From: Camellia lanceoleosa
Taxonomy: Eukaryota > Streptophyta > Magnoliopsida > Ericales > Theaceae
Reading direction: 5' to 3'
DNA: 64,000 nt
NCBI GenBank assembly: GCA_025200525.1
Contig: JANUSC010000052.1
Span: forward strand, 1,039,048 to 1,103,047
The notes beneath the pieces were generated by a model, which was not told the origin of the DNA, made no database searches, and worked only from the letters and a program-made list of their open reading frames with translations. This document shows, piece after piece, positions 1 to 64,000 of this stretch (within the stretch, counting starts at the first letter, position 1; every line of letters starts with the position of its first letter). The position numbers were made by a program, and so were the translations under genes.

Positions 1-1574
1 TCAAGCTTCAGAGTGGGTTGAGACTAAGCTTGGATCATAATCAAAAGCTAACTTATTTGCAAAGTATAAGCTTTTTATCTTCCTTCTTGCTTTCATATCT
101 TTCACTTCCTACGTAATTCTTATTGTTTTGTGTTGCTTTGAGTCTATTCTAAGTGTTTAAGATTGGGTTTGAAGAACTACCAAAAGAGTAGAGAGAGTTT
201 ACACTCTTTCTATATCTTTACCTATAGCTCAAACCTTTCTTTTACACTCCTTTTCTTTGCTCCTTGCCCTGCTTTTCAGAGTTAAAGAAAGGGCTAAAAA
301 TAATGTTTTGAGGTTTCAAAAGTGGAAGTGTTAGCCACCCCTCCTTGTTCTTGCTTAGTAGCCTTGTTCTCCCTCTTCGTTGTTTAGTTTTTTTAGGCTC
401 TTTTCATTAACTTTAAGCCTCTGTTTTTCATCTAATAAGGGTTGTCCTAAGTTGTTTAATTGGTTCAAGCTTTGGTTAATTCATTTGTTGTCTCATAAGT
501 TTGCATACATAACATGTTATATATTGTTCTAAGCTTTTCTTCAATTTATTTCCATGTCTAAAAGTCTAATTTTAATAATCAATCCACCATCCATCTCTTT
601 CATTCTTGAGAATGATTTCAACTGATTGAGGTTGCTCAAAATATGTAAGAAAGACTCCTACTTAATGGCTTCATCTTTTTGGAGTTTTATTGTCAACAGT
701 ATAGTCTCTCTCTCATGCTTTAGAAGAACCTCTCTTTTGACATTACTTCTTGTTTAGAGGACTTTAACATCACCATGGACAAATAGACTAAAGAATGGCA
801 AGGCTTCATAAAATTAGCTTAAAACTTAGAACAACCCATATAAAGAAAATGGTTAGAATCGTTAAACTCGGCCGGACGTTATGCCAAGTTCCTTGTGTCA
901 AGAGTCGTCACTTGCTAATTCATGGTATTTTGATGATTCTTGAAGCGGTGCAACCTCCCTCTTTGAGCTCACTCTATGACAAGAGGAAGGGGTGGTCTTA
1001 TTCATTGTATTCATTGACGTTTGTCCAAACTTGTATTCGGAATCATCAAGCAATCAACTTGCTCGTTGATGGTTTTGGGACCAACTTCATCCTTCTCTTG
1101 ACCCTCTCCATGACAGAGAAGAAAAGATGGGACAAACAGAGTTTGAGAACACTTTGTCTGCACTGGTTCACCTCAGAACACAAAAACAGAGTTTTGCACC
1201 AAATTAAGGTACGGCTGGCCATTTGTAGACCCGGCCAACCATCACTGATGCACGGCTGGCCCTCAGTGCGTGGCCAGCAGTGTAGTTTTACAAAAAACAA
1301 AGGCAATGGCTGAAGGTGAAACAGAGTTGGCTTAGACAGACAGAGTAGCTCTCGGGCGCTATGTATACAACCCTTATCCATCTTCACTTATGCCTTTGTC
1401 AAACCCGATTAATTGTTTCATTAGTGTTATAATTATCATAGGTGTAAATTAATCTTATTGTAATTAGTATTGTTGTAGCCATTGCTTATTGATAATTGGT
1501 ATCGCTAGTTAAATTGTTGTAATAAAGTTGTTAATTAGCTTTGTTAAATTAATTATTATTCATTCGCCCAGTTT
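1..1574. other. Gene-free stretch, no identified feature
   Basis: I recognise no gene, LTR pair or RNA here. A 172-codon open frame at 795-1313 (+) has no recognisable motif, and its opposite strand is also open for 113 codons at 1046-1387, so I do not call it coding. Around 1209-1290 there is a small cluster of CGGCTGGCC / GGCCAGC words. The stretch could be the remains of an old retroelement whose LTR is the LTR-like fragment that follows, but no PBS, gag or pol motif was found. Confidence 0.4.
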
Positions 1575-1978
1575 TGCAATAGTTAGTTAATTCGAACTTT
1601 TGAACATTAATTCGCACCTTCCTATGTGAGGATCAAATGTTGTAATAATGTGTATGTCGTCTGTGCTAAGTGTAAAGTGCGCCATCAAATGCCACACAGC
1701 CCACTGCCCACGCCACGAGTGCACGTACGAGTGTAGATGGTGCAAAGCACCATCCTTATAGTGTGGATGCATGCACACTATCTTTCACCTCACAATTCTA
1801 TATTCAAAGGAATATTCCATGTAGCACTTTATTAAGTGTTCCATATTTTCCTCTCTTTCCGATGTGGGACAAAGCTCCAAACTTATTTCATGCTTTCCAA
1901 AGAAAAACATGGAAGGTTTTTAAAAACACCCAAAAATAAACTATAAATTTGAAAAACCATTTTGAAAATTCCCCAACA
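1575..1978 (-). mobile_element. Possible LTR fragment or small solo LTR
   Basis: Read on the minus strand the segment starts TGTTGGGGAATTTTC and contains GTCCCACATCGG, a word common near the 5' end of plant copia-type LTRs. The other end is placed only by a TG on the plus strand at 1575. The flanking 5-mers (AGTTT at 1570-1574, GTTTT at 1979-1983) do not match in register, so the extent is uncertain. No internal domain or PBS is visible on either side. Confidence 0.35.
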
Positions 1979-2131
1979 GTTTTTTTAATAATCCTTTTAT
2001 TTTCTTTTTAGATTCACTTAATTTAATATTTTTTAATTTTTAATTTTACTTTTAGATTTAAATTCACTTAATCTAAAGACATTTAGAAAAAAATTTGTTG
2101 TGTTTTCTTTCTGAATGTTTTTATTAATACA

Positions 2132-2132
2132 A

Positions 2133-2202
<70 letters not shown>
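2132..2202. repeat. (AAT)n microsatellite
   Basis: A near-perfect run of about 23 AAT units. It is likely length-variable between individuals. Confidence 0.95.
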
Positions 2203-2854
2203 TTAGTATATGTTTGAATTTATAAAAAAAAATCCAATAGTTTAATTTTTAATTCTATTTAGATTATTATATATTAGATTTTCATGTAACAGTATAATTT
2301 AAATATAAAATATGAAGAAATTTCAGCATCATTAATTATCAAAATTGAGAAAATATGAAAAATCAAAAATTAAAAAAATAGATTTAAAAAAATAAAACCA
2401 ACGAAAGTGATTCTTGTTTAGAATTTTAATATCATACATTGATTATTAAAATACTATGTAAAATATTACAAATCATTAAATGTAATTTAAACAAAAAGAA
2501 AGCATATGAAGATAACTTATGAAATTTTGAGATGCAGCACAAATCTTTGTTTAAAAAATGCATGCGTTTTTCTCTATCTAGATTCAAACAAATGCATACA
2601 ACTTTAAAATTCTATCAAAATTATTCATAGTGATTTTATCCATGATGGACAATTGTAAAATTATTATGTGTATCAATATAGAAGCAGATACATGAAATAA
2701 GAAAGAATAATTATTTTTTATTCTTCAATCATCATCAATGTAAAAAGTAGGGAGACAGTTTTATTTATTTTTTATTTTTTATAAGAAGGGAGACGGTTTA
2801 TTTATATTTATATAAGACTTTTGGAAACAGATATATCATTTTTAAGTGTTGAAG

Positions 2855-3312
2855 TCCAAAAATAAAGAGACAGTTGGATTATATAAGACTCTTCATAACT
2901 TTTAAAAAAATATAATAGATTTGAGAGGGTAAAATTAGAATTTAAAAAAAAAGTAAAAATATGCCAGGCTTTTCACACTTTTATAATAGTAGTAGATATA
3001 TCATTTTTGAGTATTTAACCTTAAAAAATAAAGAGATAATTAGTTTATACAAGACTCTTCATGACTTTTAAAAAAATATAATATATTTGATGGGATAAAA
3101 TTAGAATTTAAAAGAAGTGGAAAACATGGCAGACTCTTCACATTTTTATAATAGTAACATTTTTTATTGTTCAACTCTAAAAATAAAGATAGTTGGTTTA
3201 TATAAGACTCTTTATGACTTTTAGAAAATATAATAAATTTGAGAGGGTAAAATTAAAATTTAAAAAAAGTAAAAAATATGACAAACTCTTTACACTTCTA
3301 TAATAGTAGTAA
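2855..3312. repeat. AT-rich tandem repeat, ~160-bp unit, about three copies
   Basis: Three diverged units start with AATAAAGA near 2861, 3027 and 3181. Each runs through TATAAGACTCTT, ATATAAT, GGTAAAATTAGAATTTAAAA and ends with TTTATAATAGTA. A weaker partial copy precedes them from about 2750. No coding potential was seen. Confidence 0.8.
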
Positions 3313-3431
3313 ATGGTCAATTAAATTATAGAAAACTTATTTCTAGATGTTCCCCTTGGTGGTATTTATAACTTTTATTATTCGGAGAGTTGTGTCAAAT
3401 TATTTAGTATAACTTTTATTTATTATTTATT

Positions 3432-3773
3432 GAATAAATTATAAATACATTTTTGAAATTTACTTAAAATACGAATTGTTCCGGTGATTTTGGAAATTAT
3501 ATCTGGCCCCTTGAAGTTTTTAATTTAATAACAAATAATCCATTTTGTCAATAAATCATCAATTCAATTAATAATTTTTAATGATATCATAAATTTATTT
3601 TAACTACTAATTCATGTAATTTTATTATTATATAAAAGTGTAATTACGAATTTTATTTTTTCAGTTAATTATATTAAATAAAAAATTATAACAATGAAAT
3701 ATTTATAATTTTTAAATCATAAGAGACAATTTATATTTGAAATAAATTTTAAAGATATATTTATAACCTACTC
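3432..3773. mobile_element. Mutator-like MITE with ~9-bp TSD
   Basis: The two ends are inverted copies over roughly 45 bp, with a shared core TTATAAATA followed by ATTTTTGAAATTTACTT or its diverged equivalent. The flanks TTATTTATT (3423-3431) and TAATTTATT (3774-3782) match at 8 of 9 positions, as expected for a Mutator-type target duplication. A truncated relative lies in intron 6 of the 5-phosphatase gene (about 53820-53990). It has no coding capacity. Confidence 0.7.
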
Positions 3774-3792
3774 TAATTTATTAGGTACAGTT

Positions 3793-3799
<7 letters not shown>

Positions 3800-3824
<25 letters not shown>

Positions 3825-4008
3825 AGGTCTCCCATGGTATTCTCAGGTTTTTTTTTGGACCCAGGACTAATCTTCCGAAAAAGCTGCCGGGTGCAAATGC
3901 GGGATCTTCTTCCAAGAGGGTTTGCTACATCTACAAAGATTTGAACTCGAAACTTTTACTTAAGCGACCCAAGTCCCTTTTCACTTGGATCAACCCCCAT
4001 TGATATAA
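3800..4008 (-). mobile_element. tRNA-derived SINE with poly(A) tail
   Basis: On the minus strand this is a ~209-bp unit with an A-box-like segment (TTGATCCAAGTGAAAAGGG, about 3978-3996), a B-box-like segment GAGTTCAAATC (about 3938-3948), a body ending GGGAGACCT and a ~25-base A tail (T run at 3800-3824 on the plus strand). It is flanked by the direct repeat TTTTTACTT at 3791-3799 and 4009-4017. These are the marks of Pol III-derived retroposition by LINE machinery. The B box differs from the tRNA consensus at a few bases, so current transcription is doubtful. Confidence 0.8.
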
Positions 4009-4155
4009 TTTTTACTTATAATATCATATCAGTGAGCCTTTTCTTTATTTGGAGCATTCAGAATATTCCAGGAGCCAGCCGGCCTTCTGGTTCAATTGGT
4101 CAAGAGTCATTGCGTGCCCACCCAAACATCAGACTTGTCTATTATAAATTTATAA

Positions 4156-4784
4156 GGACAAATTACACTAATTGTCTTTATAGTTTGGGATTCGTGTCAT
4201 TTTGATTATTGATTTTTTAATTATGAAATATTTGATTCTAAATTTTGAATCTTATTTCAAATAAGGACAATTGAAGCTATCATTACTAATTCCAATGGCA
4301 AAATTGTCAATTTGATAAAATATAAACTAATTTGATAAAAATAAATGTCAAAAAAATATTTTTAAAATTTTGAAAATTATTTCTACCCACCAAAAATAAA
4401 ATTATGTAAAGTTGATAAAAATTACATGATTAATTTTTAAAAATTAATTTTACATGATCATCATCTAAACACATAATAAAAATTAATTTAGTAAAAAATA
4501 AATAAACAAATATCTAAAAGATTTATCAATTTCATATAATTTTATTTTTAGTACGTAGAAATAATTTTTAAAAATTTAAAAATATTTTTTTGATATTTAT
4601 TTTTGTCAATTAATTTATATTTTATTAAATTGACGGTTTTGCCCTTCAAAAATCCAATGATATCTTCAATTGTTCTTGTTTTGAATAAAATTTAAAATTC
4701 AAGATCAAATATGTCAGAATTAAAAAGTCAAAAATTAAAATAATACAAATCTTAAACTATAAAGACCGTTGGTGTGATTCACCC
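4156..4784. mobile_element. Mutator-like element with long TIRs and perfect 9-bp TSD
   Basis: A 629-bp foldback element. The left arm (about 4156-4395) and right arm (about 4545-4784) are diverged inverted copies of each other, ending GGACAAATTACAC and, as the reverse complement, GGGTGAATCACAC. It is bounded by AATTTATAA at 4147-4155 and 4785-4793, a perfect 9-bp duplication. The centre near 4437 is a short AT palindrome. There is no open frame, so it is non-autonomous. The TSD length and long TIRs place it with MULE-type elements. Confidence 0.85.
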
Positions 4785-4793
4785 AATTTATAA

Positions 4794-5209
4794 TCATCCT
4801 ACTTTTACTTCGGCTATGGCCCCTTCACACCTGGTGGTGATCTTCAATCCTTAATCTTTAGCCTTTTAATGGAGCTTAATTAGAGAAGTTATTTTGTGGT
4901 CTTAGAATCTTATTTCAGGCGTTGCAATCTAAAAAGAGATATAAAAGTGATAAAGTCTTATTGTTTTAATCAATAGAATTCAAATAAGAGCACCACATGT
5001 ATATGTTTCTTGACCAAATTATAATTTCCTACTTAAATGATATATATATATATATATAATTTTATGATACAGATCTATATATGTGATGTTTGGTTATAAT
5101 TCAATTTTTATTTTAGTTGTGATTCCTTACCCAAGAAATATTAATAATTTATACAAGTAAATAATTTTAATAAATTTTATATAATGATTTTACAATTTTT
5201 AAAATAATA
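4794..5209. other. AT-rich intergenic DNA
   Basis: No gene is seen. It includes a (TA)n run at about 5039-5058. Confidence 0.6.
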
Positions 5210-5665
5210 TTTTGCGACGGCTAAACACCGTCGCAACAGAAAAATCAATAAAATTAATAAAAAAATTCAGAGCAAAATGCTTTTGCAACGGTTATCAAAA
5301 GTGTCACTAAAATTCTACATCCGTTTTAGCTTGGTATATTTATGTCACCAAACGTCGGTCCAAATTTATCGCGATGGTCTAGTCTGTTTCTAAAAGGTAT
5401 GTATTAGCGACAGATACTAATTCAATCACAAAATAAAAAGATTATTACTACTTTTCTAAGACCTTACTAACTGTCGCAAAAGACGTACATGTCCGTCGCC
5501 AATAAAGGGTGATGGTTTTAATCTGTCTCAAAAAGATTTTGCTCCACCTTTTCTTGCCTCACCCTCATTTCGGTCACAAAACCATAGCAAAAAGTATTAG
5601 CGATTTTTTTTTTTCACTTTTTGCAACCGATTGTATTTTTCGCTAAAAATTCTCTTTTAGTAGTG
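5210..5665. mobile_element. CACTA-like (En/Spm) element end with subterminal repeats
   Basis: The right edge, read on the minus strand, begins CACTACTAAAAGAGAATTTTTAGCG, the typical terminal form of plant CACTA elements (CACTACTAG/A followed by A-rich bases). Inside are repeated GCGACGG / CCGTCGC / GTCAC-like words in both orientations (5214-5245, 5285-5300, 5400-5500, 5585-5645), resembling subterminal repeats. I found no matching left CACTA terminus, so this is a fragment or a decayed copy. It encodes no transposase. Confidence 0.6.
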
Positions 5666-5712
5666 TTTTATTCACACACAAAATTAGGTTGATTTGATAA
5701 TTGTAACATATT

Positions 5713-6205
5713 TAGGCCCCGTTTGGTGTAGCTTTTAAAACAAATTATAGATTACAACTTAACAGATTATAGATTATGAATTTAATCAGAAGTTGTTAAT
5801 CTGTTTGGTGTAACTGTTGGATTATAAATTTAAGTTGCTGAGTAGTGTTTGCTAAATAAGCTGTGAAGTAGCTTTTTCAATTAACTTTTACTTTTTATTA
5901 TTCACTACTTGTCTACATTTCTCATAAAAAAAAAATAATAATAATCTATAGTCTATTTGAGTCTTTTTCTATTTTTAAAAAAATAAAAAAATAAAAAAAA
6001 TTAAGAGTATAACCATAAATTAACATGTCCACAGTAGAAACTAATAATCAGAAACAAGGGGTGAGTAACTTCTCAGAATCAACTTTTTTGAGTTAAAATA
6101 AATTGTTAGAATTAGAAGCTGTTTGAAATAAGTTTAACCAAACAGTTCAAAATAAATTTTCGAAAGGTAGAAGCTATAAATAGGCTCAAAAAAGGTCAAA
6201 CAAAC
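5713..6205. mobile_element. hAT-like MITE, cut by the element B insertion
   Basis: The left edge is TAGGCCCCGTTTGGTG, the usual terminal sequence of plant hAT MITEs. GTTTGGTGTAACTG recurs at about 5804, and CCAAACAG at about 6138 is in the opposite orientation. The right end should lie at or beyond 6205, where retroelement B interrupts (GGTCAAACAAAC, continuing with CACCTCC at 36346). I could not identify an 8-bp TSD. Confidence 0.5.
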
Positions 6206-6841
6206 TATCACGACCCAAACCCGCCCCTATGGGTTTAGTGTCACGACCCTAACCCGCCCCCGTGGGTTAAGGACGTAACCGGCCAGTAATCATGAGATTA
6301 CCTACGGCCTCAAACTGATCCAAACGTATTTTAACAGAGTTAATGGGGGCCAAACGGAAGCAAATCAAAAGTTTGTCCATAGAGCTGTGCTTACATGGCA
6401 CATCAAAACAACCATATACATAGACATTAATAACTCACAACAGTAAAGTAGTAGCATGAGTTCTATATAAACAAGATCATACAAGTCCAGGTCAACCCAT
6501 CAGAACTATATACAGAATTACACCAAGTCTTCGCCATCATGACAACATAAAATAGATAACAAAAGGCTGAGACAAGTCTCATGCATGAGACACGAGGGCT
6601 GACTCTCCAAAACTTGGGTTGTTCTACACAGGCTTCACTGAGGCTGGGTCTGGACCTCTCTTGGCTCACCTACAAAGACATGAATGAGCGTGAGCGATAG
6701 CCCAGTGAATAATATCAATTACAGAATTTATGCGACGAGACGTAGAACAACATTTTCCAAACGGCCTTGGGCCCAATTCATATCTATAGTTAACATATAT
6801 AAGGGTAATTTAAATCAAGTAACCATAGTTCCGTACATACT

Positions 6842-7410
6842 GGCCTTTGGCCCATTCAGATTTACATTCATGACAAAACGGCCTTCGGCCCATTCGGTCA
6901 TGTCAAAACGGCCTTTGGCCCAATCATTCATTTCAAAACGGCCTTTGGCCCACTCATTCATTTCAAAACGGCCTTTGGCCCACTCATTCATGTCGGAACG
7001 GCCTTCGGCCCATACATTCGTATCAAACGACCTTTGGTCCATTCATGCTTATCAAAACGATCTTGGGTCCATTTATGCTCATCAAAATGACCTTGGGTCC
7101 ATTTATTCTTATCAGAACGACCTTGGGTCCATTTATGCTTATCAAAACGACCTTGGGTCCATTTATGCTTATCAGAACGACCTTGGGTCCATTTATGCTT
7201 ATCAAAATGACCTTGGGTCCGTTTATGCTTATCAGAACGACCTTGGGTCCGTTTATGCTTATCAGAACGACCTTGGGTCCGTTTATGCTTATCAGAACGA
7301 CCTTGGGTCCATTTATGCTTATCAAAATGACCTTGGGTCCATTTATGCTTATCAGAACAACCTTGGGTCCATTTATGCTTATTAAAACGACCTTGGGTCC
7401 ATTTATGCAT
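6842..7410. repeat. 30-bp minisatellite inside LTR C
   Basis: Seventeen units fall in strict 30-bp register from 6911 to 7410, with two or three looser units before them. Early units read GGCCTTTGGCCCA plus ATTCATTTCAAAAC. Later units read GACCTTGGGTCCA plus TTTATGCTTATCAGAAC. Each core is an imperfect palindrome (GGCCTTTGGCC, GACCTTGGGTC). Because 30 is a multiple of three, long open frames appear on both strands (for example 6684-7385 + and 6988-7410 -). They are a by-product of the repeat, not genes. Confidence 0.95.
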
Positions 7411-7739
7411 TCATATCAGACTTACGTCCACAATCCCAATTAGCAATTCATAAAGCTTAAAAGGAAGTAAACAATTGGACATTCACAAGCATTCAAATAT
7501 TGATATTACTCACAGTGATCGGCTTGTAGATTTGCCCTGGAGCTTAACCCTACATATTTCATGAACACAAAAGAGTCATTAATAGTTCAATCCGTTCTTT
7601 AATTCACATACTCTTCATTAGGCTTTATTCTTATCTCATTAACTCATTTACAATGCTTAACACATGTCTAAGAGTGTTTACAAGTGAAAGAGAACGAAAA
7701 ACAAAACACAGGATGCATATTCAAAATTTCAGAAAACAG

Positions 7740-7972
7740 GGTCCCCGCTCAAGCGTGGGATTCCCCGCTCAAGCGGACCCTTAAGTCTGCAAAAGTACTG
7801 GTTGCCCCAAATTTTCGCTCGAGCGTGAACTCGACCGCTCGAGCGTACTGCCTGTCTACATGGCTCCCCGCTCGAGCGTCAACTTCCCCGCTTGAGCGGA
7901 TACCATGTCTACAGAAAATGCTAGGAGCTCGAATTCTCCGCTCGAGCGGCACTTCCCCCGCTCGAGCGGAAG
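7740..7972. repeat. CGCTCGAGCG palindrome cluster in LTR C
   Basis: About nine copies of the 10-bp palindrome or one-base variants (CGCTCAAGCG, CGCTTGAGCG), five of them exact, spaced about 15-50 bp apart with unrelated sequence between. It is the counterpart of the clusters at 10087-10406 and 35026-35322. The function is unknown. Conserved placement in diverged LTRs suggests a regulatory role (inference). Confidence 0.8.
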
Positions 7973-10086
7973 TAAAAATCCTGGAAATTCTAGGTTGTGT
8001 TCTTAAGCTTCAATTCAATTTCCCAGCTACCATTCTTGCATGCAAAGGCTCAAATCTCAAATATAATCATACTAACATGGTTCCCTTGCAAGATTATAGC
8101 ATTATGAAGTTCAATTTCTTGATTTACCTACATGCATGTCCCAAAACATGACAAACTCATCACCAATATAACAAATTCATGCATTCAAGCTCATATCTTT
8201 AATTATTCAAACATGTAAGGCCATCTTGACTTCATTTCCATTTCAAAGATGCAAATGGTGCCAAAACTCAACAAAACCAAGCTTGCATGCATGATCAAAC
8301 TTCAATTTTTGCTTAATCGACATGATGCATGCTAGATTATGCAACTTATGGTAATTCAAAAGAAATTTTATGCATGCATGGTCATATCTCATCAAGACCA
8401 ATTTAAATCTTACTCTTAATCACAAAAATACTTGAGCTCACAAGATCACACGTTCAATTCATTAATTCAAGAGTCAATGGCTTACCTAGAAGCTTAATCC
8501 TCACAGTTTAAGGTAATTTCTTGAACTAGCCTCCAAGATCACCAAGCTTTAGGACCAAAATCTCAATTTCCTTCACCCTCTCTCTCTTAGCCGACCCTCT
8601 CTCAAGTCTAAGAGTTTTTCATCAGCCAAAAGAAGCTTAAAGGAGAGAAATGAGGGTGTAATTGACCCTTAATAAGCACCCACTCAACACATTATTTTAT
8701 TATAAAACAATTGGGCACTTAATTCATCAATTTAATCAACTTAATCTGACCCAAAATCAATTTCCAATTAAATTTCACCGTAGGCTCTAAAAATTATGCC
8801 AATCACAATGGCGTAATCAATTCCCGGTTCCGTGGCCCATAAGGCCCTCAATTTAATTCCGAAGCGGATTATTCAAATAGATATTCCTACGATGAACAGA
8901 TAAAATCCCAAAATCACATATACCCACATAATGGTACACAAAATCATATCAAAACATATAATCACATACGTATTAGGGACCAATTAACATAATATAGAAC
9001 AGGGGTATCACATTTAGCATCGCAACCGGCTAGTAATCCGTGATTACCGAAGGCCAGCTTAACAAAAATGACAATAATATAGAGTAAAGGGGCTGGCGGA
9101 AGCCAAAACAGTAAATAAAAGATGTCCAATGAGCTGTGACAATCTGGATGCAAAAAGTCTTTTTATAAACATGCCACATTGGTAACCAAAACATATGTAC
9201 GTGCGACATATACACAAACATCCATATTAGGGACCAAATCTCTAACTATAACTGTACGGTCAAGTCTTAACCATTTATTACAGAATAGAGGCAAAAGGGG
9301 GAATCTAAAACACCCCAAAATAGCCTTGGCTTTGACAAAACGGGAGCTTCGCCTGACGCTCCTAGTTTCGGTCCGGTGCCTGGACACCTACATTTAAATA
9401 TAAACAGTGAGCTAAAACCCAGTGAATAACATATGCATAAAGGGGTTAAGAATAAATGTCCTTTCAGCAATCAAAACAGTCCATTGTATCAGTAAATTAG
9501 CTATTCAACTAGTGGCTCATATTTCATGTCATAACAGTCATTTAGAAAACATAATAGTCATACATGGTACATCCAATAGCAAAGCAGTACAGTAGGTCTT
9601 AACAGACCGAACAGTCAATTGATAGCCATCATAATAGTAAACAGTAGTAGTTCCAAACATGGGAACCGATAGAGATCTCTGTGACAGTAGCAGTAATAGT
9701 TCAGTAACAGTAAATTGCTATGGATGCCACGAATACAGTTCACAAATTGGACAAACATTCATTCATTAAACAATAACGTTTCAGTAAGCAGAATAGTTGA
9801 TCATTCAGAAAATAATTATAATTAAACATATTTTTACAACATTGTTACTCACAGAGCATTGGGCTATAGACAAGCTAACGAGTGTCCTCGAATGCCAATC
9901 CTACAGAGTAACAGAACGAACACACACTCGGGATTAATAACTTAGCCCCTAACTATACTTGGTGTGGTGCTATAATATTATCCGTATTAAGATGTCTTAA
10001 ACTTGGCTTAGGAATGTCTAGGATGGAATGAGGATGCGAAAATGCACTTTAAAACACTTTTCAAATTTTTGCTAAAACAGGGGTTT

Positions 10087-10406
10087 CGCTCGAGCGTGAC
10101 TTTCTACGCTCGAGCGAGCCTGCCAAAATAGAGGGGTCGCTCAAGCATGGACTTCCTCGCTCGAGCGGTCTGTAAAAATGCAAAAAGTGCTGGATGTTGA
10201 AAATCCCCGCTTAACGCTCGCTCAATGCTTGCTCGAGCGTGAGACACAGCTATTCGCTCGACGTAGGTCTCATCGCTTAAGCGTTCATCTGTGTGCACCA
10301 AAAACCTGAGAACTTGCAATCTACGCTCGAGCCAGAATTCCTCCGCTCGAGCGGAGCTCCGAACAAAAGATGGTCGCTCGAGCATGGAATCCTTCGCTCG
10401 AGCGTG
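10087..10406. repeat. CGCTCGAGCG palindrome cluster in 3' LTR of B
   Basis: Five exact and several near-exact copies of the palindrome in ~320 bp, equivalent in position to 35026-35322 in the 5' LTR. Some copies are reduced by C-to-T or G-to-A changes (for example CGCTCGAGCA, CGCTTAAGCG), as expected for methylated CpG decay. Confidence 0.85.
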
Positions 10407-11422
10407 GAAGCCAAAGTCTAGAATTTCCAGATTTGCCTCCCAAACTCAAACCAAGCATTCAACACATCAAAACTCAACCTTTTGGGCCCATTTTCTGGAA
10501 AACACTTGAAAACCAACAATATAACATGTTTTGAAGATCAATTTTGTAAGATCAAGCCCAAAGGTAAGCCAATCGAACACCAATTTTAAAGAAACTTGAA
10601 GAACAATGCAAGAACATTACATGCAAGTGTTCTAATGAATTCCAATGCTCCAAAACATGACCAAATGCAAGATTGAGCTCAAAACTATGGTGAATTCATG
10701 GACTACAACCAAAATGTGGACATACATGTGGAAATTCTTATGAAAACAACCTCAAAATGCTAGAGTATGTACACACATGCATGAATCTATTCTCAATTCA
10801 ACTCTTTAAATTAATTCATGACTCATAATCACTAATTTACCATGAACCATGCAAGGAATAACTTAAATACACAATTAAGAAGATGATTTTCCTACCTTAG
10901 GCCTTGAATTCTAGGTGTGAAAGCTCAAATATGCAAATTCCCTTCAATTCTTCTAAGTTCAAGCAAAATCCTTCTTGAAGAACTCAATTTCTCTCACTCT
11001 TCCTTTCTCACTCGGTTTGGTCTAAAGAAGATGAGCAAATGATGTATTAAAATGATGTAAAGTGGAGGATAGGTGGTCTAGAATCAAGCCACTTAGTGGC
11101 AAAAGTGCAAATATCTCAAACCAATGTATTCTAACATTATTTAATCTAATTTAATCATTCCAAGTCAAATTTTAATTGAACCTACCATGAAATCACATAA
11201 ATTTTAACTAGCATATAACACTAATCAATTTTTGATTCGGCCGCCGATAAGGCCTTCAATTTGCGGTTCGAAATTAAAAAATGAACAGATCATTTAACGG
11301 CAAACAGATAGAAATGCAACTAATGCAACACATTCATATAAACAGATCAAGATTTCATTCTAATCATTTACTTATTATGCTTAATCACAGATTAGCACTA
11401 ATCAGAGGTGAGGGTTGTCACA

Positions 11423-11435
11423 GTTTCCCCTCCTT
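11423..11435 (-). other. Polypurine tract of element B
   Basis: On the minus strand AAGGAGGGGAAAC lies directly before the start of the 3' LTR (TGTGACAACCC). This is the primer site for plus-strand DNA synthesis in LTR elements. The 3' end of the B reading frame (11436-11518) precedes it and continues in frame-like fashion from the chromodomain-like tail that is cut at 29307. Confidence 0.85.
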
Positions 11436-11518
11436 AAAAAGAGTTTGGTCCTCCAAACTCGAATTACCTTCATTTTGGAAGAATACAGGATTCAGAAGGA
11501 ACAGTTCAGGATACCATT

Positions 11519-12481
11519 TGTAAGACGAGCTAATCTGAGTTCGCTAAATTAATTAGGCCCAATAGCCCGAGATTGGTAGGGTCGAATTTATCGCAAGTCC
11601 AAGATTGGTGGGCCCGGATTAATCACCATCAAACGGGCCAAATCGTTCTAAGCGTCGAAAGGGTTCGGATCCACGAACCTATGGATCCGAAGCACTTGGC
11701 TTTAAACGGATTCAAACACAATCTAGGAACCGCTCCGTTAATGAGTCCCAAAACACTTGCGGGCGCGGAGCTTTCCGGGATCTACGCACCAGAACCATGG
11801 GCGTAATGGAGTTCGAACAAAGGACCCGATCCCGAAAACGGTGAGTGGGGATAAATTCACTCTTCGATTAAACTAGCCTATACCCGGGTCGAGGTGGCAC
11901 GACTCCGGGGGGTCCATGAGACTTGGCAATATTTAGCGGCGAGAGGGTCCTCTAGGACTACCTCGGCCCCTTGGGATGATTGGGGATCATTGGTTAGGTG
12001 TGGCTAAGAAGAAAGGTTCGCCGAGGGGTTGATCTCCTCTTTGGGGTTTTTCTCATCCTCGGAGAGGTCACCTCCTCGAACAAGGTGGTTAGAGAGAATA
12101 TTCCCCATGTGCCTTGCACATGGGCTCCATCCTACATCATGAGGTGCCTATAAATAGCACCCACCCACAGCTTTACAAGGGATGGATTTTGGAGATTTTT
12201 TAACTCTTGGGAAAGAACTGATTTCCCTTCTCCATTATCAACCTTGAGAGTGAAAGTGGGAGATCCATGGGAGAGCCTTGTCATTATTCTCTCTCTAGCT
12301 ACCTTGCCTTCTTCTTCACCCAATCTCTTATCTCCATCATCTCCTTTACTCTTGTGTTCTTAAGTTAAGACTATTGAAGAATCTAAGCCTTTCATTATCT
12401 TCTAGAGACTTCGAAATTTTTCTTCAAGGATCTTCAAAGATCTTCGAATTTTCTAACTACTTTCTTGAACCCTCTCATACA
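11519..12481 (+). repeat. 5' LTR of element A
   Basis: 963 bp, TGTAAGACGAGC to CCCTCTCATACA. It ends with the pair seen at the 3' LTR (CCCTCTCACACA). A candidate TATA element, CTATAAATAGC, lies at 12149-12159 and is conserved at the matching place in the 3' LTR (28969-28979), so U3-driven transcription would begin about 30 bp further on. The end of the LTR has AAGATCTTCGAA-type direct repeats (12428-12450). Confidence 0.93.
12149..12159 (+). promoter_or_regulatory. Candidate LTR promoter TATA box (element A)
   Basis: CTATAAATAGC within the LTR, conserved in the other LTR at 28969-28979. Position and sequence fit a Pol II TATA box for the retrotransposon transcript. There is no direct evidence of use. 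Confidence 0.65.
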
Positions 12482-12483
12482 TT

Positions 12484-12501
12484 TGGCGACTTCACTGGGG
12501 A
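12484..12501 (+). other. Primer binding site of element A
   Basis: TGGCGACTTCACTGGGGA, three bases after the LTR end. It does not match the initiator-Met class used by B. The form TGGCGACTNCACTGGGGA resembles the PBS reported for Tat/Ogre elements, attributed to tRNA-Arg; I cannot verify the tRNA here. Confidence 0.75.
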
Positions 12502-12523
12502 GGCGGATTGGTTAATGGTCTCA

Positions 12524-14349
12524 ATGAGATCTGGAATCCACACAACTCCAACAAGGATGGCGGGAGAAGATGAAGTTCACCAACAAAGATCCTCTAATGG
12601 TGGTGATGACAGGACCATGGCTCCAGATCAACCACTTTTGCTTGAGGCCATTCAAGGACTTCAAAATACTCAGCAGGAGATTCTTACCACTCTTCAAAAT
12701 CTCACTCACACCATGTTGGTGATGAGTTCTAATTTTACACCGGCGCTAAACCGAAATCAAACTGGTGGTGGAGTTATTCCCGCCGGAGCGCAAAATCAAA
12801 TCCAAGGAGAAGTAGGCCCCAATCAGCCTATAGCTCATGGCAACACGGCCACAGTAACACATGCTCAAACCGCAGTAGGCGACAGCAGTTTGCCCATGCC
12901 CGGGCTTCATGGTGTGCCAAGCCAAGATCCAATGGTGACTGGGGGAGGTTCTGGTGTAATGAATGGCGCTCCGACGACTATTGGTGTCCAGGAAAACATG
13001 AGGAGCATGATGGTGCAAAAGGGAGCTCTGCCCATACCTAATCTTGCTACGCCACCAGTAAATGTTACCCAAGCACCAAGCGGGTCTCCTTTCGTGCCGA
13101 CAACAAATTTGCAAGCACAACCCGGTATAGCGGTGCCGTGCAGTGGACTTTACGAGCCTCAATTCAATGTCCCATGACCAACTGGCTTGTCTATAGGCGC
13201 TGATGGCCAGTATCGTCAAATGTCCTCACCAATGATGAATTTATAGCACCAGAATGGCCAAGTCACCCCTAGCTCAGTCTTGGGGTCCATAAGCCAAGTT
13301 CTGGGAATACCAATATCAAACTCTCTCCCTCAACAATTTCTCACTCTCGCCGATGTGCAAGCCATGTTCGATCTCAAACAGGACCAGAGGACCTTACCCT
13401 CTTTGCCTGATCCGGATGTCAAGCCGCCTTACCCCATTGAAATGCTAAGCTATCCATACCCTAAGGGGTATACAATGCCGAAGTTCATCAAGTTCGATGG
13501 CAAGCAAGGAAATGCTCGAGAACATGTTGTGCGATTTATTAAGACTCTAGGTATTCATCATTCAAACCACGTCCTGCGGCTGAGAGAATTCTCTAAGTCC
13601 CTCACTGACCGAACATATAGTTGGTATGTTAATTTGGCCCCAAACTCTGTCCGAAGTTGGAGGAAATGGTTAACAAATTCCACTCTACGTTCTTTCAAGT
13701 GGCGAAGAAGGTGACCACACTTACATTGTGTAAAGAAAAGCAGCAGGAAAATGAAGACATCCTTGACTACGTCAAAAAGTTTCAGGACAAGGCCGTGGAT
13801 TGCCATGAAGCAGTGGAGGAGAGTTATCTGGTTCAAATCTGTCTAGAAGGGGCATTGAGCAGGTACAAAATGTTTCTAGTTAATCACAAGCTACCCACCT
13901 TCTCGGCATTAATAGAAACAGCTCGGAACATTAGCATTCCTCAGGCTCAGGAGTCCGGATTTAAGACCAGTTACAAGACTAGCTTCAAATCGTCTCGTGG
14001 ACCTATTGTTGCTGCTGTCTCTGCTCTAGATATCCGAAAGTCACAAGGAGGAGGTCATAAAGGCCAGAAGAGAAAGCAATATAATGGTGAAAAGGGGAAT
14101 GTTTCTTATCCATGTGGAATCGAGGAAGTAAAAGCTCTAGTTAAGGAATGGGTGGCCGACGGAAAGCTAAAATTGCCTTATGTCGAAGAAATGCCATCAA
14201 AAAAGGACCGTGAGAGCCCTGAATTTTGTGTCTACCATCGTACATTGAAACATCCGACAGAGAAGTGTTGGACTCTCAGGAAAATCTTCAGAGATAAAGT
14301 CGAGGCAGACGAATTGAGGTTCAAAAAACAAGGGAATCAAGATATCTGA
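12524..14349 (+). pseudogene. gag region of element A, frameshifted
   Basis: A Gag-like polyprotein in three pieces. The first piece continues to 13177 and is low-complexity, rich in P, Q, N, G and T. The second is 13280-13714 (ends in another frame) and the third 13657-14349. The second and third carry the retrotransposon Gag core: around 13480-13900 FDGKQGNA, then a segment of the YxWYxNL...W...FxxxF type typical of plant gypsy Gag, then KKFQDKAVDC. The third piece ends in a CVYHRTLKHPTEKCWTLR motif, a C-x2-H-x5-H-x4-C-like knuckle. Stops at about 13175 and a shift near 13660 break it. The first ATG of the long frame lies inside the LTR (12374), so the real start is probably one of the ATGs from 12524. 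Confidence 0.8.
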
Positions 14350-14394
14350 GAACAACCATATCCTCAGTACCGAGACAAGGGCAAGAATATTGCT

Positions 14395-15535
14395 ATGATA
14401 GCTTATGAAGGCCCGATGATTGAGGCTATCGCCAATCTCGATGACGATGATTATTATCTGGATGACATCCTCAAGCCCGAGGGTGAGCAAGTTTACTATG
14501 GAAGTGCTCTCGATCCAGAGGACAGAACCTTCATAACTCATGTCAACAATCCCTTTGATCTAGAAGGAGGAGAAGAGTACTACGAAAGAGGAGGACACCA
14601 TGTTTATGTGGCATCTTATTTTGAAGAGACCGAGGAGATGATTAACTACGAGCCTCCAAGAGTGGAAAAGGATCCGGATCACTATGCCAAAACCTTGCAA
14701 GACTGTGTAAAGTTCAAGCAATTCTTCGGCCAGCTTGGACTTTCCAGGGAGGCAAGAACAGAAATCACCAAGTCTATCATCAATATAGCTGAGGCTCACC
14801 ATGAGGAATACATGTCGACCGAGGGATCTATTCTGAGGAAGGCAAAAGAGCAATCTAGTGCCATTACTTTCTCTGAGACTGATCGGAAGTATCCCTTTTC
14901 TCACAACCGCCCGCTTTACGTGACTGCTTTTATTAACAGGGTTGAGTTCAAAAGGGCCTTTCTGGACAGCGGAGCCTCTATCAACATCATGACTCGCGCT
15001 ACTCTAGAAAAGGCCGGAATCCCTGAAGAGCACATTGCGAAACAGCCGATAGTCATCACTGGCTTCAGTGGAGAAATGAGAGTTACTATAGGATGTGTAA
15101 CAGTTGATTTAGCCGTCGGAGAGATTTGCTCAACCACCAAGTTCCATATTATCGACTCCGAGGCAAATTATCACATCATTCTAGGAAGGACCTGGATGCA
15201 TAGATATGAAATTGTACATGCCATCAAGTTATCATTAGTGTGTTAAGGCTAAATGGGGAAAGAAGACGGTGACAATTTAGGCTACAAAAAGGCCTTTCGA
15301 GACCCATAAAGCTCATTACTCTGATGCCATCTACTTCACCGAATTGGTTATCGAAGAAATTCCCACCACCTCTAAGCCTCGAGGGGTCAAAATTCCTCGT
15401 TGGGAGGATATCAAAGATGACAAGGAGCCAAGGGCAGAATCAAGTAAACGGGCGATCTCTAGACCAGAAAGTCCGCCTATTCCTCAGAAGGTGATGAAAG
15501 TCCGAGAAAGGGGCAAGATGGTGTACTATTTATGA
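14395..15535 (+). pseudogene. Protease region of element A
   Basis: An open frame at 14395-15246 encodes an acidic linker and then a retropepsin-like domain with active-site motif FLDSGASINIM (about 14960-14992). It is followed by VTGFSG-like strands and a C-terminal HIILGRTWMH that fits the ILG motif of retroviral-type proteases. After a stop at 15244, 15344-15535 is a low-complexity linker in another frame. The domain would process the Gag-Pol polyprotein. The catalytic Asp is retained but the polyprotein is interrupted on both sides. Confidence 0.85.
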
Positions 15536-15649
15536 AGGTGTGGGGAGTCGGTTTCTTCAGTCACCGACTCCGAGTCAAAAGAAGAGCCTCCTGACAATGA
15601 CATAGTGATAAAGCCTGAAGTGGCTCCAGAATGTATGCAAGATGGGCCA

Positions 15650-16980
15650 AAGCCTTAGCCGGAACAACTTATTGAAATAGATCTGAGTGATGGACAAGAT
15701 GCTTCAAGGCCGATATTCATAAGTTCAAGCCTTAGCCCAGAGAAGCGGGAACAGTTGTTAAAGTTGATAAGCCGGTATTCAGATGTGTTTGCTTGGTCAT
15801 ATAAGGAAATGCCCGGACTAGATCTTGACCTAGTCTCTCATTATCTTGATGTGTTCCCAAACTCCAAGCCAATTAAGCAAGCCGCTTGAAAATATCATCC
15901 AGATCTCGAAGAGAAGATTAAGGAGAAGATTGAAAAACTTCAACAGGCTGGTTTCATCCAGCCAATACAGTACCCCACGTGGTTGGCAAACATAGTGCCA
16001 GTAAAGAAGAAGAATGGTCAAATCAGAGTATGTGTAGACTTTCGAGATTTGAACAAATCTTGCCCGAAGGATGAATTCCCTCTACCTGACATCGATACCC
16101 TTGTGGATGCTACCTTGGGACACCAAATGTTCTCATTCATTGATGGATTCAGCGGATACAATCAGATTAAGATGGCTAAAGAGGACGCAGAATAGACTGC
16201 TTTTATAACACCTCTCGGAAACTTCTTCTATACAATCATGCCTTTCAGACTCAAGAATGCCGGAGCAATTTACCAAAGGACTATGACTGCAATCTTTCAT
16301 GACATGATCCATCATGAGGTGGAAGAGTATGTTGATGATCTAGTGGTGAAATCCAAGAAAGAAGAGGACCACCTCCGAGACCTTGAGAAAGTATTCAAGA
16401 GGTGCCAAAAATTCAAAATGAGAATGAATCCTCGCAAATGTGCTTTCGGGGTGACGGCCGGGAAGTTCCTCGGGTTTTTTGTACATAGGCATGGTATCTA
16501 GGCAGATGAAGACAAGGTCAAATCTATCAGAGCAATGCCTTCCCCGCATTCTCAGAAGGAGTTAAAGAAGTTCCTCGGGAAGATGTCTTATATTCAGAGG
16601 TTTATCCCAGCACTTGCAGAGATCTCTGCCCCTTTCGGCTCATTGTTAAATGGAGATGCCAAGTTCGAGTGGAACCAAGAGCACCAAAAGGCCTTCGAGA
16701 GAATCAAGGCGGCCTTGACCTCGCCTCAGACCATGATAGCCCAGAAGCCCGGGGTACCTTTAATGTTGTACCTAACCTCAACCCCCAAGTCCATAAGGGC
16801 ATTATTGGTCCAAGATGTAGACGGAGCAGAACGCCTGGTGTATTACATCAGCCGGAAGATTCGAGGAGCAGAAGTCCAATATACTCCAATAGAGAGACAT
16901 TGCTTAGCTTTGGTATTCACTGCCTAAAAGCTCAGACATTACTTCTTAGCACATCAGATTCAGATTGTTACTAGAAGTGA
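15650..16980 (+). pseudogene. Reverse transcriptase and first RNase H of element A
   Basis: RT motifs appear in order and in one frame but are cut by stops. They are KKNGQIRVCVDFRDLN, FPLPDIDTLVD, FSFIDGFSGYNQI (15983-16195), then FRLKNAGAIYQR and the catalytic YVDDLVVKS (YVDD at 16328-16339), with KCAFGVTAGKFLGF. A connection and first RNase H part follows at 16535-16927 (YISRKIRGAE, YTPIERHCLALVF). In-frame stops are TGA 15887, TAG 16193, TAG 16499 and TAA 16925. Most replace a residue whose usual codon differs by a single C-to-T or A-to-T change. The enzyme would copy the element RNA to DNA if whole. Confidence 0.92.
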
Positions 16981-17145
16981 TCCAATCCGATATCTCCTCA
17001 GCAAGCCTGCTCTAATCGGGAAGGTGGCAAGATGGTTGTTAGCACTAGGTGAATTCGAGAGACCACATGTGTAGCTCACAAGGCAATCAAAAGCCAAGCC
17101 TTAGCTGATCTCCTTGCTTAATTTCCAAGTGGTGACTATGAACCA

Positions 17146-17640
17146 GTGAATGAAGAATTAAGAGGAGAGGTGCATGCAACTATGGCTTCCAAGGAAAGCT
17201 TTTGGACATTGAGCTTTGACGGAGCAGCAGCCGGAGGGAAAGGAGGAACCGGGGTAGTTCTTACAATCAAAAGTGGGGAAAAGTTATATTTGTCTTATAA
17301 ACTGGATTTCCATTGTTCGAATAATGAAGCTGAGTATGAGGCTCTTATTTTAGGCTTGATAGCAGTTGAGAAGCACAGTATCAAGAAGATTCGGATTCGG
17401 GGGGACTCAAAGCTGATAGTGAAGCAAGTTTCAGGACAGTTCGCCTTAAAGGAGCCTGCTTTGGCCACATATCAAACAACAATCCAAAGGCTTCTTGATA
17501 AATTTCAGAAGGTCGAAATAGAGCATGTGCCTCGCTCTGACAAGAAGTTTTCAGATGCCCTCGCAACATTAGGGGCAAGAGTTGATAACCCAGAGGAGGA
17601 GGTGACAATTATTATCAAGAAGAGAACAGAGCCTTCAATA
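17146..17640 (+). pseudogene. Second (archaeal-like) RNase H of element A
   Basis: From residue 20 of the 17146-17961 frame comes WTLSFDGAAAGGKGGTGVVL, then NNEAEYEALILGL, RIRGDSKLIVKQV and HVPRSDKKFSDALATL. This is the D-E-D-D pattern of an RNase H domain with an ordered His/Asp end, separate from the first RNase H at 16535-16980. A second, archaeal-type RNase H is a published property of Tat-lineage elements. This domain is open along its whole length, unlike the others, but its place in a broken polyprotein leads me to list it as a pseudogene part. Confidence 0.85.
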
Positions 17641-19235
17641 ATACCCGAAGACAAAGACCTTCCGGAGGATTGGAGAGGAGAAGTCCTCGAACAACTCAGA
17701 AGCAAAGTTGGAAAACTGACTATGGCCAAGCTTGCCCAATTCATAATTATTCAAGGTGAACTTTACTTCCGAGGAGGTACCGGATTCCTAGCCCGGTGTG
17801 TTGGCCAACAAGAAGCAAGCTTCCAACTACAACAGATCCTTGAAAAGTCCTGCGAGGATGGGGATATCAGTCTGTACAGAAGAATCCAAAGACAAGGCTA
17901 TTATTGGCCTGAGATGGAGAAGGCCTCGAATCAACTACAGAAACAATGCCCCAAGTGTTAGTCATACATCCGGGAGGATGAGAGTTCCTTTGAAATTGAT
18001 ACCCCTGACTGAAGACAAGTCTACATTGACTATCTCAGATAAGGAACACTACCTGAGAGCCCGAGGGACATTGCACACCTCAAGAGGAGAGCGAGGCGAT
18101 ACTTTCTTGATTAGGACAAGCTTTACAGAAAAAGTATTGAGGGCACTCCCCTGAGGTGTCTCTCTAAGGAGGAGTCAGATCTAGTCCTCGGAAAAGCCCA
18201 CGAGATTGAACATCAAAGAGGGGGTCGGCTGTTCGAGCAACTTATACACCTTGGGTATTACTGGCCGACCATGGAGTCAGATGCGTCCTATCACATGAAG
18301 AGGTGCCAGACTTGTCAGAAACACGAAAATTTGATCCATGCTCCAGCCGTAGACCTGCATAGCATCTGAACGCCATGGCCGTTCCATACCTGGGCTTTTG
18401 ATTTGATAGGGCCCATTTCCACACCTTCTAAGGGATACAAGTGGATTCTCGCAGCTACAGAATTAAGCACAAAGTGGGTCGAAGCAATCCCTCTAAAAAA
18501 AGCTACGGGTCCTGCAGTTGCGAACTTCATCAAGGAAAATATCATTTGCCGGTTTGGAGTACCAAACACCATCCTCTCGGACAATGGCACTCCCTTCGTA
18601 AACAAATATGTGAAGAGCCTCCTAGAGACTTACCAAGTGAAGCATCACAAATCCACACCCTACTATCCAAAAGGGAACGGGCAAGCGGAGGCCACAAACA
18701 AGACACTGATAAGGATTCTGAGCAAGATGATGGATGAGTTTGGGGGGACTTGGTCCGAACAGTTGATAGTAGCCCTATGGACATATCGCACTTCAAAGAG
18801 AAAGCCAACTCAAGCAACTCCTTACTCCCTTGTGTATGGGTCCGAGGCAGTGTGACCTATAGAGTTGGAAACACCATCTGCTCAAATGGCTCTCGCCTCG
18901 GGGATGGTACTAGAGCCTCGAACCACCAGATTGAAAGCATTAGAGAAAAAGCATGACAGAGCTGCAAAAGTCATGGAAAGGTATCATGAGTCCATCGCCC
19001 GAGCCTATAATCAAACTGTGGTGCCAAGAAAGTTTGATGAAGGTGATCTAGTATGGAAGATTGTAGACCCAATCATGCGAGGACAACCCTTGCCCAAGTT
19101 TTCTCCAAAATGGAAAGGACCCTACAAGGTGGTTCAGGCAAGCTCAAGTGGGTACTATAAGCTTGTAAGGGTTGAAGATGGCTTCTGAACTGGCACGCTC
19201 AATGCAAAGTTTATCAAGCGTTACTACCCGTAATT
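17641..19235 (+). pseudogene. Integrase of element A
   Basis: Fragments in several frames. A first zinc-binding-like module ends RRIQRQGYYWPEM...CPKC (17870-17960) and a second ends LGYYWPTM...CQTCQKH (18250-18325). The DDE core follows at 18403-18855: FDLIGPISTPSKGYKW, LSDNGTPFVN, PYYPKGNGQAEATNKTL. The tail 18865-19188 includes KFSPKWKGPYKVV and ends near 19235 with a KFIKRYYP-like stretch. Stops at 17959, 18152, 18367 and 18853 interrupt it. The core Asp, Asp and Glu are in place. Confidence 0.88.
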
Positions 19236-19596
19236 AGACTCATCTATGTTGAAATTCATTTTCATTTTCTTACTTTGTCTAAAAGTTGTATTTTCCTTAC
19301 GTTATGAAGAAGCTGGTTTTCTTTATGATGTATGTTTATCTCATCACTTGCAATGAATATATTATACTTTTGTCAAGAAAGTTGAAAAATTAATGAGAAT
19401 ATTTCAGCTTTTATAAACATGTGCATGTGATTATTCTTTCTATTGTATCATTCGAAATAAATATTTTATCAAGTAGAATGAGAAAACAATGCGAAAATAT
19501 CCAAACAGCAGAGATTTTGTCATTTCATTTCATTGTCCTAGATAAAACTTTTCTACCGAAAGGGGCAAGAAAGTAATGATAAAAAAAAAAAAAAAC
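19236..19596. other. Non-coding spacer between pol and the antisense gene
   Basis: AT-rich, no ORF. It has a short A run at 19579-19593. On the minus strand this would be the 3' end of the antisense gene; I see no clear AATAAA on that strand within it. Confidence 0.5.
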
Positions 19597-22500
19597 TCAA
19601 TCTCTCCTAAAAACACCCTCGAAGAAGCTGCCCGTCACATCTACATCCAGAGGACAAACAGCAAAGTGTGCCTCTAAAGTCTCCAAGGTCCGAGCATAGC
19701 CTGACTCAAGTTCACGAAGAGTTGCCTTTGTCTCATCTATAGTGGTCCGATAAGAGGCAAGCACAGACAAAATTTCCTCCCGATGACTGGCATTCGAAGC
19801 TACATCCAGGCGCTTCTGAAGCCATGATAAATCCACTTGGTGACGCTCCATGTCAGAGATCCCCTGATACGCTGTCTCGACTACTTTCCCATTAAGGTCA
19901 CACAGTCGTTGCCTGTCCAAGCTATATAAGATAGTGGCAAAAGACTCAAGAAGAGCAGTCTGAATGAGCGGACATTGGCAAGCAAATGAAGCAAAGGTCT
20001 CCGGATAACTCGAATGCACAAGCTGTAGAACTGAAGCAAACTCAGGAGCTACCCAATAATGGAGAAGTGATACTTTGCCAGAAGCCGAAGGAGGAATTGG
20101 GGCCGGAAAGCTACTAGTCTCAGGAATCTCCCGAATGTCTATCGAGTTAGATGAACCACCTAGAAGGGTAACTTCTGGTGGAGGTCCTGAGCCCGAGAAT
20201 GCAAGGCGATAAGGAGAAAGACCAAAAGCATCACTATCAAAGTGGAAATCGCTGAGATTCAAATCCAAAACATTCGAAGGAGCTGGCGATGAAGAACCTC
20301 TAGCAATCGTCTCAAAGGCAGGTGTCTCCCCTTGAGAAAGAGAACCACGAGGAGTCACAAAGAGAGTCAGAGCAGAGTCCGAGGCAGGTGAAGGCAGGAC
20401 CCCGGTGGCAGCTAACACTGAAGAAAAGATAAGGAAGTCTTATTAGGGGTGAGGAACAGTAAAGCCATTTGAGTGAAGATTTCTCACAGATAGAAGTACA
20501 TGACAAACTTCAGAAAGAAAGATTACCAGAGGGACCTCTAGCAGTCGTCTCAAAGGCAGGTGTCTCCCCTTGAGAAGGAGAACCATGAGGAGTCACAAAG
20601 AGAGTCGGAGCAGAGTCCGAGGCAGGTGAAAGCAGGACCCCGGTGGCAGCTAACACTGAAGAAAAAATAAAGAAGTCTTACTAGGGGCGGGGAACAGTAA
20701 AGCTATTTGAGTAAAGATTTCTCATAGATAGAAGTACATGACAAACTTCAGAAAGAAAGATTACCAGAAGGAGAATCATTATGTAAAGCCGGAGCAACTG
20801 AAGAGTATCAACAAAGTCACTTGGCCGTACAGAGGGCACTTGATCGATCTGAATGTCTAATGAAGCCTGAACAGTAGCAGTCATCCCTGAAGAAGGAAGG
20901 AGGGCCGGAGGATGAGAATCACCATAAGTGCCAGAGCAAGTCTCATAAATTTCTAGCACATCCACCTCCACACCATTCCCAGAGGCGCACCTCATCTCTA
21001 TATTGCTTCTACAAGCACGGCCTGCGACATCAATTTCTGTGGCATCTATCTCTTCAGCAATCTCAATATCAGAATGGCGAGCCCCGACAACCTCGCCACC
21101 AAGATAGCGCTCCTCCTCAGTTACGATAGGATAGTGATAACGCATGCGCAGGATAAGGTCACAAAAATGATCGGAGGACTCAGCCTCATCATCATCATTA
21201 TCTATAACCGCTATACGAGGGGTGCGCATCTTCACAAGTCTTGCAGACAAATGGAGGGTGTCGTCCAAGTCTGAATCCGGCCTAGTGAAGGAAGCATGGC
21301 CAGTAGCCACGGTACTGAGAACGTCAGTAGCCATAGGGTCCTACACAATAGAGGGAAAATAAAAAGTGTTCATTTAAAAAAGTCTAGTCGCAAGAAAGAG
21401 AGTAACTTCAAAAGAAAAAAAAAAAAATTCGAGTACCTCATGAAGCCTTTTGAAAAGGCAAGGAGCGGAAGGACTGGCATCAGAAGCCCTCTTGTGATCC
21501 ATCTTCTTAAGGCGGGTCGTCCAAGGACCAGAGGCCTTATTCAAAGGGACTGGCTCTGGAGAAGCAATTGCCAAGCTAAAAGTAGACACTCGAGCCGGAG
21601 GGTCAGTTAGAGCAGATGAAATAAAGAAACTCTCGTACATGTGATCAGATTTCCAGCTCTCAGGCAGCCGAAGAGAAGATTCCTTCTTATAGATCGGCGG
21701 AGGCAAACATATGGTCGGTCTGCTCTGGAAAAATGCAATAAATGCATCGATATTCTTCCGCCAATATCGCCTGAAAGAAGGGGTGAAACCCCCTACTCGG
21801 CTCAAGCTTGGCATCGTCAAAGAGCCGGATATAGGAAGCATGGTGTGTACAAGCTCACGACTGAAGCACCCATAGCTCTCCAAAAATGATAATAAATGAG
21901 GTACTGGCCCCGGGGCACGTTGATCAAACCCGAATTGACATGCTACACGGTCAGGTCTATATATGGCACTATCAACGCCTTCTTCATGCCATATTGGTAG
22001 CGAACCGGGACGGATCATTATCAGCATATCAACAAAGTATGCAGGGATGTTCTTCGGCAAAGGAAATGACACCGAGCGGGAGGAACCATGATAAATAAGT
22101 GGTGTTGCCACACCCACTGATGGGCATACATACGGCCGTGCCACAAAGCGACGGGGATCGTCCACCAGAGTATTCAAGGATAAGGTAAAAATGGTACGTG
22201 GCCAATGTTTAATCAACGGCTAGCAAGACTTTGCTTTCTCAAATGTCTGAGACCCATCAATACTGAGCACGGGGATACCATCTTTATCCACTATCTCCCG
22301 AAGAACCTCTGCCTGAAATATAGTCGGAGTGGGGGCAAACTTTGGGAACCTCTCGAAGAAGAAACAAAGCAGGAACTGGCTGTGAATGAAGGAGACAGGC
22401 TCATATCGACCCACGGAACGAACCATGTCTCGATGTAGTAGATCCAGTCGGTAATAAAGATTCCCAAGAAATAACGAAGCCAAAGGAATCCAATCCCCTC

Positions 22501-23412
22501 TAAAGAGCCTAACTGCCAAGGGGAAGACGAAGGGATTGAGAGAATCCGGAGGTGTGCTCAGAAGAATGAAAAATAAAAGGAAGCAAGCCAGAAATCCCAG
22601 GAAATAAAGCCTAGAGCCATACATCGGGCCAGCCTCATACTCCCGAGAATTAGGGTCAGCATCTTTAGCCAAGGGCTGAAGATCCTTGAAGAAGTGGCGG
22701 ATCCATGCGGTATAGGAGGCGCGGTCCGTCCTTACTCGACTGATCCTCCTCGCTGAACCATCAAATACAGAACTCCATCGGCCATAAACTTAAAGATTTA
22801 GCTTCAGAGATTGGATCAAGGAATCATCCTCGGGGGGTGTCCGCTCAGGGTAGAAGGCATCAAGGCCAGTCACTTCTAGACGCAGTAGCATGAACACATC
22901 CTCGAGAGTGGGCCCCATCTCATGCTGGCCAAGTATGAAGGTGGGTGTCTCGGTGCTCCACCGAAGAGCCATGGCTTCAAGGCTGGCATTGTTGCGACGG
23001 ATGGATAGGGATCAAGATATTTTCATCGGGATCAATAGCCGGGCCTCCTGAAGCCGATGACAGAGGCTCCTGTCCTAGAGGACATCATTGACCCACTCCT
23101 GCCAACCAAAAGGAGGGTTTGAGAAGGCCTTGAACTGAGGATAGCAGTATGCAAAGTCCCTTCGCTCAATCCTAAAGCGTAACACCGAAGAAGAAGAAAT
23201 AAGGGCCTCATGTCCAGAGTCAGTGTCCTTAATGAGACATAATGGAGCTCCCTTCGGAGCCAGAAGAGAAGTGGTGGAGGTAGCCGCCACAGGAAGGGTC
23301 CTTCACCAAAATAAGGAGATTTCCTTCACTCGGATCTGGAAGGTACATTCCTCTCTTTCATGAGAGCCGGTTCTGATGACCCCGGGACAACAGGTTTCTT
23401 TCGAGAAGACAT
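19597..23412 (-). pseudogene. Antisense plant-mobile-domain (PMD) gene inside element A
   Basis: A spliced, decayed gene opposite to the retrotransposon. It probably starts at ATG 23412 (MSSRKKPVVPGSS), with a shift to the main frame near 23310. The main exon runs 23300-21437 in one frame with stops at 23072, 23012, 22787 and 22217. It contains ALRWSTETPTFILGQ, MGPTLEDVFMLLRL, FPLAVRLF and YRPDRVACQFGFDQ, which match the aminotransferase-like plant mobile domain. Predicted introns are 21436-21341 (GTACTC...GTGTAG), 20764-20656 and 20526-20418 (both GTAATC...TTCAG). Exons are 21340-20765, 20655-20527 and 20417-19597. The last exon ends in a helical, coiled-coil-like region (DMERHQVDLSWLQKRLDVA). 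PMD proteins are host chromatin or silencing factors (MAIL1, MAIN) and are often captured by transposons. The function here is unknown. Confidence 0.8.
20289..20764 (-). repeat. 238-bp exon-intron tandem duplication in the antisense gene
   Basis: Two adjacent copies, 20527-20764 and 20289-20526, each consist of a 129-nt exon segment and a 109-nt intron. The exon (43 codons) is a multiple of three, so the duplication keeps the frame. The encoded segments read VLAATGVL(L/P)SPASDSA(P/L)TLF and onward. Differences between the copies are few, so the duplication is younger than the gene. Confidence 0.85.
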
Positions 23413-25449
23413 ATGGCTGAAATAACAGGGATAAATAGCAAGGAGTTAACCGTATTAAAATTTAGAATATTGGAATTAAAACAACACATTCGAATGAAAT
23501 TTCGTCATCAACAATTCATTTTCTCGGGTATTTTTCAAGCTCAACAAATTACAGTACCAATGGGTGTATCATCAACATACAGATTTCAAGTTTCTATCAT
23601 CAATAGGAGGTGCAATGTCATAGCCGTTTTATGATGAAGTTCAAGCAAGTCATTTTCTTAAAATCACTACGTTCTATTTTAAAGATCCAATTTATACAGG
23701 GCTCAAAATTTGGATAGAGTGAAGTTCAATAGCAAATTTTAGGCCCAAGATCTGAAGTATTTTACATTTCTCATCAGTAGCAAGATTCAATGGGTCGTTA
23801 TACAAATTACAAGAATGTCCTTTCTAAAGTCCATGTTCATAAGCCCAGGGTTTTCTCTCTCTATGTCAAAAATGGAGCTCCATGCTAGTCAACAAGTTAT
23901 ATTTGGCCTTTTCTCAGTGATAAAGTTCAACAAATTATATTCAAGCCAAGCCCCTCAATAAGGTTTCAAGTGCCACTGCATATTTCAATATGGCCAAAAT
24001 CACAGTGCTTGAGTTTAAAAAAAAATGTTATTGGGATTTCAGATTTTTTTTTTTTTTTTTTTTTTTTGAAATAAGACTTTTCACAAAAATTGCCCAAAAA
24101 TATATATATATATATTTATATATATACAAGAGGAAGAGGGAGCCGAATTTCATACTCACAAATTTGGGCAGTTAGAGGGGTGAAGTCCGAAGCCGATGTT
24201 GGAAATTAAAGCTGAAATCAAAGAGGCTTTACAAACTGTAATCAACAAGACTGAGCTAGGCTAGGCAAGACCACACACGTTGCGTTGAGCGGGAGAACGT
24301 GCATGGTCGGCGTTGGACAAGTTGAGGCCGGAGGCAACAATGGTGTCGGAAAGAAGTTGGCAACCACCCACGTCGCGTTAAGTGGGCAATGGGTGTGGTC
24401 GATCTTTGGAATAAGCGAAGCCGATGACGAAATTGCAACAGAGCAACCCTAACCGTGTTCAACGGTGGACGACCAAGGTGGGCGACATGGATTACAGCAG
24501 AGAAAGCCAATAATGGTAAAACACCGATGGTGAGGTGGGGAATCGGCGTCCGCAGTGTCATTGCGGTGGCGTCATAGAGGAAGACGTCATGATGTGGCTC
24601 GCAAAAAGTGGAGTTCACGAATTCAAAATGTATCAGAGCATGGATTCATTTTTTTAAGCACAGAAGTTCATTAAAATAATAAGAGAGAATGGGTTTTTCA
24701 CAAAAAGCTTTCACCAAAATTTAAAAAAAAAAAAATTGAAAATGCTAACCCACTGGTCTGAGAAAGCAAAGCGCAGATGCAAAGCAAGCAACAATGATCA
24801 AGAAAGAGATGGCAAGTATTATAATACAAAGCTGAACGATGTTAGGCAGGACCACACACGGCGTTGAGTGGGCAAGCGTCGTGGTCGGCGTTGACGGCGA
24901 GTCGGAACCCGGTGATGTCGCGCGAGTTGGTGACCACACATGACGCGCGTTGAAAGGGCGGCGTGTGTGGTTAGCCTTGAGCAACAAGCGGCGTCGGTGT
25001 TGGTCGATTGAGGCGGCAATGGTAGTAGGGCCACGGAGGATTCGGTGTTGGCTTGACAACGTTGTCACAACACCGATAGTAGCGAGGTTGTAGCCGCCAA
25101 CCATGCAAGATGACGCCGACGAATGAGCGAGAGCTTGGTCAAAGTTGGGACGGTGATGGTGGGTTGCAATGCTAGGACAAGTCGATTGGCAGATGCGTGG
25201 CGTCTTTAGTAGTCGAAGTTGGGTCTTGATGGCAGCGGCGGCAATGGAGACCGGAGTTGCGATGAAGGTCGGTCGTAAGCGGAGCCATGTGGTTTATTGA
25301 AGAAGGAGAACAGGCGTGGCCTCTGGCGATGTAAAGCAAGCCTTCTTGAAGAAGAAGAAACTTGGCCTCTCGGTCTAGAGAGAGAGACCGCATAGCGGCT
25401 ATGCAACAAAAAAGAATGATGGAGCTCTGAGAATAGGGCTTTGCCCTTT
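23413..25449 (-). other. Possible leader and promoter region of the antisense gene
   Basis: No continuous ORF. On the minus strand, GC-rich blocks at 25430-24745 and 24620-24250 hold minor open frames (24256-24618, 24745-25104, 25172-25393) and four related words (GCCC-ACTCAACGC...GTGTGTGGTC). A donor-like CAGTGG|GTTAGC lies at about 24750. Between and after the blocks are AT-rich tracts: T runs at 24046-24067, (TA)n at 24101-24124. I read it as 5' exons and introns of the antisense gene, but the exon structure is not established. Confidence 0.45.
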
Positions 25450-25460
25450 CCTTAAATAGA
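25450..25460 (-). promoter_or_regulatory. Candidate TATA box for the antisense gene
   Basis: On the minus strand TCTATTTAAGG, followed 25-60 bp later by CT-rich sequence and the GC-rich leader block. It suits a Pol II core promoter within element A but is a sequence-only call. Confidence 0.4.
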
Positions 25461-25869
25461 AAAAAAGGGGAGCATTATCCATTGAATATGCCCTCGGAAT
25501 ATTTCTAAATATGTATGTATATGTAATTGGTCTGCTGTGTGTGCCAAACAACAAAAAAGTGTGAGCCTTGTGTGCTATTTGTTAAGAATGTAAAGAAAGT
25601 GGGTGCTTTGTTATTATTCGCTTGGATTAAATATATATATATATATATATGAATATGTATATTTTCTCAGATGTTAAAAAAAAATACAAATATCAGTGGC
25701 ACGAAAAAAAAAATTTAAATGTATATGAGTAAAAAAAATTTTTTTTTTTTGCTTTGACAAATTTTATCCATAAATTATCGTGTGTCATCAACTTTATCCA
25801 TAGGCTCTGTCGGGATAACATTTTTTTTTGGGACGTGATCTGGCGAGAAATTTGAAAAATAAGATCGCA
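25461..25869. other. AT-rich 3' region of element A before solo LTR D
   Basis: It contains (TA)n at 25629-25650 and T runs near 25740. No gene is seen. Confidence 0.6.
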
Positions 25870-28245
25870 TGTCACGACCCCAAACCCGCCCCTATGGGTT
25901 CAGTACCGTAACTGGCCAGTAACCCTAGGTTACCGAAGGCCTGCTTAACAGTAATACAATAATACAGAGTACAAGGGCTTAGCGGAAGCCAATACAGTAA
26001 ATAAACAATGTCCAATGAGCTATGACAGTCTGTATGCCAAAAGATTTTCATACATTTACACAGAACAGTATGTAAAACAATTACAAACATTGATCTGAGG
26101 ATCAAGTCCTATTAACCCGTGATGCGATCTATCTGATATATCTGATATTACAAAAGCGATGCGGAAGGAATTGCTAAAACACCCCTAAGCCTTAGCTTGG
26201 TAGGCTCGGAACCTCGCAGTAAGGCACATTGGTTGGCTTGACAAAACTGGAGTTAACCTCGACGCCTCTAGCTTTGATCCGGTGCCTGTACACCTACATA
26301 TATATATATAAGCAGTGAGCTAAGCCCAGTGAATAACATAATGCATAAAGGGGATTAGAATGAATGTCCTTACAGTAATGAAAACAGTTCATTTCAATCA
26401 GTATGTCAGTTGTTCAGTACAATAAACAGTCATATATGGTACATCCATTAGCATAACGATGAAATGATGAGGTCTTAAAAGACGAGCGATAATGATGGCC
26501 ATCAATCGGTAAATAGTAGTGGTCCCACGAGGAAGCGAAGATCTCTACTTGATAACGATGCAGTAGGTGCTAAGGATGCCACAGTGTAGTTCAGAATATA
26601 GGACATACATTCATTCGATGCGATATCGATTCGATGCTTGATTCGATTCGATATTGAAGATAATCATTTTGAACATATCTTTACACAATTGTTACTTATA
26701 GAGTTACGGGCTCTGATGAACTAGAGCGTCTCCTCGGAATGCCAACCCTATACAGTTAACAGATTGAACACACGCTAAGCTTCACAGTTGGGAAAGATAA
26801 CAACTTAATCCATAAATTTGCCTCGGTGTGTTCTATATCTATATCCTCTTTAAGATGTCTTAAACTAGGCCTAAGAATGTCTAGGATGGAATGAGGATGC
26901 AAGGATGTGCCTGACGATTTTAGAATTTCGATTAACGATTTCCGCTCGGCGCGAGTTTCCCTTTCGGCGAACGAAGTAAACAAAGTCCCCTTCGGCGGCA
27001 AAATCCTCGCTCGAGTGTACCAAAAAGTACTGGATAGGTGAAATCTCCGCTCGACGCCCGCTCGAGCGTGTCACCCAGTCCTTCGCTCCAGCCCAACATC
27101 CTCCCCTCAAGCGGGTGATGTCTGATGCAAGATCTTTGGGAGCTCGATTTTCCGCTCAGCGGCACTTCGGCGTCTGACCAAAATCTGGAAATTCTAGATT
27201 TGAGTTCCAAGTTTAAAACTCAAGTTTGATGCTCCAAATCCAATCCTTTTGGGCCAATTTTCTGGAAAACTCTTGTAAACACATAATATTACATGATTTT
27301 AAAGCTCACTTGTAAAATCAAGGCCCAAGGGTGTTTCAAACAAACCTAATTCAAACCAAATTTTCATGAACATGCATGAGCATGCTACAAAGTGACATGC
27401 ATGTGATTAAATCAAATCAAAGCTCCCATTTCATGCACAAATGGGCTCATTCTTCCAAATTCAAGACGAAAACATGGTCCTTAACACTAACATGAACATG
27501 CATGTGAGAAATGAAGGATTGTAACCTCAAAACTTAGCAATATGCACATGCATGCAACAATTGAGCTTCAATATAACATTACAAACCATAAATTGGCTCT
27601 AGACTTCAACTTAGCTCTAAATCATGCAAGGGTCTAACAAAATTACAAGCAAAAGGGTAGTTATTCTACCTTAGGTCTTGAATTAGAGGTGTAGGAGCTC
27701 AAATATGCAATTACTCTTCCAAATCTCCAAGTCTCCAAGCAATTCTCAAGAAGAAACTCAATTTCTCTCTCACTAGCTCTCTTGGTCAGCAATAACAATG
27801 AAATAAGGCTGAGGAAATGTTTGTTGAGTGTAAGGAAGTTCAAGTATGGTCCAAGATAATGGCCCACTAGTGGTGGCAAAAAGGTAATTAGCCTAACTCA
27901 TGAAATTTGCACAATTCAATCTAATTTAATCCGGTTTAATCATACTAAATCATCTTTCAATTAAGTTTACCATAAAATCACATAAATTCTACTGATCATG
28001 GAACATCAATCAATTTTGGATTCGGCCGCCGATAAGGCCTTCAATTAATAGTTTAAACATAAGAACTAAACAGATAATTAAACAGTCAAACAGATAAAAT
28101 GCAATTCAAACAGATCTGAGCGATCAATTGATTCGGATCTCGATCGATCGATTCGATATTTGATCAATTCAATTATCAGTCTTAATTTAGCAATAATCGG
28201 TAATTAATCAGTCATTAATCGGTAAACAGTGTGAAGGTTGTTACA
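25870..28245 (-). mobile_element. Solo LTR D, chromovirus relative, inside element A
   Basis: 2376 bp from TGTCACGACCC to GGTTGTTACA on the plus strand. It aligns with the LTRs of B but is more diverged, including a degenerate CGCTCGAGCG cluster at 26940-27165. Neighbouring A sequence continues on both sides (to the PPT at 28281). The 5-bp flanks TCGCA (25865-25869) and ATGCA (28246-28250) match at three positions. The longer word GCATG also occurs at both junctions, so the TSD is not clean. Confidence 0.85.
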
Positions 28246-28280
28246 ATGCATGTCTGAGAAATTTAAAATTTCTCATACAC

Positions 28281-28292
28281 GCAAGGGGCAAA
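28281..28292 (+). other. Polypurine tract of element A
   Basis: GCAAGGGGCAAA, purine-rich and immediately before the 3' LTR start TGTAAGAGG. Confidence 0.75.
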
Positions 28293-29301
28293 TGTAAGAG
28301 GAGCTAATCTGAGTCCGCTAAGTTAATTAGGCCCAATAGCCCGAGATTGGTAGGCCCGAATTTATTGCTAGTCCAAGATTGTTGGGCCCGGATTAATCAC
28401 CATCAAACGGGCCGAATCGTTCTAAGTCTCGAAAGGGTTCGGATCCATGAACTTAGAGACTTACTCCGGCTCGACTCGAAAGGGTTCAGATCCACGAACC
28501 TAGAGATCTGAAGCTCTTGGCTTCAAATGGATTCAAGCACAATCTAGGAGCCGCTCCGTTAATGAGTCCCAGAACACTTGCGGGCTCGGAGCTTTCCGAG
28601 ATCTACACACCAGAACCATGGGTGTAATGGAGTTCGAACAAAGGACCCGATCCCGAAGACGGTGAATGGGGATAAATTCACTCTTCGGTTAAACTAGCCT
28701 ATACCCGGGTCGAAGTGGCACGACTCCGGGGGGTCCATGAGACTCGGCAATATTTAGCGGTGAGAGGGTCCTCTAGGACTACCTCGGCCCCTTGGGATGA
28801 TTGGGGATCATTAGTTAGGTGTGGCTAAGAAGAAGGGTTCGCCGAGGGGTTGATCTCCTCTTCGGGGTTTTTCTCATCCTCGGAGAGGTCACCTCCTCAG
28901 ACAAGGTGGTTAGAGAGAATATTCCCCATGTGCCTTGCACATGGGCTCCATCCTACATCATAAGGTGCCTATAAATAGCACCCACCCATAGCTTTACAAG
29001 GATGGATTTTGGAGATTTTTTAACTCTTGGGAAAGAACTGATTTCCCTTCTCCATTATCAACCTTGAGAGTGAAAGTGAGAGATCCATGGAAGAGCCTTG
29101 CCATTATTCTCTCTCTAGCTACCTTGCCTTCTTCTTCACCCAATCTCTTATCTCCATCATCTCCTTTACTCTTGTGTTCTTAAGTTGAGACTATTGAAGA
29201 ATCTAAGCCTCTCATTATCTTCTAGAGAATTCGAAGTTGTTCTTCAAGGATCTTCGAAGATCTTTGAATTTTCTAACTACTTTCTTGAACCCTCTCACAC
29301 A
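28293..29301 (+). repeat. 3' LTR of element A
   Basis: 1009 bp, the same orientation and sequence as 11519-12481 apart from scattered substitutions. A ~47-bp tandem duplication (about 28431-28477, CGAAAGGGTTCGGATCC repeated) explains the greater length. Confidence 0.93.
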
Positions 29302-30890
29302 CCGTTTCATATATCGTCTTCCCTTTCCCAAGTGACATAAACGCCATCATGGTTTTGCCAGTCTACTTTTACTAACGGAATCTCTTTATTCCTCAACTTC
29401 TTGATTCGTCGGTTTACAATCTGAATAGGCCGTTCTTCATAAGTGTAGTCATCACTTAGCACTACGGGTAGGCTCAATAATATGGAAGGGATCTCAAGAT
29501 AATCCCTCAACATTGAAATATGGAAGACGTTATGCATATGCTCAATCTTAGGAGGAAGCGCTACTTGATACGCCACTAGATTAATCTTTTCAATGATCTC
29601 ATACGGTCCGACATATCTCGGTGCTAACTTACCCTTGACTCCAAAGCGAGTCTAGCCTTTCATTGGTGTCACTCTAACAAAAACATGATCACCCACTTCA
29701 TATTCCCTGTCTCACCTTCGGACATCCACATAACTTTTCTGTCGACTTTGTGCGGTTTTCAATCTCTGTTGAATCAGTTTCACATTTTCTATGGTCTCCT
29801 ATACAATCTTGGGCCCAAGCAAAGGCCCATCTCCAACTTCTGCCCAGCAAATAGGAGATCGACATTTTCTGCTATATAAGGCCTTGAAAAGCGCCATACC
29901 AATGCTTGAGTGAAAATTGTTGTTGTAGGCAAATTTAGCTAAAGGTAAATGGCTTTCCCAATTTCCTTGGAAATCAAGGACACACATACGCAGTAAATCT
30001 TCCAGAGTCTGGATTGTTTTCTCTGACTTGCCATCTATTTGAGGATGGTATGCACTACTCAGTCTCAATTCGGTACCCAATGCAGTTTGCAGACTTTGCC
30101 AAAATCTCGATGTGAACTTCGAGTCCCTATCAAAAACAATGGACACAGGCACTCCATGCAACCTAACAATCTCATCAATATAAATTGTAGCCAATTTGTC
30201 CGCATTATAAATTGTTTTGACAGGTAAGAAGTGAGCAAATTTAGTCAATCTATCAACAATAACCCAAATTGAGTCCATACCTTTACTAGAGTGAGGTAAT
30301 CCAACAATGAAATCCATAGTAATATGTTCCCATTTCCACTCCGGTATTGGCAAAGGTTGAAGTAAGCCTGCGGGTCGTTGATGTTTGGCTTTGACTTGTT
30401 GACAATGTAGGCATTTCGATACAAACTCTGCAATTTCTTTCTTCATTCCCGGCCACCAGAAATTAAGTTTCAAGTCTTGGTACATTTTTGTATTTCCTGG
30501 GTGGATGGAAAGTTTTGAATTGTGGCCTTCCTGTAAAATTCGTCTTTTTAGTTTAGAATCATTCGGTACACACAACCTTTCTTGAAACTTCAATACATTA
30601 TTTTCAAATTTAAAGTCCGGCCTCGATTTAGATTCCCGTTCATCAATGACCTTCTTCAAGAAGTCATCTAGGTGTTGTTTATCTTTAATGTCCTCAATAA
30701 GTGCCGGTTGAGCAGAAATAGCAGCTAATGTTCCACCTTGTTCACGCAAAACAAACTCAACTTTGAGTTTTTCAAGATCACATAGTAGTTCTTTCTGTCC
30801 AATAAGTAAATAGGCTAAATTCCCAATTGATTTTTGACTCAGTGCATCAGCAACGGTGTTAGCTTTTCCTGGATGGTACAAGATTTGCAA
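29302..30890 (-). pseudogene. Integrase and chromodomain-like tail of element B
   Basis: The 30890-29799 frame starts in the end of RNase H (HPGKANTVADALS), then has an H-H-C-C zinc domain (HPGNTKMYQDLKLNFWWPGM...CLHCQQVK) and the DDE core (MDFIVGLPHSSKG, FDRDSKFTS, YHPQIDGKSEKTIQTLE). A stop at 29799 separates it from 29576-29307 (KIEHMHNVFHISMLRDY, IQIVNRRIKKLRNKEIPLVK, VDWQNHDGVYVTWERED), which resembles the chromodomain-type tail of chromoviruses. The tail ends at the A insertion, and its last residues continue on the far side (11518-11436). It would insert element DNA, with the tail directing it to chromatin. Confidence 0.9.
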
Positions 30891-30914
30891 GTCATAGTCT
30901 TTTATCAGTTCTAA

Positions 30915-31950
30915 CCATCTCAGTTACCTCATGTTTAATTCTTTCTGCGTAAAGAAATACTTTAAGCTCTTGTGATCTGTGTACACCTCACATGTTGCCC
31001 CATAAAGGTAGTGGCGCCAAATTTTCAATGCAAAAACCACTGCAGCAAGTTCTAAATCATAAGTGGGGTAGTTTTTTTCATGTGGCCTCAGTTGTCGGGA
31101 AGCATACGCAATAACTTTACCATTCTGCATTAAAACACATTCCAAACCTTTATAAGAAGTATCACTGAAAATAGTAAATCCATCCGTACCTGAGGGTAGG
31201 GTAAGAATTAGTCTTGATCAAGTTGAGTCTTTAGTTCTGGCTTGATTCCCTTTGGTCAATCCAGTCAAATGATATTCTTTTTTGAGTCAACTGAGTCAAT
31301 GCTAGGGCAATTTTGGAGAAGTCTTTCACAAACCTTCTGTAGTACCCGGCTAAACCCAAGAAACTCCGGACTTCAATAACATTAGTCGGTCAGGGCCAAT
31401 TTACCACTACTTCAATTTTTTGCGGGTCCACTGTAATGCCATCCTTACTAATCACATATCCCAAAAATATAACATTATCAAGCCAAAATTCACACTTTGT
31501 CAATTTAGCATACAGTTTCTGTTCTCTTAAGGTCTGTAAGGCAATTCTCAAATGACGTTCATGTTCTTCTTTACTCTTGGAATAAATCAAAATGTTATCT
31601 ATAAAAACAACCACAAATTCATCGATGAATGGTTTGAAAATTCGGTTCATAAGGTCCATAAATGCAACAGGCGCATTAGTAACTCCGAAAGGCATAACAA
31701 GAAATTCATAATGTCCATACCTCATTCGGAAGGCAGTCTTTTCAATGTCCTCTGGTTTGACTTTCAGCTGGTGGTATCCGGATCTAAGGTCAATTTTGGA
31801 GAAAACCTAGGCACCTTGTAACTGGTCAAACAAATCATCAATACGAGGAAATGGATATTTGTTTTTCACTGTTACCTTATTGTATTCACGGTAGTCAATG
31901 CAGAGTCTTAATGAGCCATCTTTCTTTTTCACAAATAAAACTGGTGCGTC
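30915..31950 (-). pseudogene. Reverse transcriptase and RNase H of element B
   Basis: RT motifs [20 protein letters not shown] and [15 protein letters not shown] (31945-31750), then [20 protein letters not shown] and [14 protein letters not shown] (31725-31390), then RNase H with [24 protein letters not shown] and [10 protein letters not shown] (31145-30924). The catalytic FIDD is FIDN: codon AAC at 31594-31596 in place of Asp. Stops at 31948, 31808 and 31390, and between 31390 and 31145, separate the parts. Inactive as it stands. Confidence 0.9.
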
Positions 31951-33056
31951 CTACGGCGAAGTACTGGGCCTGATGAACTTCTTATCTAGCAATTCTTGTA
32001 GCTGAATTTTCAGTTCTTTCAGTTCAGTAGGTGCCATTTTGTACGAAGCTTTGGATACTGGCTGTGTACCCGGTAATACTTCAATAGTGAACTCTATCTC
32101 CCTATCAATCAAATCCCCTGGCAAGTCGTCTAGAAAAACATCTGGGAATTCTCTGACTATAGGAATACTGTCCACATTAGTTTTAGTATCAGTACGTACA
32201 GTCAATACACAACATAGATATCCTTTACACCCCTTTTTAATCAATTTAAAAGCTTTCATGGATGAAATCAGATACGAGGGAGGTACTACACCAACTCCGC
32301 TAAACACAAATTCAGGTAATCCAGGTGGACGAAAAACAACTTGTTTTGTTACACAGTCTATGGCAGCATGATATTTTGTCAACCAGTTCATTCCCAATAT
32401 TACATCGAAATGATCAATGTTCAAAGGCAGTAAATCAATACACAAATGCACATCCCCAATAACAATTTCACATGCAGGATACACATAAGCACAAGTCATG
32501 GATCCCCCAACGGGTGAAGATACAGCTAACAAATAGTTCATGGGTTCTAGTGGTCTATTTAATTTTCGTGAAAAAGCATGCAAGACAAACGAATGTGTAG
32601 ACCCCGAATCAATCAGAACATAAGCATTTTGAGCACAAATTGAGAGTATACGACACAAGCTGTCTCGATGATTACGCACATCTCCTAGCACGAGTGCAAA
32701 CACTCGGTCTTGCCTTAAAGGCTCCTTTCCAGTGGCTTTGGGGTTGGGTTTTGGTGTGACAGTTGATGCTGCGGCGCTAGCTGCAGCTTTACTATTGCCT
32801 TGGGAAGTGGAAGGGCAATCTTTGACCATGTGGCCCACCTTGCCACACCTGTAACAAGCACTAGAGATTTTATAGCAAACCCCTTTATGCCTTTTTCCAT
32901 ATTGAGAGCAGGATGGTATGGAATTGTTTCCTTGACTAGAATTAGTCGTTGTCCCTGTATTTTGCTTCTTATTCGATGAGTTATTTCGGCCTTTCTTAAA
33001 CTTGAAGCCCGTCTCTTATCGCGACACTCAGACGCTGGTGTTTCAGTCTGTTTCAA
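31951..33056 (-). pseudogene. Gag zinc knuckle and protease region of element B
   Basis: A CCHC knuckle (CYRCGKVGHMVKDC, about 32860-32815) is followed in the 32838-31951 frame by a linker, a protease active site AYVLIDSGSTHSFV (about 32620-32575), DVILGMNWL (about 32405) and the start of RT (ELKIQLQELLDKKFIRPSTSP). The upstream part of the knuckle is in another frame (33056-32715), so a frameshift lies near 32840. Confidence 0.88.
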
Positions 33057-33086
33057 TGCCTCGATATTCGACTCAGCTATTATTGC

Positions 33087-33731
33087 TCAGTCAAGGACAT
33101 CCACATATTTAAGCAGCTTCAAGACATTGGTTCGGTCAAGTATTTCTACATTAAGCCCGCCTTTAAACTTCCAGGACTTTTTATAATCAGTGTCCACCAT
33201 GTGTGGTGCATATTTGGCGAATTCAGTGAATTTTGATTCATACTCTGCTACCGACATGGTGCCCTGTTTCAACTGTTCAAACTCAGTCACTTTGCGGTCT
33301 CGGACACACTGGGGAAAGTATTTTTCAAAGAAGGACTCCTTGAACTGAGCCCAAGTCATAGCATTGTTGGTATCACGGACGAGCATCCACCACCATCTGG
33401 CCTCTTCTTGTAGAGTAAAGGTAGCCAGTAACACCTTATGTGCTTCAGAACACGGAAACACTTCGAACAATTTCTCAGTCTCTAGAACTCATGCTTCAGC
33501 CTTTAATGGTTCAAGGCCTCCTTGGAATGATGGTGGTTTCATTTTGCTAAACTTCTGTGTCAGAGCAATTATATCATCATTAACATTTGGTTCTGGCTGT
33601 ACTAGAGGAGGTGGGGGCTGTTGGTTCTGTTGTTGCCTTAGGGTTTCAGTCAACAGTTCCACTGTTCTTTCTAACCTTGCCATCCTTGCCTCGGATGATT
33701 CAGATTCATCGGCATGCCTTGCATTGTCCAT
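33087..33731 (-). pseudogene. Gag of element B
   Basis: ATG at 33731 begins MDNARHADESES, then a coiled-coil-like MARLERTVELLTETLRQQQ. After a stop at 33489 the Gag core continues at 33470-33087: KVLLATFTLQEEARWWW, FKESFFEKYFPQCVRDRK, FEQLKQGTMSVAEYESKF. This is the retrotransposon_gag fold of plant gypsy elements. A further stop lies at 33087. Confidence 0.9.
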
Positions 33732-33922
33732 TTCACTATAGGCAATATGGTAATAATAAACATAGGAAGTTGTTGACTTAAGTATATTAGCACGTTAACA
33801 CATATATTCATATCATGGCCACAAACACTTTCTCATGCTCATGCAATGCCCTAATTACTTTTCTAGGACATCCTATAGCTCATTTGGACACGTGTGTGCG
33901 GTATAACTCGTGATTTGATATT

Positions 33923-33934
33923 GCTCTGATACCA
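33923..33934 (-). other. Primer binding site of element B
   Basis: On the minus strand TGGTATCAGAGC, the complement of the initiator-Met tRNA 3' end, three bases after the end of the 5' LTR. Confidence 0.95.
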
Positions 33935-33937
33935 CTC

Positions 33938-36340
33938 TGTCACGACAAAACCCACCCCTATGGGTTTAGCATCGCAACCGGCTAGTAATCCGTGATTACC
34001 GAAGGCCTGCTTAACAGAAATGACAGTAATACAGAGTAAAGGGGCTAGCGGAAGCCAAAACAGTAAATAAAAGATGTCCAATGAGCTGTGACAATCTGGA
34101 TACAAAAAGACTTTTTATAAACATGCCACATTGGTAACCAAAACATATGTACGTGCGACATATACACAAACATTAGGGACCAAATCCCTAACTATAACTA
34201 TACGGTCAAGTCTTAACCATTTATTACAGAACAGAGGCAAAAAGGGGAATCTAAAACACCCCAAAACAGCCTTGGCTTTGACAAAACGGGAGCTTAGCCT
34301 GACGCTCCTTGCTTCGGTCCGGTGCCTGGACACCTACATTTAAATACAACAGTGAGCTAAAACCCAGTGAATAACATATGCGTAAAGGGGTTAAAAATGA
34401 ATGTCCTTTCAGCAATCAAAACGGTCCATTGTATCGATGTCGGTTATTCAATCAGTGGCTCATATTTCATGCCATAACAGTCATTTAGAAAACATAATAG
34501 TCATATGTGGTACATCCAATAGCAAAGCAGTATAGTAGGTCTTAATAGACCGAACAGTCAGTTGATGGCCATCATAACAGTAAACAGTAATAGTTCCAAA
34601 CATGGGAACCGACAAAGATCTCTGTAAGATGGTAATGATAAGATGCGATGAAATTGCTATGGATGCCACGAATACAGTTTACAAATAGGACAAACATTCA
34701 TTCATTAAACAATAACGTTTCAGCAAGCAGAACGGTTGATCATTCAGAAAATAATCATAATTGAACATATCTTTACAACATTGTTACTCACAGAGCACTG
34801 GGCTATAGACAAGCTAGCGAACATCCTCGGATGCCAATCCTACAGAGTAATAGAACGAACACACACTCGGGATTAATAACTTAGCCCCCAACTATACTTG
34901 GTGTGGTGCTATAACATTATCCTCATTAAGATGTCTTAAACTTGGCCTAGGAATGCCTAGGATGTAATAAGGATGCGAAAATGCACTTTAAAACACTTTT
35001 CAAATTTTTGCTGAAACAGGGGTCTCGCTCGAGCGTGGCTTTCTACGCTCGAGTGAGCGTGCCAAAACAGAAGGGTCGCTCGAGCGTGGACTTCCTCGCT
35101 CGAGTGGTCTGTAAGAATGCAAAAAGTGCTAGATGTTGAAAATCCTCGCTTGACGCTCGCTCGATGCTCGCTCGAGCGTGAGACACAACTCTTCGTTCGA
35201 GCATAGGTCTCATCGCTCGAGCGTGCGTCTACGTGCACCAAAAACCTGAGAGCTTGCAATCTACGATTGAGCCAGAATTCCTCCGCTCGAGCGGAGCTCT
35301 GAACAAAAGATGGTCGCTCGAGCGTGGAAGCCAAAATCTGGAATTTCCAGATTTACCTCCCAAACTTAAACCAAGCATTCAACACATCAAAACTCAACCT
35401 TTTGGGCCCATTTTCTGGAAAACACTTGAAAACCAACAATATAACATGTTTTGAAGATCAGTTTTGTAAGATCAAACCCAAAGGTAAGCCAATTGAACAC
35501 CAATTTCAAAGAAACTTGAAGAACAATGCAAGAACATTACATGTAAGTGTTCTAATGAATTCCAATGCTCCAAAACATGACCAAATGCAAGATTGAGCTC
35601 AAAACTATGGTGAATTCATGGACTACAACCAAAATGTGGACATGCATGTGGAAATTCTTATGAAAACAACCTCAAAATGCTAGAGTATGTACGCATGCAT
35701 GAATCTATTCTCAATTCAACTCTTTAAATTAATTCATGACTCATAATCACTAATTTACCATGAACCATGCAAGGAATAACTTAAATACACAATTAAGAAG
35801 ATGATTTTCCTACCTTAGGCCTTGAATTCTAGGTGTGGAAGCTCAAATATGCAAATTCCCTTCAATTCTTCTAAGTTCAAGCAAAATCCTTCTTGAAAAA
35901 CTCAATTTCTCTCACTCTCCCTTTCTCACTCGGTTTGGTCTCAAGAAGATGAGCAAATGATGTATTAAAATGATGTAAAGTGGAGGATAGGTGGTCTAGA
36001 ATCAAGCCACTTAGTGGCAAAAGTGCAAATATCTCAAACCAATGTATTTTAACATTATTTAATCTAATTTAATCATTCCAAGTCAAATTTTAATTGAACC
36101 TACCATGAAATCACATAAATTCTAACTAGCATATAACACTAATCAATTTCTGATTCGGCCGCCGATAAGGCCTTCAATTTGCAGTTCGAAATTAAAACAT
36201 GAACAGATCATTTAACGGCAAACACATAGAAATGCAACTAATGCAATACATTCATATAAACATATCAGGATTTCATTCTAATCAGTTACTTATCATGCTT
36301 AATTACAGATTAGCACTAATCAAAGGTGAGGGTTGTCACA
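33938..36340 (-). repeat. 5' LTR of element B
   Basis: 2403 bp from TGTCACGAC to GGTTGTCACA (plus strand), followed by the TSD CAAAC at 36341-36345. The minus-strand order is TGTGACAACC...GTCGTGACA, then the PBS. It contains the palindrome cluster at 35026-35322. A GCCGCCGATAAGGCC word at about 36158-36172 is shared with all family LTRs. No clear TATA box could be assigned. Confidence 0.93.
35026..35322. repeat. CGCTCGAGCG palindrome cluster in 5' LTR of B
   Basis: Six exact and several one-base variants of the 10-bp palindrome, each holding an XhoI-type CTCGAG core, in ~300 bp. Between them the sequence is not repeated. Confidence 0.85.
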
Positions 36341-36351
36341 CAAACACCTCC

Positions 36352-36446
36352 TTAATTTATCATGTTTGTCACAAAAAAAATGAATTATTTATTTTTAAAA
36401 ATATAATTGTCGTCTATTTTTTTTTATAACAAACACGATAAATTAA
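36352..36446. repeat. Small foldback element
   Basis: Inverted arms TTAATTTATCATGTTTGT and its diverged complement ACAAACACGATAAATTAA surround ~55 AT-rich bases. It could be a tiny MITE. Confidence 0.55.
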
Positions 36447-36744
36447 ATAAATTATGATTATTGAATCAATCTACTTTCTATTTGTAAATGAAACACATGA
36501 AATGTTTGACAAAAGGAACGGTTCGGATCATCCAAATATGGCCCATAATGAACCTCACAGATCCAAACAATATCATCGTATCCTTATTATGGACTAGAGG
36601 GAATCCTTCTCCTATTATATAAATTAAGGGCAAGGTTGGGAACTAGCCACCAAAAAGTTAACCCTTCTGCACGTCTTTTCATAATAAGTTAAAAAGTCAA
36701 CTAAAATAATTAATTTTTAGAAGGATAAACTATCTCATTAAATC

Positions 36745-37140
36745 TTATTGAAAATAAGTTCTAATAAAATCGTTGCTAAAAATAAATTTTGTGACATTTT
36801 TTGTATATGTCACCAAAAATTAACAAGTAGTGATTTTTTTTTTTTTTTTTGGGTCACAGATTTTACAAATTGTTACTAAAAATTACAACTAGTGACTTTT
36901 ACTGTGATGAATTTTTCAATATATCGTTGAAAATTAAACATTAATGTCTTTTTTGTGACAATTTTTTTAAATTGTTTCTAAAACTTATAATTAGTAACAT
37001 TTTTTTGCAGCAATTTTCAAACTATAATTGAAAATTAACAATTAATGATTTTTTTTAATAGTATTTGATTAAAAATGTCATTAATTATCATAAAATTTAT
37101 TAGACAATAAATTTACTTATAAGGACCTACACATAAGTCC
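36745..37140. repeat. Left arm of an 8.5-kb inverted repeat pair
   Basis: A ~390-bp segment rich in GTCAC/GTGAC words alternating on both strands and AT-rich spacers. Its reverse complement matches 44880-45250 over most of its length (shared landmarks ACCTACACATAAG, AATAGTATTTGAT, TTTTTAGCAA). It is either the terminus of a large DNA transposon or one of two independent copies. Confidence 0.65.
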
Positions 37141-37782
37141 CTTTTCAAAGCAATCCTCAAATACTAGAAAAGATAAAGAGATTTGTATTCTATTTTATAT
37201 TCATGTTTTGGGCAATTTTACTATTATCCTTATATTGTTAAATTCATTTGGTTTTTGTATTTTATTTTTTAAAAGAATCTATATGTATATTTTGTTTATA
37301 AAATAAACAAAAAAAAAATTAGAGAAAATTCTTGATAAAATACACATTCCACTTGTATATGTCATTGAGGATACGGGTGCTTGGGATGATCTAAATAAAT
37401 GTACTTTTTATCTTTTTTACGAAAAGATATGCGAAAAATAGAGAGGTAATGTAATAGAAAAAAAAAAAGATAAAAAAGTAGATTATTTAGGGATGCCAAA
37501 CCACAGTTTCATGAATACTATCTTTTTAATTTTTATCTATTTGTTTGTTTTTTTTTTTTTTTATTAACCTATCTATTCAAATTTTTTTAACCTATCTTTC
37601 TCAATAATTTTAATATATTTGTTCAGTTTTTTTTTTTAAACTTATCTATCCAAATTATTTTAACATATCTTTCTCAATATTTTTAACCTATCTATCCAAA
37701 TTATTTTAACCTAGGTATGTTAATCTATCTAAATTATTTTAATATATCTGTTCGAATATTTTTAACCAATTAGTCCAAATTA
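37141..37782. other. AT-rich, pyrimidine-biased DNA
   Basis: No gene. From about 37550 it has degenerate short repeats of CCTATCTATCCAAATTATTTTAA type. Confidence 0.6.
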
Positions 37783-38146
37783 TTTTAACCTATGTACGCT
37801 AATATTTTTATACTTTTAATCTATCTATCTAATATTTTTATACTTTTAATATATTTGCCCAAATTATCTTAACATTTTTAATTTATCATCCAAATTATTT
37901 TAATCTATCTATCCTAGTTTTTTTTATCTATCCAAATTGAATCTATCTTTTCCAAAGATTTTTATTTTAACCTATGTGCGCTAATATTTTTATACTTTTA
38001 ATCTATCTATCTAATATTTTTATACTTTTAATATATTTGCCCAAATTATCTTAACATTTTTAATTTATCATCCAAATTATTTTAATCTATCTATCCTAGT
38101 TTTTCTTATCTATCAAAATTGAATCTATCTTTTCCAGTATTTTTGC
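37783..38146. repeat. 182-bp tandem duplication
   Basis: Two adjacent copies, 37783-37964 and 37965-38146, start TTTTAACCTATGT(A/G)CGCT and match almost throughout. A following stretch, 38190-38345, has a purine-rich ~75-bp repeat with TTTGGACAGATAGACAC words, the inverse of the CTATCTGTCCAAA-type words upstream. Confidence 0.85.
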
Positions 38147-38430
38147 TTATATGTCCTACTATTTTATCTTATATGTCCAAATTATTTTTACTTATTGTTC
38201 CATAATTTGGACAGATAGACACATTAATTTGAACAGATGGTATGTAATATGAATTTTGAATTTGGACAGGTAGACACGTCAATTTGAACAGATAGTACTT
38301 AATATTAATTTTGAATTTGCCCCATAATTTGACAGATAGAAATGCATGGATCTATGGCCTTTTAATTTTGAATGAAGAGTATGCACGGTCTTTTAAGTCC
38401 ATAAAATGAATTTTTGGATTGAGACCCTAA

Positions 38431-38581
38431 TGCTGTATTTGGTTGGGGGATTTGATGAGGGATTTGGAAGAGAAATGGAAAAGGTAGGTAAAATGTGAAT
38501 AAAGCATACTTATATTTCACCTAGTTACACACACCTTTTCCTTTTCCTTTCCAAATCTCTCTAAATCAACCAAATATAGCA
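38431..38581. mobile_element. Tourist-like MITE with TAA TSD, copy 1
   Basis: 151 bp. The ends TGCTGTATTTGG and CCAAATATAGCA are inverted copies, continuing inward as a hairpin. It is flanked by TAA at 38428-38430 and 38582-38584, the 3-bp duplication of PIF/Harbinger elements. Copy 2 is in the Ole e 1-like gene intron. Confidence 0.8.
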
Positions 38582-38736
38582 TAAGAGTATCTCTATCAAA
38601 ACAATCAAATTTTTAGTTAAATTTTAACTAAATTTTTATTTTACTTTATTTTAGCTAACCATCTTTTCAAATATATTCTTCAACAAACTCTCTATTGTTT
38701 ATTTTATTTGTTTAATCATCTTACCCTAGTTAGATG

Positions 38737-39373
38737 TGTTGGGTATACCTCCTTATTGGAGTGTGGGACCCAATTGGTCTTGAAAAAGAATTTTAATTTG
38801 GCTTGGTTTAGGTATAATATATTTTATATATTATATTTGTAATTCAATTTGGATACTATTAGGGTTTGATTTAAAAACCCAAGATTCAACCATATATATG
38901 GCTTTGTTTATTCGGAAGTATGATATACAGCAGCTACAACATTATATTCGGCGTTTGACTTGGAGCAAAGAAGATAACCTTTTTGATCATCTTCGGTGGG
39001 TTATCATGGTGATAAGAATAGTGGTGCTCTACTTTGTTCAGTTTTGGATCTGATTTGGTTCGTTATTTTGGGTCTTTCTTCAACTCTGGTTCTGAAGATT
39101 TTGGTTCATCTATTTGGTGAGGTCTTTCCTTTTGTTTATTTGTGATTATTTGGAATTCACCTAAGGGTGGTTTGTGAGACCATTAGTGTCTCGTTTGTAA
39201 TCGTTTGGAAACTATTTAGTTGATAGTGGAATCGGATTTCGATCCCCTGGACGTACCTCACATTGAGGGAACCACGTAAAAATTCTTGTGTTGCTTTTGA
39301 TTTGATTTTTTCACATTAGTTTTTATTCCCATTAATTGATTTATTTGTGGGAAATCATTAATTTTCCCTAACA
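38737..39373 (+). repeat. 5' LTR of the copia element
   Basis: 637 bp, TGTTGGGTATACC to TTTTCCCTAACA. A TATATATGG box at 38892-38900 is kept in the other LTR and may be the promoter. Confidence 0.93.
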
Positions 39374-39390
39374 ACTAGTATCAAAGCTTA
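39374..39390 (+). other. Primer binding site of the copia element, degenerate
   Basis: ACTAGTATCAAAGCTTA just after the LTR. It resembles the initiator-Met PBS TGGTATCAGAGC with two changes. Confidence 0.75.
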
Positions 39391-39424
39391 CGGTTTATTT
39401 GGGTTTATTTATTTGTGTAAATCA

Positions 39425-39651
39425 ATGGAGGGGAATGTGGGTCGTATGTTTAGCTTCAATGGAAGCAATTGGATAACTTGGAAAACTAAAATGGAGGACC
39501 TATTATTTTGTAAAGATTTGTATGAACCCATTGAGGGTGAGAGTGACAAATCAAAAGATGGTTCTTTTCAAAGAAAGACATTGAGTGTTATTATTGCCAT
39601 GAGAAAGGGCACATGAAGTGAGAATGTCGAAAGCTCAAGAACAAAGAGAAA
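39425..39651 (+). pseudogene. Truncated Gag of the copia element
   Basis: Starts at ATG 39425 (MEGNVGRMFSFNGSNWITWK, a typical copia Gag N-terminus). After about 50 residues it jumps, in another frame, to the zinc knuckle CYYCHEKGHMK-x-EC (about 39583-39625), whose aromatic position is a TGA stop (39619-39621). The middle of Gag is missing: a usual copia Gag is several hundred residues, and fewer than 75 remain. Internal deletion is the simplest explanation. Confidence 0.85.
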
Positions 39652-41142
39652 ATGCATGACAAAAGTGTGGATAAAAAGCAAGAAGACACAACGGCAGTTA
39701 CTACCGATGATCTCATGGTTGTTTGTGAAGATGATTGTATCAATTTTGTGGGTCAAGAGAGCAATTGGGTGATTGATTCCGGTGCTTCTTTTCATGTGAC
39801 TTCTCGAGTTGATTTCTTCACTACCTACACCGAAGGAGATTATGGTTTTGTTCGAATGGGTGATGAAGGTTTGTCCAAGATTATTGGTATGGATGATGTT
39901 TGCTTGGAAACAAATTTGGGCTGTAAGTTGTTACTTAAAGATGTAAGGCATGTTCCCGACATTCGCCTCAATTTGATCTCTACTGGGAAGCTAGATGATG
40001 AAGGCTTCAACAACAAATTTGGTGATGGAATATGGAAGCTCACAAAGGGTTGTTTGGTGGTGGCTAAGTGCAAGAAGACTCATACACTTTATTCGATGCA
40101 AAGAAAAATTTGTAAAGGTGTTGTCAATACACTTGAAGATGATACTTCTACTGAATTGTGGCACAAGCGGTTTGGCCACATGAGTGAAAAGGGGCTGCAA
40201 GTATTGTTCAAGAAAGAGCTTCTACCCGGTTTGAAAGGTGCACATCTCAAAACTTGTGTTCATTGTTTGGCGGGTAAACAATATAGAGTTTCTTTTCATA
40301 AAAATGTTGCTTCTAGAAAAGAAAATGTTTTAGAGTTGATTCATTCGGATGTTTGTGGTTCTTTAAAAGTTAAAACACATGGTGGTGCACTTTATTTTGT
40401 TACTTTCATTGATGATTATTCAAGGAAAGTTTGGATTTTTCTACTAAAAACTAAAGATCAAGTTCTAGAAGTATTTAAGCATTTTCAAGCCATGGTTGAA
40501 AAAGAAACATGGCAGAAATTAAAGTGCATCCGATCAGACAATGGTGGTGAATACATTGGGCCATTTGATGAGTATTGTCGCAGCCAAGGTATTCGGCACC
40601 AAAAGACAGTTAAGAAGACTCCTCAACAAAATGGCGTTGCCGAGAGGATGAACCGCACCATTGTGGAAAGAACAAGGTGTTTGCTTTCACAAGTTAAATT
40701 GCCAAGATCCTTTTAGGGTGAGGCATTGAAGACAGCGGTTGACGTGATTAATTTGTCTCATTCCTATCCTTTGAATGGTGATGTTCCAGAAAGAGTTTGG
40801 ATCGGCAAAGATGTGTCTTATGAGCACTTGAGAGTGTTTGGTTGCCGAACTTTTGTTCACATTCCAAAGGATGAGAGGTCCAAGCTTGATAGTAAGTCAA
40901 GACAATATATTTTTCTTGATATGGGCATGATGAATTTGGATATAGATTGTGGGATCCGGTCAATAAGGAAATTATTCAAAGCCATGATGTTGTGTTTCTT
41001 GAAGACCAAACAATTGAAGGCTTTGGCAAAGGTGATCAACCGGAACAAAAAACTAGTGATCTCATTGACATGGACCCATCTCCTTCATCTTCGGTGGATG
41101 ATGAAAATGGGGGAGATGTGCAGCCACCTATTGAAGATGTAG
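39652..41142 (+). pseudogene. Protease and integrase of the copia element
   Basis: The frame 39652-40716 has the protease site NWVIDSGASFHVTS (about 39762-39803), then the integrase zinc region WHKRFGHMSEKGLQ...CVHCLAGK and the DDE core LIHSDVCGSL, IRSDNGGEY, TPQQNGVAERMNRT. A TAG at 40714 and a frameshift near 40930-40960 interrupt the integrase C-terminal part (40726-41142), which holds VFGCRTFVHIPKDERSKLD. Confidence 0.92.
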
Positions 41143-42840
41143 AGGATGATGCTAATCCTAATGAAGTTGAGTCAGAAATTGAGGAAGAGCATCCAACTCA
41201 AGAATCGCCACCACAACTTGAGTTGAGGAAATCTACAAGGGACCGACAACTTTCAAGAAAGTATCCTCCCAATGAATTTGTGTTGATTTCTGATCAAGGA
41301 GAGCCTGAGAGCTACCAAGAAGCAATTGAGCATACAAAGAAAGGTGATTGGAAAAAGGCCATGGAAGAGGAGATGAGTTCCTTGCTTGAAAACCAAACTT
41401 ATGATTTAGTGAAGTTGCCTAAAGGAAGGAAAATTTTAAAAAATAATTGGGTTTTCAAATTGAAGAATGATGGCAAGAATTTAAGGTACAAAGCACGTTT
41501 TGTTGTGAAAGGCTTTGGGAAAAAGAACGGTATTGACTTTGATGAGATTTTTTCGCTGGTTGTGAAGATGTCTTCTATTCGGGTTGTACTTGGCATGGCT
41601 GCAATTATGAACCTTGAAGTTGAGCAACTTGATGTGAAGACCGCATTTCTTCCACAAAGGATCTTGAAGAAGAAATTTACATGGAACAACCAGAAGGTTT
41701 TGTGGAAAAAGGGAAAGAAAAATTTGTTTGCAAATTGAAGAAAAGTTTGTGTGGTCTCAAGCAAGCCCCGCGGCAATGGTACAAAAAATTTGACTCTTTC
41801 ATGATGAATAATGGTTTTTCTAAAACCACTTCGGACTATTGTGTGTTTGTGAAAAATTTTCCGGATGGCAAATTTATTATTTTTTTGCTTTATGTTGATG
41901 ATATGTTAATTGTGGGTCAAGATTCTACCATGATTAATAAGTTGAAGTTAGAGTAGAGTAAATCTTTTGCTATGAAAGATTTGGGACCGGCAAAGCAAAT
42001 TTTTGGTATGAAAATTGTTCGTAATCGCAAAGAGGGGCTGATTTGGTTATCTCAAGAAAGTTACATTGAGAAAGTTCTTGATAAGTTCAACATGAATAAA
42101 GCAAAGCCGGTTGGTTGTCCACTTGCGGGTCACTTCAAGTTTAGTTCGAATCAATGTCCTACAAGTGAGATAGACAAGGAAGAGATGCTGAAAGGTCCTT
42201 ATGCTTCAGCAGTTGGTTCTTTGATGTACGCCATGGTTTGTACAAAGCCGGATATTGCTTACGCAGTTAGTGTGATGAGTCGTTTTCTCTCTAATCCGGA
42301 TAAAGAACATTGAGAAGCGGTAAAATAGATTCTAAGGTATCTTCGAAGAACTTCGAAAGTGTGTTTGTGTTTTGGGGATGGTAAACCGATGCTTGATGGG
42401 TTCACTGATTCTGACATGGCCGGTGATATTGATTCTAGAAAATCTATTTCGGGGTATTTGATGACTTTTGCAGGGGAAGCTGTGGCATGGCAATCTAAAT
42501 TACGAAAATGTGTTACTCTTTCAACTATCGAAGTTGAATTTATTGCCATTCTGAGCTTGCAAAAAGAGTTATGGTTGAAGAAATTTTTGCAAGAGTTGGG
42601 TTTAAAGCAAGAAAAGTACGTGCTTTATTGTGATAGTCAAAGTGTTATTCATTTGAGTAAAAATTCTACTTTTCATTCGAGATCGAAACACATTGATGCG
42701 AGATACCATTAGATTCGTGATGTGTTAGATTTGAAATTGTTGCAACTCGAAAAGGTTTACACAGATGATAATATTTCAGATATGTTGACTATGACTTTGT
42801 CAAGGAACAAACATTTGAAGTGTCAAACTTTGATGGGTAT
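40947..42840 (+). pseudogene. Reverse transcriptase and RNase H of the copia element
   Basis: Pieces 40947-41738 (acidic linker, then KGDWKKAMEEEMSSLLENQT, RYKARFVVKGF, LDVKTAF), 41681-41956 (KSLCGLKQAPRQWYKKFDSF, catalytic YVDDMLIV at about 41890), 41972-42313 and 42359-42712 (RNase H with FTDSDMAGDID, VEFIA, YCDSQSVIHLSKN). Frameshift at ~41700, stops at 41954, 42311 and 42710. The region ends near 42840 and is followed by the PPT. Confidence 0.93.
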
Positions 42841-42860
42841 GGTTGATGTCTCCACCTAAG

Positions 42861-42875
42861 TCGGTAGGGGGAGAA
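42861..42875 (+). other. Polypurine tract of the copia element
   Basis: GGTAGGGGGAGAA just before TGTTGGG of the 3' LTR. Confidence 0.85.
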
Positions 42876-42876
42876 T

Positions 42877-43523
42877 TGTTGGGTATACCTCCTTATTGGA
42901 GTGTGGGACCCAATTGGTTTGGAAAAAGAATTTTAATTTGGCTTGGTTTAGGTATAATATATTTTTATATGTTATATTTGTGGAGACCCAATTCAATTTG
43001 GATACTATTAGGGTTTGATTTAAAAACCCAAGATTCAACCATATATATGGCTTTGTTTATTCGAAAGTATGATATACAACAGCTACAACATTATATTCGA
43101 CGTTTGACTTGGAGCAGCAGCAGTAACCTTTTATGATCATCTTCGGTGGGTTATCATGGTGATAAGAATAGTGGTGCTCTGCTTTGTTCAGTTTTGAATC
43201 TGATTTGGTTCGTTATTTTGGGTCTTTCTTCAATTCTGGTTCTAAAGATTTTTGTTCATCTATTTGGTGAAATCTTTCCTCTTGTTTATTTGTGATTATT
43301 TAGAATTCACCTAAGGGTGATTTGTGAGACCATTAGTGTCTCGTTTATAATCGTTTGGAAACTATTTGGTTGATAGTGGAAACGGATTTCGATCCCGTAG
43401 ACGTACCTCACATTGAGGAAACCACGTAAAAATTCTTGTGTTGCTTTTGATTTAATTTTTCCGTATTAATTTTTATTCTCATTGATTGATTTACTTGTGA
43501 GGAATCATTAATTTTTCCTAACA
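42877..43523 (+). repeat. 3' LTR of the copia element
   Basis: 647 bp, aligned end to end with 38737-39373. It carries a short insertion (GGAGACC near 42981) and scattered substitutions. Confidence 0.93.
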
Positions 43524-43925
43524 AGATGTAGCTAATGGTTTGATATTTAACTAAAGTAGCTAGTCAATAATTGAGTTTAATGAAGCGTGTTTCTATAATT
43601 TTGTGTTATAAAATATCCAAAAAAAAGTTCTAATGAATTTGATAATGACGCTCTAAAAAACTAACGAATGCAAGTGATATTATAATTTTTTTAGACCATT
43701 TAAAAGGTCAAAAGAATTACTTTCAGCTAACGTTTGATTTATTAAAATATTATAAAATAGGATGATTATTTATTAGTCTTTTCATAAAATGATCATTTAT
43801 TTGAATTGAGAAATGGTTGAGAACTATAATTTTAAATTTATAAATTCATGCACAATAGTACGATAATATAGAATCGAGTCTTATATAGTTAAACGTGACA
43901 AATAAAAAATTCAAACTTTTTATTA

Positions 43926-44155
43926 TGGCCCTGTTTTGGTAAGAGGCTTTTTAATTTTATTTGTTTTTGGGCTAAAAAAAAATATATATATATATTAATA
44001 AGATAAAATATCACATCAAATTTATAATTATTTTATTTTTTTCCTCACAATTATTACATCTAACTAAAAAAATTCAACCATCTTTTCACATACAAAAATT
44101 TTAATCTATTAAAATAATTAAAAAAAATTAAATTAACCTATTTTAATAGGGCAGT
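43926..44155. mobile_element. AT-rich MITE, dispersed family 1
   Basis: Shares a CTCACAATTATTACATCTAA...AAAATTCAACCATCTTT...CACAAAAATTTTAATC-type core with segments at 48169-48320, 50668-50880 and 52155-52400. Edges are approximate. Confidence 0.5.
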
Positions 44156-44595
44156 CAAATATGTTATGATGAACGATGATAGCAAATGGTGTGCAACGGT
44201 GAATGATGACAATGATGCTCAAAGTTTCTTCGGGTACTCCGCGGTGGAACCCGCCAACCGAAATTTACGAAGAGAGTGGCGCGAGACGCTATTATGTTGT
44301 CTTCTATCTAGGTGATCATAGCATTTCTTCTTTTTGTAGTCACTAGATATATGCATCAATACCGATTAGAGGTTACTTGTTAGTAGGAGAAAATGAATTA
44401 CAAAAGTATCAAACGCTTATTTATAACAAAAATATTAGAAATTTTAAAAATTTTATCAAATATCTTATATAAGTGTAGAACATATATGTGTAGATCTTAC
44501 ATTCATGTAAGACATTTAGTAGAATTTCTAGAATTTGTAGCATTACTCTATTTATAAACCGAATGAAACACAGTGTGAGGGGCAAAAAAAAATGA
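44156..44595. other. Intergenic DNA, no gene seen
   Basis: A less AT-rich patch (44160-44310, with CTCCGCGGTGGAACCCGCC) is not recognised. Confidence 0.5.
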
Positions 44596-44599
44596 TTCA

Positions 44600-44870
44600 G
44601 TGTGTTTGGTTTTAATTTTTTGAAAATTAAATTTTTTGTTTTAGTATTTTTTTTTATTTTCAGTGAATATTTTTAAAATTTTAAATAATTTTTTTTATGT
44701 TTTTAGATATAATTTACTTAGATATATCTAAATAGTAAAATATTTGTGAAAACGTATATTTTAAAAAATTAATAAATATACAAAAATATGAAAAATAACA
44801 AAGTAGAATTTTCTGAAAATCAATTTAAGTGAGAAAAAGAAATGAAATAATTTTGTTTTGAGAGAACTTA
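44600..44870. repeat. AT-rich foldback, dispersed family 2
   Basis: Resembles the pair in intron 7 of the 5-phosphatase gene (54405-54840, 54900-55330): TTTTTATTTTCAGTGAATATTTTT, then TTTAGATAT...TACTTAGAT, then CAAAAATATGAAAAATA. No coding capacity. Confidence 0.55.
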
Positions 44871-44879
44871 TGTGTAGGT

Positions 44880-45250
44880 TTTAATAGGTAGATTTATTTT
44901 CCAATAGATGCTATGGTAATGATATTTTTCATCAAATACTATTAAAAAAATATCAGTAATTGTTAATTTTTGGCAATAATTTAAAAAATTTATCACAAAA
45001 AGGTCACTAATTATAAGTTTTTGCGATAGTTTAAAAAAATTGTCCAAAAAAAGTCACTAATTTTTAATTTTTAACAACAGCTTGAAAAATTCGTCACAAA
45101 AAAAGTCATAAATTATAAGTTTTAGTGACAATTTATAAAAATTGTGACAAAAAAAAGTCACAAATTGTCAATTTTTATAAACATATGCAAAAAAATATCA
45201 CAAAAAATTATTTTTAGCAATGATTTTACTTTAGTCTAACTATTAGGATC
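44880..45250. repeat. Right arm of an 8.5-kb inverted repeat pair
   Basis: Reverse complement partner of 36745-37140, with the same alternating GTCAC words. The outer limit is about 45240, with no clear TSD. Confidence 0.65.
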
Positions 45251-45773
45251 TATTAGGACATTTTATTTTTTCACTATGATATTTCAATGAATAATAAAGC
45301 AAATCACGTGAGAAAGGTACATGAATGAAATATATTTTCATTTCTTTGTATTGGAAGGGACAACATTGATATTATAAATATTTTATAACAAATCAATTTA
45401 TTTTTCATCAAATTTCAGAATTTTGGTGAGAATTCAAATAGCTTAATAACGGAGTTCACTTGCTATAACCATTTTGCATTCTTTCACTTTTTCTTACCCA
45501 ACTTATTATGAACCAAACATTAAAAAAAGAGTTCTACTGCTCATATTTTTTATCATTTATTGCCAAATTATCCCATCCAAACATAATGTAAAATTTGAAT
45601 TCGAAACCTCACGCACGACAAACAAATTTGTGCTATAGAATCATTATGCCAATGGTCCTAATAATGATAGCATTTGATCACTGCTATTATGTGCGGCCGG
45701 GCCACCCTACCCACCCACCATCATCTTCTCTATAGGACTCTCTCGCGCCATTAATATGAGTTCATTTCTCTCC
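45251..45773. other. Upstream region of the Ole e 1-like gene
   Basis: No gene. It becomes less AT-rich from about 45680 (GTGCGGCCGGGCCACCC) and includes CT-rich runs near 45720-45790, as often seen in plant promoters. Confidence 0.5.
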
Positions 45774-45781
45774 TATACATA
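45774..45781 (+). promoter_or_regulatory. Candidate TATA box of the Ole e 1-like gene
   Basis: TATACATA, 79 bp before the ATG, with a CT-rich initiator-like region after it. Confidence 0.5.
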
Positions 45782-45852
45782 GTTACCTATCCTTTGTCTC
45801 TCTCACTCCAATCTCAGTCTTAAAAAAGAAAGAAGATTTATTTACCCAAACA

Positions 45853-47290
45853 ATGGATAGATTGATAGTGCTGTTGTTGTCCATTTGTGTGATCCCAGCG
45901 CTTGTCAGCGCTCGCTACTTTGGAAACCCACTTCTAGTCCGAGGCCGCGTCTACTGTGACACTTGCCGTGCTGGTTTTGAGACTGACGCCACCCCTGGCA
46001 TCCCTGGTACACCCCAAACCAACAATAAATGACATATGTTATGTGTCAACAAATGTTATCCTTCGGTTATTTGTCATTCATTTCATGCCATTGTTTTTTG
46101 TTAAATTTGAGGCTCAACTACTTTTAATAGGGTTTGGGTTCAGGACAGAATTAGGGAGGAAGTAGTGTATAGTAGTGTATTGGAGGACTGATATTGTTAC
46201 CTCGGGTCAAGGATATAATTTCATCTGATTTCTGGAAAATAAGATTACGCCGAGATTGGGAGCATAATTAAAGGCTTCTATATCATATTATCCTGTTCTA
46301 AGTAGGTTCTGTCTGGAGTCATGTCGCACCTTCCTAATAATCTTACCATATTTTCATTTTACTACTATAATGTGCCTATCCGAATCCAATTGTGCAGTGT
46401 TATTTCTTTGCTATTTCTGAAAAATGGAAGATGAAAATACTATTTGCTGGTCCGTCATGATAGAGGTAGACATGAAGGGGAAAAAAAAAAAAAAAAGTCT
46501 TTCCAAATTTTTGCAGATGAATTTTTGAAATGGGGTGCTTTGTCTTATTTATTTATTTATTACAAAGGGGGTGCTTTGTCTAAGAAAAGCATTTGTGCAG
46601 TAAGAAAAATCGCCCTGCATTTTGCCTTCTTCCCAATGGGTTGCTATGTGTGCTTTGTGTTGAGGGACTGGCAAAATTTTTCCCACCATTCATCCCTTAA
46701 AAAACAATTTAAATTTTCCTTCAAGTGTTCCTTTGTGTGCTTAATGCTGTGTTTGGTAGGGGATTTGGAAAGAAATTTGGAAAGAGAAAGGAAAAAGATG
46801 TGTAAAATTAGGTGAAATATAGATATATTTTATTCGCATTTCACCTACATTTTCTATTTCTCTTTTCAAATTTCCCCTCAAATTCCTCAACCAAACACAA
46901 CATTATTAGAGTTATTGGGTATTCAAAGATATATTGATTGACCATATGGTATTGTGCTTCCTAGGTGCCAGGGTAAGAATTGAGTGCAAGGACAGGGAAA
47001 CTTTGCAGCTTAAATACAGCATTGAGGGGGTGACCGACTCAACCGGAACATATAATATCATGGTCACCGGTGACCGTGGGGACGATCTTTGTGATTCAGT
47101 GCTTGTTAGCAGCCCACAGTCTGATTGTGCTGAAGCAGACCCCGGGCGTGACCGCTCTCGTGTTATCCTCACTCGCTACAACGGTATCAATTCAGACACC
47201 CGCTTCGCAAATGCCATTGGATTCTTCAGGAATGAGCCCATGTCAGGATGCACCCAGCTGCTCCAGAAATATCAGGAAACCGATGATTAG
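45853..47290 (+). CDS. Pollen Ole e 1-like secreted protein (2 exons)
   Basis: Exons 45853-46006 and 46965-47290 give 159 aa. The intron (958 bp) is GT...AG in phase 1. Residues 1-20 form a signal peptide (MDRLIVLLLSICVIPALVSA). The mature part starts RYFGNPLLVRGRVYCDTCRAGFE, with the family motif GxVYCDTC. Further cysteines at IECKD, DLCDS, SDCAE and SGCTQ make the six-Cys set expected of the Ole e 1 fold. The end is FFRNEPMSGCTQLLQKYQETDD. Length and structure match Ole e 1 / Sal k 5 / Che a 1 type proteins, which are secreted extracellular or cell-wall proteins, often from pollen. Biochemical role unknown. The frame is open, the splice sites are normal and no break was found. Expression site cannot be read from the sequence. 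Confidence 0.93.
46745..46902. mobile_element. Tourist-like MITE, copy 2, in the Ole e 1-like gene intron
   Basis: 158-bp hairpin, ends TGCTGTGTTTGG and CCAAACACAACA, flanked by TAA (46742-46744) and TTA (46903-46905). Same family as 38431-38581. Confidence 0.75.
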
Positions 47291-47297
47291 GATAATT

Positions 47298-47320
47298 GTT
47301 GTTGTTGTTGTTGTTGTTGT
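47298..47320. repeat. (GTT)n microsatellite in the 3' UTR
   Basis: About seven GTT units eight bases after the stop codon, followed by a T run. Confidence 0.9.
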
Positions 47321-47556
47321 TTTTTTTTCCCAAAACATTTAGTCTGAATGGTGACAGCTACTTGATGATGGTATTGTATCTGTGTTTCATTAATTGTGGT
47401 TTTTTAAAAACAAAGCTTGTTATTGTTCATTTCAATTATCTCTACTACTGATAATGCAATATAAGTTGAGGAATTAAAAGTCACGAAATTGTAGATTTGA
47501 TCATTTCAATAACCTCTCCTCCTGAGGGGAAGGCCTTCGAATTTTTAATATACAGT

Positions 47557-47562
47557 AATAAA
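47557..47562 (+). terminator. Candidate polyadenylation signal
   Basis: AATAAA about 270 bases after the Ole e 1-like stop codon. Other weaker AT-rich near-upstream elements lie closer, so the real site may be earlier. Confidence 0.35.
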
Positions 47563-47653
47563 TCAACCTCGTTTATTCCAATAGTTTCAGTTTCATTTTC
47601 ATATTCAGATTAGATGAATAGAACCTCGAAAAATTATTGGGCGCAAACGGAGT

Positions 47654-47781
47654 ACTATGTGGCACGGTACCTTTAACCAATCACAAATATCATGGCCTCC
47701 CATGTTGTCTCTCATCACCCAAAACATAAATGTAACCCTCATTTTCTCAATCAATGAAAAAAGAGAAAGGTACCACATGTC
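47654..47781. repeat. Short foldback repeat
   Basis: ATGTGGCACGGTACCTTT at the left pairs with AAAGGTACCACATGT at the right, the latter missing four bases. No TSD was found. Confidence 0.45.
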
Positions 47782-47789
47782 ATCTACCG

Positions 47790-48168
47790 CCAAAAATTTC
47801 TGGGGAACCTCAAGACACCTAATTGTAGGTAGAGGTGTGGGGGTCAATATAACCACCACAGCAAGGCCAAGACTGGGCCGAGCTTCCCTTTTGGGTCCAA
47901 ACCAACTTAGGGTCATAGACATAGGCTGAACCCAACTAGTCTAGTAGAATGGGTCAAATACACCTAGGGTGAAGACGTGGGCCGAACCCACTCAGCCCCA
48001 TCAACATGGGCCCAACGGCTGACTGAGCCCAACCTGCTCAAGGAATCACTGTGGGCCGAAACCACTCGCGGTATTTTGGCATGCTGAATCCACGTCGAGC
48101 CCGTTAAGGCTGAGCATCAAGATACACATTATAAATTTAATATTCCTAACTTTACCATAAAATGTCAC
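47790..48168. other. Unassigned GC-richer segment
   Basis: Contains repeated GGGCCGAACCCA / GGGCCGAAACCACTC words (about 47955, 47980, 48050) and could be a fragment of a retroelement. No motif was recognised. Confidence 0.4.
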
Positions 48169-48320
48169 GTGTTTGGGAAGTCTTGAACTTGGTTTTTTCT
48201 CTCACAAACATCACATCCAACCACAAAAAAATCCAACTATCTTTCCAAACATAAAAAAAAATTTCTCCAATAATATCCTATAATTAAAAAAACTTACATA
48301 AAAATTCACTTCCCAAACAC
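48169..48320. mobile_element. hAT-like MITE with perfect 13-bp TIR, family 1
   Basis: GTGTTTGGGAAGT at 48169-48181 and its exact complement ACTTCCCAAACAC at 48308-48320. The 8-bp flanks do not match, so the superfamily is uncertain. Confidence 0.65.
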
Positions 48321-48429
48321 CCACAATACATAACAAAATTCATAAAAAAAAAATCATAATTTCTTACGTTGTACTTTTTTGGTGTGCACATCGTAGATTT
48401 CTCCACTAAACTAATAGTGTATTTACTAA

Positions 48430-48592
48430 GGCCTTGTTTAGGATGTGCTAGAATAGCATATATTTTTATTTTTTATTTTATTTGAATCACTTCAACTCTT
48501 ATTTGGGTTACATTACTTTTTCATTATATTTCACATATTTTCATAAAAAGACAAAAAATGATTATTTCAAATCACCCCTAAATAAACCTGGT
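48430..48592. mobile_element. Possible small MITE
   Basis: GGCCTTGTTTAGGATGT at the left and CACCCCTAAATAAACCTGG at the right are imperfect inverted copies. Confidence 0.4.
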
Positions 48593-48699
48593 AAGAAATA
48601 CATTTTAAGATTTGAGCAATAAATAAAAGAAAAAATTACCAGTAAATCCTGTGTGGTAGAAAGTTAAACCATTTAGTCCTACAAGTTTTCTTATGCACT

Positions 48700-49645
48700 A
48701 TTTAGTCCCACTATCTACATCAGCAACATCAACAATATCATTAACATCATCAAAACATTAACTACATTAGCAACATTAACTGCACCAATCGACAATATCA
48801 AACATTAACAAAACATCATCTAAAAAAATGAGATTGGGGTTTTTATTTGGTTTCTGGTTTTGTGAAGTAGTGGGTTTTGCTTTCTCTGTTTCTCTCATTC
48901 TCTGTAATGCAATGGTGCTCTCACTGCTCACGTCTCTTCCCTTTGATTCGGCCCCACGACTGACTCGCAATCAACATTTCACATCAGATCTCTCATCCAT
49001 TTTCAATTGGCGAGGTCGGATTGAGAGATTTTGGGATCAGAAAATATGGCGACAGCCTGGATCACAACATTTCACATCCGCCGCTATACAAGGTGTTGAG
49101 ATCTGATGATAATGTTTGATCAAACAAAATTGTTATGATGATGGTGTTTGATAAAAAAATATGTTTAATCGTTATTTTGATGTTTGATCTTATTTCAATG
49201 GTTATTTTGATGTTTAATCATTATTAAGAAAATTGTTTAATCATTATTTTGATGTTGTTTGATGATGATGTTGTGATATTTGATGTTTGAGGTTTGTGGT
49301 GTGAACGAAGGGTTGAAATTGTTGAATGAAGGTTTAGATCTGATGATGATGTTTGATAATAAAAAAATTGTTTTGATGATGATGTTTGATAAAAAAAATT
49401 TGTTTAATCGTTATTTTGATGTTTGATGTTATGTTAATGGTTATTTTGATGTTTAATCGTTATTAGAAAAATTGTTTAATCGTTATTTTGATGTTTTGAT
49501 GATGATGTTTGATATTGTTTTGATGATGATGTTTGATGTTGTTTTAATAATGATATTTGATGTTGATGATGATGTTGTGATATTTGATGTTGTTTTGATA
49601 ATAATGATGTTGTTTTGACGATGATGATGCTTGATGTTTAATGGT
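48700..49645. repeat. Simple-sequence region with a ~238-bp tandem duplication
   Basis: From 48715 to 48820 are AACATCAACA/TTAACATCA-type repeats. A small open frame at 48828-49106 (+) has no support. From 49097 the sequence AGATCTGATGATGATGTTTGAT and following is repeated from about 49335, each copy made of degenerate GATGATGTTTGAT and TTGTTTAATCGTTATTTTGATG words. Confidence 0.75.
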
Positions 49646-49891
49646 CATTAACATTGGGATAGAACCTAATGGTTCAAAAGAAAATTCATAAAACCAAATG
49701 AATTATAAGATACAAATTTAAAATTTATTGGTGTATCCCCTAAATAAAATAACTTCAAAGGGTTATTAAGGGAAGTCCATGCTAAACTATTCACTAACGA
49801 TTTCAACCTTAATGTGTACTCTCCGAAAGATGTGGCTACAAATCCTGGTCTCCTTCAACATAACACGAAAAATAAAAATAAATAAACCAGA

Positions 49892-49931
49892 AAAATAAAA
49901 ATAAAAATAAAAATAAAAATAAAAATAAAAA
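49892..49931. repeat. (AAAAAT)n microsatellite
   Basis: About six units, about 265 bp upstream of the 5-phosphatase ATG. Confidence 0.9.
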
Positions 49932-50195
49932 AGGGTTAAATAAAAAAGGGTTATTGAGGGGGAAAAAGTTAAAGAAAATACATCCCATCGCATGAAAAGA
50001 TCATCAAATCTAGACTTTCTTTGTTCTTCTTTCATGTTTCTTGGAGGTCACAAAAGTGCAAATTTGAGTAGGGCAACCCCCCAACAGGGTGTGATCCATA
50101 TTTCAAGATTGATTGAATTGAATAATACATGTTTGTATGTAATTCCAATGGTGTAATGTTTCTTTGGCAAGTTTGCATCATAAATGAATGAATGA

Positions 50196-53100
50196 ATGTC
50201 TTCTTCGATATGGGGTTCGAAATCAGATGATAAAGCCGATATGACTAAAGCGGCTATCATCATCACACCACCAACTACTCCGGATAATTCTGTCAAGAAT
50301 GAAAAGAAAAAAAAGGTATCGTTTATCATCGTTTAATTTTTTATTTATTTTTTAATCAAGCCGATTTGTTATTTATTTATTTTTTCCCGTTAATGTAAAT
50401 CAACAAATATGTTGAGTCATTGATATATTTTTGGGATTATAGTCTATCATTCCGAAGATTTTTGGGTCCAAGGGAAATGGGAGAGAAAGCTCAGATGATG
50501 ATGTATCGCAATCAGATGAAGCTGTCCATGGTTCCTCTCTAATTTTATTTTATTTTATTTTTTTGAATTAGCGAAAAGAAAGCTTTATTAATAAAATTCA
50601 ATGTACATATTAAACAGTCATTCTCTCTCTGGAAGTTTTTAATGCATTTAAATGCCATAATTAGGAGTGTTTAGGAAGAGATTTTTTTGAATTAAAATAA
50701 ATTAAAATAATTAATAAAACAAAATGTTATATTACCTAATAATTATTTTATTTTTTCTCACAAACATTACATTCAATTATAAAAAAATCTAATCATCTTT
50801 CTAAACACAAATATTTTAACCTATTAAAATAGTTAAAAATTAAAATAATGAATTAAAATAATCTAAAATGAAACCTAAGTTTCATTGTGATGTAATTTTT
50901 TGTTTGGCTGTGGGGGAACAGATTTGGATAATAAAATTGCATCAAGAAGGAAAGCATTCCTCGAAGCATATCCTACCATTAGAAAAAGTTTATCAGGTAG
51001 GGTTCCTCAATTGGATTGTGTAATTTGTGTTTGGTATCTGCAATTAACATTTTTTTGTCATTGTCCATGTGCATAATATCACTATCATCACATTTTATAT
51101 ATTATCTTCTACTCGTAATGAGTCAACTCCCCAATTATATTATTTAGGAAAAGAGTAATATATATATTTGCGTATAAATAAAAATTAAAAATAATATAAT
51201 TATTTTTGCCCCTAAAATTATTGATTTTGTATAAATAAACAGTATTATATGTAGTCTCTATATGTTTTTCTTTCTGCCATTTTGGTTCCTATAATTTTAA
51301 TTCACTCAAACTTGACTCTGAATTTATAATTTTGTCTTAATTTGTAATAATTGATTACAATTATTAGTATTTTTTTGATGAAAAATGTGTACATAAGTGG
51401 CATATGTTATGCTTTTATATACAAAATTATAAACTTGTTCAACTCAGTTAGTTAACCTCAACCAACTTAATAATAATTTTTCTTCAAAAAACTTAAGTAT
51501 TATCAATTAGACTAAATTGATATAAAATTTATCAAAATTAAGCTAATTAAAATTATGTGGACTAAAATGATATAAGAGATAAAATGGAAGGACCCTAATA
51601 ATTATTATTTTGTGAATTAACTTCAAAGTGATTATGAAAGAGTCTGGAGTGTCTCAGTTGAGTATTCCAATCGAACGGTCCACCTATTTTGGATCTGTCT
51701 CGATAATCCAAATCGTTGAATGTGTAGGCTCATTGAATACTTTATTCTTGTAAAAAATCAGGGTGATCGGATATTAATATCCATTTGATCATATCATAAT
51801 TGTGTCAATAATTTATTTTTAAAATCATACCTACCGTTGACACAAAATTCATTTGATTAAATGTCTATCAATATCTGATTAATATGATTTTTTGTAGAGA
51901 TAAAGTGATTGACGAGTCTTACACATTAAACGATTCGAATAATTAATATGGGCTCCGTGATTAGCCCATGGTGGCCCAAAAGTACACTCCATTTCGATTT
52001 TGGACAGAAGAAAAACCACTTCAATTATCAAATTGTGAGTGAATTTTCAAAAAATAATGAAGAATATTTGACCTACGGAAAAGTAAAGAGCTCAAGACAC
52101 CACATGAGCTTTGATTTATAGTATGGCAAGTGTAGCATATATATATATATATGTAGGCTTCATTTGGCTATGTGAATTAGGTTGGGTTAGGTTATGTAGA
52201 CTAAATTAGTTACTAAAAGCTAAAAATAGGTTAAAAAGTTAATAAAACGAAATGTCATATTCAAATCATAATCATTTCACTTTTTTTCTAATAAAAGTTT
52301 AAAAAAAAAACTAAAATAATCAACCCAAACAAACTTTTTAATCCCAACTAAAAAAAATCTCAACTCTTAAAAGCTAGCTAAAATTTTTTTTTGCCAAACC
52401 ACAACATAATATAGATATAATATTTATTGGTGGTTCAGTTTTCTAATTGAATCTTTGTGTAATGGGTGCAAGCCACGCACCCATTAAACTGAAAGACTAA
52501 AATCTTCATTGTCTGCTTGGTTTGTATGATATTTGGTAGCTTACCTAACTAAAGACTTAGTGCGATTTGATTGTTTCCATCATGTAAACATAAATTGGAT
52601 GTAAAATACAGAAAATTTTCTATTGTTGATAGATATTGACCCTTTGGGGCTGTCATTGAAAAGATGAATATTATCAGAATTTGATATGGAAAAACAAAAC
52701 CATGGTGTATTAATTTGTTAATCTACTCTCAGAAAGACACAGCAGTGTGGGGATTGAAGGGCTGAACCTGTCAAACTTTGAGCAGTCAATGGCACCAACA
52801 ACAACTGTAATTCAAGATTTCCGGTATATATATGAACTGTCATTTTTATTCCGTTTTTATTACGTCCATGTTATCTTAGGTTAACAACAATGTGATTTGG
52901 GATTGCAGGATATTTGTTGGAACATGGAATGTGGGTGGAAAAGCTCCCCATCCTGAGCTCAACCTTGAGGATTTCTTGCAGGTTGAGGGCTCTTCAGATA
53001 TATATGTTTTGGGGTATTTATGATGATTAACTCACAACATTTTTCCACTTCAACTTTTTTAGTAATACAAATAAAGAAAATTATACGTTACGCGTACTAA

Positions 53101-56100
53101 AATTTTTGTTTTGTGCTTTGGTGTATAATAATTCAAGATTTCAGGAAATAGTTCCTTTAAGCGCAGGAAACGTTCTGGTGATCGAGGACAACGAGCCTGC
53201 AGCGAAATGGCTTGCGCTCATAAACCAAGCACTTAACAAACCAAGTCATAATGACTCTATTAACTCTAGTGAATCAGGCAGTAGTACATCAAAGCACACT
53301 AACAATTCAAAGGAATCAAAGTCCAACTTCTTCCGGAAGCCTTCTCTCAAAGTACTTAGTCGGAATCTGAGGGCCGATAATGGGCTTCTCAAGGCCTGCA
53401 ACTGCCATTTGAATACACAGGTCTCAAACCGGCGGAGGCCGAGAAAGCTTAGTGATCCCAGTGCTTCTTCTCTAGTCCAGCGTGATTCAAGTGTCGATGA
53501 ATTCCTCTCCATTGCAGAATTAGCTACTACCTCGCTAGACACGACCACCATGAGTTACCGGCTTATAGCATGCAAGCAAATGGTGGGAATCTTTCTCTCA
53601 ATTTGGTCTCGGAAAGAACTGGTGCATCACATTGGCCATCTCAGAGTCTCCAATATTGGAAGAGGAATCATGGGTTGTCTTGGCAACAAGGTTTGTTCAA
53701 TTGAATGTTACTTACTACTAGGTGCATGCATCCCCCCTTGGTTTCACCCTCTGTGAATGTGAAGTCAATACTCAATTATTCAACATTGAAATTTAAGAGG
53801 ATAGATGGCACACATTTATTTATTTTTATAGAAAAAAGAGTAAATTATAATTGAGATTTGTTTAAAATATAAATTGCCTTTTAAAATTACATTATGTCAA
53901 TTTGAAGTTTTTAATTTCATAATAAATGGCCTATTTTATTAATAAATTATCAAGTCAATAAACAGATTTTAATGAGTGGAAAGAATTCAAATGAGTTGGT
54001 TTATATAATTGAGAGAATTCAAATGAGTTGGTTTATACTCTTGTGTTCCAGGGGTGTATATCAATAAGCTTGTCATTGCACCAAACAAGCTTTTGCTTTG
54101 TTTGCAGTCATTTGGCTTCTGGGGAGAAGGAGGGAGATGAGCTAAAGAGGAATGCAGATGTAGCTGAGATCCTAAAAAGCACACAATTCCAAAAGATCTG
54201 CAAAAATCCAAATCGGAAAATCCCAGAAAGAATTATCGATCATGAGTAAGTACTTCGATCACCACCTTCATTCAGATTTCCATATATCCAAATCACAAAA
54301 ATTACATAAAGGATAGGCTATGCTTACTATAATTTTCATTTACAATCTTATATGACACTTTATCTACTGCAAACTGTACCCTGCCCTCTGTTTTTTTATT
54401 TGTTAAAAACAACCCTCTTTGTTTTTAATTTTCAAAATTCACTTTTCAGAAAATTCAACTTGTTCGTTTTTCATATTTTTTTATTTTCACTAATTTTTTT
54501 TAATATTTTAAGAAATTATTTTAATTTCTAGACACACTTAACATAAAGACACCTAAAAAGTATAATATTTGTGAAAAAAAATATTTAAAAAATTCACTAA
54601 ATGTCAAAAATGCAAAAAAATACAAAAATTCAGTACATTTTTTTTTATTTTTGTGTATTGATTAATTTTTTAAAATATTTTTTCACAAATAATTTACTAT
54701 TTAGATACATCTAAGTAAGGTACATCTAAAAAAATTTAAAAAAATTACTTAAAATTTAAAAAATATTCACTAAAAATAAAATAAACACGAAAAATAAAAA
54801 GTTCAATTTTTAAAAAACTAAAACCAAACACACCGTAGTTTTGAATCTCTCTCTTTCTTTCATTCATCTGATCTATTTGTCAGTGGCCTGCCCTATGTTT
54901 TTTTATTTGCTTGGTTAGAGTTTTTTAAAAACACTTCTCAAAAAAATTTTACTTTTTTGTTTTTTCGTATTTTTTTTTTATTTTTACTGAATTTTTTTAA
55001 TATTTTAAGTAATTTTTTTTAAATTTTTAGACATACTTAACATAAATATACCTAAAAAATAAAAAATTTGTGAAAAATAGCAATTAAAAATTTACTAAAT
55101 ACTAAAAATATAAAAAAAAAATACTTGAATTCAATATATTTTTTTATATTTATTAATTTTTTAAAATATTTTTTTATAAATTTTTTACCTTTTAGATTCA
55201 TTTAAATAAAGTACATCTAAAAAAATTAAAAAATTAAAAATATTAAAAATATTTATTAAAAATAAAAAAAAATTAAAAATTAAAAATTTTAATTTTTAAA
55301 AAATTTAATTCAAAAAATTCAAATCAAACGCGTATTAATCTTGAATCTGTCAGAGACGAAAAGGTGTTTGTGGAAGTTTTGAGTGGGCAGAGTCAGAGAT
55401 GAAAAGATGTTTGTGGAAGTTTAGAGTTGGGTGGGTTGAAATGTAGGATGGAACGTGGGTGTGTGAGGGATGTGAATGTGTTTATTTATTTATTAAATCA
55501 ACTAAATTTTATGTGTAGAAGTTTCTAGAGACTAAATTTAAGTTTTACCAAATTTAAATTTTAATAGTATGAATAATCCATGGTTGAGAATTTGCCACAT
55601 TATAAAAACAAATGGTAAGAAAAGTATTGCTTGATTATATATTATTGTCTTTACTTCTTTTTTATTGGGTTTCTAATTAGCTGGCAACTCTTGAAAAATT
55701 TAAAAAGATAAAAAATTATTTTAAAAAGTTAAAAAGTTAATACTATTTACTAAAAAAAATATTAAAAAATAATATACACATAGAAAAATGATTTGGTACC
55801 CGAATGAGCCCCGCCCCGAATGCCCCGGGAGAGAGAGAGAGAGAGGGGGAGAGAGAAAAGAGCGGAGAGGGAGATCGGAGAGGAAGATCGTCGCCGATCG
55901 TCACCGTCGCTGTCGCTGTCGCCTCGCCCTCGCCACAGCCCGCCTCGCCTGCCTCCACCCCTTGCCTCAAATTTTGAGTTTGTTGGTCCTCCTTCCTTCT
56001 CTTCGTGTTCTTCTTCCTTCACGAAAAAATAAAATAAAATAAAATAAAATTACAACCACGAAACGACGTCGTTTCGTGGTTTCGGGGCATTCGGGGGAGT

Positions 56101-58742
56101 CGAATTCGAGCTCTCAATCGCTACTCTATACACATATTAATACAAATCAAAAAATAAACTCATGGATTGGTATTGATGAGGTGGTGAAGTCAGCGATCGG
56201 GGAAAAAAATTATAGTAAAATATTCACTAAATTAGATGGTAGAGCTGGGCCCGTGGAGGCTCACCATGAGTTCCGTTTTGATAATCTGAACCGTTGAATA
56301 AGTAGAACTCGTCTAGTTCTATAATCTTATCAAAAATCATGTCTATCGAATATCGTCAAATACATGATCAAATCAGTTTTGTATAAAAATAGATGGTGTT
56401 ATAATTAACAGTTATTAAAAAAACTAACACGATCAGATAGCTATTAATATCCAATCAACGTGATTTTTACAAACATATAGTACTCGACGAATTCTACACA
56501 TTGAACGGTTCCGATTAGTGAAACGGGACTCGTGGTGGCCCCCATGGGTCGAACAGAACAGACCAATTTATGCCCGAAAAGTAGAGAATCAATCTCCTAT
56601 ACTGCCCTCTGCCGCGCTGCCGTTTAGGCTTCCAACCGTACAGCCTATTCCATCACTTTATTCCCCTATATACTTATTTATATAATTTTTTAATACACAT
56701 TTTTTCATAAAAGTCAAAAAGTCAACCCAAATATTCATATTTTTTTCCTCAATTTTTTAGTCCAAAAAGACAAAAAGTACACTTATTTAAGACACTCCAA
56801 ACAACCCCCTAATTATATATTACCATCTTTCTTGTGTCTAACATTGATTGCAGTCGAGCAATTTGGTTTGGCGACTTAAATTATCGGGTATCTTTGAGCT
56901 ACGAGGAAACAAGGCTTTTGTTGGAGGATAATGATTGGGAGTCCCTCCTAGAGAGAGATCAGGTTTGTTGTTTATGTTACAAAATCAATTTGTAAAAATA
57001 GGGTCCAACTTAGTTTCTCTTTTGTTTTCTCTCTGTTGGATTGCATGCTATCTAGCATTTGCTTTGTGGATAGCTCGATGCTCTTCCTTAATCATGCTTT
57101 TTATATGCTTTACCTCCTTTTTTTGATCGACAAAAATCATTTGTTAGATGATTAACATTTTGAAGGAGTTGAACTTTTAATATACCAATGCACCTATCTC
57201 TTAGTCAATGGATTTATATAATTTTGATCTTAGCGTTGTATATTTTAATGGTAAAAACTAGCTACTTACAAAGTCAGTCACCACTACATTTGGGTCATAA
57301 ATAACCATAGTCACAATGACTAAGAGATAGAAACCATTTAAATCATGTGTTCTTTAGTTGTTCATTTGATCAAGTAATGGCCCTTTAATTGGGAATCTCA
57401 TATTTTGATCTTTCTCGCTGGAATGCTGCAATTTTAATTGAAACAATTTCATGGCGATGCCTTATGAATGCAATGTAAGATCAATCAAAGGAGGCATCCG
57501 TTTGTCTTCGAGCTTTTGATTTATTTGAAACATACGTCAACCCAGTTGAGATATGCGTTATGAGTAATGATGCTTTTTGCCTCAACTTTTTGTGTTGTTT
57601 GATGTATTGTTGTAGTACTCTTTGTAGTTGGAGTCACATGTTTTCTTTTTCTATTAACAATTTTTTTCTTTAGCCCAAAGTACTCTGCTTGGTAGATCAC
57701 AAAGTATGGATTTTACATTTGCTTAATATTAATGGAGATGGAGATTTTTACACACAAACTTGGAAATTTTTGTTTTAGTTTGTTTATCTTGATTAATTAA
57801 TTGTGTAGAATAATTTTAAAGCGTAATGCTTGAAATTGTTTAATTGACCCTTTCTTTATTGTTGAGCGCAGTTGAATATGGAAAGAGAAGCAGGAAGAGT
57901 GTTTAATAGGTGGAATGAGGGAAGGATCTTCTTTGCCCCAACTTACAAGTACTCACACAACTCAGATTCCTATGCTGGCGAGACTGTCAAATCCAAGAAA
58001 AAAAGGCGAACACCAGCATGGTCTCTCTCTCTCTCTCTCATAAAACACACACAAGAGGGTACTAGAAAGACTGAATTGCATTTTTTTAAGGGTCTGGCTT
58101 TGGTCCAGTCCACCATCGGACTGGACCGTGCTGTTGGGTCCGTGAGGGTCTATCATGGGTCTCGTTTTAAAAATATGAACTGTTGAATATGTAGAACTCG
58201 TCGAGTATTATATGTCTATGAAAAATCAAGTTGATTGGATATCGATACCTATGTGATCAAAATAGTTTTTTATCAACTATTAATTTATTTACCGTCCATT
58301 TTTTTTTATCGATCAACGTGATTTTCCACAAGCATATAGTGCTCAACAAGTTATACACATTGAAGATTCAGATTTTCAAAACGGGACCCGTGATGGGCCT
58401 CCACGGACCCAACAGGACGGTCCAGTCCGATAGTGGACTGGACCAAAGCCAAACCCTTTTCTGAAAACACACACAATGTCAACTGCTGGTGATATTTTGG
58501 TGGTGTTTTTGTTTATTTTTTATCAACATTTTGTTTTATAGGGGTTGAGTATTAAACGTGATTAATTACTTCAAATTGGGAGTCTTGATCAGTTTAATTT
58601 GATGTTAAATTTCAGGTGTGATAGGATATTATGGCATGGTAGAGGCATTGAACAATTGTCATATATTCGTGGGGAATCCAGATTTTCGGATCATAGACCG
58701 GTGTGTGCTGTTTTTGCTGTCGAGGTAGAGAAAAGAGTTTAA
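50196..58742 (+). CDS. Type I inositol polyphosphate 5-phosphatase (10 exons)
   Basis: Exons 50196-50315, 50443-50530, 50922-50996, 52733-52823, 52909-53013, 53138-53690, 54052-54245, 56854-56962, 57872-58020 and 58616-58742 join in frame to 536 aa; every junction is GT-AG. It removes the 5-phosphate from soluble or lipid inositol phosphates in the cytosol or at membranes, ending InsP3/PtdIns(4,5)P2 signals. Residues 1-125 are a low-complexity N-terminus. The catalytic exonuclease/endonuclease/phosphatase fold shows [60 protein letters not shown] and FSDHRPV. Exon 6 has a serine-rich insert (about residues 190-280) usual for plant members. The start ATG at 50196 follows in-frame stop TGA 50193. 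I cannot decide which paralogue (CVP2/CVL1/BST1-like or other). No break is seen. Confidence 0.93.
50668..50880. mobile_element. AT-rich MITE (family 1) in intron 2
   Basis: AGGAGTGTTTAGGAAGAG left edge, a CTCACAAACATTACATTCAA core and AACCTAAGTTTC right edge. Same family as 43926-44155 and 48169-48320. Edges approximate. Confidence 0.5.
51676..51977. mobile_element. MITE family F, copy in intron 3
   Basis: Inverted arms: ...CCAAATCGTTGAATGTGTAG on the left and ACACATTAAACGATTCG on the right, with GGTCCACC / GGTGGCCC beyond. The internal words GATCGGATATTAATATCC and ATATCTGATTAATATG are shared with the copies at 56240-56563 and 58090-58456. No TSD found. Confidence 0.6.
52155..52400. mobile_element. 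AT-rich MITE (family 1-like) in intron 3
   Basis: Left GGCTTCATTTGGCTATGTG and right GCCAAACCACAACAT arms with AT-rich interior. An (AT)n run (52137-52152) precedes it. Confidence 0.45.
53820..53990. mobile_element. Truncated Mutator-like MITE in intron 6
   Basis: Matches the left half of 3432-3773 (GAAGTTTTTAATTT, CAATAAATTATCAA-type words). Only one arm is present. Confidence 0.45.
54395..55355. repeat. Two adjacent AT-rich foldbacks (family 2) in intron 7
   Basis: Segments at about 54395-54860 and 54893-55355 are diverged copies of one ~465-bp unit, each beginning TTTTTTTATTTG and ending AAACCAAACACA / AAATCAAACGCG, and each roughly self-complementary. Similar to 44600-44870. Confidence 0.65.
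55800..56112. mobile_element. GC-rich foldback element in intron 7
   Basis: In an AT-rich intron this ~310-bp island has inverted ends: GCCCCGAATGCCCC (about 55811-55826) and its complement GGGGCATTCGGGGG (56085-56098), with further matches outside. The interior holds a GA-rich run, GTCGCTGTCGCTGTCGCC-type repeats, (AAAAT)n at 56027-56050 and a 28-bp perfect palindrome at 56054-56081 with core ACGTCGT. No ORF of known type. Confidence 0.6.
56054..56081. repeat. 28-bp perfect palindrome
   Basis: Each arm is AACCACGAAACGAC. The central AACGACGTCGTT includes an ACGT core of the kind bound by plant bZIP factors, though nothing shows that it is used. Confidence 0.9.
56240..56563. mobile_element. 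MITE family F, copy in intron 7
   Basis: Inverted arms from GGGCCCGTGGAGGCTCACC / GGTGGCCCCCATGGGTCG inward to CCGTTGAATAAGTAGAAC / TTCTACACATTGAACGG. Outer ends decayed. Confidence 0.65.
58090..58456. mobile_element. MITE family F, best copy, in intron 9
   Basis: 367 bp with ~80-bp TIRs starting GGGTCTGGCTTTGGTCC and, on the other strand, GGGTTTGGCTTTGGTCC. Flanks TTTTTTTAA (58081-58089) and TTTTCTGAA (58457-58465) match at seven of nine positions, suggesting a Mutator-type 9-bp TSD. Also note the CT run at 58021-58040 directly after the exon 9 donor. Confidence 0.8.
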
Positions 58743-60348
58743 GCAAAAAGTTTAGAAACGGTTTCTCTTGTGCCACTAGATTCGAATTTGAAGAATGTAT
58801 ACCACAAAGGCACAGTTTCTATGAATTTTAATCGAGTTCTCAAACCTTGTATATATATAGAGTTTGAGTTTTTCGAGAGTCTTGGGATGAAATTAAGAAG
58901 GATCTTTTAATATTAGTTCTTCACTACATAAATCTTTGTATTTGTTTCTCCGTTTTTAAAAGCAATAGAAAATATATAACCAAAGATTTCAAGCATGCAA
59001 CAAGGAAATTAACTGATTGCAATCAAAAGCCAAGTTTAAGAAGTATTTTGTGAGTGATTTCATTGTTCATCTGAAGCAAATTAGTCATTCATAGGTTGTG
59101 TTTGATAGTCTTTGTAGAGAAGTGTTGGTACTGTTTTTCTGGTTCGATTGCTACAGTTTGAGACAAAATTCCAATTCATAGGCTATGTGTTTGGTAGTTG
59201 CCTTTGTAGAGAAGTGTCGGATCTATCGCTGAATGGGATCATTTGTCTCCATCATTACAACAAAATTCATTAGCTACATCTACTAGTGTGCTATTTCCAA
59301 TTCCAAAGCGAGGTAACAATCATAGGAATACGTATTTCTGAATGGGATCATTTGTCTCCAATTTTTTTATTTTTTATTTTTAATTTTTAATTAAGAGGTT
59401 GATTTAGTGGACAAAACTTAGAATCTAAAGATATACTTCTTTTAGGTTTCAAGTTCAATATTCATTAGTATCAATAAATTTCTTGGGACTATATTCCCCC
59501 CCCCCCCCCGCGCGGTAAGTGAATGGTGAGATTGACGAACTCTTTGGGGCCATGTCTTGTCCTATTTTAAATGGGCTCTCGTAAGTAAACTTCTTAGGCC
59601 ATGTCTTGTCCTATTTTAATTGAGGCTTTGTAAGTAAATGGTGGGATTGATTCCAGAATTAGTTGAGATGCATAAGTTGGACCGGGCATCTAATTATAAA
59701 AAAAATAAAATAAAAATTCTCTTCTTATTATAGGCTGCGATGTGTTGAAATAATTATATTTTAATTGGGATTTGGCAAATCATTGAATGGAGAGTGTTGA
59801 GAACAAGAAATAGAAAAAATATTATATCCCCTATCGTATGGAACAAGAAGGGACTTGTCATTGATGGTATCTCAGTTGTCCCTTCTTTATTTTGGAGTTC
59901 TTATAATGGGGTATTTTGGAAAGTTAATAAAAAATTAATTTTTGATTTTTTATCAAACTTTTAGTTTTTTTGGAAAGTGATTTAGGAAGTTAGTAAAAAA
60001 TTGACTTTTTATTTTTTGATTTAATATTTGTTTATGGTATCAAATCACTTTAAAATGGCCGGAATACCCTTACCAAACTTATGAAATTTACGTTTTTCCC
60101 ATGTGAGTTTGAACACTTTTTTTTTATTGTAATATTAAAATTTAAGGAGGGTAATTATGTAATTTGATAGACTTGCATTTTACCTCTTCCGAAATGATGT
60201 TTGTTGCGTTTTACAAAGCACTGCGTTTTTCCCCATAAAATGAAAACGCTGCTTTTTGTGAATGTTTCCAAAACAGCACAATGTAGTGTTACATCATCAC
60301 AAAAATCTCCTATAAAAATATCTTTGGAATATCTACTAGCTAGTCTTA
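58743..60348. other. 3' flank of the 5-phosphatase gene and intergenic DNA
   Basis: No gene. Local direct repeats: TTTGTAGAGAAGTGT(T/C)GG (59114, 59201), CTGAATGGGATCATTTGTCTCC (59231, 59339), CCATGTCTTGTCCTATTTTAA (59550, 59598). A C run of 14 lies at 59496-59509. AT-rich words around 59920-60020 are also duplicated. No clear poly(A) signal. Confidence 0.6.
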
Positions 60349-61116
60349 GACCATCTCTAACGGTGAACCAAATCCAACATCAAATTCAAAATTTGATGAA
60401 AAACTCACTTTTTGAAACTCCAACCATTGCACCAAACTCATATCAAAATGAGAATTCAGCAAACAAAACATTAAACTGATACCCAGACACAGATTTCACC
60501 AAATCACTGTTATTGACCGTTGAATGTATCCAACCAACAACGGTTGCGCCGGTTGACCAACCGTCACCGTTCTTTTGAATTAGGTAGGTTTAAACCGGTC
60601 AAAAAGGTTCAAACAGTTTAAAAAAAATTATTTTTGCTACCGGTTGATCGCCGGTCAACCAACCGTCAACCACTCCCAAACAATTGATGAATTGGGTAGA
60701 GTGGACGCCTAATTGTTTATACATGTTTGCAAATGGAAGTGGAAGTGGAAGTGGAGTCTTCCTGGCACTTCACATGTTTGCAAATGAAAATTATTAGAAG
60801 TGGAAGTGGAGTCTTCTTCTCCTGGAAGTGGACGCTTTTCTCATCTTCGAAGGTATCTAATTCATGACTTTCATGCTTCCCTAAGGATATTTCTTATAAA
60901 TGACAATCCGATGAAGACTTCACGGATCGAGAGAGAACGAGCTTGCAAAAAGTCAGAAAATATATATATATATATTTACACTTATTGGTCGACCAACTAG
61001 TCGACCACAATATTTGATACAGATTTGATGAACCGTTGGAGCATGAAGTATCAAATTGAGGAAATGGTTATTTTTTACTCAAATTTGATGAAATATTAGG
61101 TGAACCGGAGATGCTC
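60349..61116. mobile_element. PIF/Harbinger-type element with TTA TSD
   Basis: 768 bp, ends GACCATCTCTAACGGTGAACC and GGTGAACCGGAGATGCTC (inverted), flanked by TTA (60346-60348, 61117-61119). The GAGCATCTCC-type terminus is common in plant MITEs. Inside are several CCGGTTGACC/GGTCAACC words in both orientations (60548-60672, 60987-61004), a GGAAGTGGAAGTGGA minisatellite (60731-60755, 60797-60832) and (TA)n at 60961-60975. Confidence 0.7.
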
Positions 61117-61174
61117 TTATTGAACCAAATCAATTACTCATAAGTCTTGTTGACCTTTTAAATACACAATTAAG

Positions 61175-62172
61175 TCAGTGTCCCTATTTACACACGACCT
61201 TTCATCTTAAGGCACACTATTAACTAATTTATTTTTATTACAATATTAACCTAATATAAAATGATCACAAAGGACAAAAGGCTATGATACACACTTTACA
61301 TAAAATTATCATAAAGGATAATAATGAATACAATATACACATCTTCTCTTAAACGTTACTTACGTATCTTATCTCTCAATAATTTAAACCCTGAAACAAA
61401 AACCAAAAATCCTTAAAGAAACAACCAAAAATATATGTATTATTGTAAATTTGATCTGATCTGATCAATGATGGATGCATCTGGTAATATTGGTTTGGAA
61501 CAATGGGGTAAGAAAAATGTTAGTTTTTCATTTATTTATTTTTAGTTTTCATGTACTTATTGAGTGGTAAACCGTTTGTATTCGTTTGGATACCCAGATT
61601 CGAACAATGTACTCATGTTCGACTATCTAAAACCAAACAAGTTCTAATTGTTCGATTTTCTATTGTCAAACATAGTTCACATGTTCGGTTAATAAGTTCC
61701 GAACTTATAACATTTGTTTGGTTTTCAACAGTCAAACGTTTAAATTTAGCTCAACTCTGTATTTTCGAACACTTATAACAATTTTTTTTTTTTTTTTTTC
61801 CAAAACTATGCATCCATGAAATGCAAGAATGTTGATCCGAGTGTCTTCAACACGAATGGAGACCGGTTTAAACTGGTTCCCAAACCTCTGGGATGACAAT
61901 GAAACAGAGAATGGAGGGAGACGTTCACAACGTGTGTGTTTTTGAAGTGGAGGTGTGTATTATAGGAAATATAGAAGATTGAAAATTGTGGGTGGGGTGT
62001 GTGAATGAATAAGGGTAAAGATGAAAAATTGTAAATGGAGTGTGTAAATAATGGCAAAGATGGAAGATTATGGTGTGTATTGAGCAAATTTCTTATTTAT
62101 CAAATTACTAAAGGTGTGCTTTGAGTAGTGGTGTGCCTTGAAATGAAAGGTGGTGTGTAAATAGAGGCACTC
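61175..62172. mobile_element. Inverted-repeat element of ~1 kb
   Basis: The left end TGTCCCTATTTACACACGACC...AAGGCACAC pairs with GTGTGCCTT...GGTGGTGTGTAAATAGAGGCAC at 62126-62168, with 40-50 bp arms. It contains the poly(A)-tailed insert. The TSD is not resolved. No transposase ORF. Confidence 0.6.
61778..62000 (-). mobile_element. Poly(A)-tailed retroposed fragment
   Basis: On the minus strand a sequence ending GGATGCATAGTTTTGG is followed by ~20 A (T run 61781-61799). It lies inside the 61175-62172 element. The 5' limit is unclear. Minus-strand frame 62087-61806 is open but unconvincing. It may be a LINE or processed-transcript 3' end. Confidence 0.4.
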
Positions 62173-62197
62173 ATTAGTCCTCAATTGTCTATATTAC

Positions 62198-64000
62198 TGT
62201 CATGACCCAAACCCGCCCCTATGGGTTTAGCACCGTAATCGGCTAGTAATCCGTGATTACCGAAGGCCTACTTAACAAGAAAGACAAGAATATCTGGTAA
62301 AAAGAGGTCGGAAGCCAAAACAAGAAATAAATATGTCTAATGAGCTATGACAATCAATACAAAAAGACTTTTCGCACATATTCATATTCAAAACCAAAAC
62401 AAGATATACATACATCATATAGATATTGTGTTAAGGACCAAATCCCTACCATAACAGTACAGTGCAAGTCTTAACATTTATTATAGAACAAAAGCAAAAG
62501 GGGAAATCTAAAACACCCCAAAACAGCCATGGCTTTGACGCACTCGGAACCTCGAAGTGAGGCATAATGGTTGGCTTTGACAAAACGGGAGCTTAGCCTG
62601 ACGCTCCTAACATCGGTCCGGTGCTTGGACATCTACATATATATATAAACAGTGAGCTAAAGCCTAGTAAATAACAGTTGTATAAAGAGGTTAAGAATGA
62701 ATGTCCTTTCAGTAAATAAACAATATATCGGTCTTAGAAACCATAGCGATCACATGTGGTGCATCCCCATAGCAAAAAGACAAGAGGGTCTTAACAAATC
62801 GAAACCAGTTGATGGCCATCATAATAGTAAATGTAGTGGTTCTAAACATGAGAAGCTGCCAGAGATCTCTGTGTGATAAGAATAAAGACAAGAATAAAGA
62901 AATTGCTATGGATGCCAGTTACAGTTTACAAATAGGACAAACATTCATTCATTAAACAATAACGATTCAAGAAGCGTAACGCTTGATCATTCAAAAATAA
63001 TCATAATTGAACATATCTTTACAACATTGTTACTCACGAAGCACCGGGCTATAAGCGGCTAATGAGCGTTCTCGGATGTCTACTACGATTCTGACCCGAA
63101 CATACACTAAGTTACACACTTGGGAATCAACAACAGTCCCTAACTCGACTTGGTGTGGTTCTACATCAATATCCTCATTAAGATGCCTTAAACATGGCTT
63201 CGGAATGCTTAGCATTGAAAGAGGATGCAAAGATACACTTTAAAACACTTTTCAAAATTTTTAGAAAACAGGGTCTCGCCGAACGCGGGCTTTCTCGCCG
63301 AGCGGACATCAGCAAAGGATCTCCGCCGAGCGTGACTTCTTCGCCGAAGCGTCAGAACTTCTATGAAAGTATTGGATCATGCACCACGCGACGGACGCCG
63401 ACCTCCGCTCGAAGCGAGACAGAGGTCTCGCCGGCGTGAACTCTCACTCGAGCAGACTGTAAAACACAAGAACTTTTGGGTACATGCATTTCACGCTCGT
63501 GCGCAACTTTCCACGCTTGTGCGGAAGTGCACGACTCAGAGGGGACGCTCAAACATGAAGTCCTCGCCGGCGTGGAGTCCAAAATCTGGAATTTTATTCA
63601 TCCCCAAGCACAAACTTAAGCATTTAAGCCTCAAACTTCGATCCTTTTGGGCTAATTTTCTAGAAACACTTAAAAACCCATAATATAACATGTTTCAAGA
63701 TCAATTTTGTAAAATCAAGCCCAAAGGTAAACCAATTGAACACCAATTACAAATAAACTTCAAGAACAAGATGTACATTTAACATGCATGTGTTCAATTA
63801 AATTCAAAGCTACTAACACGACCAAATGCAAGTTTTAGCTCAAGAACATGATGAATTCATGGACTATAACAAAAATGTGGACATGCGTGGCAAATTCATG
63901 AAGAACAATTCCAAAATCCAAGAATATGTGCATACGCAAGAATTCACTCTTAAATTCAACTCTTTTAAACCAATTCTTGACTTTAAACTCTAAATTACCA
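62198..64000 (-). repeat. Chromovirus LTR E, cut by the window end
   Basis: Starts TGTCATGACCC at 62198 and aligns with LTR B over its first ~1.8 kb, in the same orientation as B, C and D. A decayed palindrome cluster is at 63275-63575 (CGCTCGTGCG, CGCCGAGCG and the like). The rest, and whether this is solo or part of a full element, lie outside the window. 5-bp flank on the left: TTTAC-like, ATTAC (62193-62197). Confidence 0.88.

What the first reader, a model, noticed from the sequence alone, without database searches (positions are those of the whole stretch)
19597..25460. Spliced antisense PMD gene carried inside a Tat-lineage retrotransposon
Opposite to pol of element A lies a gene whose main exon keeps one frame for about 1.86 kb (with four stops) and holds PMD landmarks such as YRPDRVACQFGFDQ and MGPTLEDVFMLLRL. 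Three GT-AG introns fit exactly on the minus strand. An antisense gene would keep introns through retrotransposition, because they are not spliced from the sense genomic RNA. Antisense ORFs after pol are known in Tat elements (Grande), and PMD genes are known to be captured by transposons. A spliced PMD gene with its own leader as cargo here deserves attention: it could have interfered with host silencing (inference).
Basis: partly seen in the sequence, partly recalled or inferred. Interest (0 to 1): 0.85.

Follow-up and report, generated by a model that had tools for sequence, protein, structure and literature searches.

The report
Retrotransposon's spliced antisense accessory gene
A tea-plant jumping element carries, on its opposite strand, an old and intron-containing gene of a known plant family, and copies across the genome show the gene was kept working while the element spread; the gene family is known, but its split structure and evidence of selection are useful new detail.

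Summary
The minus strand between pol and the 3' LTR of a 17.8-kb Tat-type Ty3/gypsy element (11519-29301) carries a decayed PMD (PF10536) gene with three exact GT-AG introns. In the host genome (3.0 Gb, Camellia-like) capped searches list 73 such PMD loci; 32 of the 40 best integrase hits, window included, have PMD on the opposite strand downstream, 28 at 2.1-3.1 kb. So it is a standing part of the family, not a later host insertion. Variants shared by 3 or more copies are mostly synonymous in the PMD exon (134 S:93 N) while singletons are not (127:330; OR 3.7, p 4e-15), as in integrase; leader intron and intergenic gap show no such excess. The antisense protein was therefore under purifying selection while the element multiplied. 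A public tea protein (1096 aa) shows the same splice junctions. Relatives are multi-copy in Rhododendron; four other PMDs of this genome are only distantly alike (21-35%, low scores), so this is an old gypsy-borne clade (probably PMD-A), not a fresh capture. PMD in Gypsy elements and antisense ORFs in Tat elements are published; what may be new is the spliced antisense gene with measured selection. Interference with silencing is untested.

The parts
11519..12481 (+). 5' LTR of element A (TG...CA)
   Evidence: self-alignment with 28293-29301; K2P 0.054 over 964 sites
28293..29301 (+). 3' LTR of element A; 5-bp flanks CCATT / CCGTT (4 of 5 alike)
13633..15243 (+). gag-protease region (Asp_protease E 2.3e-7; the piece 13633-14346 has no Pfam match)
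15890..16924 (+). reverse transcriptase and RNase H (RVT_1, RT_RNaseH_2), broken by stops
17122..17580 (+). additional RNase H (RVT_3, E 3.3e-21) between RNase H and integrase
18124..19211 (+). integrase (H2C2 E 2e-7, rve E 6.9e-14)
25447..25460 (-). TATA-like box of the antisense gene, followed by a GGGC / CCCTA stretch
   Evidence: box found in 17 of 21 copies, on the sense strand of none
23417..25420 (-). 5' leader of the antisense gene with a probable leader intron (acceptor AG at 23418-23417; the start and the donor near 24747 are inferred)
   Evidence: acceptor AG in 20 of 21 copies; donor not tested
21437..23416 (-). main exon: ATG at 23412, N-terminal part and PMD domain
21341..21436 (-). 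intron 1, 96 nt, GT-AG, phase 0
   Evidence: donor GT 21 of 21, acceptor AG in place 19 of 21
20765..21340 (-). exon coding the acidic linker; frame kept open in the copies but no synonymous excess
20656..20764 (-). intron 2, 109 nt, GT-AG, phase 1
   Evidence: donor GT 20 of 21; an acceptor of this type in 19 of 21, L015 showing one of the two expected
20527..20655 (-). duplicated symmetrical exon, 129 nt
   Evidence: 238-bp tandem copy 20291-20772
20418..20526 (-). intron 3, 109 nt, GT-AG
19597..20417 (-). last exon: C-terminal helical part, stop at 19599-19597
   Evidence: in the public relative residues 941-1070 are modelled mostly as helix at 62-82 pLDDT per block of ten
25869..28243 (.). 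solo LTR of another family nested between the gene's leader and the 3' LTR (ends approximate)

Best explanation
This is a decayed copy of a Tat-type (Ogre/Retand-like) Ty3/gypsy retrotransposon whose standing gene set includes an antisense accessory gene for an approximately 1,100-residue protein: N-terminal part, plant mobile domain, acidic linker, C-terminal helical domain. Most likely working: the antisense gene is read from its own TATA-type promoter just inside the 3' LTR, its introns are removed, and the protein works in trans for the element, probably in the nucleus on transcription or chromatin. The introns persist because transposition goes through the sense RNA, in which they are not recognised as introns. 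Shown: architecture, presence through the family, splice-site conservation, agreement with a public gene model, purifying selection on the PMD and C-terminal exons. Inferred: transcription, the promoter, nuclear action, the benefit to the element.
For: PMD matches. Of 20 fetched copies, 20 have the PMD and N-terminal parts, 17 have integrase in place and 14 the 3' LTR within the 10 kb read. Of the 40 best integrase hits (window included) 32 have opposite-strand PMD downstream, 28 at 2.1-3.1 kb. Shared against singleton variants S:N 134:93 against 127:330 in the PMD exon, 33:28 against 50:118 in the last exon, 23:11 against 35:64 in integrase; no such excess in the leader intron or the gap. The PMD result holds without the two duplicate insertions, for variants in 4 or more copies and for transversions only, and with stop gains counted as N. 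ATG in 21 of 21, intron 1 donor in 21 of 21. Public tea protein P0001 joins LHE to DP at the same junction. The N-terminal, PMD and C-terminal parts align with long Rhododendron proteins.
Against: No RNA data were seen, so transcription and splicing are not shown. The linker exon shows no synonymous excess in its open frame (22:61 against 57:129). Its two other frames, which are full of stops, give nominal p of 0.02 and 0.07, so p near 0.02 means little in this test. The promoter comparison used copies chosen for holding the box, so its peak of identity is partly built in. Four of 21 copies lack the box. 8 of 40 integrase hits had no PMD in the capped lists. The structure model is poor (mean pLDDT 37.7) and gives no function.
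Confidence: 0.8

Rival explanations
1. A host PMD gene (or a MULE-borne one) was inserted into, or captured by, one element copy recently; what is seen is a passenger.
For: PMD genes are captured by MULEs (PMC5418596, passages read), and a MULE-borne PMD exists in this genome (L031, MULE transposase E 4.8e-16).
Against: The gene is at the same place in independent copies. It is 21% identical to the host-like PMD L036 and 27-35% over short stretches to three other PMDs of the genome, at 30-54 bits, against 335-359 bits to multi-copy Rhododendron proteins.
Confidence: 0.03
2. Only the antisense RNA matters: it pairs with the genomic RNA and feeds small-RNA silencing or self-limitation, and the reading frame is a relic.
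For: Such a role of antisense transcripts is discussed for plant LTR elements (PMC7264820). In tea, 175 PHAS loci giving 21-nt phased siRNAs lie at PMD genes (PMC10673657, passages read).
Against: The frame-specific synonymous excess in the PMD and C-terminal exons needs a protein. It was not tested whether those PHAS loci belong to this family rather than to MULE-borne or genic PMDs.
Confidence: 0.1
3. The host uses the antisense gene as a handle: phased siRNAs made from the PMD transcript act on the element's sense RNA, while the protein itself is the element's accessory factor. Both are true at once.
For: Published PHAS loci at tea PMD genes together with the selection shown here.
Confidence: 0.2

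Closest known systems
Gypsy-encoded PMD-A clade (Ikeda et al. 2017, PMC5418596; passages read)
   Same: PMD encoded by a Ty3/gypsy element, distant from the other PMDs of the same genome that were compared
   Different: Clade membership could not be tested against reference sequences; the word antisense does not occur in that paper's main text, and the passages read do not mention introns
Tat/Ogre extra ORFs with PMD (Neumann et al. 2019, PMC6317226; sections 9 and 13 and passages read)
   Same: PMD in an extra ORF of a Tat-type element (57% of Ogre); second RNase H between RNase H and integrase
   Different: That survey took ORFs of at least 250 codons, so a spliced gene would be seen in part only. 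The spacer of about 274 bp between protease and RT ORFs is not evident here. Orientation of its PMD ORFs was not seen by me
Antisense aORFs of Retand and Grande (Vicient 2025, PMC11963269, abstract, background and passages; Vicient and Casacuberta 2020, PMC7264820, parts 1 and 2 of 3)
   Same: [quoted passage not shown] Grande gene23 is reported to have its own upstream promoter
   Different: Those carry TRP28 or other domains; no PF04195 match here. The word intron does not occur in the Vicient 2025 main text
MULE-captured PMD (PMC5418596; passages)
   Same: PMD carried by a transposon
   Different: DNA transposon; 29% identity over 68 residues to the one tested here (L031)

Membership tests
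PMD (PF10536) | Profile match above the curated cut-off | tested here: met
   94 and 100.6 bits in two less decayed copies; the window's own pieces stay below it at 24 and 18.1 bits
Tat lineage of Ty3/gypsy | Additional RNase H; in Ogre and Retand between RNase H and integrase | tested here: met
   RT_RNaseH_2, then RVT_3, then H2C2 and rve; rule from PMC6317226
Ogre subclade | Gag-protease and RT ORFs separated by about 274 bp, spliced | tested here: inconclusive
   Protease and RT frames abut around 15.24-15.26 kb in this broken copy; other copies were not read there and no RT tree was made
Ogre subclade | PMD extra ORF (reported in 57% of elements) | tested here: met
   not exclusive enough to settle the subclade
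Retand subclade | Antisense TRP28 (PF04195) ORF (reported in 97% of recently active clusters) | tested here: not met
   No PF04195 match in the five antisense ORFs of the window (E up to 1) or in two copies' main exons and one last exon
PMD-A clade | Groups with Gypsy-encoded reference PMDs, apart from PMD-B and PMD-C | tested here: inconclusive
   Apart from one host-like and three other PMDs of the genome; no reference PMD-A, B or C sequences were at hand
[quoted passage not shown]
   32 of 40 integrase hits; 20 fetched copies
Antisense accessory gene (aORF-3R) | Transcribed from its own promoter | not testable with these tools
   Only a conserved TATA-like box; no RNA data
Anti-silencing factor | Relieves host silencing | not tested
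   Seen in print only as speculation for MULE-captured PMD

The most novel reading that the evidence does not exclude
Gypsy elements have kept, since before the split of tea and rhododendron, a spliced antisense gene whose PMD protein counters or redirects the host's own PMD-based silencing (MAIN/MAIL), and the host in turn makes phased siRNAs from that antisense transcript. It would be an arms race within one protein family, written on both strands of one element.
Probability: 0.12. Interest if true: 0.8.

Novelty: new variant of a known kind. Interest (0 to 1): 0.42.

Why it matters
Antisense ORFs of plant LTR elements have no known function. A frame-specific selection test on about 20 copies says this one coded a protein that the element's spread depended on, about as strongly as integrase by the same measure. 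ORF-based surveys see genes cut by introns only in part, so such genes may be under-counted. A gypsy-borne PMD under selection bears on the open question of how the host's PMD silencing proteins and transposon PMDs are related.

Tried and rejected
Rejected: recent host-gene capture. Rejected: non-autonomous derivatives in L017 and L020; integrase lies 21 kb from L017's PMD and 5.8 kb from L020's, so other DNA separates them. L016 is 97% identical to L017 over 9.9 kb and its contig ends before the expected place of integrase, which was therefore not seen. Rejected: chance antisense ORF; the other five frames have 0.035-0.064 stops per codon against 0.0047, and the one opposite-strand frame with a synonymous excess shares third positions and is not open. 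Treated as noise: DUF4403 and PEARLI-4 matches, both below the curated cut-off. Led nowhere: structure (mean pLDDT 37.7), hence no fold search; sequence search of solved structures (none; six, best E 0.044, over linker, coiled or short stretches). The first codon test used a wrong frame for the PMD exon and integrase end and was redone. Not done: RT tree, RNA mapping, donor of the leader intron, tRNA of the primer site, Pfam on the ORFs of L032-L035.

Full report
What is there. Element A runs from 11519 to 29301 in a window of a 3.0-Gb genome; the best public protein matches are from Camellia sinensis, so the host is probably tea or a close relative (inference). Its LTRs differ by 50 substitutions in 964 aligned sites (K2P 0.054). 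With recalled rates of 6.5e-9 to 1.3e-8 per site and year that is 2-4 million years. The sense strand carries protease, RT, RNase H, a second RNase H, integrase zinc finger and integrase core in that order, with stops and frame changes along it. Neumann et al. 2019 (PMC6317226, section 13 read) give a second RNase H between RNase H and integrase as the mark of Ogre and Retand within Tat. The subclade stays open: PMD points to Ogre, but the spacer between protease and RT expected for Ogre is not evident.

The antisense gene. From the ATG at 23412 on the minus strand the main exon runs to 21437; introns are 21436-21341, 20764-20656 and 20526-20418; the last exon stops at 19599-19597. This copy has four stops in the long frame and changes frame near the start and in the linker. 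Intron 1 has donor GT in 21 of 21 aligned copies and the acceptor AG in place in 19 of 21; the leader acceptor AG is in 20 of 21 and the ATG in 21 of 21. At intron 2 the donor GT is in 20 of 21; an acceptor of this type is seen in 19 of 21, and L015, which has the duplication, shows one of the two expected. With copies about 10% apart such conservation alone is weak evidence; the frame statistics below and the public model carry more weight. Two pairs among the 21 are the same insertion: window and L011 share the nested solo LTR, L016 and L017 share flanks, so about 19 are independent. The public tea protein P0001 (1096 aa) reads across the same junctions (LHE joined to DP, and SPS joined to VLAATG). 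It is a gene model and may not rest on RNA. The 238-bp tandem duplication (129-nt symmetrical exon plus 109-nt intron) adds 43 codons without changing frame; 6 of 21 aligned copies have the longer form by length.

Is it cargo? A DNA search with the PMD exon scored 40 of 197 candidates; apart from the window itself they are 87-96% identical. All 20 have the PMD and N-terminal parts; 17 have integrase and 14 the 3' LTR within the 10 kb read. A protein search scored 65 of 1904 candidates. The union of both lists, leaving out four second fragments and merging starts within 3 kb, is 73 distinct PMD loci, the window included; both lists are capped. Of the 40 scored integrase hits (of 441 candidates, window included), 32 have PMD on the opposite strand downstream within 60 kb: 28 at 2.1-3.1 kb, the rest at 5.6, 5.8, 21 and 56 kb, the last perhaps unrelated. 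One of 40 has a same-strand PMD within 60 kb. Eight have none listed, which may reflect the capped lists. As a contrast, five PMD loci of other kinds (L031-L035) showed no match to element A's gag-pol pieces within their 9.9 kb.

Was it a working gene? Variants found in three or more copies arose mostly in the spreading lineage, singletons mostly after insertion (inference on which the test rests). In the PMD main exon (20 rows, L020 left out for low coverage) shared changes fall 57/53/129 on codon positions 1/2/3 and singletons 171/154/146; S:N without stop gains is 134:93 against 127:330 (OR 3.74, p 3.9e-15), with stop gains as N OR 3.63. The last exon gives 33:28 against 50:118 (p 0.001), the short N-terminal piece 8:4 against 6:20 (p 0.014), the integrase core 23:11 against 35:64 (p 0.0013), its end 15:6 against 20:37 (p 0.0053). 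The leader intron and the gap between pol and the gene show no excess in any of three frames (smallest p 0.17). Without L011 and L017 the PMD result is 118:81 against 134:362, OR 3.94; for variants in four or more copies OR 5.85; for transversions only OR 4.48, p 0.003. The true frame has 0.0047 stops per codon, the other five 0.035-0.064. Against a uniform picture: the linker exon keeps its frame open (0.004 stops per codon against 0.058 and 0.109) yet shows no synonymous excess there (22:61 against 57:129, p 0.56; 16:59 against 61:138, p 0.13, without the duplicates), while its two closed frames give nominal p of 0.07 and 0.02, or 0.035 and 0.008 without the duplicates. So this test has false signals at that level, far from the PMD value, but the N-terminal piece should not be leaned on. 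Two of the 20 rows have no in-frame stop in the long frame. I take the PMD result as strong evidence that the antisense protein was kept by selection, with a fast-changing linker.

Promoter. A box TTCTATTTAAGGAAA or close variants lies upstream of the gene in 17 of 21 copies and on the sense strand of none of those stretches. In 15 aligned copies the 20-bp block with the box averages 0.86 identity against 0.13-0.83 in the other blocks, but these copies were chosen for having the box. The following CCCTA-rich stretch resembles plant telo-box promoter motifs (recalled). Grande gene23 is reported to use its own upstream promoter (PMC7264820, read).

Where it belongs. In a tree of 21 PMD proteins the element's protein falls with P0001 and P0003, then near Rhododendron and Vaccinium, then Cornus and Liquidambar, outside which lie one host-like PMD and, further off, three other PMDs of the genome. 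The tool warned of long branches, so only the broad split is used. By BLAST the element protein is 21% identical to the host-like one, 27-35% to the other three over 68-142 residues (30-37 bits), and 35-37% to Rhododendron relatives (335-359 bits). The long Rhododendron proteins align in their C-terminal part too. R. griersonianum alone has 14 listed protein clusters. Whether these lie in gypsy elements was not checked. Ikeda et al. 2017 (PMC5418596, passages) report PMD-A1 and A2 as exclusively Gypsy-encoded and leave open whether gene or transposon came first. That fits, though I had no reference sequences to test it.

What is known and what is not. PMD in Gypsy elements is published (PMC6317226; PMC9289625, section 12 read; Steinbauerova 2011, not held, known from citations and recall). 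Antisense ORFs after pol are published for Grande, RIRE2 and Retand (PMC7264820, PMC11963269). Vicient and Casacuberta 2020 ask for a look at antisense and spliced transcripts. My searches (open-access papers only, capped listings) showed no paper whose title or abstract start describes an intron-bearing antisense PMD gene in an LTR element; I did not read most of the listed papers. Tea PMD genes are reported as 175 PHAS loci (PMC10673657, passages); whether they include this family is not known to me.

Verdict. A real and formerly functional spliced antisense PMD gene, present through the element family: a variant of a known kind with good evidence of selection. Its role in silencing is conjecture.

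Noticed in passing
window 6846-7474: Tandem array of a 30-nt unit, 16 registered positions, readable as a repeated peptide; no Pfam match for 6874-7440.
   Followed up: partly
window 9013-11437 and 33965-36355: 2.4-kb LTRs, 93% alike, of a minus-strand Ty3 element (integrase 29802-30923, protease 31954-33015); element A is nested in it.
   Followed up: partly
window 25869-28243 and 62197-64000: Related LTRs: a solo LTR nested in element A, and another copy at the window's end.
   Followed up: partly
window 38737-43524: Copia element with 93% alike LTRs (RVT_2, integrase).
   Followed up: partly
window 53031-53753: ORF of 241 aa with a weak endonuclease/exonuclease/phosphatase match (E 1.7e-7), perhaps part of a LINE.
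   Followed up: no
L011 and the window: 95% identity over 10 kb including the nested solo LTR: the window's 1.1-Mb contig is probably an alternative haplotype or a duplication of a stretch of contig C2. L016 and L017 form a similar pair.
   Followed up: partly
L031: MULE transposase (PF10551) beside a PMD gene scoring 178 bits: a second, DNA-transposon-borne PMD kind in the same genome.
   Followed up: partly
window 20291-20772: In-frame tandem duplication of a symmetrical exon with its intron inside a transposon-borne gene, present in 6 of 21 aligned copies by length.
   Followed up: yes
window 20765-21340: The linker exon keeps its frame open across copies while shared changes lean to amino-acid changes (16:59 against 61:138, p 0.13); fast or adaptive change is possible but not shown.
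   Followed up: partly
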